Shown in pieces: positions 1-35,885 of a DNA stretch of 35,885 nucleotides. Each line of letters starts with the position of its first letter. Position 1 is the first letter of the stretch. The notes beneath the pieces were generated by a model. That model had not been told where the DNA came from. It did no database searches and saw only the letters and a program-made list of their open reading frames with translations. Position numbers and translations under genes: made by a program. The stretch is from positions 1 to 35,885 of the IMG/VR virus record IMGVR_UViG_3300032738_000022; one strand, written 5' to 3'. This DNA comes from a virus.

Positions 1-337
1 CTCTTACACTATTGTTAGCATCAGTGATAGTCACCCTCAGTGTTCTAGGAACATCAGGCTGACCATCAATGCCAACAGCACTACCTGCTGATACAAGTGA
101 CAGGTCCTCGTCAGCCACAACTGCATCGAGGCTGGTATCTGCTGGCATAGTAACTGACTCAGAGGCTACAGCAAACTGTAGACTCTCCTCATAGGTCTTC
201 TCTCTAGGTAAGAACCTACTGAAGTCAGCTACTGCTCTCTCTATAGCACGATTAAGCTCTGCATTAGTTATCTCAGTGGTAGTCCTGAGGTCAGTCTTTA
301 GGTCTGTACGCATCTGCAAGCGTGTTTTTCCACCCAA
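1..337 (-). CDS. Head-tail adaptor/connector-like protein, C-terminus off the window
   Basis: Only the first 112 residues are present; the gene runs off the left edge. The start is a TTG at 337, chosen because an AGGAGG sits 7 nt upstream (345-350); the first in-frame ATG (313) has no ribosome binding site. The visible part is a helical N-terminus (TTTEITNAELNRAIERAVAD, then FSRFLP) followed by a strand-rich segment containing ESVTMPAD. This layout (charged helix, 'AVADFSRFLP', then a beta segment with a 'V-T-x-P-A-D' turn) is what I associate with small phage head-tail adaptor or tail-assembly proteins, but that is family memory and not a motif proof. It is the last visible gene of the leftward late block, directly after the 208-aa virion protein. 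Confidence 0.6.
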   Translation of the reverse strand, partial: MGGKTRLQMRTDLKTDLRTTTEITNAELNRAIERAVADFSRFLPREKTYEESLQFAVASESVTMPADTSLDAVVADEDLSLVSAGSAVGIDGQPDVPRTLRVTITDANNSVR

Positions 338-366
338 CTCAACACCTCCTTTTTAAGTGCTTATAT

Positions 367-993
367 CTAACCAAGGTCCAACTGGACTTCATACCAATGG
401 AAGCCTAGAGTGAATGTATCACCTACCAGTGAAGCAACCACGTGGGCTGAAAGACCAGCAGTTGGAGGAACTATTATCCTACCGCCAATCTCAGCACTTC
501 TCTGAGCACCAGGTAGAACACCAGTTGGCTCAACATCTACCGAGTCTCCCCAAGGAAACCAGCCATCATCTACCACAGTAGCACCATTGTCTAGTCTAGC
601 ATTACCCCCATAACTACTGATACATCTTGTACTCTTTATGGCAGTGATGTCAGCAGTAACTGCAGTCATACCGACTGGGTGAGAGCACAGCCAAATACCA
701 AACCTTGCCTGAGCAGCAGTTGATACTAACTGATGACACATGACCCGCTCTATGACATAGGACTTGCCTCCAGCAGCCTCACCATTCCAGAGGGTGAAGG
801 CAGCAGCAATAGAAGGCCTCACAACCAGAGCAGCAATAGCAGCAGTAGCCTGAGCTTGATAGCCCACTCCCTTTGCTGTTAACACTGCACCTGATGGTAG
901 CCCCTGTGCTACATACAAGTCACCATTCTTGGTAGCCTTTATGCTTACCTTGTTTCCAGTTGAAATCCTGACTCCAAACAGTTCTACATCCAT
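367..993 (-). CDS. Putative phage virion protein, 208 aa
   Basis: ATG start with AAAGGAGGAG just upstream. The protein is rich in Ala, Gly, Val and Thr and looks all-beta, with no membrane segment or catalytic motif that I can see. The N-terminus (VELFGVRISTGNKVSIKATK, then NGDLYVAQGLP) and a central AAFTLWNGEAAGGKSYVIER segment resemble a virion-protein type common in environmental phage genomes that sits among tail genes; I cannot assign a precise role. It lies between the 188-aa fibre-type protein and the adaptor-like protein at the left edge, all in the same direction with short gaps, so it belongs to the structural operon. Confidence 0.6.
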   Translation of the reverse strand: MDVELFGVRISTGNKVSIKATKNGDLYVAQGLPSGAVLTAKGVGYQAQATAAIAALVVRPSIAAAFTLWNGEAAGGKSYVIERVMCHQLVSTAAQARFGIWLCSHPVGMTAVTADITAIKSTRCISSYGGNARLDNGATVVDDGWFPWGDSVDVEPTGVLPGAQRSAEIGGRIIVPPTAGLSAHVVASLVGDTFTLGFHWYEVQLDLG

Positions 994-1022
994 TGTTCTC
1001 CTCCTTTAGATTTTACTTCCTA

Positions 1023-1586
1023 TTAGTCCTCCGCATCTTTTTCAGATATATTCTCGCCAGACAAACTAGCTAGATGAAGTTTACTCTGCCTCATCTCAGT
1101 TAGTATATGTCTCAAAAGGTCTATCTGTTCATTCTGGGTATCTTCCAGTATAGCTTCTATCTTCACATACTCACCTCCTATTATGTACCAGTCTGAACCA
1201 TCACAGATAATCATAACATACTGGTACTGTAAAGTCAATGCTATATCTATCTCTCCATCAATAGTCTCGACTGAAGTGTTACCCTTTATAGTTACGCTAT
1301 TACCAGTAGCATCTACCTTTTTAATGCAATATACTTTGTGGGTATTGCTACTAGCAGCAGGCAAAGTTAGAGTTATGCTACAAGCAGTAGAATCTACCAG
1401 CACTACCATCTCAGTACTGAGAGTGAAGCTGGCAGTCTTAGTAGTTGTCCTGAACTGCCCACTGTAGATGTAGGATATAGTTCCAGGTGGTATGATAGGT
1501 GCTCTACGCTCAAAGTCCTGCCCAGTGACATTTAGCCCAGTGCCTATAGGAGTATCTATTGGTCGCCCAGTTTTACTTTTTCCCAC
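1023..1586 (-). CDS. Fibre-type beta-module tail protein
   Basis: The middle of the protein carries a module known from many phage tail fibres: SITLTLPAAS, then IKKVDATGNSVTIKG, ETIDGE, and a closing YVMIICDGSDWYII. This module is thought to form a beta structure in fibre or spike proteins. The C-terminal 40 residues (EAILEDTQNEQIDLLRHILT onward) look helical and may form a trimeric coiled coil. Start is uncertain: GTG at 1586 follows GGGAGG by 7 nt, while TTG at 1601 follows AGGAG by 6 nt; I chose GTG, giving about 187 aa. It overlaps the end of the upstream gene by 14 nt, consistent with coupled translation. Confidence 0.7.
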   Translation of the reverse strand: MGKSKTGRPIDTPIGTGLNVTGQDFERRAPIIPPGTISYIYSGQFRTTTKTASFTLSTEMVVLVDSTACSITLTLPAASSNTHKVYCIKKVDATGNSVTIKGNTSVETIDGEIDIALTLQYQYVMIICDGSDWYIIGGEYVKIEAILEDTQNEQIDLLRHILTEMRQSKLHLASLSGENISEKDAED

Positions 1587-2748
1587 CGAATAGCCTCCCA
1601 AATATATCTCCTATTATTCCTCCCACTCCAGGTCTCCTCTGAGTAACCTTTCTAAATCTTTCTGCTACTTCTCCGCCAAAGGTCTCTCCAGCTTCTTCCT
1701 TCCAAGGTGTAATCCCACGCCATAGTTGCTTCATAGTTCCTAGAGGCACTGCTGCTCTTAAGGCTTGACCTAGAATCTCAGTTGGCTTCCTAGCAGGCTC
1801 TGATGGTTTACCAAATATATCCTCAGCTACTCTTCCAGGCAGTACAATACCTGGCATAGTTGGGAATATCCTTGGTCTGCCAGGTTCAGGAGCTACAGGT
1901 TCTGGCTCAGGAGGAATAAACCCAGTTCTATATGGAGTTGGAGGCACCAGCCCAGGCTCAGGAGCAAATGGATAAGGCTCTGGAGGTGGAGTCTGCTGCT
2001 CTGGAATCTCTAGCTCTTTCCTTACCTTATGCTCTGCTATCTCTATAGTGTTACTAACATCTCCTAGGCTCAATATCATCCTGAATATTCCAGGCTTATA
2101 GATATGGCGGATGCCAGTTACTCGGCTAATATCCTCGCTAGGTAAAGATGCACCATAAGTGACTATTAGCTTAGCAACTCTATCTGCTGTGCCTGGAAGG
2201 GCTTGCCCTTGTCTATATGTGGTATTGTTCCAGGTACTAGTTCTACCAGCGTGGTCATCCCAGAAGATGACCATAGCATTACCAGATACCCAACCAGAGC
2301 GGTCAATAATCTCTTGAATGATAGTAGAAATATCTGGACTATCAATCTCAGCATCCGCCAACCACTCGCCAGGATTATCAAAGTCCACAGTGGCAGTAGT
2401 CTTGACTCTTGCGGCATAGTCAGTATAGTCTGAGAATGTAATAGGATTATCTGCATCCTCACCACTGAGCCTACTCTTCAAGTCATAATCATCTATGCCA
2501 GGGTCTGCAAAAGAGCCACTGGACGTCCAGCGAATAACTGCTGTGGCTATAGCTGCTCCCTTAGGTATAGTGACATTCAGAAATCTCATGCCACCACCCC
2601 ACATATCATACTGAGCACCATTGTAGGACCTACCTGCTCTTATATAGCCATAGGCAGTACCAAATGTCCAAGCCTGAGTACTGACCCGCCTGAAAGCCAG
2701 ACAGTCATCAGTATCTGCATATACTTGAACAGTTAGTGATTGAGTCAT
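1573..2748 (-). CDS. Tail protein with DNRLRE-like beta domain and proline-rich linker
   Basis: 391 aa. The N-terminal half (about residues 1-200) looks like a carbohydrate-binding-type beta sandwich of the DNRLRE kind: a 'MRFLNVTIPKGAAIATAVIR' strand pair and a 'IIQEIIDRSGWVSGNAMVIF' segment, the usual closing signature. Residues about 250-310 are a proline- and glutamate-rich linker with PPEPEPVAPEP repeats. The C-terminal 80 residues contain small amphipathic helices and end in Gly/Lys. Its ATG overlaps the stop of the upstream gene (ATGA), so the two are translationally coupled. Likely a tail or baseplate-associated adhesin; the domain assignment is by pattern. Confidence 0.65.
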   Translation of the reverse strand: MTQSLTVQVYADTDDCLAFRRVSTQAWTFGTAYGYIRAGRSYNGAQYDMWGGGMRFLNVTIPKGAAIATAVIRWTSSGSFADPGIDDYDLKSRLSGEDADNPITFSDYTDYAARVKTTATVDFDNPGEWLADAEIDSPDISTIIQEIIDRSGWVSGNAMVIFWDDHAGRTSTWNNTTYRQGQALPGTADRVAKLIVTYGASLPSEDISRVTGIRHIYKPGIFRMILSLGDVSNTIEIAEHKVRKELEIPEQQTPPPEPYPFAPEPGLVPPTPYRTGFIPPEPEPVAPEPGRPRIFPTMPGIVLPGRVAEDIFGKPSEPARKPTEILGQALRAAVPLGTMKQLWRGITPWKEEAGETFGGEVAERFRKVTQRRPGVGGIIGDIFGRLFGGKK

Positions 2749-3764
2749 CTACTATCAAACACTCCTATTTTATCGTATAGCTCTACCTGGCAGTCATGAG
2801 GAGCATACATCCTGCCAGCGAGAGCTTCCATCTCGGCTCTGGCTAGAATTGCTGCTGCTCGGTTATCTGCATCTGCTTGAGTAGTGAGTTCAGGTGCAAC
2901 TGCTACCATGACTATAGTACCATAAGCAGCAATCTCAGTTGCATCAGTGGCTTCACCAGTTATAATATCTGCCCAGAGACCATCTGCACCTTCGTTAGCG
3001 AAGCAGTAAACATGATTAGGGATAAGTACATTCTTGCGCTCCATATACTCATAGAAGTAAGGAGCACGGTCAGAGAAGTATTCAATATCTGCTGTGTCAG
3101 TAGTCTGAGGATACTTGACCTCAAACTCCAGAGTCTGCTTAGACCGCAGGTAGCTCTTAGTCGTATTGATTAGCCTGTAGAGTATCTGCCCTGCTCTCTC
3201 AAATGGTTGAGTGTTTATGTCGAACTGAGGCTGGAGAGTATTTATGATACTATCATCTTCCACCAGTGCTGCCAAAGTCATACTAATCTCAGTCAGAACA
3301 GCAGTGATAATACCATAGACAGTATCGGTAGTATAGTTAGTAGTATAGAATGGAGGATTCCCTATCCTTATAGGCATCTCCCTAGCCTTAGACCACATAC
3401 CCTCTAGCTCTAGAAGTACTACCCTCTTGCCCTGAGCATTTATCTCTTGCTGATGCTTGACCCAGAGGCGAGAAGTCTGGGAGTATCTGGCAGTATCCCC
3501 AGCACAGATGTATCCATAGCCAATCTCAGTCCAGTAGCCCTTTAGGTCTGGTATAGTCTTATCATCATTCCTAAGGATGATACTGGCATAGTCGTTATAA
3601 GGCTCTTCCTGGTGGTCTATGGATAGGATACGCCTATTGGCTTGGTCAGATGAGTAGTCATAAGTAGTATTCCCATCTGCGCTAGTGAATAGCAGATAGA
3701 TGTAAGGAGTGTTAGTAGCAGCGTTCTGTTCACTTAGAAGGTCGGCATGAATAGTCCTTGCCAC
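2745..3764 (-). CDS. Tail hub / baseplate-like protein
   Basis: 339 aa. GTG start at 3764, preceded by GAGGAG at 6 nt spacing; no better in-frame start lies nearby. The first 130 residues contain features shared with phage tail-hub-type proteins: YASIILRNDDKTIPDLKGYW, a 'GYGYICAGD' turn, then 'RLWVKHQQEI' and 'VVLLELEGMWSKAREMP'. The middle holds a predicted helix-strand domain and the C-terminus a helix rich in Ala/Glu (ADADNRAAAILARAEMEALA). No enzymatic motif is visible. It lies between the small 95-aa protein and the DNRLRE-like protein and shares an ATGA overlap with the latter. Confidence 0.55.
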   Translation of the reverse strand: MARTIHADLLSEQNAATNTPYIYLLFTSADGNTTYDYSSDQANRRILSIDHQEEPYNDYASIILRNDDKTIPDLKGYWTEIGYGYICAGDTARYSQTSRLWVKHQQEINAQGKRVVLLELEGMWSKAREMPIRIGNPPFYTTNYTTDTVYGIITAVLTEISMTLAALVEDDSIINTLQPQFDINTQPFERAGQILYRLINTTKSYLRSKQTLEFEVKYPQTTDTADIEYFSDRAPYFYEYMERKNVLIPNHVYCFANEGADGLWADIITGEATDATEIAAYGTIVMVAVAPELTTQADADNRAAAILARAEMEALAGRMYAPHDCQVELYDKIGVFDSR

Positions 3765-3775
3765 AGCAAACTCCT

Positions 3776-4063
3776 CTAATCAGTATAGCCGCCCACTACT
3801 CTAGTATCTGCGTGCTCAAATGCACTTATCCTAATACCACTGAGGAAAGGCATTGGAGGGTCAAACACATACAGCATAGTCCGTTGGGCAGGCTGATGAA
3901 ACTTTATTATCTCACCAGTAGCTCCACTAGCAGCATCGTTCAAGGTAATATGTCTTATACTACTATTTGGGTTCTCTACCAGGAGCCAATGCAGTAGAGC
4001 ATTAGTTCCAACTATATTGCCTGCAGCTGTTAGTCTAGTTTTCTTACAAGCTAAAAAAGTCAT
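3776..4063 (-). CDS. Small virion protein of unknown function, 95 aa
   Basis: ATG start with GGGGAGGTAGGC upstream. The sequence is beta-rich with a short hydrophobic stretch (NALLHWLLVE) and a C-terminal motif DPPMPFLSGIRISAF, which resembles small beta-sandwich proteins often encoded among phage head-tail genes. No catalytic residues are visible. It starts 3 nt after the stop of the 59-aa protein and ends 11 nt before the GTG of the tail-hub-like gene. Function not recognised. Confidence 0.6.
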   Translation of the reverse strand: MTFLACKKTRLTAAGNIVGTNALLHWLLVENPNSSIRHITLNDAASGATGEIIKFHQPAQRTMLYVFDPPMPFLSGIRISAFEHADTRVVGGYTD

Positions 4064-4065
4064 GC

Positions 4066-4245
4066 CTACCTCCCCATGTCCAAAGATTTCCCAGTCTTGT
4101 CTCTTGCCATACCATAGGCTTGCCCCGCTGCCTCCTCCTGAGTCTTACCTTCCTTCTCCATCAGTTGCTTAATGGTCTGGCCTATAGCATCTTGGATTTG
4201 TTGCGTAGTAGATTTTTCATTTAGATTGTCAACCGCTAGGGGCAT
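4066..4245 (-). CDS. Small phage protein, 59 aa
   Basis: ATG start with AAGGAGGATACT upstream (strong Shine-Dalgarno). The product is hydrophilic and mostly helical (QQIQDAIGQTIKQLMEKEGK), followed by an Ala/Gly-rich stretch (EEAAGQAYGMARDKTGKS). It is tightly packed between the 70-aa and 95-aa genes in the leftward structural operon. No family recognised. Its good ribosome binding site, spacing and codon pattern make it a likely real gene in spite of its size. Confidence 0.65.
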   Translation of the reverse strand: MPLAVDNLNEKSTTQQIQDAIGQTIKQLMEKEGKTQEEAAGQAYGMARDKTGKSLDMGR

Positions 4246-4255
4246 AGTATCCTCC

Positions 4256-4468
4256 TTATGGTTTCTTCATATCCTCTAATGCCAAGGTTATGTTCTCATT
4301 GAACTGAGCAACACATAAGGACTGAAGCTGTCCAGCTATGACTGCTATGTTAGTGTTCTCTTCAGAGTGCACTACAGTTATCCAATCTCCTCCTGGCACT
4401 TTCTCTTGCATCTTGAAGAAGTTATTATTCTCCCAGGTTACCTTGACCTCATACTCTTTACCTGCCAT
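4256..4468 (-). CDS. Small phage protein, 70 aa
   Basis: ATG start with GGAGGAGGATA directly upstream. Residues 1-35 look like a small beta sheet (YEVKVTWENNNFFKMQEKV) and residues 40-68 like one helix (IAVIAGQLQSLCVAQFNENI). The start codon overlaps the end of the 24-aa ORF just before it, so translation may be coupled. Function not recognised. Confidence 0.65.
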   Translation of the reverse strand: MAGKEYEVKVTWENNNFFKMQEKVPGGDWITVVHSEENTNIAVIAGQLQSLCVAQFNENITLALEDMKKP

Positions 4469-4532
4469 TATCCTCCTCCACTGGAGCGACAGATGAATCT
4501 TTAGTTAGTGCTTCCATTTTAGGATTCGGCAT
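4458..4532 (-). CDS. Very small ORF, 24 aa
   Basis: ATG with AAAGGAG 8 nt upstream; the peptide starts MPNPKMEALTKDSS and ends 9 nt into the following 70-aa gene. It is hydrophilic with no membrane segment. Support is limited to the ribosome binding site, the overlap with the next gene and position in a dense operon. It could act mainly to deliver ribosomes to the next gene. Confidence 0.4.
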   Translation of the reverse strand: MPNPKMEALTKDSSVAPVEEDNGR

Positions 4533-4554
4533 TTGCTATTCTCCTTTGGACTAA

Positions 4555-4582
4555 GGGGAGAAGATATCGCTACCCTCTCCCC
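4555..4582 (-). promoter_or_regulatory. Hairpin between two small genes
   Basis: A perfect 7-bp inverted repeat, GGGGAGA with TCTCCCC, and a 14-nt loop, in the 60-nt gap after the 36-aa gene on the leftward transcript. No run of T follows, so it is not a standard intrinsic terminator. It may be an mRNA processing or stability element that sets different expression of the capsid genes before it and the tail genes after it. Confidence 0.4.
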
Positions 4583-4592
4583 ATAATCTCAT

Positions 4593-4703
4593 CTACTTAG
4601 GTTTCTGGGGTGGGAGAGGTTTAGGTTCAGGTTCTGGAAAGATATCTGGAAAGATAGCAGGAGCATCCTTTTCCCAGGGTAATGGTTTTCTTTCATCTGT
4701 CAT
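4593..4703 (-). CDS. Proline-rich small protein, 36 aa
   Basis: ATG preceded by AAGGAGGGAAACA, a strong Shine-Dalgarno site. The peptide is acidic at first (MTDERKPLPWEKD) and then proline-rich with an imperfect repeat (IFPDIFPEPEPKPLPP). Similar Pro-rich tails occur in neighbouring virion proteins (the 391-aa tail protein and the 1983-aa protein). It lies 11 nt after the 292-aa decoration-like gene. No known family. Confidence 0.55.
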   Translation of the reverse strand: MTDERKPLPWEKDAPAIFPDIFPEPEPKPLPPQKPK

Positions 4704-4714
4704 TGTTTCCCTCC

Positions 4715-5593
4715 TTATCCACCTAAGTCCAAATCCATGTTAAGGTAGGCAGCACCGTGCGTATCGGAAGTTCTGCAAAGCAGTGTACCTATAGGTTGAT
4801 GCCCTGTTCCTTGTGCAGCTTGAGTGGTTAAGATACCACCAATAGTCATGCACACCCTTGAATTAACAGCGTAGCCAGGAAGCAGAGTGCTCCAACCATT
4901 AGGTGTAATGAAGATTGGTCCTGCAGTCTGAAGCCAGAAGTAGTAAGCGCTTTGAATGGGTATCAGAGGAGAACCCATATAGGTAACATGGTCTTCATAT
5001 CCAGTATCTGTTGGACTCATCTGGATATTACTGTACGGATTAAGAAAGATTTCTATGCCATCACTAGCAACTACGGCATATTTCTTAGCCTTATGGAGTG
5101 TAACCTTCGTGTTCTGCCAAGGAGTTGTTGTTGCAGCAGTAGGACCTGATATGATGTAGGACTCCTCATAGCACACATTCCTAGCAGCGTCAAAGTGAAG
5201 CAGATACGCTCCCTCGTAGTAGTCCTTTACTCTGTTTATGGTATCAGTGAAGGAAAGCTCAGTAGCACCTATGTCATAGGCGTTGGCAACTCCATCTGCC
5301 TGACAATGCCCATAGAAGCCGTTGAGGTTTGTGGTAGATGCACCAGTTGTGTAGTTAGCATTACAGACTAGAATCTTAGTGCCTGTCAGAGCTCCACCAG
5401 CCTTAGCATAGCGAAACTTCTTACCTATGCCTGGATACCATGCTAGAGTCCCAATAGGGTATAGTGCACTTACACTCTCAGCAAACACATCAGGCTGTTT
5501 TAGGCTAACTAGCCCTTCTGCGGGAGAAGGTGGCAGAAAGAGTACTGCGCCATCTGCACACCTTACGTCATGGTTAATTTTTGACCTTGCCAT
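4715..5593 (-). CDS. Capsid decoration-like structural protein, 292 aa
   Basis: ATG start with AAAAGGAGAAACT upstream. It directly follows the major capsid gene. The region SALYPIGTLAWYPGIGKKFR followed by YAKAGGAL resembles a pattern seen in structural proteins encoded next to capsid genes in environmental phages, often read as head decoration or head fibre subunits. The rest is beta-rich with many Thr, Gly and aromatic residues and a 'LNMDLDLGG' end. No enzyme motif or transmembrane segment is visible. Role as a capsid-surface protein is inferred from position and composition. Confidence 0.6.
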   Translation of the reverse strand: MARSKINHDVRCADGAVLFLPPSPAEGLVSLKQPDVFAESVSALYPIGTLAWYPGIGKKFRYAKAGGALTGTKILVCNANYTTGASTTNLNGFYGHCQADGVANAYDIGATELSFTDTINRVKDYYEGAYLLHFDAARNVCYEESYIISGPTAATTTPWQNTKVTLHKAKKYAVVASDGIEIFLNPYSNIQMSPTDTGYEDHVTYMGSPLIPIQSAYYFWLQTAGPIFITPNGWSTLLPGYAVNSRVCMTIGGILTTQAAQGTGHQPIGTLLCRTSDTHGAAYLNMDLDLGG

Positions 5594-5657
5594 TTTAGTT
5601 TCTCCTTTTCTATTTTGATGTTTCTAAGGCACACCGTTCAAAGCCTTTTAGCTAATA

Positions 5658-6722
5658 CTATATAGTAAAAGCTGCGTCTAGAATGTCGTAGATTCTACCG
5701 AGGCACAGGCTCGAACCTAGCAGTAAGGCACCGTAATTAACGAGCCTTATGCCGCCTGCATCGTAGTCCTCGAGTTCAGGGAATCGGACAAGTTTGTAGA
5801 AGTCACCCAGACCTTCAGTTCCACCATAGGCAAAGGTGATACCAGGCTCCATGTTCATCACGTTACCGTACTTGAGAGTGAAGATGGAGTAGGTCTTATC
5901 ACCACTGGCATAGAGACCTCTAGCTTCGAGGTTAGTGCCACTGCCAGTAGCATCATCCTCAGCCACCAGGTAGTCAGTTCGGATGATAGGGATGCCATCC
6001 CAGAAGAGTACTCTCTTGCCAATGTCATTGTAGCCCATAGAGATGTACATGAGGTTATGGTCTCCAGCAGTACCAGCCCAGCCTTTCTCCTGATAGGCAG
6101 CATCCATTCTGCGGATGAGTTCGTAAGGTGCCAGCATCTCGTCTATGCCTAACTTCATCGCATCTATGTGGTCTCGGAGTAGTGCCATGCTCAATGCAGC
6201 ATCTCCAGCATTGACGTTCTTGGCATCGTAGGTAGAGCCAGCAGTGTAGGGTGTACCGTGTTCTGCGGCTAGAGCATGAAGACCATCGAACTGCTTGGCG
6301 CTAGTCCATGTAGTGTCGGCATAGATGATTCTTGCACCGAGACGCCTCTTCAGACCCTTCTCGGACTCCAATAGCACTCTGGCTTCGTAGTTATTATAGG
6401 TGCCATAGATGCCTTCAACAAAGTGGTCGAGTTTGCGCTGGATGTAGGTGCGCTTGAGTTCCATCTCCTTCTCTTCGTAGGTTACATCCTCAGACCAGGA
6501 GAGCTGTTCACCGATGTCTACTTCAGCGACTGCAGATTCAGTAGTGGTGAGTTCTCTTAACCACTCTATTTTGAGTCCGCTTCGGGCTGCCTGGGCGACT
6601 GGCATTCTTTCTAAAGGGTTGTTGCGTTTTATGTCTTCCTCAAAGACCCCAGGAATCTTCATAGACTGTGTAAGCTTTTGGGCTTGGGCTAATGTAGACC
6701 AATGCCCGCCTGAGTCGGCCAT
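5658..6722 (-). CDS. Major capsid protein (HK97 fold)
   Basis: 354 aa, ATG with AAGGAGGAAAG upstream. It follows a coiled-coil scaffold gene by 22 nt, which is the usual scaffold-capsid order. The size and layout fit HK97-fold capsid proteins of about 350 aa: an N-terminal arm (about 1-50), an E-loop-like region with EDVTYEEKEMELKRTYIQRK, a long central helix region (EARVLLESEKGLKRRLGARI), a P/A-domain with GTPYTAGSTYDAKNVNAGDA, and a late LWDG-type strand (VLFWDGIPIIRTDYLV) typical of capsid proteins of this type. It should form the icosahedral shell and be one of the most abundant products. Confidence 0.85.
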   Translation of the reverse strand: MADSGGHWSTLAQAQKLTQSMKIPGVFEEDIKRNNPLERMPVAQAARSGLKIEWLRELTTTESAVAEVDIGEQLSWSEDVTYEEKEMELKRTYIQRKLDHFVEGIYGTYNNYEARVLLESEKGLKRRLGARIIYADTTWTSAKQFDGLHALAAEHGTPYTAGSTYDAKNVNAGDAALSMALLRDHIDAMKLGIDEMLAPYELIRRMDAAYQEKGWAGTAGDHNLMYISMGYNDIGKRVLFWDGIPIIRTDYLVAEDDATGSGTNLEARGLYASGDKTYSIFTLKYGNVMNMEPGITFAYGGTEGLGDFYKLVRFPELEDYDAGGIRLVNYGALLLGSSLCLGRIYDILDAAFTI

Positions 6723-6744
6723 GTTAACTTTCCTCCTTGTTTAT

Positions 6745-7404
6745 TTACTGTTGTGTCTCGGCAGTGCGAGTGCCTCTTACAGGTGTAGACTGGAGTATCT
6801 TGGCTGCCCTTTCCATAGGTGTTTCAGGAGCAGCTCCAGCTCCAAGTCCACCAGTGGCATAGTTACCAATTCCCCGAGACTGTGATAAGGCTTTAAGAGC
6901 CTCTTCAAAGGAGTCAAGCTGTAGTTCTGTTTTACCTTCTAACTGTTCGGCAGTTACTGCTCCACCAGATTTGAGAAGGATGTTCTGCCGTCTTAGTTCG
7001 AGAGCTTTGGCTATTGCCTGCTCTGCACTGCCTTTGGCAGCATCTAATTCTTGCTTACTCCTCGCAGCTTCTTCGTCAGAAACTGCACCAGACTGACTGG
7101 CCTGTTCTAACTGTTGGACTTTAGCGTTTGCAGCAGCTACAGCCTGTTGAGCATCAGAGACTTCCACCTTAGACTTGTCTATAGCATCGTTGTGGACTGT
7201 CTGTTGCTCTTCCAGCTTCTGCTCCAAACTCCGTTTTGCTGCTATCAAGTCAGACTCATGAACTACCTTCTTGCCATCTACTGTCATAACTCCATCTTTG
7301 ACTTCAAGTACAGGAGGAGTTGTAGTAGTTGGCTCTGAAGAAGGAGTTGCTTGAGGTACTGGCTCTCCACTGCTAGCGGCACCTTGTGGGTTCTGAGTTA
7401 CCAT
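6745..7404 (-). CDS. Capsid scaffolding protein
   Basis: 219 aa, highly charged and alanine/glutamine-rich. Residues about 50-165 are predicted coiled coil (ESDLIAAKRSLEQKLEEQQT onward), which is typical of phage scaffolds, and the gene lies just before the capsid gene. The N-terminus is Pro/Ser/Thr-rich and probably disordered. The start is the ATG at 7404 with GAGGAGGAACAC upstream. A longer reading from 7434 is rejected because those codons are the promoter -10 box (TATACT). The short helical C-terminus (PMERAAKILQS) may contact the capsid. Confidence 0.8.
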   Translation of the reverse strand: MVTQNPQGAASSGEPVPQATPSSEPTTTTPPVLEVKDGVMTVDGKKVVHESDLIAAKRSLEQKLEEQQTVHNDAIDKSKVEVSDAQQAVAAANAKVQQLEQASQSGAVSDEEAARSKQELDAAKGSAEQAIAKALELRRQNILLKSGGAVTAEQLEGKTELQLDSFEEALKALSQSRGIGNYATGGLGAGAAPETPMERAAKILQSTPVRGTRTAETQQ

Positions 7405-7424
7405 GTGTTCCTCCTCTTGAGTAT

Positions 7425-7453
7425 AGTATACCATATTCCAATACGGTTGTCAA
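7425..7453 (-). promoter_or_regulatory. Sigma-70-type promoter of the scaffold/capsid genes
   Basis: On the minus strand TTGACA (7448-7453) and TATACT (7425-7430) are separated by 17 bp, with a TGG extended -10. A second overlapping TATACT-like copy is at 7420-7425. The core ATCCTTGACA and ATATGGTATACT match the promoter upstream of the small terminase at 23000-23028. It sits inside the late block, so it can boost scaffold and capsid expression separately from the upstream genes. The predicted transcript begins only about 12-18 nt before the scaffold ATG. Confidence 0.8.
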
Positions 7454-7506
7454 GGATATTAAAAGATACAACATTTATTGTTTATCGCTTTCTCATAAGT
7501 ACCTCC

Positions 7507-10500
7507 TCATCTTATCATTACTGGATTTAGATACTGCTTCTCTATCTGCTTATAGGTTTCTTTTGCTTGAGTGGATAGTAGAGTGTCCGTACTACCAAAG
7601 AAGTAAGCCCAAGCATCAGTAGTAGGGTCAAGTAGTCTATATCTTTGTCTAGCTTCTCTAAGGGTGCTAGTGAAGTGGCTGATGAGTTTCCTGCCTTCAG
7701 GTCCAGGAGTTGCTCTTATCTCATCACGCTCAGTTCCTCTAGCTACTTCATATCTTCTGATAAGCTCTTGCTGTTCTGGAGTATACTGCTCTAGGACTAC
7801 ATTTCTTATTAGTCTATATGGTCTTAGATACTCTCGGCTAGTCTGCCAATAGAGCTTCTCCATAGGAGTCCAGTCATACTGGATTCTATCCTCAAAGCGC
7901 TGACGGAACTCTCCTTGCATAGATTCTAGTAGAGCATCTATCTTAGCAAAGTAGACATTAAAGTCATAGGCATAGCGGTCATTATCCCAGTCCCACTTGT
8001 ATTCTGGTTTTATTTCATAGTAGTAGTGGAGGAGCTCTTGGTCTGGACTTTGAGTAGGAGCAGGAATACCACGTTCTTTGTATCTTGCTTCTCGTTGTTC
8101 TAGAGTCTTAGGCACATCAGGATAGTCTCTCTTGCCCATCTCCATAGATGCAGCACTAGCATGGTCTAAGACTTCTCCTCTACCATTCACCCACTGGTCA
8201 GGACCTATCTCACCAGATACCCACTGGCGAGTTAGCTCAGTTATAGCAGGCTGTACTAAGTTGCCCTGCTCGTCAAAGATACCAGTATGGCGAGCATCAT
8301 CATATAGCTGCTCTACCTTTTCATAGTAGTCTCTGACCTGCACATCCTCCTTCTGCCAAGTGGAAGGATAGAGAGGAGTTGTTACACCTTGCCAGCGTCT
8401 GTATGCTTCCTGCTCATAGATAATCTTCTGCTGGAGGGAGTCTAGCTTGTAGAAGTCGGAGAACCTCTTACCAGTCGCAGGATAGCGCCTCTGGATAGTC
8501 TCCTGCACATCTACAGGTACTCCAGTTAGTTCAGCTATAAGCTCCTTGAAGTCCTTCTGTATCTGAGTATATTCTTGAGGGCGTAGGCGGAATAGACCAG
8601 TCTGCTCAAAGAGGATACCTTTGAGACCAGTAGCCTTAGCTTCTGCCCTTAGCCAGAGCTTCTCCTCCTCTTCAGTCAGCTTAGTGCCTTGAGACTTCTT
8701 CCTCCATATTTCATCTGCATCATAGCCTTGCTCTGCTAGAGTCAGCATGGTTAGGTAGTCCCTGAATCTGTCTGGGAAGATTCGGTCTATTATCTTGCCT
8801 GCCTGCTCTGGTGCTATTGCTCTAGCAGCATTGAGAGGAGTCTTTATCCAGGCAGGAGCTAGTTCACCAAACTCAGGCTTATTCTGGAAGGCACCAAAGA
8901 GTACTATAGGAGCCATAACGTGTATGCCTGGGTAGAAGCCTAGTCTGCTGATGTAGTCTATAATCTCCATACCAGGGAAGGCATCATAGTATTCAGGAAA
9001 GTCTCTAAGGTATAGTCGTCTGAAGCCTCCCATGAAGACTGTGCCTCGGAGTGGGTTGAACTGGATGTCAGTACCAGGCACAGGGACGTAGCCTTGGTCT
9101 GAGTAGTCCATATATCTGCCTACACCAGTTCCTACACCAGGAGTCTTGAGCATCTGGCGAGGTAGCCAGAACCATCTCTGCCACTCATACTGCCAGAAGG
9201 GGAATATCATTCTCATAGCAGCATCTACAGAGTTGGCGTTAGAGTAGTCAGTGAAGTCCATTTCGTATTGAGTACGAGTCTTCATCATGGCAGATTCTTT
9301 CTTAGCAAACCATTCATCAGTCCCCATCCCAGAAGGAGGCGGTAATCCTACATCCTCATAACCCAGTGCTAGACCTAACTGACGTTGATTAGGCGCATCA
9401 AGAACCTTACTTAGTGCAACGCTATTTTTAGCAACCACAAGAGTCCCATCACTCTGCCTTCCTGTAACTAGTCTGCTCCTACTTGCGAAATCTATTATCT
9501 CCTGCTCAGGAAGAAAGTGAGAATCTGCTAGATAAGCAGGCTTATCCTTTAGAACCTGCCTCATCTCCCACACCTCTGCTTTATACAATACCCCTTCATC
9601 AAACTTCTTGGTACGAGCCATCTCATCAAGCTGCTTTCTGTATGGTGAGCGTAAATGATAAATGTTCTTAGTACCCCATTCAGGAACTATTCCCATTCCT
9701 TCAGGAGCCTCGACAGCAGGTCTAGCCTGATATATTGGCGTCTGTTCTAGGTCATCTGCCAGCTTATTCACATAGCCCTTATACTTTACATAGTCATTCT
9801 CAGGAATCCTGCTAACTCCTTCTATCTTATGCAGCTCCTGCCTGACCTCCTCCAGCTGAGACATAGTTGGTGTCAGAGGCTCGTCTGCTATCATCTTAGG
9901 GTCAAAGCCTAGATTAGCGAACATCTGGTCATAGACATCTCCGATAGCCTCTTTACTGAATCCTATGTCCTCAGGGACTTTACCTACTCTACTGGCAGTC
10001 TTCTTAGATTTGCTATAGACCCAAGTTATGAACTGCCGCTTAGGTCTTATAGTAACCATAGCTCCAACTTTGGTAAGTGCCTTATTGAGGTCATCACCTG
10101 TTACTCCCAGCATATAGGCTACATGAGCAGGAGTTAGTCTATCCACTACCTCTGGTACTACATTGACAGTATCAGGAGTGACACCTAGGTCTACCATTAG
10201 GCGATTCTTGATGTCCTCTACAGCTTCAAATAAGTCTACTTCCTTAGTCCAGTAAGGTTCCCAGGCTTCATTAGAGCGTCTAGTCTCCAGGTGCTCCCAG
10301 AAGGCTTTATCTCGCTGACCTTTAGGAGTTTGCTCCATAGCCTCATTGATTATTCTGCGGTCAAGTTCACGAGTGGAGAGTGTATTTGCATGGCGAGTAC
10401 GAATAGCTTGAGAGAGATTATCTAGAGTAGACAGTTGCTCTGGCTTAAGTAGTTCTGTATCCTCTACAGCCTTCCTAATGCTCTTTAGTATCTCATCTAC

Positions 10501-13458
10501 ACTCTCATTGCTCTTACCTATAAACTCTCCCAGTACTTCATTGCTACCTTTATAGAAGTCCTCAGTCTCCTTTGGGCTTAGCTTCTGTGCTCTGGCACGA
10601 GTAATCTGCCTAACGTCAGATATGCGCTCACCAGTGGCCTCAGTCAAGTCAGATATGAAGCCCATAGTACGAAGTAGCTCATCTGAGTTCTCTGGAACAA
10701 ACTCAGCCAAGTCTACTACTAGTCTATCCAGCATATCAGCCTCATGAGTTAGGCTGGCTATATTGAACTCTCTGATAGAATCTCCTACAGCACCTATCCT
10801 AGTATCTATGCCTTCTTTGAACATCTTACCACTAAGGACTTCCTCCCTGATAGTTCGCTTGTGGATAGAGTATATATCAGTGCACTTGTCCATTACCTTG
10901 TTTATCTCATAGGCTGCTCTGCGTCTCTCTACTTCCAGCACTGGTACATCATGCTTCCTTATCATATCAGGTCCAACAGTAGCATCCTGCTCTAGTACTC
11001 TCCTAAGGTCATTCTTCTCCTTCTTGCTAAAGGATTCTATACCAGCTAGTAGACTGTCAGTATCATCAAAGACCTTAGCTATCTGAGCCATCTCATCAGG
11101 AGCTTCTTTCCATAGGAGCTGCTTGTACTTAGTGAGATAGTACCAGGCTCTCTGCTGAGTACCTATATCTCCGAACATATCATTCCAGTCCTGCCAAGAG
11201 CGGATAGGATAGTCCTTATCACCTATTTTGATAGTAACTCCTAGAGGACCTTTCTTAGTTACAAATGGAATCTTGCCTTTGCTGAAGACTAGTGTCTTGC
11301 CAGTCTTAGGGTCAGTGACAGCTATCTCCAATCTGCCTAGTCTGCCCTGGTGCTGAATGAAGTCGTAGGGTAGATTGCTAAGACCTTCTCCTATCCTGAT
11401 AACTTCATCTATAGGACTAGCTGCTCTGGGGTAGAATACTTCCCCAGCCCCAAGGAAGCTCCTCATAACATTCTCAGCTACATTGAAAGGACCATAATTA
11501 GTAAACAGTAGATATTGGTTAGCCATAGGAGCAGTGACCTGTCTATCAAACCAAGTTACAAGGCTATTGCGGATTATCTTGTCAGTGCTGCGAGTAATCC
11601 AGCTGGTAGCTCTGCCAGACTTAAGAACAAAGTCATAGACAGGACTAGCTATCTTCCTTAGTTGCAAGTCCTCAACATTGCGGAATACTGAGTCTAGGAT
11701 TTCCTTAGCAGTATCTCCTTTGACTATGTCAGTAGCGCCATCAATTATCTTTGTACGCTGCTTCTCTAGTTGAGTTGCTAGCTTACCTAGTACACTTTCA
11801 GTAGGCTCTGCACCAGCATGAGCTAGTATATCTGCTGCTGCCTCCTTTGCAGTCTGGGCTTTGTAGAAGAATCTATCCCAGTTGTAGTTGAAGTCCATAG
11901 CTAGTTGCTTAGTTACATCTACCTTCTTAACTCCAGCAGTAGTAAGTATGTCCTTAATCTGGTCGTCAGCAATAAAGTCATGGTCTATAAGGTAACGGCC
12001 TGTCCTGACTGCCCAGTTACCAGTCTCGTGAGGCATCTCAGCAGCCTGATTGATTGCCAGTTTGAAGGAGTCTACTACTTCAGATGCACTGAGGCTATCT
12101 ATGTTCTTACCAGTCACTCTGCGAAGGAAGGCTCTAGCATCCAAGAAGGATTGTCTAGCATAAGATAGAGCGTGCTGACCAGGAGTCTTAGGAATCATCT
12201 TGATGATACTTCTAACTCCTCGGAAAGGTAAGTCCCAGAGTTCTATCCAGCCTCGCTCAAGACCAGCAGAGAACTTACCTATGTAAGGCAGAGGTTTAGT
12301 TATCTTAGATAGTATGCCTAAGCCTATATAGGTAGTAGGGTCAAACATAGTCTCAATGAACATCTTTAGCCAAATGTTAGTATCCCAGTCCTGGTAGGCT
12401 AAGGAGGCTGCCTGCCAGCTGTTCTCTCCAAGGTCCTTATACTGGTTATATAGAGTCTCTAGCTGGGCTGCATCAGAGTCCTTCCTTATTCTTGGAAATG
12501 CCATGATAGCTAGAGCAGATAGAGGTCTAGGAAGCAGATTCCAGAACTTCTCTAGTAGCTCTAGGGACGCTAAGGCTGGCTGAGTGAACGTCATCTTGAG
12601 GAACTCTACTGGAGTTAACTCTGGAGCTTCTGCCTGTTCTACGCCAGAGCGTAGTAAGTCCATATAGGCTACTTGACACTTCCAGTCATTCACTAGGTCC
12701 TCAGATAGCTCATGGATGTCCTCTATTTGCTTCTGAGTTTCCTCATCAAACTGTAGGTCATTGAGGATGCTTCTCACATCTTCCGTACTCATGCCTTTAG
12801 GGAGCTCTGGAGCTCTAGGCTGGAAGGATTTGAGTAGTTCGTCTACAGTCAGATGATGCACTCCTCGGAGCTCTAGCTTAGGCTGCTGAAGGATAGCTTC
12901 TAGCAGTTGTGTTCTAGCTTCTTCAGGAGTGCCAACAAACTCTGGAGGCAGTTCAGGTGGTATTAGCACAGATGCCTTATTCCAGATGCCTTGTAGCCAC
13001 TGCTGGTCAGAGTCATCTATGAACTCATTAGGGAAGGCAGATACAACATCATCTATGCTACTGATACCACCCTGCCTATCCATTAGTACTATAGGTAGGC
13101 TCTGGAGTACCTGCTGTCTCCAGCTAACTTTAGTATAATCCATAGTAGCAGTTTCCAGCTCTGCTCTAGACTGCTGTAGCATCCTCTGATAATCAGCCTC
13201 TGGCATTAGACCACCAGTGGCAGGAGCAAAGAATCCAGCTGGAGGTCTAAATCCAGGTATTCCACTAATAGGATGTCTAATACCAAGCTGCTTGGCTTTC
13301 TCTAGTTCTCGGCTAGCTTCTGTCAGACGCTTCTGAGCCTGATAGCGACCTCTTGCCAGCTGAGTGGATTCTAGCTTAAAGCCAGGGAAGTACTCCTGTG
13401 GCTCTGGAGGAGGTGGAGGAACTACTGGCGGCTTCTTTTCTTCAGGTGGCATAGTCAT
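7507..13458 (-). CDS. Giant virion-associated protein, 1983 aa
   Basis: ATG with AGGAGTATAATATT upstream, one uninterrupted frame. It lies between portal and scaffold, where many phages encode a minor head or MuF-type protein, but it is several times longer. Residues about 8-25 are a poly-proline tract. Much of the chain is helical and charged. Two segments recall large 'polyvalent' phage proteins: near residue 370 a hydrophobic FDPTTYIGLGILSKITKPLP, and near residue 1415 MIFPFWQYEWQRWFWLPRQM, an aromatic 'FPF-W' signature. I see no clear lysozyme, protease or polymerase motif. Best guess: an internal virion protein injected with or guarding the DNA. A tape measure role is less likely because of position before the scaffold. 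It makes up about a sixth of the window. Confidence 0.65.
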   Translation of the reverse strand: MTMPPEEKKPPVVPPPPPEPQEYFPGFKLESTQLARGRYQAQKRLTEASRELEKAKQLGIRHPISGIPGFRPPAGFFAPATGGLMPEADYQRMLQQSRAELETATMDYTKVSWRQQVLQSLPIVLMDRQGGISSIDDVVSAFPNEFIDDSDQQWLQGIWNKASVLIPPELPPEFVGTPEEARTQLLEAILQQPKLELRGVHHLTVDELLKSFQPRAPELPKGMSTEDVRSILNDLQFDEETQKQIEDIHELSEDLVNDWKCQVAYMDLLRSGVEQAEAPELTPVEFLKMTFTQPALASLELLEKFWNLLPRPLSALAIMAFPRIRKDSDAAQLETLYNQYKDLGENSWQAASLAYQDWDTNIWLKMFIETMFDPTTYIGLGILSKITKPLPYIGKFSAGLERGWIELWDLPFRGVRSIIKMIPKTPGQHALSYARQSFLDARAFLRRVTGKNIDSLSASEVVDSFKLAINQAAEMPHETGNWAVRTGRYLIDHDFIADDQIKDILTTAGVKKVDVTKQLAMDFNYNWDRFFYKAQTAKEAAADILAHAGAEPTESVLGKLATQLEKQRTKIIDGATDIVKGDTAKEILDSVFRNVEDLQLRKIASPVYDFVLKSGRATSWITRSTDKIIRNSLVTWFDRQVTAPMANQYLLFTNYGPFNVAENVMRSFLGAGEVFYPRAASPIDEVIRIGEGLSNLPYDFIQHQGRLGRLEIAVTDPKTGKTLVFSKGKIPFVTKKGPLGVTIKIGDKDYPIRSWQDWNDMFGDIGTQQRAWYYLTKYKQLLWKEAPDEMAQIAKVFDDTDSLLAGIESFSKKEKNDLRRVLEQDATVGPDMIRKHDVPVLEVERRRAAYEINKVMDKCTDIYSIHKRTIREEVLSGKMFKEGIDTRIGAVGDSIREFNIASLTHEADMLDRLVVDLAEFVPENSDELLRTMGFISDLTEATGERISDVRQITRARAQKLSPKETEDFYKGSNEVLGEFIGKSNESVDEILKSIRKAVEDTELLKPEQLSTLDNLSQAIRTRHANTLSTRELDRRIINEAMEQTPKGQRDKAFWEHLETRRSNEAWEPYWTKEVDLFEAVEDIKNRLMVDLGVTPDTVNVVPEVVDRLTPAHVAYMLGVTGDDLNKALTKVGAMVTIRPKRQFITWVYSKSKKTASRVGKVPEDIGFSKEAIGDVYDQMFANLGFDPKMIADEPLTPTMSQLEEVRQELHKIEGVSRIPENDYVKYKGYVNKLADDLEQTPIYQARPAVEAPEGMGIVPEWGTKNIYHLRSPYRKQLDEMARTKKFDEGVLYKAEVWEMRQVLKDKPAYLADSHFLPEQEIIDFASRSRLVTGRQSDGTLVVAKNSVALSKVLDAPNQRQLGLALGYEDVGLPPPSGMGTDEWFAKKESAMMKTRTQYEMDFTDYSNANSVDAAMRMIFPFWQYEWQRWFWLPRQMLKTPGVGTGVGRYMDYSDQGYVPVPGTDIQFNPLRGTVFMGGFRRLYLRDFPEYYDAFPGMEIIDYISRLGFYPGIHVMAPIVLFGAFQNKPEFGELAPAWIKTPLNAARAIAPEQAGKIIDRIFPDRFRDYLTMLTLAEQGYDADEIWRKKSQGTKLTEEEEKLWLRAEAKATGLKGILFEQTGLFRLRPQEYTQIQKDFKELIAELTGVPVDVQETIQRRYPATGKRFSDFYKLDSLQQKIIYEQEAYRRWQGVTTPLYPSTWQKEDVQVRDYYEKVEQLYDDARHTGIFDEQGNLVQPAITELTRQWVSGEIGPDQWVNGRGEVLDHASAASMEMGKRDYPDVPKTLEQREARYKERGIPAPTQSPDQELLHYYYEIKPEYKWDWDNDRYAYDFNVYFAKIDALLESMQGEFRQRFEDRIQYDWTPMEKLYWQTSREYLRPYRLIRNVVLEQYTPEQQELIRRYEVARGTERDEIRATPGPEGRKLISHFTSTLREARQRYRLLDPTTDAWAYFFGSTDTLLSTQAKETYKQIEKQYLNPVMIR

Positions 13459-13462
13459 AATA

Positions 13463-15232
13463 TTATACTCCTGGGCCTAACTGTGGTACTGCTTCTGGTC
13501 TGCCTAATCCAGGTAGCTGCTCTGCTGCTTGTTGAGGTTGTCTAGCAGGCTGACCCATAGCAGAGAGCTGCGCTATTGCAGCATCAGCAGCTAGGCTGTA
13601 TAGTCTTGCTGTCTCAACATCGCCAATCTTCTCTAGGTAAGCTGCCTGCTCTCTATGATACTGTATGAGAGCTATTACTGCATTACTCATGTGAAGTTCA
13701 GCTTGGTCAGAGCGGATTCTAGCCCTCTCCCTCAGAGGGTCTTTGATGTCAGGGAAGAGCTTCTGCACTACGTAGGAGTAGCTGAGCTGGAACTCTGGGT
13801 CTAGCATCCTAGCTGTAGTTGCTCTCTGCACTAAGTCCCCGGGTATCTCTATCTCATATTCGGCAGTAGCTTTAGCATCTGGAGATAGGTCGGTAGGGTA
13901 CTTCCAGCCATAAGGCCTTACTCCCCTCTCCCTAATATCCTGCAGCCAGTCATTGTCCTCATCAGTATTGAGGTCAACAAAGGCCTGATGAAAAGGCTTC
14001 ATTACCTGATTAGCAGAGGCTGCTATCTGAGACATAACATAGGAGCTTATCTGCCCCTGTAAGTTGCCATACATACCCCAGTTAACTCCGCCTCGCTGCA
14101 TCATAGCTTCGAGGTCAAGTTGTGTGCTTCTTAGCTCTAGAGGTATAGGTGGAGTACCTATGAACTCTACATTATCCATAGGACCTCCACGGAAGATTGC
14201 TCCTCTGCGGAAGACATCTTCAGGGCGGACTATAGGCTTGCCACTAGCACTCCGCTCAAAGATTCTAGGCTGAGCAGTGTCTCTTAGCAGCTGTAGGCTA
14301 AAGCTCCACCACTTATTCCAGACACGGTAGATATGCTCATTAGTGGCTATGATGCTTTGACCTAGCTCCTGCTTCCACCTGTCAGCAATAGTAGTATCCT
14401 GAGTATGGAGCTTCAGAGTTGAAGAATACTTGTCAGCTATTACTCCTTCAGATAGGCTACCTATATCAGGCAGGCCTCCTACTGGTGCTACATAGATAGG
14501 AATCTTCTTGAAGCGAGTCTGCTCAAACTTTACCATCTGGTCATCTATGACTATAGCGTTCCAGACAACATGACTGAATGGGAAGGTGTCAGATACTTCT
14601 ATCCACCAGTAGTCATAGACTTTGACACCTCTGGCAGCACCCATAGACCACTGGCGAGCTATGCCTTCCTTTATCTCCCAGCCATTCTGCCTAGATATGT
14701 TTATGGCTCTCCGAGGAGTTACTTCAAAGATATGAGCTACCTCATCCAGTCCCCAATCTCCATCCCACATAGGGAAGACTTCTGTTGGAGACCAGACATC
14801 AAGGTAGCATCGGCTGCCATCATCAGATACTACTGAGAACTCTGCATACCAGCCAGTTGCTAGCATATAGCCTAGTCTAGTTCTATTGAGACTCTGTCTA
14901 GGTCCTCTCCGCCTGAAGCTATCAGCCACATCCTTCCAGGCTAGTTCATAGAAGCGATTGACTTCCGCATTAGCTACTGATTCTTCTATCTGAGTAACAT
15001 CAGTCTTTGCTATGCGATGAGGAATCTTGACATCTAGAAGATGGAGGGTGAGGTTATATAGTGACCGAGGATCGTTGCCTACGAAACTCTCCATTTTCTC
15101 TGTTTTAAGTTCGTCGACCATCTCAATCATTCTGTACCACTGTTTCATCTTGTCATTTCTTGGCTGCCAGAACTGTCTTAATGTATCGCAGCGAGTTTGT
15201 ACTTCTGATGCTGATTCTTTTATTCTAGGCAT
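13463..15232 (-). CDS. Portal protein
   Basis: 589 aa, ATG with GGGAGGCACATT upstream. It follows the large terminase and the small nuclease-like gene and precedes the giant virion protein, scaffold and capsid, the normal place for a portal. Features fitting portals: N-terminal helices (RCDTLRQFWQPRNDKMKQWY), a wing-like middle with WSPTEVFPMWDGDWGLDEVA, then IPIYVAPVGGLPDIGSLSEG, a clip/stem region near QISSYVMSQIAASANQVMKP, and a long C-terminal helical part ending in a Pro/Gln-rich tail. It should form the dodecameric DNA channel at one capsid vertex and dock the terminase. Size is within the range of portals (450-700 aa). Confidence 0.8.
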   Translation of the reverse strand: MPRIKESASEVQTRCDTLRQFWQPRNDKMKQWYRMIEMVDELKTEKMESFVGNDPRSLYNLTLHLLDVKIPHRIAKTDVTQIEESVANAEVNRFYELAWKDVADSFRRRGPRQSLNRTRLGYMLATGWYAEFSVVSDDGSRCYLDVWSPTEVFPMWDGDWGLDEVAHIFEVTPRRAINISRQNGWEIKEGIARQWSMGAARGVKVYDYWWIEVSDTFPFSHVVWNAIVIDDQMVKFEQTRFKKIPIYVAPVGGLPDIGSLSEGVIADKYSSTLKLHTQDTTIADRWKQELGQSIIATNEHIYRVWNKWWSFSLQLLRDTAQPRIFERSASGKPIVRPEDVFRRGAIFRGGPMDNVEFIGTPPIPLELRSTQLDLEAMMQRGGVNWGMYGNLQGQISSYVMSQIAASANQVMKPFHQAFVDLNTDEDNDWLQDIRERGVRPYGWKYPTDLSPDAKATAEYEIEIPGDLVQRATTARMLDPEFQLSYSYVVQKLFPDIKDPLRERARIRSDQAELHMSNAVIALIQYHREQAAYLEKIGDVETARLYSLAADAAIAQLSAMGQPARQPQQAAEQLPGLGRPEAVPQLGPGV

Positions 15233-15306
15233 AATGTGCCTCCCTCTAGGACACTGTAGTCAACGACAGGGGCATTGAAATTATATTTGTATAGTATCCT
15301 ATTCAT
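15220..15306 (-). CDS. Possible leader ORF before the portal gene, 28 aa
   Basis: A short ORF starting MNRILYKYNFNAPVV that overlaps the first 13 nt of the portal gene in another frame. A GGGAGG lies about 12 nt upstream of its ATG, farther than ideal. It occupies the 100-nt gap between the portal and the nuclease-like gene. It could be a translational leader for the portal, or a chance ORF. Confidence 0.25.
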   Translation of the reverse strand: MNRILYKYNFNAPVVDYSVLEGGTLCLE

Positions 15307-15335
15307 AACTAAATAAAACCTCCCCAATTTCGATT

Positions 15336-15656
15336 TCATTGCGTGTCATCACCTCTCAGATGACCACAATTTTGGCATATAATCATATCATCAGACCACC
15401 TATAAGGCTCAGATTCATTGTAAGGAAACACCCATACCTCAGTGAATATTTCAAGCAAAGCATTCAGCTTCCTTGTAACACTACCCCCGCACTCCAATGC
15501 AATCTTAGTGCCATTCTTTATACCTACCAAGTCTATAGCATAATAGCCCTTAGCAAGTAGCTTAGGTACCTTGGCCTCAACCAAAATACTATCATAACCA
15601 TTCTCCCTAAGCCAAGCTACTCCCATACCTATCTTATAAGTATGCTTATCAGACAC
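15336..15656 (-). CDS. Small PD-(D/E)XK-type nuclease-like protein
   Basis: 106 aa from a GTG at 15656 that overlaps the terminase stop (TAGTG) and follows GGGGGAG by 6 nt; a TTG 15 nt earlier is the alternative. The core, IDLVGIKNGTKIALECGG (D42, E55-C-G57), has the spacing of a restriction-endonuclease-like D...E-x-(K/G) centre as in competence- and nickase-type proteins, and is followed by an EVWVFPY strand. The last residues contain CQNC (94-97), half of a zinc site. The catalytic lysine of the standard motif is not obvious (G57 in its place, K63 nearby). It may be a mobile nuclease or help terminase; the assignment is from pattern only. Confidence 0.5.
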   Translation of the reverse strand: MSDKHTYKIGMGVAWLRENGYDSILVEAKVPKLLAKGYYAIDLVGIKNGTKIALECGGSVTRKLNALLEIFTEVWVFPYNESEPYRWSDDMIICQNCGHLRGDDTQ

Positions 15657-17326
15657 TAGAATCTCCCCCAACTTTCATCCCACCCAGCAGAACCAATGTA
15701 CCCTCTGTCTAGAGGCATTGCGTTTCTACATACTATGGCGATTGCTCCACAGTCGTGATGGTCGTCAGCTCCAACTACCGATATGCCTGTCCTCACTGAG
15801 CTATCTCTACGGATATTCTTACACTGGCTCCAGAAGCGTATATCATGGCAGGTGATGTACTCCATGTTCCTGCTCAGTTCAGTAATCATATAAGGCTTAG
15901 TACTGACATTAGTCTGCCAACCTACTGCTCTTATGACTTTACCATCCCTGGGGTCTTCACGGTAGTAGAGGCTAGGCCAATCTCTAAGATGACTTACTAT
16001 ATCCAGATTGTCCTCTGGTGCTATTACAGTGTTCTTATAGAACCTTGCAGCCTCTTTGCAGTATTCTGCCATCTCCCACTCATCATACCAGCCTGATAAA
16101 GTTGCACAGTGCTTCATCTCGGGAGGTATAACCTTTCCATCCTTCTCCTCATAACCTTCCTTAAAAGTCCAAATATGCCCTACTGATTCAGAGGTCTTGC
16201 CTTTGCCAGGGTCTATAGACATTAGATAACCTTTGCCTTCTTCAGGAGGATACCAGATTTCTAAGGTAGCAGCTAGGCCAGTTTTAGGATTTACTATATT
16301 CTGCTGGATAGAAGCAGGATAGCATCCTCTTAGCTTCTCTGATATAATGTCTATATTGTAGGCTATACCTCCAGCAGTCAGGAAGCAACTCTCATCATCC
16401 TCTGGGAACTCCTGCTCAAATATAAATATAGTTTCTCCAGTGCGCCTCATACTAGCCATCTCAGCTTTCTTGTATCTTCTCCACCTGACCCTGCCCATAG
16501 CCTCAGTATCATTAAGGCCAATACTTAATAGTATCTTAAGTAGATTAACCTCATCTGGCTGTAAGTTAGGTAGAGGCTCATGGTCATCTCCAGATAGGCA
16601 GAATGGGTCATCAGGGTACATCACATACTCAGGATGGATAAACCAAGGATAGAAGTGGTGGCTGTATACTGACTTAGATACTGATGTTCCTTCCTTGGAT
16701 GCTCTATACATCTCACAGAAAGGATTATCCTCACCATTAGCCGTACTGCCTATTCTAATCTTAGTTCCTACCTTTAGAGGTACTCTCTGGACTGCTGATG
16801 CGAATACTACCTCATGAGTACCAAAAGGCCAGAATCCATATTCATCTAAGAGTAGATTGTGTATAGTCTCACCACGACCTAGCATATAGCTTCTAGCAGA
16901 AAAGATATACATGACAGAGTAGAAGTTAGTATCCTTATTCTCCCAGCTAAGCTCTGTAGATGACTTGTGGTCTAGCTTAGCAATAGTAGATATTCGTCTT
17001 TGTAGGCTCTGATGATAGCGCTTGACCTTTAGGATTTGCCTTTGAGCAGAGAACTCATCATAAGAGATAATGACTGATACAGTTCCGTTGATAGTAATAT
17101 TATCAAGGTAGAAGTCTCCAAGTACAATAGAAGTAAATCCTACCTGCCCAGGTTTCACATAGATATCTCTGGGACCTGAGGATAGTATAATATCATCCTG
17201 AATAGGATTAGGAGCAAGTGGAACTACTTGCCTATCCTTGTTCTCTATCTCCAATAGTGTAGATAATGCTAGGCGTCTGTCAGAGAACAGAGTTCTCATA
17301 GTTTGTTCAATCGTGCCACTAACCAT
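15656..17326 (-). CDS. terL: Terminase large subunit
   Basis: 556 aa. The ATG overlaps the stop of the preceding gene (TAATG) with GAGGAG upstream. ATPase part: a degenerate Walker A around residues 57-66 (VKPGQVGFTS), Walker B LLLDE at 158-162, and a coupling motif IGSTANG at 192-198. Nuclease part (RNase H fold): D372 in YLMSIDPGKGK, E438 in TVIAPEDN, and a D521/D522-x-x-D525 cluster in GADDHHDCGA. A GWQTN...TKPYM segment lies just after E438 as in many large terminases. It cuts and pumps concatemeric DNA into the prohead through the portal. All key acidic residues are present, so it should be active. Confidence 0.92.
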   Translation of the reverse strand: MVSGTIEQTMRTLFSDRRLALSTLLEIENKDRQVVPLAPNPIQDDIILSSGPRDIYVKPGQVGFTSIVLGDFYLDNITINGTVSVIISYDEFSAQRQILKVKRYHQSLQRRISTIAKLDHKSSTELSWENKDTNFYSVMYIFSARSYMLGRGETIHNLLLDEYGFWPFGTHEVVFASAVQRVPLKVGTKIRIGSTANGEDNPFCEMYRASKEGTSVSKSVYSHHFYPWFIHPEYVMYPDDPFCLSGDDHEPLPNLQPDEVNLLKILLSIGLNDTEAMGRVRWRRYKKAEMASMRRTGETIFIFEQEFPEDDESCFLTAGGIAYNIDIISEKLRGCYPASIQQNIVNPKTGLAATLEIWYPPEEGKGYLMSIDPGKGKTSESVGHIWTFKEGYEEKDGKVIPPEMKHCATLSGWYDEWEMAEYCKEAARFYKNTVIAPEDNLDIVSHLRDWPSLYYREDPRDGKVIRAVGWQTNVSTKPYMITELSRNMEYITCHDIRFWSQCKNIRRDSSVRTGISVVGADDHHDCGAIAIVCRNAMPLDRGYIGSAGWDESWGRF

Positions 17327-17583
17327 TACTGCTCCTCACCACCAAAGTTATATGTATCTCCATCATCCATGAAGACTGTATCTGGTACAAACTCAATATA
17401 GATGGCTTCAGGGAAGAAGGCTAGAATCTCATTGATAATAGAGATGCTTAGCCTCTTCTCGTGCATTATCTGTACTACTGGATTAGTACCAGGTTGTAGC
17501 ACCCTCCGCATAGTATACTTGAGTTTCAGCTTCTTGAAGATTCTATCTAATTCTGGTGCTGCTGTAAGTTCACTCCAGCCCAC
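17326..17583 (-). CDS. Uncharacterised 85-aa protein before the large terminase
   Basis: GTG start at 17583, preceded by GGAGG at 7 nt; a TTG 18 nt upstream is possible but weaker. The gene overlaps the end of the HNH gene by 14 nt and its stop overlaps the terminase ATG, so the three may be translated together. The product is mixed alpha/beta with basic N-terminal half (DRIFKKLKLKYTMRRVLQPG) and acidic C-terminus (MDDGDTYNFGGEEQ). No family recognised. Its location suggests a DNA-packaging accessory role. Confidence 0.6.
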   Translation of the reverse strand: MGWSELTAAPELDRIFKKLKLKYTMRRVLQPGTNPVVQIMHEKRLSISIINEILAFFPEAIYIEFVPDTVFMDDGDTYNFGGEEQ

Positions 17584-17950
17584 AATAGTCCTCCAGTCCA
17601 ATTCTTTTCATCAAGTTCAAAGCGTATTCCCTTTCTATATCAGACTTCCTTGTTAGATATAATTTGTCTAGGTTCTTCTCTAGCTGCCCAGCCATGACAT
17701 GACAGTTCTTGCACAGCCAGATACCCATAGCTGGCATACTATCATCCCAATGGTGATAATCCTTATGTCTACCTTCCAGAATAATACCACAGACCTCACA
17801 GAATCCTAAAAATGGTCTCTTAAGCTCACCATTAGGTAGCACATGACCATTCAACTTTCGGAGCATCCTTCTTTCTCTATATTTTATCCTATATTCTTCA
17901 GGCTTCTCTGGATGCTTGAGACGCCATATTTTTGACCTACTTAATCCCAT
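17570..17950 (-). CDS. HNH endonuclease
   Basis: 126 aa. Zinc/HNH core: C51-x2-C54, H66-H67 in KDYHHWDDS, then C80-x2-C83-H84 in IWLCKNCH. This is the phage HNH type with a beta-beta-alpha metal finger held by two CxxC pairs. The N-terminal third is very basic (KYRERRMLRKLNG), fit for DNA contact. It lies between a fibre gene and the terminase genes and resembles the 143-aa HNH protein at 34952 on the other strand in its core. It could be a free-standing mobile endonuclease, or an HNH partner of the terminase as in some cos phages. Confidence 0.75.
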   Translation of the reverse strand: MGLSRSKIWRLKHPEKPEEYRIKYRERRMLRKLNGHVLPNGELKRPFLGFCEVCGIILEGRHKDYHHWDDSMPAMGIWLCKNCHVMAGQLEKNLDKLYLTRKSDIEREYALNLMKRIGLEDYCGLE

Positions 17951-17962
17951 AGTGATTCTCCA

Positions 17963-19384
17963 TTATGTTAAATCTACTAATTGAACTCCATAGGTAACTC
18001 CACCTATTCTTATCCGCCAAGGATAGAAAGTAGTATAAGTAATCACCAGCTTGGGTTTGTAGCCTGCGCCTTTTTCTGAGCCAAACCCTTGTTGATAAGA
18101 GACTTTGTTACTTATATAATTTGGCTCAGCCTCAGCTACATCATAGTTGGCATTTCGGAAACCTAGTTTTAGAACAGTATTTCCAGTTGCCGCTGCCTGG
18201 ACAGCAACTATACCAGGGTCAGCGTTAAAAGCAAAGTCGTTAGATGTTCCTGGGGTTCCTATATTCCAGTTGGCATAGGTGATTGGAGTATCACAATAGG
18301 CTGCGGAACCCAAGCTATCAAAATCACCCGCAACTAATCCAGTAGGACTTGCAGGTGCAGCAGAATATATGTTGGAAGTAGGTGCACAGGAAAGGTCATC
18401 TAGCTTAACCCAACCATATATAGATAGCGTTGCCGCACTTACAATAGTATGAGTAGGAAGGTCGGAAACATCTATAACTGCTATGCCTCGGTAGAGACCA
18501 TACCATCGGTTTGCGGGAGTAGACCACGATACGAACGAAAATATTATCCCGCTATCAGCATTGTTATCAACAGCTCCATCCCCTGGTTCCGCAATAAGGG
18601 TTGCCCAAGTAGTAGTATTGGGATTATCGCCATCAGCAACATAGCCATCAACACCCGCAGCGTTAGTATCAGGATAATAAGTTGCACTCGCTCCTACTTC
18701 AAAGGGGTAGCCGAACATAGGGTCAATGAAGGCTTCTCTTGGAACTAGCTCCTCATCATCGCTTATCTTGTATTTACCGAACTTTAGCTTGAAGTCTCCT
18801 GTCTGGTTATGCTTAATCCTGATTTCACCTTGGGGGTCTTTAGCAAATATCCACCGCTCCCTGAACCTGCCCTCAATAATCCTTATCCGCCTCTTGCAGA
18901 TGCCGTAGTCCCATTCAAGGACATTATGCAAATAATTCTGGTTGGTAGGGTCAACCTCAAGCAGTTTAGCAACATCCTTGATAGGCTTTACCTCTATACC
19001 GTTTAGAAATATTTGTGGGTGCCAGGCAACTTGGTCATATAGTCTAGTACGATTAGGTTGGTCAGCGAGGCATACTAGTGCAACACCATTGCCTTCTACC
19101 TTAGCATCAAATAAGTTATACTGAGCACGGAAGGTGCCATTACTTTGCTTCCAAGGCAACTCTATCCTATGTCCATACCTGTTACACATAGGCAAGCCAG
19201 AGGCAACAGCAATGTGCCTGCCAGACTTTAAGTCCTTGTAGTCTTTCATGTAAGGGCCTATGCCTTGTTTCATTGCTCCGTAGTCAGTGAACTCTACATA
19301 GTCCTTATCTATGCCCTGCCTGGCAAGCTCGCTAAGGACTACTGGGTCAGTTACTATCTTATCTGGTGCAGTTACTTTATCCAT
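17963..19384 (-). CDS. Fibre/receptor-binding tail protein with DNRLRE-like C-terminus
   Basis: 473 aa from an ATG at 19384 that overlaps the stop of the 590-aa fibre gene (TAATG); a TTG 24 nt upstream is rejected. The first 220 residues are a mixed domain, and the C-terminal 240 (from about GASATYYPDTNAAGVDG) read as a beta-sandwich with the closing signature GYKPKLVITYT, as in DNRLRE-type surface domains; the same type of domain occurs in the 391-aa tail protein. Probably binds a host surface glycan or protein. It is placed between small and large terminase genes, away from the other tail genes. Confidence 0.6.
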   Translation of the reverse strand: MDKVTAPDKIVTDPVVLSELARQGIDKDYVEFTDYGAMKQGIGPYMKDYKDLKSGRHIAVASGLPMCNRYGHRIELPWKQSNGTFRAQYNLFDAKVEGNGVALVCLADQPNRTRLYDQVAWHPQIFLNGIEVKPIKDVAKLLEVDPTNQNYLHNVLEWDYGICKRRIRIIEGRFRERWIFAKDPQGEIRIKHNQTGDFKLKFGKYKISDDEELVPREAFIDPMFGYPFEVGASATYYPDTNAAGVDGYVADGDNPNTTTWATLIAEPGDGAVDNNADSGIIFSFVSWSTPANRWYGLYRGIAVIDVSDLPTHTIVSAATLSIYGWVKLDDLSCAPTSNIYSAAPASPTGLVAGDFDSLGSAAYCDTPITYANWNIGTPGTSNDFAFNADPGIVAVQAAATGNTVLKLGFRNANYDVAEAEPNYISNKVSYQQGFGSEKGAGYKPKLVITYTTFYPWRIRIGGVTYGVQLVDLT

Positions 19385-21156
19385 TAGTCTAAGTCTGTCC
19401 TTACCCAAGTCTGTCCCTCTACAGGACTAGCTGGGTCGCTTGTTCTATTCTCTATAACAAGCTGGAGTGCTTGCTGCTGGTTGAACTCAACTGAGCCAAT
19501 AGGGTTAGAGTGGGCAGCTAAGGTATGAGCCTTCGGAGTATGGTCTTGAACTGTTGCTTTACTTGAGCCTTCTAGTAATGTTGAATCTGGTGCTCTAACA
19601 TTAGCATCGGCAACTATAGCATCACCTGCTGCAGCTGCTGCAGCAAACTTAGCCCTTGCTGAGGCATCACGGACTACTATCTTACTAGCTGTTGCTGCTG
19701 ATACTGCACCATGAGCCGATGCTAGTGCAGCATGGTCAAAGGCCCACTCTGAAGTAGGAGCTTTAGTAGCATCATTCTCATCAGGTGAGCCATCTAGATG
19801 GTCAGTAATACTTGCAGGCTGCTCTACTACCTTAGTGCTGGCATTAAGGGAAGCAAGACCAGATGCAACAGCTTTGCCTAGTATTGTCAAGGTTTCAGCT
19901 AAGGTTTTCTTGATGTAAGCACCAGAACCAGAGGCAACCAAAAAGTCATTAGCTACTGTAGCTAGGGCATGAGTAACATAGTCGGTAGCAGCAGTGTAGG
20001 CAGCTGAGCCTAACCCTAAGATAGTTTTAACCTCCGCCAAAGTCTTCTTGATAAATACTCCAGCCCCAGATGCCACAAGGAAATCACTAGCCGCTGTAGC
20101 TAGAGAATGTTTGGTATACTGAGTATGGTCATCATCTAGTAGACCATCCAAGGCTAATCCGTGGTCTAGCTTACCAGCCTGCGCTCCAGCGGACTGATGA
20201 CTATGGTCAGCAGACTCAAGTCTGTAGCCAGTATGAGGGTCAGCAGCACCTTCGTGAGTGGTCATATCTGCAACTATGGCTAGTATTCTAACTTCACTAG
20301 CATCCTTATACTTTAGCTTGTCTGCTGTAGAGTCATACCAGAGCCAGCCTTCTACTAATGTAGTTGGCTCAGTTGTAGGCAACAGGACTATACCTCTAGT
20401 GCCTTGAAAGTAAGATACAGCAGCGCCTTGTAACCTAGCTACCTCCGCTAGCGCACTATCAGTATCGTAAGCCTTGAGCATAAGGTAGCCAGCATTCTCA
20501 TCAAAGGAAGCAATAGACCGACCATCAGCTGCTGCAGCGACTCCTTCACGAAAATATAATCTAGTCACCTGAAGACCAACATAAGTATCATTGGCAGCAT
20601 TTCTCATCATAAATTGCGCAGCATTTTCCTGCATTAGGAGTAGGTCAGTAGTTCTTATCTTATGAGCCCCAATAGTTAGGTCCCCAGTTAAAGTCCCGCC
20701 AGTAAGAGGTAGATAAAGACCACATTGAGCTAGTACATAAGTTACAACTGCGTCATGAGTAGGAGCTTTAGTCTCTCCTGCTGTTACTGCTCCTGCTAAG
20801 ACTGCAGCAGCTTTAGCTTCTGAGTCTAGGTACTTGGCATGATGGTCAGAAGCTCCTATGTCATCTAACTTGGTATGAGAGAGTCTACTACCTATGCCAA
20901 GGGCCTCGAGCAGAGCTACTATCTCCGCTCCAGTTAAGTCTATAGTAGCATCAAGTTCTATCTCTGTAGTTGAGCCATTATACTGAACTACTAATACGCC
21001 ATTAGTCTCATCTACATAGATAACTCCAACCTCAGTATAGTCAGTTGGAGGTAGTGAGCATACTGTATCCTCATAGACGATAGAGCGTCTCTTGGTTACT
21101 CCATCCTCTACTATGACTAAGTAGCCGCCATCCTTAGTTACGGAAGTTATAGCCAT
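19384..21156 (-). CDS. Tail fibre protein, 590 aa
   Basis: ATG with AGAGGTAGTA upstream, 2 nt after the previous gene's stop. Fibre hallmarks are clear: a LPLTGGTLTGDLTIG element near residue 155, a DDDHTQY motif near 340, Ala/Thr/Ser-rich low-complexity strands, and a 32-residue internal repeat (two copies around residues 350-427). The N-terminal 60 residues (MAITSVTKDGGYLVIVEDGV) may attach to the virion. The C-terminus ends in SPVEGQTWVRTDLD, a 'P-x-x-G-x-x-W' element common in phage fibres. Expected to be a trimeric fibre that mediates host attachment together with the following 473-aa protein. Confidence 0.8.
   Translation of the reverse strand: MAITSVTKDGGYLVIVEDGVTKRRSIVYEDTVCSLPPTDYTEVGVIYVDETNGVLVVQYNGSTTEIELDATIDLTGAEIVALLEALGIGSRLSHTKLDDIGASDHHAKYLDSEAKAAAVLAGAVTAGETKAPTHDAVVTYVLAQCGLYLPLTGGTLTGDLTIGAHKIRTTDLLLMQENAAQFMMRNAANDTYVGLQVTRLYFREGVAAAADGRSIASFDENAGYLMLKAYDTDSALAEVARLQGAAVSYFQGTRGIVLLPTTEPTTLVEGWLWYDSTADKLKYKDASEVRILAIVADMTTHEGAADPHTGYRLESADHSHQSAGAQAGKLDHGLALDGLLDDDHTQYTKHSLATAASDFLVASGAGVFIKKTLAEVKTILGLGSAAYTAATDYVTHALATVANDFLVASGSGAYIKKTLAETLTILGKAVASGLASLNASTKVVEQPASITDHLDGSPDENDATKAPTSEWAFDHAALASAHGAVSAATASKIVVRDASARAKFAAAAAAGDAIVADANVRAPDSTLLEGSSKATVQDHTPKAHTLAAHSNPIGSVEFNQQQALQLVIENRTSDPASPVEGQTWVRTDLD
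19876..20109 (-). repeat. Two-copy repeat inside the tail fibre gene
   Basis: Two 96-nt segments (20014-20109 and 19876-19971) encode near-identical 32-residue units. Both begin H-x-LAT, contain DFLVASG-x-G, then IKKTLAE and end TILG. The unit spacing is 46 residues. Differences are mainly conservative. This is a recent duplication of a fibre-shaft module and could let fibre length vary by recombination. Confidence 0.75.
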
Positions 21157-21158
21157 TA

Positions 21159-21359
21159 CTACCTCTTAGGAGCTTTCCTTGCCTTCGCTGCTCTTGGAGT
21201 TACAGCAGGATTGTAGAAGCCAGGCCTACCAGGTTGAGTTCCTCTCATTGTAAGAAACATAGCTCTAACAGTTGCTCTAGCAGGTCTACGAGTTGTCTTC
21301 TTTCGCCTTTGTCCTAGTGTACCAAGATGCTTAAGAAACTTTGCTACTCCGTTTGGCAT
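21159..21359 (-). CDS. Small very basic protein, 66 aa
   Basis: ATG with GGAGGAAAAGGTA upstream; the start overlaps the stop of the 63-aa gene. By count it has 11 Arg and 7 Lys and no Asp or Glu. The central part (GQRRKKTTRRPARATVRAMF) and C-terminus (TPRAAKARKAPKR) look made for nucleic-acid binding. It is one of three unrelated-looking basic proteins in a row. A role in DNA condensation or as an internal head protein is an inference. Confidence 0.65.
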   Translation of the reverse strand: MPNGVAKFLKHLGTLGQRRKKTTRRPARATVRAMFLTMRGTQPGRPGFYNPAVTPRAAKARKAPKR

Positions 21360-21550
21360 TACCTTTTCCTCCCAATTTTCTTTAGCGTTAGTGCCAGCCG
21401 AGCTTGTTTGCCTAACCTGCCAGGTGAGCCCTTATGCTTCCTAGCAAAGGCCTGCACACCCATACCAGCGGCCTTAGCCTTAGCGGTTAATGCTCCTGGT
21501 CTCTTGATGGCTCCTGAAATCCACTTCTTAGCTCTCCCTGCTTTAGCCAT
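21359..21550 (-). CDS. Small basic phage protein of the KWI-AI-KPGAL type, 63 aa
   Basis: ATG with GGGAGGGTAGAG upstream. The sequence contains KKWISGAIKRPGALTAKAKA and a C-terminal KQARLALTLKKIGRKR, a pattern I know from many short uncharacterised phage proteins (helix, 'KPGAL' turn, Lys/Ala helix, 'ARLA-TLKK' end). By count 12 Lys, 7 Arg and no acidic residue. Likely binds DNA or RNA. Neighbours are two other basic proteins and a holin-like protein. Confidence 0.7.
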   Translation of the reverse strand: MAKAGRAKKWISGAIKRPGALTAKAKAAGMGVQAFARKHKGSPGRLGKQARLALTLKKIGRKR

Positions 21551-21552
21551 CT

Positions 21553-21783
21553 CTACCCTCCCAATAGATTATATACTCCTGTGCCTATAGCACCACTGCC
21601 TGCTAGAATACCTACAAGTATCCAGAAGTTCCTCTTTAACTTACCATGAGACCTTCCAAGCTCCTTAACATCAGTCTTGATATCTTTTACTTCCCGAACA
21701 AGACCACCATCCTCTGTCCCTGGAACTCCTAGCAGAACAGTATGGATTTCTTGTACTAGCTCCTTCTGAGTTCTATCTGCCAT
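21553..21783 (-). CDS. Holin-like small membrane protein, 76 aa
   Basis: ATG with AGAAGGAGATAACCTT upstream. Residues 1-50 are a charged, probably coiled-coil helix (GLVREVKDIKTDVKELGRSH) and residues 53-71 are one hydrophobic membrane segment (WILVGILAGSGAIGTGVYNL), followed by LGG. This soluble-helix plus C-terminal anchor layout is that of XhlA-type haemolysin/holin-like proteins in phages. It could release the endolysin or anchor another lysis factor. No endolysin was found next to it, so the lysis role is an inference. Confidence 0.6.
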   Translation of the reverse strand: MADRTQKELVQEIHTVLLGVPGTEDGGLVREVKDIKTDVKELGRSHGKLKRNFWILVGILAGSGAIGTGVYNLLGG

Positions 21784-21787
21784 AAGG

Positions 21788-21964
21788 TTATCTCCTTCTA
21801 GTTCTTCCTGTCCTCTGCACTCTACCTACTGCATATAGCCTCTTCCTCATAACTCTGCCAGGTGAGCGAGGTTCCTTAGTTCTAATCCTACTTAACTGTG
21901 CTCTTCTGATATTTCTTGAAGACGCAGCCCTAGCCTTGCTGGACTTCACCATTCCTCTTGCCAT
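21788..21964 (-). CDS. Arginine-rich protamine-like protein, 58 aa
   Basis: Reads MARGMVKSSKARAASSRNIR and ends in GRVQRTGRTRRR. By count 17 Arg and 4 Lys in 58 residues against one Glu. The start could be ATG 21964 (no close ribosome binding site) or ATG 21952 (AAGAGGA immediately before it); I give the longer form because small basic phage proteins often begin MA-x-G. It overlaps the end of the LAGLIDADG gene by 35 nt and ends 4 nt before the holin-like gene. Probably binds DNA; family unknown. Confidence 0.6.
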   Translation of the reverse strand: MARGMVKSSKARAASSRNIRRAQLSRIRTKEPRSPGRVMRKRLYAVGRVQRTGRTRRR

Positions 21965-22385
21965 AGCTACCAGAGTTCAGCTCCTTGTTTCTTTGATATA
22001 AACATTCTCTTCTAGCAACCTCATCATTGCCTGTAATTCTACTATAAGAGTCTTTCTCTTTGCCATTGCTATTATACAGTTCTAGGCATACCCATGCCTG
22101 CTCAAACTTGATACGTAGTCTAGGAAGTAAATCTACCAACAGTGGTTCTGCCTTTCTGCTGCAAATAGTCCATCTTGAACAATTTCCTCTAGAGTCGTGG
22201 TTTACAGAGCCTCCAAACTGTGATTGCAAGTCTGTCAGCAACTGAAGATTAGTATTAGCAACACAAAGTGAAGGACTATATGATGGGTTTACTGTTCTAC
22301 GCCTAATACCAGGCTTTATCTTAGTAATGTAGATGCAACCATCAGCATCTACCAATCCTGCTAGATAATCTAAACTAATACCCAT
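21930..22385 (-). CDS. LAGLIDADG homing endonuclease, single-motif
   Basis: 151 aa. YLAGLVDADGCIYI at residues 7-20 is a textbook LAGLIDADG helix with both acidic residues, followed by the expected strands (PSLCVANTNLQLLTDLQSQF, GGSVN) and a later WTICSRKAEPLLVDLLPRL block. A single motif means it would act as a homodimer on a near-palindromic site. It is free-standing, with its own ATG and AAGGATGGAAGA ribosome binding site, in the gap between the small terminase and the basic-protein genes. No intron or intein is visible around it, so it is likely an intronless mobile endonuclease. Confidence 0.85.
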   Translation of the reverse strand: MGISLDYLAGLVDADGCIYITKIKPGIRRRTVNPSYSPSLCVANTNLQLLTDLQSQFGGSVNHDSRGNCSRWTICSRKAEPLLVDLLPRLRIKFEQAWVCLELYNSNGKEKDSYSRITGNDEVARRECLYQRNKELNSGSYGKRNGEVQQG

Positions 22386-22430
22386 TCTTCCATCCTTCTT
22401 GCTGCATTTATCTTTTTGGCAGTAGGGAGT

Positions 22431-22982
22431 CTATTCGGCATCAGATGTCCTCTGCACTGTTATACTATCAGTCCGACTGAATTGGATGAGCTCTTGGTTC
22501 TCTGCCACAAATTTAGCAAAATTAAATCCACCATCAGTACCTGAGACTATTGCCTCAAGGATTTGTAGTTGCTGGGGAGTATACTGAGAGCGCAACTTCA
22601 GCAGATAGTCATGGTCTTGCTTAGGCATAGGCTCATCAGTTAGAGATTGCTTGAGGACTCTATAGTCCTTCTCTAGTGCATAGCGGAAGTTGCGAAAGAA
22701 CTCTATCTCTATGTATTCCTTAGATAGCTCCTTCCTAAATTCGGGGATTCTATCTTCAAGCTCTTTGAACTGAGGGTCAGTTCTGCACCAGGTTAGCCAC
22801 TGCTTAGAGTGAGTTATCACCTGGAGAGCTTCCCTGATAGAGAATCCACAGGCACGGTATCCTAAGTATCTGCACCTTGCATCATCTCTAGAATAAGGGA
22901 TGATGGTATTGGCTACTGCTACTTCTGTGGGGACTGGGTCTAGTGAGGTGCCTCTTGTAGGAGTAAACTCTTCTTCTACCAT
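22431..22982 (-). CDS. Small terminase subunit-like DNA-binding protein
   Basis: 183 aa. The start is the ATG at 22982, after AAAGGAGGAGG; the longer reading from 23009 would translate the promoter -10. Residues about 36-67 (RYLGYRACGFSIREALQVIT then HSKQWLTWCR) form a helix-turn-helix of the type found in small terminases, followed by a long charged helix (FRKELSKEYIEIEFFRNFRY) suited to oligomerisation, and YTPQQLQILEAI near the C-terminus. First gene of the leftward block. It would choose the packaging site and recruit the large terminase, which is unusually 5 kb away. Confidence 0.65.
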   Translation of the reverse strand: MVEEEFTPTRGTSLDPVPTEVAVANTIIPYSRDDARCRYLGYRACGFSIREALQVITHSKQWLTWCRTDPQFKELEDRIPEFRKELSKEYIEIEFFRNFRYALEKDYRVLKQSLTDEPMPKQDHDYLLKLRSQYTPQQLQILEAIVSGTDGGFNFAKFVAENQELIQFSRTDSITVQRTSDAE

Positions 22983-22999
22983 GTAAGCCTCCTCCTTTG

Positions 23000-23028
23000 A
23001 GTATACCATATTTATCCGCCCATGTCAA
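23000..23028 (-). promoter_or_regulatory. Leftward late promoter
   Basis: Minus strand TTGACA (23023-23028), 17-bp spacer, TATACT (23000-23005), with TGG extended -10. Nearly the same as the scaffold promoter: both share ATATCCTTGACA upstream and ATATGGTATACT downstream. The predicted start point (about 22993) falls within the Shine-Dalgarno run, leaving about 11 nt before the ATG of the small terminase. Confidence 0.85.
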
Positions 23029-23078
23029 GGATATTCATTAAACACATTTTATTTTTTATCCAAAGTGTGGTAGGAAGG

Positions 23079-23108
23079 TTGACAATGGTAGGGACTATGT
23101 GGTAGAAT
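23079..23108 (+). promoter_or_regulatory. Rightward early promoter
   Basis: TTGACA (23079-23084), 18-bp spacer, TAGAAT (23103-23108), with TG-N extended -10. Divergent to the leftward late promoter; the two -35 boxes are about 50 bp apart. The upstream AGG before TTGACA is shared with three other plus-strand promoters. The first ATG is only 10 nt past the -10 box, so the transcript is likely leaderless or nearly so. Confidence 0.85.
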
Positions 23109-23117
23109 ATAATAAGG

Positions 23118-23570
23118 ATGGATATTAGGTTAGCCATATGTAGAAAGACTGCCCGCTGTTCCTACTGCCTCCAGGACATCACTATAGGTGAGCCTGTAGT
23201 GCGAGGTAGGTCATGGAGGAAGCGGTCTGAGTCAGAGGGCAGCATCAGGCGATGGATAATGAACTTCCGCTGGCATGGCAAGAGAGCCTCTGATGGGCAG
23301 TGCTGCTGGCTTGCACAGGAGTTAGATAGGCTATCCACAGTGACTTATGTTGAGACTAGAGGCAGGAAGAAGATAATATTGCCAAAGGAGCAGCGTGAGC
23401 GGAGGCTGCATCTTCTTCGTAAGCGTGCTCGGCAGGTGCAGAGGCTAAAGCATCTGCTGATGATACCTACTGGGCAGAGAGACATAGATGATGTTATTAA
23501 GATAGGAATGGCGATGGAAGAGATAAAGGAAGAGATTGTAGACTTTGGAGGAGTGCCTAAGTCATGGTAA
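23118..23570 (+). CDS. Zinc-finger-type phage protein, 150 aa
   Basis: First gene of the rightward block. Cys/His pattern: C8, C14-x2-C17 (RCSYCLQDI), then H53 and C62-C63 in FRWHGKRASDGQCCWLAQ, which reads as one zinc site of two halves. Residues 85-110 are a very basic helix (KEQRERRLHLLRKRARQVQR), suggesting nucleic-acid binding. There is no in-frame alternative start near the beginning and no Shine-Dalgarno, which fits leaderless translation from the promoter just upstream. Function unknown; a position first in the early operon suggests a takeover or regulatory role. Confidence 0.7.
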   Translation: MDIRLAICRKTARCSYCLQDITIGEPVVRGRSWRKRSESEGSIRRWIMNFRWHGKRASDGQCCWLAQELDRLSTVTYVETRGRKKIILPKEQRERRLHLLRKRARQVQRLKHLLMIPTGQRDIDDVIKIGMAMEEIKEEIVDFGGVPKSW

Positions 23571-23914
23571 CTTGGTTTGACTGGAGATGCAAGGATTCTC
23601 CCACTAGAGCACATCACTTTGTCAAGGCTGATGATATAGACTTTGGTATAGTATTCCGCTGTGTGTACTGTCATAGGCATAGATGGCATCCTACGAAGTG
23701 GAATACTATTGATAGATACTCACATATGATAAGAGAGCATGGAGAGGAAGAAGCTTATTATAGAATACTAAGTGGACATCCAGCTGCTATGGCACTAATT
23801 AGTAAGCTAGAGGACTTATGGTATGTAAGGAAGGAGGTGAAGGATGATAAGGATTTTGTAGAGATAGTTAAGGCGGTAATGAAGGATAGAGAATATGAGA
23901 AGGAGGTAGAATGA
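23564..23914 (+). CDS. Putative zinc-binding protein, 116 aa
   Basis: ATG overlaps the previous gene by 7 nt; a GGAGGAG lies 10 nt upstream inside that gene. It has C9, H17-H18, and C33-x2-C36-H in FRCVYCHRHRWHP, compatible with one zinc site. The second half is helical and charged. No family recognised. Operon position and overlap support a real gene. Confidence 0.65.
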   Translation: MVTWFDWRCKDSPTRAHHFVKADDIDFGIVFRCVYCHRHRWHPTKWNTIDRYSHMIREHGEEEAYYRILSGHPAAMALISKLEDLWYVRKEVKDDKDFVEIVKAVMKDREYEKEVE

Positions 23915-24159
23915 CTAAACAAGAAAAGATAAGGGAAGGGATAGCCAAGATACTTCACACTGAAGATAACCCGTTCCCATTTGAGCCAACTTGGGAAGAA
24001 GAGGAAGAAAGGGATTACTGGTATGAATATGCTGATAAAGTTGTCTCCTATCTCCACTCTCAAGATGTAGTAAGAAAGACAGATGATTTACCAATATTCA
24101 CAAAGAAGGGAACATATCACATAGTTGAGCCACTAATAAAGGAGGTGCCTAATGGATGA
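23911..24159 (+). CDS. Small acidic phage protein, 82 aa
   Basis: ATGA overlap with the previous gene and AAGGAGGTAG upstream. The N-terminal plan (KIREGIAKIL, a WEEEEERDYW block, then YEYADKVVSYLHSQD) resembles the start of the 150-aa protein at 29839 (REKIARVICA ... READRFLALIKEAGYV) and a common small phage protein type. It ends in KEVPNG, encoded by the same nucleotides as the ribosome binding site of the next gene. Function unknown. Confidence 0.65.
   Translation: MTKQEKIREGIAKILHTEDNPFPFEPTWEEEEERDYWYEYADKVVSYLHSQDVVRKTDDLPIFTKKGTYHIVEPLIKEVPNG
24139..24156 (+). repeat. 18-bp repeat at a gene junction, copy 1
   Basis: AAGGAGGTGCCTAATGGA occurs here and at 24470-24487. Each copy holds the ribosome binding site and start codon of the following gene, and in the preceding gene's frame both read KEVPNG. 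This suggests one junction was copied when a gene was inserted or duplicated. Confidence 0.6.
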
Positions 24160-24514
24160 ACCAACAGAAGCACAGGTTAAAGAGTTCTGGGAGTGGTGTG
24201 GGTTTAGTATTGGAGAATATATTGATGAGTGGGTAGCACCAGACAGCTATACTTGTTTTCATGGGATGCCCCCTTTAAACCTCAACAATCTCTTTAAGTA
24301 TGCTATGCCAAAACTGCCATTGTTGCGATTCAGTTACGAGACACAGACTATTCCTAAGTTGTACCGATGGGAAACAATGGAAGCTAATCAGCCTCATTTG
24401 ACAGTGGTGGAAAGTAATGACCCTACCCTAGCTCTATTCTGGGCTATATGGGAAGTTATAACTAATAGTAAGGAGGTGCCTAATGGAGAAGGACTTTCAC
24501 AGAACATTCACTAA
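24152..24514 (+). CDS. Phage ABA-sandwich domain-like protein, 120 aa
   Basis: ATG with AAGGAGGTGCCTA upstream, overlapping the previous gene by 8 nt. The order FWEWCGF near the start, WVAP, a PPLNLNNLFKYAMPKLPLLR segment, and a C-terminal DPTLALFWAIWEVI helix match the phage ABA-sandwich layout (N-terminal helix, aromatic strand, 'A-x-A-x-x-x-A-I' helix). The 135-aa protein at 30576 has the same layout, so the two are probable paralogues. The last residues (KEVPNGEGLSQNIH) run on into the next gene's start. Molecular function unknown. Confidence 0.6.
   Translation: MDEPTEAQVKEFWEWCGFSIGEYIDEWVAPDSYTCFHGMPPLNLNNLFKYAMPKLPLLRFSYETQTIPKLYRWETMEANQPHLTVVESNDPTLALFWAIWEVITNSKEVPNGEGLSQNIH
24470..24487 (+). 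repeat. 18-bp repeat at a gene junction, copy 2
   Basis: Second copy of the repeat at 24139-24156. Here the preceding gene does not stop after KEVPNG but continues for eight codons, as expected if the junction was joined to a different downstream sequence. Confidence 0.6.
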
Positions 24515-24857
24515 GTGTCCTTGTTGTGAGTCTGAGAATAGATTCTTTGAGCAGCTAGGCAATGAGCTGAAGGAAAGAGGCCTAGCCAGAGATGAGTGGA
24601 GTTTCCATCTAGAAGTCAAGCAGGGAGTTGCACTAGACCAAACCAAAGAAGCTGCTATACCTATTGGTTCTGAGCTACCTGGCTATGGATACATAACTGA
24701 CATCTGTATGGACTGTGGCTGTATGTATGCTATAGACCTTAAGCGGCTGGAAGCCAAGAAGAGCCTACCTCCTGTGCAGCCTCTTATGCCTCCTAATAGA
24801 GCACAGAGGCGCAGGGAGGATAGAGGCGGCCTAGTTGGGCCTTTTAGTAGTAGCTAA
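24483..24857 (+). CDS. Zinc-ribbon-like phage protein, 124 aa
   Basis: ATG with AAGGAGGTGCCTA upstream; overlaps the previous gene by 32 nt. Two Cys clusters: TKCPCCESEN (C12 to C15) and ICMDCGCMY (C75, C78, C80), likely one zinc ribbon split by a 60-residue insertion. The C-terminus has NRAQRRRED, a short basic element often seen near the end of small phage proteins, then a Gly/Ser tail. Function unknown. Confidence 0.65.
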   Translation: MEKDFHRTFTKCPCCESENRFFEQLGNELKERGLARDEWSFHLEVKQGVALDQTKEAAIPIGSELPGYGYITDICMDCGCMYAIDLKRLEAKKSLPPVQPLMPPNRAQRRREDRGGLVGPFSSS

Positions 24858-24866
24858 GGAGCAAGT

Positions 24867-25004
24867 ATGAAGAAAAGTACCATAGTTAGAAGAATAAGCT
24901 GGACATCAAAGTTGTTGTACTATATCATATTCAGATGCAGTACATTGACTTCGGTAGATAAGCCATCTGAAAAGTATTATAGTGTAGGTGTGCATTATAA
25001 GTAA
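24867..25004 (+). CDS. Small basic protein, 45 aa
   Basis: ATG with AAGGAGC 5 nt upstream, 9 nt after the previous stop. Reads MKKSTIVRRISWTSKLLYYI, then IFRCSTLTSVDKPSE and ends VGVHYK. Net basic, with a short hydrophobic stretch (LLYYIIF) too brief for a sure membrane helix. Last gene before a 365-nt untranslated region. Family unknown. Confidence 0.5.
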   Translation: MKKSTIVRRISWTSKLLYYIIFRCSTLTSVDKPSEKYYSVGVHYK

Positions 25005-25180
25005 AGGTTTTGCTATTTGAGAATTCTCCGTTGTCAAGTAGAGAAGAAGGCAGTGTATCAAACTTGCCAGACCGTACCATCCAGTAAAAGTTATCTGGCA
25101 GGCTGGGGGGCTATAGGTTAGAATGTTGTGGCAAAGGAGTAAGTTAGAACAAGTGTGCTAATAGCTGTGGCGGGCTGAGG

Positions 25181-25222
25181 CATAGTACTATAGTACCAGC
25201 CTTGACATAGTACTAAAGTACC
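25181..25222 (+). promoter_or_regulatory. Pair of palindromic operators upstream of a promoter
   Basis: Two copies of CATAGTACTA-(T/A)-AGTACCA, starting at 25181 and 25206. The first contains a perfect 12-bp palindrome GTACTATAGTAC (25185-25196), the second the near-perfect GTACTAAAGTAC (25210-25221). Centres are 25 bp apart, close to two and a half helical turns, and the second ends 12 bp before the -35 box. This is the look of a dimeric regulator binding twice. The regulator is not identified; the HTH protein at 29520 is one candidate in the window. Confidence 0.65.
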
Positions 25223-25233
25223 ATCCAGAAAGG

Positions 25234-25262
25234 TTGACATTTGGTGGACTATCTGTTAGAAT
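25234..25262 (+). promoter_or_regulatory. Promoter of the 25370-26173 operon
   Basis: TTGACA (25234-25239), 17-bp spacer, TAGAAT (25257-25262) with TGT extended -10 and AAGG before the -35. Predicted transcript leader about 100 nt, containing the hairpin over the first ribosome binding site. Confidence 0.85.
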
Positions 25263-25331
25263 ATATATAGGATGTTGGATTGCGACAGTGGTAACAGTCC
25301 AGCCAGCACATTAACAACTAAATAGGACTTG

Positions 25332-25362
25332 CCTCCCAGTGGCAGGATTAGCCAAAGGGAGG
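25332..25362 (+). promoter_or_regulatory. Hairpin that buries the ribosome binding site
   Basis: CCTCCC (25332-25337) pairs with GGGAGG (25357-25362), the Shine-Dalgarno of the 56-aa gene. Inside, after an AG/AA mismatch pair, TGGC (25340-25343) pairs with GCCA (25351-25354), closing a 7-nt loop. The result is one 10-bp hairpin that would block ribosome entry. It could be a thermometer, a protein-binding site or a ribosome-gated switch. Confidence 0.65.
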
Positions 25363-25369
25363 TGATACA

Positions 25370-25540
25370 ATGACTGACTGGGAAGCTAAAATGTTGGAGA
25401 ACTTCTCCGAGGCAGTTGAAGACGCAATAGCCAAATACCTAAATGACAAGGCTATGGCGTTGGAGACGCTAAGAGAATACTTTGGCAACTACACAATATA
25501 TGATAAGGTGATAGCTTACCGTGAAGTACTGGAGGGTTAG
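25370..25540 (+). CDS. Small acidic helical protein, 56 aa
   Basis: ATG with GGGAGGTGATACA upstream. Reads MTDWEAKMLENFSEAVEDAI, then KYLNDKAMALETLREYFGNY and ends VIAYREVLEG. Fully helical and acidic, no Cys, no membrane segment. Its Shine-Dalgarno is within a hairpin, and its last codons (GGAGGG) form part of the next hairpin set, so it may gate expression of the following gene. Family unknown. Confidence 0.6.
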   Translation: MTDWEAKMLENFSEAVEDAIAKYLNDKAMALETLREYFGNYTIYDKVIAYREVLEG

Positions 25541-25575
25541 TCCCTCCACTGGGAGGTGAGTCCAAAAAAGGGAGG
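25531..25575 (+). promoter_or_regulatory. Alternative hairpins between the 56-aa and 196-aa genes
   Basis: GGAGGG (25531-25536) can pair with CCCTCC (25542-25547), loop TTAGT, while the same CCTCC can instead pair with GGAGG (25552-25556), loop ACTG. A third GGGAGG (25570-25575) is the ribosome binding site for ATG 25583. Translation of the 56-aa gene to its stop (25540) would open the first pairing and change which Shine-Dalgarno is free. Confidence 0.55.
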
Positions 25576-25582
25576 TGTCAAG

Positions 25583-26173
25583 ATGGTACAAGGACAGCCA
25601 AAACAGTACAAGCCAGATGGTAGCGACACACCTGTCTCAGCTGCATCTGAGCAAGCTGCCATGAGGCAGCCAACTGAAGCTGAACTCATGGCGCAGATGG
25701 ACAAGGCCATTAAAAGTGGCGATTATAAGGCAGTCGCCAAGGTCGCTACCGAAATTGCCAAGGTCCAGAAGTCCAAGGAACAGGCAGAGCTGGAGTCCAA
25801 GCAAAAGGCTCTCGCTGTCATGACTGAAAAAGTCAAGGGCGTTATTGAGAGGGCACTCAAGCCATTGATAGAGGCCAAAGAACTAGACGCCGCTGATGGA
25901 GTCTGGTATACTTATGACTTTGGAGACAAGCTCACGGCCTGCCGTCTTATGAAGTCCCAGCCAAAAGGCAAGACCAGCACAGGCACTGGTGGTGGAGGCA
26001 AAAAGTTCGACGTCGCAACTACTCCAGGCTCAGACCTATTCGAGAAGTTCAAGGGCGAGGCATACAAAGAATCAGGACTAACAGTCCAGCAGGCCTGGGA
26101 TAGTGACGCAGACAAGAACAAAAGGTATGCAATAAGGCAGTGGCTTCTGAAAAAGGGCGGGGTTATAAGCTAA
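25583..26173 (+). CDS. Abundant-looking phage protein, 196 aa, unknown function
   Basis: ATG at 25583 with GGGAGGTGTCAAG upstream; a GTG 27 nt earlier has no room for a ribosome binding site. The N-terminus is Gln/Pro-rich, residues about 24-95 form a charged helix (MDKAIKSGDYKAVAKVATEI then AKVQKSKEQAELESKQKALA), followed by a WYTYDFGDKLTACRLMKSQP block, a Gly/Thr/Lys linker (STGTGGGGKK) and a C-terminal helix pair (QQAWDSDADKNKRYAIRQWL). Codon use (many GCC, AAG, GTC) differs from neighbours. It has its own promoter, operators, RNA control and terminator, which suggests high and regulated expression. The basic linker suggests nucleic-acid contact; family not recognised. Confidence 0.65.
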   Translation: MVQGQPKQYKPDGSDTPVSAASEQAAMRQPTEAELMAQMDKAIKSGDYKAVAKVATEIAKVQKSKEQAELESKQKALAVMTEKVKGVIERALKPLIEAKELDAADGVWYTYDFGDKLTACRLMKSQPKGKTSTGTGGGGKKFDVATTPGSDLFEKFKGEAYKESGLTVQQAWDSDADKNKRYAIRQWLLKKGGVIS

Positions 26174-26186
26174 GACTCAAGTAAGT

Positions 26187-26229
26187 AAGGCAGTAGTACT
26201 AAGTTGCCAAGTGCTACTGCCTTTTCTTA
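26187..26229 (+). terminator. Rho-independent terminator
   Basis: A 14-bp stem (26187-26200 with 26210-26223, one G-T pair) closed by a 9-nt loop and followed by TTTTCTTAT. It ends the operon of the 196-aa protein 14 nt after its stop and isolates it from the next promoter. It is the only clear intrinsic terminator in the window. Confidence 0.9.
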
Positions 26230-26315
26230 TGTCCAGTGCAGTACAGGCTAGTATAGTTACATAGGTATATCCATGCCCAGCACACACAGCCAGCAGGCAG
26301 ACTGGCAGTTGGCTA

Positions 26316-26328
26316 TTGCATGATGCAA
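26316..26328 (+). promoter_or_regulatory. Palindrome TTGCATGATGCAA, operator candidate
   Basis: A perfect 13-bp inverted repeat (6-bp arms around a central G) ending 8 bp before the -35 box of the next promoter. Its sequence differs from the operators at 25181, so a different regulator is implied. Confidence 0.5.
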
Positions 26329-26336
26329 CAGTAAGG

Positions 26337-26365
26337 TTGACATTGTGGGTACTATGTGGTATACT
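26337..26365 (+). promoter_or_regulatory. Promoter for the 26393-30529 gene series
   Basis: TTGACA (26337-26342), 17-bp spacer, TATACT (26360-26365), TGG extended -10, with the same AAGG prefix as the promoter at 25234. It follows a terminator and drives a long run of tightly packed small genes; no further terminator is seen before the next promoter at 30519. Confidence 0.85.
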
Positions 26366-26392
26366 AGAGTATATGATGATGGAGGTAAGATA

Positions 26393-26653
26393 ATGAAGGT
26401 GGACATAAACCAAATAGTGGCGCAAAATAAACAGGAAGGTGGGATAGCATACACACTGAGAATTAGTGAGAAGTTCCCACAGCAAGTTGAGGTACTGGAA
26501 GGTAGTATGGTCAAGTGGTATATAGTACCATCAAAGGATATACTACATATCTACACCGTAGGGGAGCCAGATGCGCCACCACTATCACGGCCAGGAGTAC
26601 ACACTGTCGAAGGAATAAAAGGTGGCATATCCATAATAATTGACAATGAGTAA
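26393..26653 (+). CDS. Small phage protein, 86 aa
   Basis: ATG at 26393 with GGAGGTAAGATA upstream. A longer reading from 26345 is rejected because it begins in the spacer and translates the -10 box. The product is beta-rich (GGIAYTLRISEKFPQQVEVL, MVKWYIVPSKDILHIYTVGE) with no visible catalytic motif. First gene after its promoter. Family unknown. Confidence 0.6.
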   Translation: MKVDINQIVAQNKQEGGIAYTLRISEKFPQQVEVLEGSMVKWYIVPSKDILHIYTVGEPDAPPLSRPGVHTVEGIKGGISIIIDNE

Positions 26654-26837
26654 CATAGATATGAATCTTACTACTACAACTGATGAGCAAACAGTCCTAC
26701 ATCCTGACCAGTGGGACTTGACAGGCTTCATAGTTACTGTTGGTCTGATGTTCGAGGACTGGGAGTATTATGAAGGACACTGCTGCCTGGCCTGGTGGAT
26801 ACTAGGTAAGCAGAATCCTTATAGGATGAAGAACTAA
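26646..26837 (+). CDS. Small acidic phage protein, 63 aa
   Basis: ATG at 26646 overlaps the end of the previous gene (ATGAGTAA), indicating coupled translation; no strong ribosome binding site of its own. Reads MSNIDMNLTTTTDEQTVLHP, then DLTGFIVTVGLMFEDWEYYE and ends KQNPYRMKN. Aromatic and acidic, with two adjacent Cys. Family unknown. Confidence 0.5.
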   Translation: MSNIDMNLTTTTDEQTVLHPDQWDLTGFIVTVGLMFEDWEYYEGHCCLAWWILGKQNPYRMKN

Positions 26838-26849
26838 TAGGAGGTAGCA

Positions 26850-27023
26850 ATGAAGCAATATAGTTTGAGCTTAACTATGACCTGCGATGACAAGGAGCTA
26901 GCAGAGGCTGGTCTAAGCCACCTGACTGAGAAGGAAATTCAGGAGCACTTAGAAGAGCAGTTCAATGAAGTTATACAGGGCTCAGATTACTTCTCAACAG
27001 AGTTTAAGGTTGAAGAAGTATGA
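26850..27023 (+). CDS. Small acidic phage protein, 57 aa
   Basis: ATG with AGGAGGTAGCA upstream. Beta-alpha-beta type: MKQYSLSLTMTCDDKELAEA, a Glu-rich helix (EKEIQEHLEEQFNEVI), and a closing strand (FSTEFKVEEV). A small acidic ferredoxin-like shape can be imagined but no family is recognised. Confidence 0.6.
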   Translation: MKQYSLSLTMTCDDKELAEAGLSHLTEKEIQEHLEEQFNEVIQGSDYFSTEFKVEEV

Positions 27024-27079
27024 TGGTGCTTCATCCTAGTAGCAGTCTGTAATTACTAGCAGGAAGGGAGGTGATAACA

Positions 27080-27265
27080 ATGGCTGATGATACTGGACTT
27101 AGTATCAAGGTAGAAGGTAACCAACTCACTATCGTAGCAACTATTGGCAGTGGTGTGCCTTCATCCTCAGGCAAGACACTTGTAGTGGCTACCACTAACG
27201 GTTTTATGCCAGTAGCTGATAGCAACTTACGAGTCAGCCTGAATGTGATTAAACCTAGGAAGTAA
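27080..27265 (+). CDS. Conserved small phage protein with GKTLVVATT motif, 61 aa
   Basis: ATG at 27080 with GGGAGGTG 9 nt upstream; a GTG 9 nt earlier lies on top of the ribosome binding site and is rejected. The pattern SIKVEGNQLTIVATIG, PSSSGKTLVVATTNGFMPV and VSLNVIKPRK matches a small protein type found in many phages and prophages ('SGKTLVVA-T-G' then 'GLN-Y--R'). The SGKT is not a P-loop here because it precedes a beta strand in a 60-aa all-beta protein. Function unknown. Confidence 0.65.
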   Translation: MADDTGLSIKVEGNQLTIVATIGSGVPSSSGKTLVVATTNGFMPVADSNLRVSLNVIKPRK

Positions 27266-27274
27266 GGAGGTAGC

Positions 27275-27490
27275 ATGGAGGCAACAAAACTAGGTTACTT
27301 AGGAATTGACCAGTACAATAAGCATTACAAGATTGATAAGAGCCCACGCAAGGAACTACTAGAGCAGTTAGGTAGACAACACACAAGCAAAATGTACGTT
27401 GACCTCAAGAGTGGAGGAAGTAGACACGTAGGGTATGTTATAGCAGGTAAGTGGATTAGTATTTACGAGGTTCATATCTGGAATAGCTAG
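27275..27490 (+). CDS. Small phage protein, 71 aa
   Basis: ATG with AAGGAGGTAGC upstream, 9 nt after the previous stop. A basic helix (IDKSPRKELLEQLGRQHTSK) is followed by a small sheet (KMYVDLKSGG, HVGYVIAGKWISIYEVHIWN). No family recognised; supported by spacing and ribosome binding site. Confidence 0.6.
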   Translation: MEATKLGYLGIDQYNKHYKIDKSPRKELLEQLGRQHTSKMYVDLKSGGSRHVGYVIAGKWISIYEVHIWNS

Positions 27491-27500
27491 GGAGGTAACT

Positions 27501-27707
27501 ATGCGTACTGGAGACAAGCAATACCAGCATATGCTTAGAGAAGCATCCAAGTATACTTACAATGACTACTGTGCTATCTGTATGCGCCATGTGAGAGGTC
27601 AGCATGAGCTAAGACATTTGAATCCTCATAACTTACTCAAGCACATGGTAGCTAAACATGACTATCTATTGATTAGGCCCAAGCACTGGTGGCAGATGTG
27701 GAAGTGA
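27501..27707 (+). CDS. C2H2-like zinc-finger protein, 68 aa
   Basis: ATG with GGGAGGTAACT upstream. C24-x2-C27 (YCAICMRH) and H48-x4-H53 (KHMVAKH), with a linker of 20 residues in between, would form a C2H2-like finger; L45-L46 supply hydrophobic core residues. Net basic with a Trp-rich end (HWWQMWK). Likely binds DNA or RNA; family not recognised. Confidence 0.6.
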   Translation: MRTGDKQYQHMLREASKYTYNDYCAICMRHVRGQHELRHLNPHNLLKHMVAKHDYLLIRPKHWWQMWK

Positions 27708-27708
27708 T

Positions 27709-28152
27709 ATGATAACAATTAAAGACCTGAGACTGGAACTGGATAGCTTCTCTGACTCCGACTTGGTGGAGGCTTATGAACTAGATGGAGATGACCCAGA
27801 ACTTTGCAATGTTCTAGGCATCTTCAAAAGTGTATGGACACCCTCGGACAGACTTCCAGTTTGTGGTGAGCCTATTGGTCATATCAATACTCTAATTGGT
27901 GGAGTCGTAATTTATGAGGAAGGAAGTATGGCAGACATACATCCTGGGACAGTGCCTGCTCCCTGTGGTAGCTTAATCCCTAGCCTCACAGGTAGCTACA
28001 ACTACAACACAGAGCATACTCCTGACTGGCTAATAGTATACTGCCCTAACTGTGGCTCTGATAATGTATGCTGCCTCAGCCTTGAGGACTATCCAGAAGG
28101 CAGATGGTTCTGTATATCATGCTACGATAGTTGGGTATATGAGAGAGAATAA
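27709..28152 (+). CDS. Zinc-ribbon protein, 147 aa
   Basis: ATG one base after the previous stop. The C-terminal 40 residues form a zinc ribbon: C112-x2-C115 (YCPNCGS) and C135-x2-C138 (FCISCYD). The N-terminal region begins with a short acidic helix (DLRLELDSFSDSDLVEAYEL) and includes 'IHPGTVPAPCGSLI', whose Cys residues could add to metal binding. Similar 'YCPNCGS ... RWFC--C' ends occur in uncharacterised phage proteins. Function unknown. Confidence 0.65.
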   Translation: MITIKDLRLELDSFSDSDLVEAYELDGDDPELCNVLGIFKSVWTPSDRLPVCGEPIGHINTLIGGVVIYEEGSMADIHPGTVPAPCGSLIPSLTGSYNYNTEHTPDWLIVYCPNCGSDNVCCLSLEDYPEGRWFCISCYDSWVYERE

Positions 28153-28167
28153 TAAAGGAGAGTAACT

Positions 28168-28317
28168 ATGGCTATAAGTGAAGACGCTAAGGACATAACA
28201 AATAGGCTGTATAAAGCTTATGGCACAGGCACTGGGATACTCTTTGGTATTCCATCAAACCTTAGAAGTGCAGTTGAAGCGATAGTTCAGTGCGTACTAG
28301 ACATGATAACAGACTAA
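28168..28317 (+). CDS. Small phage protein, 49 aa
   Basis: ATG with AAAGGAGAGTAACT upstream. Reads MAISEDAKDITNRLYKAYGT, GTGILFGIPSNLRSAVEAIV, ending CVLDMITD. Two helices around a Gly-rich turn, mildly amphipathic. Family unknown. Confidence 0.55.
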   Translation: MAISEDAKDITNRLYKAYGTGTGILFGIPSNLRSAVEAIVQCVLDMITD

Positions 28318-28328
28318 GGAGGTGACTA

Positions 28329-28559
28329 ATGCGTATCATAGTAGTAAACAGACAGCAAATTATAGACCTAATCATCTCTAACCTTGCTACTGCTGGTATC
28401 ATTGAGCAGAAGGATATGAAGTTTGTAAGTAAGGAACTAGAGCCAGTGTCTGATGAGGAGCTTATAACTGTGCTGATAAAATCTATCCAGATGCAGGAGG
28501 ATACTGGCAAGGCAGATGCTATGCCTATAGTTCCTATTGGAGAGATAAGTCTGAATTAA
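28329..28559 (+). CDS. Small phage protein, 76 aa
   Basis: ATG with AAGGAGGTGACTA upstream. Starts MRIIVVNRQQIIDLIISNLA, followed by an acidic helix (EPVSDEELITVLIKSIQMQE) and a short C-terminal strand. No metal or catalytic motif. Family unknown; could be a small inhibitor or adaptor, but there is nothing specific to support that. Confidence 0.6.
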   Translation: MRIIVVNRQQIIDLIISNLATAGIIEQKDMKFVSKELEPVSDEELITVLIKSIQMQEDTGKADAMPIVPIGEISLN

Positions 28560-28569
28560 GGAGAAACAA

Positions 28570-28758
28570 ATGATTACATTTGACCTAAGAAATATAGTAC
28601 TGAAAGTTAGTGGTGATACTACACTGAGCGATACCGAGTCGCAAGAAATCGCAGACAGCCTATCGCTTGAGGAGTTGGAGACTAGGCTAATAGACGATGT
28701 TATTGAGGCAGTACCTGCAAAATATAGAAGCAGAGTAGAGCTTGAGATAAGCTTGTAA
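28570..28758 (+). CDS. Small acidic protein, 62 aa
   Basis: ATG with AAGGAGAAACAA upstream, 10 nt after the previous stop. Reads MITFDLRNIVLKVSGDTTLS then ESQEIADSLSLEELETRLID, ending SRVELEISL. Acidic, beta-alpha-beta. Family unknown. Confidence 0.6.
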   Translation: MITFDLRNIVLKVSGDTTLSDTESQEIADSLSLEELETRLIDDVIEAVPAKYRSRVELEISL

Positions 28759-28770
28759 TAGGAGGTTAAC

Positions 28771-28947
28771 ATGAGCAGGTCAGGACAAGCCTTCATTGCA
28801 GCAACTGATGGACACCAGTTTACTATGTATGCTGTGATGAGAGCAATGGGTTTACCACTAACCGAAGAGCAGGAGAAGTTCCAAGCATATCTGGAGAGGA
28901 CATACCCAGCTATAGTAGAGAAGGATGATGAGTATGAGAGAGATTAA
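28771..28947 (+). CDS. Small phage protein, 58 aa
   Basis: ATG with AGGAGGTTAAC upstream. Helical: MSRSGQAFIAATDGHQFTMY, AVMRAMGLPLTEEQEKFQAY, ending in a charged tail. It overlaps the start of the YopX-like gene by 14 nt, indicating coupling. Family unknown. Confidence 0.55.
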   Translation: MSRSGQAFIAATDGHQFTMYAVMRAMGLPLTEEQEKFQAYLERTYPAIVEKDDEYERD

Positions 28948-29344
28948 ATTTAGGGCTTGGGATAAAAGAAACAAGGAAATGGCTGACTCTAAGATTTTAT
29001 GGCTCAAATTGAATGGTGCTGAGTTAACACACATAAGCCTTAAGAAAAAGGATTTCGGCATCTTCGATTTCATAGACCAAGTCGAACTCATGCAATACAC
29101 AGGCTTAAAGGATAAGAACGGCAAGGAGATATATGAGGGGGATATAGTTACAGGTTATACATCCTATGAGAATGACAATGATGCGAGAGAGTGGACAGTA
29201 AACAAGCCAGCGAATGTTTATTGGGACGAGGAGTTTTGTGCCTTCTACCCATTTTATTTGAATGCTCGTTGGAGATGTAATGTTGTAGATATAGAAGTCA
29301 TTGGCAATATCTATGAGAACCCAGAGCTACTGGAGGTACTGTGA
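28934..29344 (+). CDS. YopX family protein
   Basis: 136 aa. The start MREIKFRAWD at 28934, with AAGGA 8 nt upstream, is the usual YopX beginning; two upstream in-frame ATGs (28925, 28928) sit on the ribosome binding site. Further signatures: LMQYTGLKDKNGKEIYEGDI and VIGNIYENPELL at the end, both characteristic of the family. YopX proteins are common in phages and prophages of Gram-positive and related bacteria; their biochemical function is not established. Overlaps the previous and next genes by a few bases. Confidence 0.9.
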   Translation: MREIKFRAWDKRNKEMADSKILWLKLNGAELTHISLKKKDFGIFDFIDQVELMQYTGLKDKNGKEIYEGDIVTGYTSYENDNDAREWTVNKPANVYWDEEFCAFYPFYLNARWRCNVVDIEVIGNIYENPELLEVL

Positions 29345-29520
29345 AAGAGACTGAGCGTATAGTAAGAGCCTATGAAGAATCTCTTAAGGAGGTACTACAG
29401 GCTGTGTCTAATGCCTTCGTAGGTATAGAGACTGATAGTATGACTAAGCTTAGGCGCAAGAGGATAGCAGCTAGGCTAGATAGAATCCGTAAGAGATACT
29501 TACCCAATAAGGAGCACTAA
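29341..29520 (+). CDS. Small basic helical protein, 59 aa
   Basis: GTG start overlapping the YopX stop (GTGA), with CTGGAGGTACT upstream. Reads ETERIVRAYEESLKEVLQAV and then TDSMTKLRRKRIAARLDRIR, ending LPNKEH. Its stop overlaps the ATG of the HTH gene (TAATG), so the three genes are coupled. A basic helix suggests nucleic-acid contact. Family unknown. Confidence 0.6.
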   Translation: MKETERIVRAYEESLKEVLQAVSNAFVGIETDSMTKLRRKRIAARLDRIRKRYLPNKEH

Positions 29521-29813
29521 TGTCTGACAACATCTCCATCTCATCCCTCCGTAGACGCATACTCAAGCATAAAGGCATTGAGGCTGTGCAGCCTGGCACT
29601 AAGCGTCTCCTCCAGCTTGACGACCTACCAGACTACTTCCCCAAGACTTCCTTAATGCGCTACATAGAGATGAAGTATCACATCCGCTTAGAGCGGGAGG
29701 TATTCTCTGGCAGCTTGACTGATGTATGCCAGAAGCTAGGATGGGAGGTAGATAGAAGCACCATCAGTAGATGGAGGAAGCATATACTACAGTATGTAAC
29801 ATTCTTAAAATGA
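29520..29813 (+). CDS. Helix-turn-helix DNA-binding protein, 97 aa
   Basis: ATG at 29520, with AAGGAGCACTA upstream overlapping the previous stop. Residues 66-90 (LTDVCQKLGWEVDRSTISRW then RKHIL) fit a helix-turn-helix with a recognition helix RSTISRWRKHI like that of transposase and replication-initiator type domains. The N-terminal half is basic (SLRRRILKHKG). Codons here are richer in C and T than in the neighbours. Possible transcription regulator of this phage, including of the palindromic operators in the window, or a replication factor. Confidence 0.65.
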   Translation: MSDNISISSLRRRILKHKGIEAVQPGTKRLLQLDDLPDYFPKTSLMRYIEMKYHIRLEREVFSGSLTDVCQKLGWEVDRSTISRWRKHILQYVTFLK

Positions 29814-29838
29814 GCCAAAGATAGAAAGGAGGAAGCAC

Positions 29839-30291
29839 ATGGATAAGGAACTTAGAGAGAAGATAGCTAGGGTTATATGTGCTCAGTATAAAGGAGTAGA
29901 TTGGGATTATGATTATCCATACCAAAAAGCTGAATCTTTAAGAGAGGCTGACCGTTTTCTCGCTCTCATCAAAGAGGCTGGCTATGTCTCCCCTGTGGTA
30001 GATGGGGATAAACAGACTGAGAGTAGGTTGCTGACACCAGAGGAAATAAAAGAGATAGAGTCAAACTGGTTTAGTAATCCGATAGAGAGCAGGGAAGACC
30101 CAGAGATACTTATAGCTAAAGCCCAAAGAGACCTGACCGCCTCATTCTATGCTGGCTACCTTAGTCCAAGTGAGGTGGCAGAGGCACGAAAAGAGGAGCA
30201 AGTAAAGAGGCAGAAACTATACGATGCCTGTTTGTCAGCAGGGATGGGGCGTAATTCAGCAAGCCCTTACTGGGTGTTATGGCAACCTTAG
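29839..30291 (+). CDS. Phage protein of REKIARVI type, 150 aa
   Basis: ATG with AAAGGAGGAAGCAC upstream. N-terminal half: LREKIARVICAQYKGVDWDY, then READRFLALIKEAGYV, a layout common in small phage proteins and shared with the 82-aa protein at 23911. C-terminal half: LLTPEEIKEIESNW, then AKAQRDLTASFYAGYL and a charged helix. All helical, no catalytic or metal motif. Function unknown. Confidence 0.65.
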   Translation: MDKELREKIARVICAQYKGVDWDYDYPYQKAESLREADRFLALIKEAGYVSPVVDGDKQTESRLLTPEEIKEIESNWFSNPIESREDPEILIAKAQRDLTASFYAGYLSPSEVAEARKEEQVKRQKLYDACLSAGMGRNSASPYWVLWQP

Positions 30292-30316
30292 ACCAGAATA
30301 AATGAGGAGAAGGATG

Positions 30317-30529
30317 ATGGACTATAAAGAATGGATACAGAACAAGGCTGAGGAGCTAGCCTTAGAGCGGTATGATACTGACTACTACGACCTGCCAGAA
30401 TCCACTCGGCAGCAGCTCTATGATGAAGCAATGGAGTTATACAAAGACCACTATGCTGACCAGATAGATGCTGCATATGAGCGTGCACTGGAGGCTAGGC
30501 TTATCAGTGGTATGCAGGTTGACAACTAG
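30317..30529 (+). CDS. Small acidic helical protein, 70 aa
   Basis: ATG at 30317 is preferred: GAGGAG lies 7 nt upstream. An upstream ATG (30302) has no ribosome binding site; ATG 30314 is an alternative. Reads MDYKEWIQNKAEELALERYD then LPESTRQQLYDEAMELYKDH and AAYERALEARLISGM. Tyrosine-rich and acidic. Its last codons contain the -35 box of the next promoter. Confidence 0.6.
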   Translation: MDYKEWIQNKAEELALERYDTDYYDLPESTRQQLYDEAMELYKDHYADQIDAAYERALEARLISGMQVDN

Positions 30530-30548
30530 CACCTGAGTATGGTATAAT
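30519..30548 (+). promoter_or_regulatory. Promoter before the 135-aa ABA-sandwich gene and helicase
   Basis: TTGACA (30519-30524), 18-bp spacer, TATAAT (30543-30548), TGG extended -10, with AGG before the -35. The -35 lies in the coding end of the previous gene. It would transcribe the 135-aa gene and the helicase. Confidence 0.8.
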
Positions 30549-30575
30549 ATAACTAGTCACCATTGGAGGTATAAG

Positions 30576-30983
30576 ATGGATGAACTAAATAAGAAGCTGG
30601 CAGAGTGGGCAGGATTTAAGGAAGCGGATATTAAAAAGTATTATTATTGGGAAATAGGCGGTGAAAGAGTGGCTAAGTGGATAGAGCCAAATACAGACTA
30701 TCATTGCAAACTGCCTAACTTCACCCAATCCCTAGATGTCTGCTTTAAGTGGCTAGTACCAAAGTTATTTACATGGAGCATAGGGAAAAATTGGGAGTTG
30801 CAGTCTGACTTCACCATCAAGGAGAATGGCATTAAGGCTTCTGTTGACCTTCACTATGTTGACCCCGATAAGTATGACCAAATCAAACCAAGTGAAGCTA
30901 TTGCCGAAACACCAGCCCTTGCCCTCTGCCTAGCTATTGAGAAGCTAATTGACTCTACTAGCACTATTGGTGCTTCCCTCTAG
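30576..30983 (+). CDS. Phage ABA-sandwich domain protein, 135 aa
   Basis: ATG with TTGGAGGTATAAG upstream. Contains LNKKLAEWAGF, WIEPNTDYHCKLPNFTQSLD, CFKWLVPKL and a C-terminal ETPALALCLAIEKLID helix. This order (N-terminal helix, 'LPNFTQS-D' strand turn, 'C-KWLVPKL' helix, strands, 'TPA-ALCLAIEKL' helix) is that of phage ABA-sandwich proteins; the 120-aa protein at 24152 is the second copy. Widespread in phages, function unknown. First gene after its own promoter and upstream of the helicase. Confidence 0.75.
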   Translation: MDELNKKLAEWAGFKEADIKKYYYWEIGGERVAKWIEPNTDYHCKLPNFTQSLDVCFKWLVPKLFTWSIGKNWELQSDFTIKENGIKASVDLHYVDPDKYDQIKPSEAIAETPALALCLAIEKLIDSTSTIGASL

Positions 30984-31014
30984 TAGCTCTATTATATCTT
31001 AATAAGGATGGGTA

Positions 31015-31992
31015 ATGTCAAGTGAACTGCACTCGCATGACAGACAACTATATACTATCTCTGACCTACTATCTTGGACTCCCCCTTCTATAACTCGTAT
31101 CATCTCAGACGGAGTCCTCAACATCCGTAACAAGATGCTCATCTTCGGAGATGAAGGCAGCTGGAAGTCTATGCTTGCACTCCATACTGCCCACTGTCTA
31201 GCACGAGGCACTACCTGGCTAGGCTTCCGTACTACTCCATCTAATACTCTCAAGCTCCAAGTAGAGCTTCCTCTCTATATGGATAGAGATAGAACTAACA
31301 AGTACTGCAATGGTAGCAAGAGTATCTTCCTATCTAAGTATACTCACTCCTCTCCTACTATGGAGCAGCTAGATAGAGTAGATGAACTTGCCACTCAGTA
31401 TGCCTACCCTCCCACAGTAGTAAGCCGCACTGAACAGTTCCTACACATAGATGAATCATCTGGCTTTGAGTCTCTCAAGCGAAGTATAGAATCCTGCATA
31501 TCCTATCTACCTGCTGCTCCTCTAGTAGTAATCCTCGACCCTCTATACAAGATGTTCAATCGCAATCTATCTGACGAACAGGATGTTAAGCCTATGCTAG
31601 AGAAGTTTGACATTCTCATGGAGGACTTAGGTAACCGCTCTGGTATAGGCATATCTACTATCATAATACACCATACTAGGAAGGCTGTAACTGATGACAA
31701 AGGTACTCCTCTATCCCTTGGCAGTCAGGATGCTACAGGCAGTAGGGCTCTAGTCCGCTGGGCTGATACTGTCCTTCGCATAGACCCTGCTCGTAGTGAT
31801 GAGACTATGACTCGTGTAAATCTTACCTTCACCAAGCACCGCAATGCAGAAGCACCGCTGCCTATCATTACACTCCGCTGGAATAGAGATACTCTACATC
31901 CTCGTATACTATCTCGGCGTAGGCCTATAGATGAATCAGAAGACAATGAGCTGGAGATTAGAAGTGACTTAGACTTGAGTACTCTAGAATGA
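31015..31992 (+). CDS. RepA-like hexameric replicative helicase (AAA_25/DnaB superfamily)
   Basis: 325 aa, ATG with AAGGATGGGTA upstream. RecA-fold ATPase: Walker A G45-DEGSWK51-S52, the 'G-x-x-G-S-aromatic-K-S' form seen in RepA-like ATPases; Walker B LVVILDPLYKM with D175; a sensor strand STIIIHHTRK near 214-223; and GSQDATGSRALVRWADTVLR after it, all in RepA/AAA_25 order. Expected to unwind DNA as a ring at the phage origin. The gene uses many C/T-ending and CGT/CGC codons, unlike the purine-rich neighbours, which hints at separate origin. An A+T-rich intergenic region follows. Confidence 0.8.
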   Translation: MSSELHSHDRQLYTISDLLSWTPPSITRIISDGVLNIRNKMLIFGDEGSWKSMLALHTAHCLARGTTWLGFRTTPSNTLKLQVELPLYMDRDRTNKYCNGSKSIFLSKYTHSSPTMEQLDRVDELATQYAYPPTVVSRTEQFLHIDESSGFESLKRSIESCISYLPAAPLVVILDPLYKMFNRNLSDEQDVKPMLEKFDILMEDLGNRSGIGISTIIIHHTRKAVTDDKGTPLSLGSQDATGSRALVRWADTVLRIDPARSDETMTRVNLTFTKHRNAEAPLPIITLRWNRDTLHPRILSRRRPIDESEDNELEIRSDLDLSTLE

Positions 31993-32182
31993 ATAAATAT
32001 AATAGCTAGAGAACCCAGATGGTTAGAGGAGGTATTCTATATGTGATGCATATAATATAATGTATATCTGTTAACGATTATTTATTATCGCCAGTCATAC
32101 CAGTGTCTATGGCATTGACAACTCATCGTACTATATGGTATAATTATATTATCGGTAAGGAGTATATAAGGAGGAAACACTA
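31993..32182 (+). promoter_or_regulatory. A+T-rich intergenic region with promoter (32115-32144)
   Basis: 190 nt without a gene. A strongly A+T-rich block (about 32040-32095, ATATAATATAATGTATAT and TATTTATTATCG) follows the helicase. Then comes a promoter: TTGACA (32115-32120), 18-bp spacer, TATAAT (32139-32144), TGG extended -10. The A+T-rich block next to a helicase gene could be an unwinding element of the origin, but no iterons were found. A strong AAGGAGGAAACACTA before ATG 32183 completes the leader. Confidence 0.75.
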
Positions 32183-32428
32183 ATGGCAAGTTCAGGAGCA
32201 CTACAGAGAGCAGCGCAGGCTTGGTGTACACCAGAGACAGAGAAGATAACTATGGATACTAAGCTGGCAGAGTCCTTTGCTGACATAATTGAAGAGATAT
32301 GGAGTCAGCCTTGGCTTGGCAACGCTACAACTGCAGAGCTAATAGATGAGCTGAGGGCAAGATGTGAAGTTAACGGAACACTTAACTACAAGACAGTAGG
32401 AGGTGATATATTGAAGAAACTACAATAG
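32183..32428 (+). CDS. Conserved small phage protein, 81 aa
   Basis: ATG with AAGGAGGAAACACTA upstream. The stretch LAESFADIIEEIWSQPWLGN then ATTAELIDELRARCEVNGTL and YKTV resembles a small protein type found in other phages ('W-PWLGNATT-ELL-ELRAR'). Helical with one Trp-Pro-Trp element. First gene of the recombination block, so it may serve it. Function unknown. Confidence 0.65.
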   Translation: MASSGALQRAAQAWCTPETEKITMDTKLAESFADIIEEIWSQPWLGNATTAELIDELRARCEVNGTLNYKTVGGDILKKLQ

Positions 32429-32500
32429 TAGCTATTCTGATTCCACTCAATCTTCTAATACCACTAATCATACTAAAACTATTACATTTAGGAGGAAAGC

Positions 32501-33226
32501 ATGGTACAAGAAAATCCAGTAAGCACAAGAGGCCTAATTGATGGTGAGATATTTACTCCGCTGAGAAGAATCACTGGAGTACTAGATGGCTTACCAAGAG
32601 AGAAGGATGACAAGTATAACAGGTACAATATCACTGTAAACCTGAAAGACCTAGAGGTCATAGAGACTACAGAGCCTTACCACTATCCAATATTCTCAGC
32701 CAGGTTCGGCGAGTCTAACAGGAAGAAGTCTAAGTGGGGGATGCTATCTGAATCCTTCAATGAGATTGTAGACTCTATCCTCACTGCTGAGCAGAAGGAC
32801 TCTAACAATCCTAACTACCTAGCACCAAAGGGCAGGACTGATATGAAGGACTGCATTGGCAAGAGAATAGGTCTGGTGATGGCAGATGGAGATGATGGCA
32901 GACCAGCACCACCTATGCTCTATGACGGCAGAGCTGATGAGGATAAGCCTACCCCCACATGGATGGTCTACTCAGTGGAAGGCTTTGGAGTGGCTGGTGG
33001 TCAGGGAGTAACACCACTGGATAAGGCTATGACTATGCTGGATGGTAAGACTCTGGCAGACTTCAATGCTGCTGCACTAGCTGACCCAATAGTCAGAGGA
33101 GATGCTACTCTCCTAGCCTCAATCTCTATGCCTCCATCTGCTCCTAACTCATTCGGTAATACCATGATAGCATCACTCAAGTTTACCATAGATGAAAATG
33201 GAGTATATAAGAAGGTAGTAGCTTAA
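32501..33226 (+). CDS. Candidate ssDNA-binding / recombination protein, 241 aa
   Basis: ATG with TTAGGAGGAAAGC upstream. The first half is beta-rich (EIFTPLRRITGVLDGL, YNRYNITVNLKDLEVIETTE), compatible with an OB fold, the middle carries a basic KKSKWGMLSESF helix region and a DCIGKRIGLVMADGDDGRPA loop, and the end is LKFTIDENGVYKKVVA. Placed directly before a PD-(D/E)XK nuclease and a Sak4-like ATPase, where ssDNA-binding proteins are often found. The fold and role are inferred from this context; no decisive motif is present. Confidence 0.5.
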   Translation: MVQENPVSTRGLIDGEIFTPLRRITGVLDGLPREKDDKYNRYNITVNLKDLEVIETTEPYHYPIFSARFGESNRKKSKWGMLSESFNEIVDSILTAEQKDSNNPNYLAPKGRTDMKDCIGKRIGLVMADGDDGRPAPPMLYDGRADEDKPTPTWMVYSVEGFGVAGGQGVTPLDKAMTMLDGKTLADFNAAALADPIVRGDATLLASISMPPSAPNSFGNTMIASLKFTIDENGVYKKVVA

Positions 33227-33238
33227 CAAAAGAATAGG

Positions 33239-33406
33239 CTTGCTGGTGTCCTGCCAAAAAACTATCGGTATTAGCAGAAGTTGTCCATCTGCGCAGGCGA
33301 AATCCTACCGAGCCAGCAAGGTGCCAGCTACCCCAAAGGGCACTTAGAAGAAAAACAGTAGCGTGAATGAAGGCGAGATTACAGCCAAGTGGCTACTGGC
33401 TGGCAC
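33239..33406 (+). ncRNA. Candidate structured 5' leader RNA (pseudoknot) of the RecB-like gene
   Basis: Perfect nested pairings: CTTGCTGG (33239-33246) with CCAGCAAG (33313-33320); CCTGC (33250-33254) with GCAGG (33293-33297); TCGGTA (33266-33270, from T33265) with TACCGA (33306-33311); GCAGA (33274-33278) with TCTGC (33288-33292). The second and third helices cross, giving an H-type pseudoknot inside a closing stem, with A-rich linkers. Then GTGCC (33321-33325) can pair with GGCAC (33339-33343), or GTGCCAGC (33321-33328) with GCTGGCAC (33399-33406), which touches the AAGGAG of the next gene. I do not recognise a known riboswitch or ribozyme class. Confidence 0.5.
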
Positions 33407-33417
33407 TAAGGAGTATC

Positions 33418-34107
33418 ATGGCAGATAAAACAAAAGCACACGTTAGATACAGAGATTCCAGTGGTAACATAGTTCCTGGAGTTACTACAATCGTAGGCCT
33501 ACTAGCAAAGCCACAACTTATAGTATGGGCTAACAGGCTAGGACTGCAAGGAATTGACAGCACCAGATATACTGATGCTATGGCAGACATAGGAACTCTG
33601 GCTCACTACCTTATCATGTGCCATCTGAAAGGTGAGGATGCTGACACTAGTGACTACTCACCTAATCAGGTCGAGGCTGCTAATAACTGCTTTGCATCAT
33701 ACCTAGCATGGGAGAAGAACCATACACTAGTACCCAAGATTGTTGAAGAGCCACTAGTATCTGATGAACTCAGAGTAGGTGGTACTCCAGACCTGTACTG
33801 CATACTAGATGATGTGCCTACCTTAATAGACTTCAAGACAGGTAAGGCATTATATTCTGATTCCTCACACCAGGTAGCAGGGTATAAGGCTATACTAGAG
33901 GAGAAAGGCAACCCTGTTGAGCAGTGTAGGATTATCAGGATAGGCAGAGATGAAGGCGAAGGCTTTGAGGAGAAGATAATCAGGAATACTAACATAGACT
34001 TTGCAATATTCTCATGCTGCCTGAGCATATACCATTTACAGAAGCAGAGTAGGGAAGAGGAGAAAGTGCAGAAGCAGTTTGAGGAGGATAAAAGGCTTTG
34101 GGACTAG
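33418..34107 (+). CDS. RecB/Cas4-like PD-(D/E)XK exonuclease
   Basis: 229 aa from ATG 33418 with AAGGAGTATC upstream; a longer reading from 33367 has no ribosome binding site and would cover the structured leader. RecB-family nuclease motifs in order: G59-T-L-A-H63, E111/E112, G121-G-T-P-D125, D138-F-K140 (LIDFKTGK), and Q152-x3-Y156 (HQVAGYK). All catalytic positions (H63, D125, D138, K140) are present. It probably degrades one strand to produce ssDNA for the Sak4-like ATPase that overlaps its end. No Cys cluster of the Fe-S type found in true Cas4 is visible. Confidence 0.85.
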   Translation: MADKTKAHVRYRDSSGNIVPGVTTIVGLLAKPQLIVWANRLGLQGIDSTRYTDAMADIGTLAHYLIMCHLKGEDADTSDYSPNQVEAANNCFASYLAWEKNHTLVPKIVEEPLVSDELRVGGTPDLYCILDDVPTLIDFKTGKALYSDSSHQVAGYKAILEEKGNPVEQCRIIRIGRDEGEGFEEKIIRNTNIDFAIFSCCLSIYHLQKQSREEEKVQKQFEEDKRLWD

Positions 34108-34955
34108 ATGACTACATAGGTATTACAGCAATAGTTGGAGATGAAGGAACAGGAAAAACGAGCATGGCTCTAACCTTCCCCCGCTCAGTAGTACACTTTG
34201 ATATAGATGTAGGAGGCTACAGGAGAGCTGCTTGGAGACTAGGAGACACTACAGGCATAGTAACTAGGAGCTATCCTATGCCCATACAAGAGAACAAACT
34301 GATGGGTCAGACCACTGATGCTTCATCAAGGATTCATGTGCCTAAGAAGGTAGAAGGTATGAAAGATATGTGGCAGCAGATAGTGCAGGACTTTGTAGAA
34401 GCCTGCCAAGATACAGCAGTTGCTACTATCATACTAGACTCATCTACTCTCCTATGGAATATCAACCATAAGACAGAGCTACAGATGATACAGGAGAGGC
34501 AACTGGCAAGGCATAAGAAGGAGAAGCCCAACATTCCTTTTGATGAGAATGACTACCGTGAGAGGCTACTACCTGTAGAGTATGGACCTGCTAATGACAG
34601 GATGAGGACTCTGCTTCATACTGCTAGGTCATTCCAGAAGAACCTTGTGCTAGTACACTACCCAACTGATGAGTATGGTACTGTACCTGATGGTAAGGGT
34701 GGTATGGTAGAGGGCAAGACTGGCAAGATAATCCTTGATGGCTTCAAGGAAGTAGTGAAACTAGCAGACCTAATATTGTGGACAAGTATAAAAGAAACCA
34801 TCAAGGAAGGAGGAGTCAAAGAGAAAATTCCAGTTGCTAAAATTACAAAGTGCGGTCTGGAGAGAATGGGCTTAGATGCAATAGGGCTTGAAGTGCCAGC
34901 TACTTATGAAGGGCTAATGAACCTAAGGAACCTGATGGCAGGAGCAATACAATGA
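34098..34955 (+). CDS. Sak4-like RecA-fold ATPase (phage nucleotide-binding, AAA_24)
   Basis: 285 aa. TTG start at 34098, overlapping the nuclease gene by 10 nt, with GGAGG 10 nt upstream; no in-frame ATG or GTG is close. Walker A G14-DEGTG-K20-T21; Walker B ATIILDSSTLLW with D114; a later LVHYPTDEYG strand and FKEVVKLADLILW element follow, as in the single-domain RecA-like annealing proteins of phages. It likely promotes strand annealing or exchange with the nuclease just before it and the candidate ssDNA-binding protein. A short lid/helical insertion (HKTELQMIQERQLARHKKEK) is highly charged. Confidence 0.8.
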   Translation: MGLDDYIGITAIVGDEGTGKTSMALTFPRSVVHFDIDVGGYRRAAWRLGDTTGIVTRSYPMPIQENKLMGQTTDASSRIHVPKKVEGMKDMWQQIVQDFVEACQDTAVATIILDSSTLLWNINHKTELQMIQERQLARHKKEKPNIPFDENDYRERLLPVEYGPANDRMRTLLHTARSFQKNLVLVHYPTDEYGTVPDGKGGMVEGKTGKIILDGFKEVVKLADLILWTSIKETIKEGGVKEKIPVAKITKCGLERMGLDAIGLEVPATYEGLMNLRNLMAGAIQ

Positions 34956-35383
34956 ATACAGGTACTTGCGCTAGATGCAAAAAGGTCTTCTGGGAAGATG
35001 AGATGGCTTCTAATGGTAAGCGCAAACCCGTGTACTGTAGACCATGCGTAGCTGAGATAATGAGAGATTGGCGTAATAATAATCGTAAACGGAACTTAGA
35101 GAATGAAAGGGCATGGCGTAGGAACCATCCTAACAAGTGCAACGAAAGAAACCGTGAATGGAAACTTCTTGAGCCAGAGAAGGTCAAGGCAATTAACGAT
35201 TTGAACAATGCAGTAGTAGCTGGCAGAATAACTAGGCTACCTTGCGAAATGTGTGGAGCCTTTCCTACTGACGCACATCACGATGACTACTCTAAACCCT
35301 TAGAGGTAAGATGGTTATGCCACTCTTGCCACCAGAGGCTGCACCAAGAAAGGAGAGAACAGAGTGCCTCGCCTATATGTTGA
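34952..35383 (+). CDS. HNH endonuclease with extra zinc knuckles
   Basis: 143 aa, ATGA overlap with the ATPase gene. N-terminal zinc site C6-x2-C9 and C29-x2-C32; a basic linker (RNNNRKRNLENERAWRRNHP); then the HNH core C98-x2-C101, H109-H110 in DAHHDDYSKPL, C123-x2-C126-H127 and H131 (WLCHSCHQRLH). The 'AHH-DY-KPL-V-WLC--CH---H' pattern is typical of phage HNH nucleases, which resolve or nick DNA. Its core resembles the HNH gene at 17570. Being inside the recombination operon, it might be a working partner and not merely mobile. Confidence 0.85.
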   Translation: MNTGTCARCKKVFWEDEMASNGKRKPVYCRPCVAEIMRDWRNNNRKRNLENERAWRRNHPNKCNERNREWKLLEPEKVKAINDLNNAVVAGRITRLPCEMCGAFPTDAHHDDYSKPLEVRWLCHSCHQRLHQERREQSASPIC

Positions 35384-35801
35384 CGCTAATCATCAGACCA
35401 TAGCTTATGTTCTAGATGGAGGCGGAAGAGGGTATCAAAGCATACCATCAGGCTATAGCAGTATGGAGGCAAAGTACCTTGCAGTGATATACGGATTAAA
35501 TAGCTACTTTCTTAAATGGCAAAGTGAGCTGGATGCTAGGCAGTATGATATGACTAAGGAGAGTGGAGACTTCTTTAAGGTAGCTACTCCATCTCAGGAG
35601 ACTCCTAGACCTCTGCCTCCACCAGTGTTAGTATTGACAGACAATGAGGTAGTGTACTTGCAGTTAAGTCGTCAAGCCCATATAGGTAATGATAAGCTAA
35701 GGAAGCTAGCCATGAGAGTATGGCAGATGACTCAGAATGTGGAGGTGAAGTATGAGTGGGTGAGTAGGAAAGAGAATCTAGCAGAAATGATGCTAAAGTA
35801 A
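35364..35801 (+). CDS. RNase H-like protein
   Basis: 145 aa. GTG start at 35364 with AGGAG 8 nt upstream, overlapping the HNH gene by 20 nt. RNase H1-type carboxylates: D7 (LYVDANH), E35 (SSMEAKYLAVIYGL), D93 (VLVLTDNEVV), and the C-terminal WVSRKENLAEMMLK where the usual 'N-x-x-A-D' Asp is Glu141. A 25-residue Pro-rich insertion (TPSQETPRPLPPP) separates the second strand group from the third. It likely removes RNA primers or R-loops during phage replication. The D-to-E change at the last metal ligand might reduce activity. Confidence 0.75.
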   Translation: MPRLYVDANHQTIAYVLDGGGRGYQSIPSGYSSMEAKYLAVIYGLNSYFLKWQSELDARQYDMTKESGDFFKVATPSQETPRPLPPPVLVLTDNEVVYLQLSRQAHIGNDKLRKLAMRVWQMTQNVEVKYEWVSRKENLAEMMLK

Positions 35802-35811
35802 AGGAGGAACT

Positions 35812-35885
35812 ATGAGAATGAAACCTGGAGGCAGAAAAATTAGTCTTATGGATGAGATTGCAGATGTAATCTCAGATGCCTTACC
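35812..35885 (+). CDS. Start of an unidentified gene, C-terminus off the window
   Basis: ATG with AAAGGAGGAACT upstream, 10 nt after the RNase H-like stop. Only 24 residues are visible (MRMKPGGRKISLMDEIADVI, SDAL). Too little for a family. Same operon direction and strong ribosome binding site make it real. Confidence 0.6.
   Translation, partial: MRMKPGGRKISLMDEIADVISDAL

Follow-up and report, generated by a model that had tools for sequence, protein, structure and literature searches.

A giant protein encoded between the portal-like and capsid genes of uncultivated phages carries a fixed internal slot for exchangeable domains

The core proteins of phage T7 are large internal proteins that are ejected together with the DNA. 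N4-type virion RNA polymerases and P22-type ejection proteins are described in similar terms (PMC12633501, PMC8402733), and the N4 enzyme (vRNAP) is reported to be fused to a peptidase domain (PMC5512222). Polyvalent proteins, as presented by Iyer et al. (2017; PMC5512222), are large, are encoded with virion genes and combine at least two disparate domains. The domains named there include ART, GNAT, Pol-beta NTase, zincin-like metallopeptidase and ParB-like DNase domains; injection of these proteins is predicted, and the Pol-beta NTases are placed mainly in conjugative elements, not in phages. MuF polymorphic toxins are encoded just downstream of the portal gene and join a conserved body to a variable effector in a C-terminal extension, with short and extended versions coexisting (PMC5576092). 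Packaging is assumed in these accounts for MuF proteins encoded at this place and for polyvalent proteins whose genes lie near virion genes (PMC5512222, PMC5576092). The internal proteins Ip1-Ip3 of phage T4, which come from separate small genes and carry a packaging signal, are described as variable, injected and directed against host defences (PMC12373910).

The stretch of DNA analysed here (the window) is one entire IMG/VR virus record, IMGVR_UViG_3300032738_000022, of 35,885 bases. It encodes a protein of 1983 aa, here called the giant protein. Its parts and the neighbouring genes are as follows.

5658-6722, minus strand: major capsid protein, 354 aa (phrog_212, E 6.1e-14)
6745-7434, minus strand: scaffold-like protein, 229 aa (by position, directly before the major capsid gene)
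7507-13458, minus strand: giant protein gene P0001, 1983 aa (open frame, relatives, purifying selection)
7510-9318, minus strand: C-terminal core, aa 1381-1983, with the highest conservation (A1, an alignment of 35 sequences; model mostly helical)
8887-8952, minus strand: most hydrophobic segment, aa 1503-1524 (hydropathy scan)
9088-9204, minus strand: conserved FPFWQYEW...RYMDYSDQGY stretch, aa 1419-1457 (intein sites in relatives; intein-free in the window)
9319-9738, minus strand: site C, the variable slot, aa 1241-1380, filled in the window by a cassette predicted to be alpha/beta (family comparison and model; no database match)
9739-13458, minus strand: N-terminal and middle core, aa 1-1240, a proline-rich start and then an almost all-helical predicted body (conservation, AlphaFold2 model)
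10452-10707, minus strand: region of site B, the second slot, with insertion points at aa 918 and 1003 and no insert in the window (comparison with relatives)
13463-15232, minus strand: portal-like protein, 589 aa (position; one of 18 family members matches phrog_156, E 0.0043)
15656-17326, minus strand: large terminase, 556 aa (4 of 14 family members match phrog_2; distant phage records)

The single 6-kb frame given in a preliminary description, made from the sequence alone, was confirmed: it starts with ATG and is read on the minus strand from 13458 to 7507. In 200 base shuffles of the gene, the longest stop-free run was 179 codons, compared to 1983 in the real gene, so the frame is far beyond chance. 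Moreover, dN/dS between the window and its closest relative (L002) is 0.097 on one side of the slot and 0.098 on the other, and this purifying selection means that the giant is a real protein. The proline-rich N-terminus (aa 4-20) and the aromatic FPFWQYEW segment (aa 1419-1426) are present as described. The DPTTYIG segment is also there, at aa 374-380, but it is not hydrophobic, as had been thought; with mean hydropathy above 1.2 in 19-aa windows as the threshold, the scan points only to aa 1503-1524.

The surrounding genes are those of a portal-terminase phage. Twenty-one distant phage records matched the major capsid protein, 17 of them labelled as such. The large terminase matched 78 distant records by tblastn, 21 of the 25 among the matches listed being labelled terminase; in its family the best phrog_2 match had E 4.8e-16, while the window's own terminase did not match phrog_2 in PHROGs. 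The portal is weakly indicated by its position and by the one weak match to phrog_156, and it is in this sense that the giant gene sits among late virion genes, next to a portal. The portal-like gene ends at 13463 and the giant gene starts at 13458, immediately downstream. All 43 distinct loci holding the three genes have them in the order portal, giant, capsid, and in each the giant is in one frame. Thus, the gene order agrees with the earlier placement between portal and scaffold, with the portal weakly profiled and the scaffold assigned by position. It had also been said that this position usually holds a smaller protein, which is broadly true of annotated phages with distantly related terminase or capsid genes. 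The largest gene product between portal and major capsid is 324 aa in ctQWt234, where the portal is labelled head to tail joining protein, and 309 aa in RHph_N1_10. For Effie the value would be 234 aa, on the assumption that its portal is encoded by the unlabelled gene following the terminase. The interval of ctuNt529 is unreadable, as no gene there is labelled capsid.

Other genes of the window can be noted here. A 111-aa gene lies between the terminase and the portal (15336-15671, minus strand; no Pfam match at E<=0.01), and the length of the terminase-portal gap varies among relatives. A 126-aa protein (17570-17950, minus strand) had no Pfam match at E<=0.01; its pairs of Cys and His suggest an HNH endonuclease. 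There is a free-standing LAGLIDADG endonuclease gene (21930-22385, minus strand; PF00961, 29.8 bits, cut-off 23.1). A replication and recombination arm (31015-35801, plus strand) encodes an AAA_25 primase/helicase-like protein, a Sak4-like annealing protein, an endonuclease, a protein with an RVT_3 match, and an exonuclease (phrog_298, E 8e-29). PF00589, the one integrase family tried, had no match.

We found no credible match for the whole giant protein in Pfam, PHROGs, NCBIfam or PDB sequences. A full-length profile match to an ordinary tape measure protein or to another known family, which would speak against a novel protein, was looked for in Pfam, PHROGs and NCBIfam and was absent. Since the gene precedes the capsid gene and is not among tail genes, and since no tape measure family was matched in these three libraries, identity as a tail tape measure was rejected. 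The Pfam scan at E<=1 returned just two unrelated matches, ATP-cone (E 0.053) and motB (E 0.1), both discarded as far below cut-off. Neither MuF family (PF04233 and PF06152, the accessions used in PMC5576092) was among the matches, and a MuF identity was rejected on this ground, although the scan leaves room for more distant homology. Among 50,697 phage records, tblastn gave nothing at E<=1e-5; its sole match (E 3, an Escherichia phage), at a place with no annotated gene, was considered chance. The divergent members L050 and L058 did not match any phage record either, and among the titles listed in searches of open-licence PMC papers none concerned this protein family. The suggestion that the protein may hold undescribed domains agrees with these results, as the libraries used gave no match for the core or for the window's cassette. 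Given its absence from the phage records and the small genes at its place in annotated phages, the giant protein looks, as far as sequence can tell, like a feature of an uncultured phage group. The only host lead, from one scan of genome_contigs, is a single 5.6-kb contig (L113) in a Gammaproteobacteria metagenome bin, which is too little to name a host.

Relatives, designated by L numbers, were gathered by IMG/VR scans with the giant protein, the capsid, the terminase and the C-terminal alignment. One scan with the latter yielded 118 related stretches, the best 80 of which were kept as loci. Related contigs reach about 41-44 kb. Complete giant frames are about 1,800 to 2,816 aa long; the protein of L021 has 1,630 aa, missing the first 400 or so residues. 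The body is conserved throughout, most strongly in its last 600 aa (alignment A1). Two relatives have unusual frames: the gene of the close relative L003 (L003:8001-11683) is split after some 1077 residues by a change of frame, either natural or due to an assembly error, and the divergent L050 (L050:6093-8954) is longer by about 950 aa at its C-terminus, where an HExxH motif occurs and metallopeptidase families match weakly, each below its cut-off.

Structure prediction and fold search, proposed earlier as a check, produced models (pLDDT 67-71) and no convincing structural match. The AlphaFold2 model of the N block (aa 60-1245, mean pLDDT 70.7) is almost all helix, and that of the C block (mean pLDDT 66.6, moderate confidence) is mostly helical. 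At E<=0.001, Foldseek found no match for the C block in PDB or BFVD or for the N block in BFVD, including any N4-type or T7-like fold. Among the closest BFVD rows for the N block, many bear the name tape measure protein; with E >1e-3 and TM-scores of about 0.05-0.11, they may be what a long helical model gives by chance. In the PDB, VIA-align paired the N block, mainly its model residues 829-1034, with talin, vinculin, FANC proteins, designed bundles and other structures (best row Z 13.2, rmsd 4.1, 164 aligned); these rows appear unspecific, being at about the tool's level for helical models in general. A weak alignment joins C-block model residues 387-458 with an ejectosome protein of phage PhiM1 (8vb2; Z 5.0, rmsd 4.3, 71 aligned). 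In Pfam, the giant has no polymerase, lysozyme or other match above cut-off by which it could be assigned to the N4-type, P22-type or T7-like internal proteins.

The most informative feature of the giant protein, which lies beyond what the preliminary description covered, is a swap slot at site C. Compared in full 60-aa blocks, the window and L002 share 73-98% of residues everywhere but in the two blocks of aa 1261-1380, where identity is 34% and 30%; beside the slot, it is about 90%. A forced alignment of the two cassettes gave 32.8% identity, compared to a mean of 27.5% for 40 shuffled copies, three of which reached 32.8%, and BLASTP yielded nothing better than E 2.5. Therefore, the window and its nearest relative carry cassettes without detectable similarity. 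The G+C content of the window's cassette (45.5%) is nearly equal to that of the giant gene (45.7%).

In 69 distinct proteins, chosen by flank similarity, site C holds 4-28 aa in 29 cases and 88-403 aa in 40, with none at 30-87 aa. As there are no intermediate lengths, the slot is either empty or filled by a domain. The 40 cassettes fall into 25 sequence families (phmmer E<1e-3), an upper figure for unrelated kinds that depends on the threshold and the set, as some families may be related at the profile level. A separate set of 70 non-redundant cassettes was chosen by cassette similarity. When site-B inserts are added, single linkage puts 34 of 62 inserts in one cluster, partly via core flank contained in the site-B pieces.

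Cassettes move between cores: those of L002 and L158 are 48.8% identical (phmmer E about 1e-75), far more alike than their flanks, which share just 25.8% and 36.3%. Likewise, L072, L163 and L159 are 87-95% identical beside the slot at the amino acid level, and the slot is empty in L072, holds a family F4 (L002-type) cassette in L163 and a family F1 (ART-type) cassette in L159. On a tree of 64 cores, the empty and loaded states require 24 changes; the mean for shuffled states is 21.1, and 193 of 200 shuffles need 24 or fewer. The tree was built quickly under LG+G4, some of its long branches are flagged, and five of the 69 proteins were left out for a short C-terminal stretch. For each of the families F1 to F6, the number of presence/absence changes equals the number of members on the tree. 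Slot content thus has no detectable signal of descent at this tree depth. For the tree neighbours L044 and L078, and L150 and L151, shared descent with loss in between is an equally good reading. As the cassette matches in forward-strand frames of 174 sequences were confined to giant frames, no cassette donor was seen among them.

To characterize the cassettes, 21 of the 40 at site C were scanned against Pfam. Three pass the curated cut-off, namely L031 (NTP_transf_2, a nucleotidyltransferase) and L037 and L063 (GNAT). Three more match ART-PolyVal below its cut-off of 31.2 (L044 and L058 just below, at 31.0 and 30.3, and L159 lower, at 22.1), and 15 had no usable match. L014, L040, L078 and L154 belong to the same sequence family and join the ART set by homology. 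An invariant HExxH followed by a later Glu, the arrangement of zincin peptidases, occurs in one site-C insert and in six site-B inserts; these seven are putative zincins by this motif, with no profile match. A site-B insert (L174:8531-8947) matches ParB_N with 25.3 bits, the cut-off being 26.3. Profile comparison did not confirm the GNAT nature of a site-B domain or the link of the L002-type cassette to the ART set, both of which are resemblances only, and profiles of four insert families gave nothing convincing against PDB. The L002 and L044 cassettes did not match any phage record.

The window's own cassette had no match in any search, including Pfam, and a scan with it alone returned two pattern matches and no relative. 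Within the C-block model it is predicted to be alpha/beta. Model residues 48-122 align with PA2723 (6tcb; Z 5.1, rmsd 4.5, 75 aligned) and residues 45-109 with an R3H domain (1whr; Z 4.3, rmsd 4.8, 65 aligned). These alignments, below the tool's own noise level, are only a lead to a possible nucleic-acid-binding fold. A short 'ALGY' near the ends of this cassette (9319-9738) and of that at L139:5646-6074 was seen by eye; the comparison of the two is not significant (E 1.9).

A second slot exists at site B. Around aa 918, the gap between the flanks is 120-197 aa in some relatives, compared to 6-20 aa in others, and around aa 1003 it is 139-237 aa compared to 38-59 aa. Twelve loci are loaded at both slots; two of them, L079 and L111, have one more insertion slightly upstream of site C (aa 1220), which is counted in their long site-C piece. 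The same modules recur at both slots, the L155 site-C cassette matching a site-B insert of L017 (L155_C and L017_B2, E 1e-22) and that of L154 one of L139 (L154_C and L139_B1, E 1e-27).

The family resembles polyvalent proteins (PMC5512222) in size, in being encoded with virion genes and in the kinds of domains carried, but it varies solely at fixed internal slots of one conserved body, the main slot often being empty. The proposal that the giant is a polyvalent internal protein finds support at the family level: enzyme-like domains of ART, GNAT, NTase, HExxH and ParB types occur in the same core at the portal-capsid place, and some loci have two inserts. This support does not yet reach the window's protein, which has one cassette with no named domain, no Pfam match above cut-off and no recognised catalytic domain. 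With MuF toxins, as described in PMC5576092, the family shares the place of the gene, a conserved body with a variable part, and the coexistence of short and extended versions. Unlike the C-terminal extension of those toxins, the variable part of the giant is internal to a body of about 1,800 aa, L050 being the exception.

Relatives also contain inteins. We found 11 inteins of about 300-315 aa in 10 contigs (13 of the 130 frames examined, some of them from the same contig), about 42-72 core residues beyond the site C slot. They occupy three points, after W1422, E1425 and Y1452, which lie within 30 residues in the conserved FPFWxYEW...RYMDY stretch. Each begins with Cys or Ser, ends with Asn and is followed by Cys, Ser or Thr, and by eye the joined flanks give the motif of uninterrupted homologues. 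The one intein scanned, from L073, matched PF14890 with E 0.0015 and 18.8 bits, the cut-off being 35.8. The same protein (L073:1070-9232) has two different inteins about 30 extein residues apart, and LAGLIDADG-like motifs were read by eye in the giant-gene inteins of relatives. The window's protein has no intein in the FPFWQYEW...RYMDYSDQGY stretch. Inteins usually choose conserved, essential positions; therefore, the FPFWxYEW...RYMDY stretch is probably important for the work of the giant protein. Inteins of phage terminases have been described (PMC3556154, PMC7886860), and neither of these two sources was seen to mention inteins in a protein encoded at this place.

We consider it probable that the giant protein is a scaffold that is packaged in the capsid and ejected to deliver interchangeable effectors. 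It would lie inside the capsid near the portal and leave together with the genome, much as is described for N4-type, P22-type and T7 proteins. The common job of its conserved, mostly helical body would be packing by the portal, ejection and perhaps a part in a channel, and site C, with the second slot at site B, would serve as docking points for effector domains that target the host or its defences as infection begins. Packaging, ejection and payload action are inferred because polyvalent and MuF genes have a like setting and like domains in the accounts cited (PMC5512222, PMC5576092). The proposed cassettes would parallel T4 Ip1-Ip3, with the difference that they are domains inside one giant protein. 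The rapid turnover of the slot fits an arms race with host-specific defences, as argued for the T4 internal proteins (PMC12373910), while neutral gain and loss would likewise erase the signal of descent.

The latter point belongs to the main alternative, which we consider unlikely: the giant would be an ordinary ejection or tape-measure protein, and the slot a tolerant surface loop collecting neutral insertions. Indeed, the insert is dispensable in nature, as the 29 proteins without it demonstrate, most scanned cassettes have no identified enzyme, slot content tracks no lineage, as expected under neutral gain and loss, and tape measure names are frequent among the closest BFVD rows of the N block. 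Still, those rows may be due to chance, and the gene precedes the capsid gene and is not among tail genes. Moreover, the inserts are domain-sized with no intermediate lengths, their frames stay open, and several keep signatures of enzyme families.

Somewhat less likely again is that the giant is a late non-virion enzyme or a factor of packaging or capsid assembly, with cassettes acting in the producing cell. From the place of the gene among packaging and head genes no more than late expression can be read, which would suit such a role, but a 6-kb gene beside the portal, in phages with contigs of up to about 41-44 kb, fits a structural role better, and the comparable proteins cited above are taken as packaged (PMC5512222, PMC5576092). 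That the cassettes are selfish elements rather than effectors seems very improbable. The inteins close to the slot in 10 contigs bring this to mind, but they are uniform in length and in their Cys/Ser ... Asn|Thr/Cys/Ser frame, whereas inserts at site C differ in length, and ART, GNAT or NTase signatures are present in several of them.

The concept nearest to these findings, that of the polyvalent protein, already exists. New are the core family, which resembles none in the libraries used, the slot at a fixed internal place whose contents turn over very fast, and the resulting list of candidate effectors. In the extended form of the delivery reading, which we put forward tentatively and with less than even confidence, the giant would be a delivery chassis with a payload bay, in which unrelated effectors are exchanged fast enough for close relatives to differ in payload or to have none, each answering a particular host defence, and the 140-aa cassette of the window would be a new injected effector. 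If the delivery reading is right, the slot works as an address label, so that whatever domain lies between the conserved flanks becomes a candidate for an injected effector or a counter-defence protein. The 40 cassettes in about 25 sequence families, most of those scanned having no recognised domain, would then be such candidates, obtained without a cultured phage, and closely related phages with different payloads would provide a natural comparison for the role of early injected enzymes.
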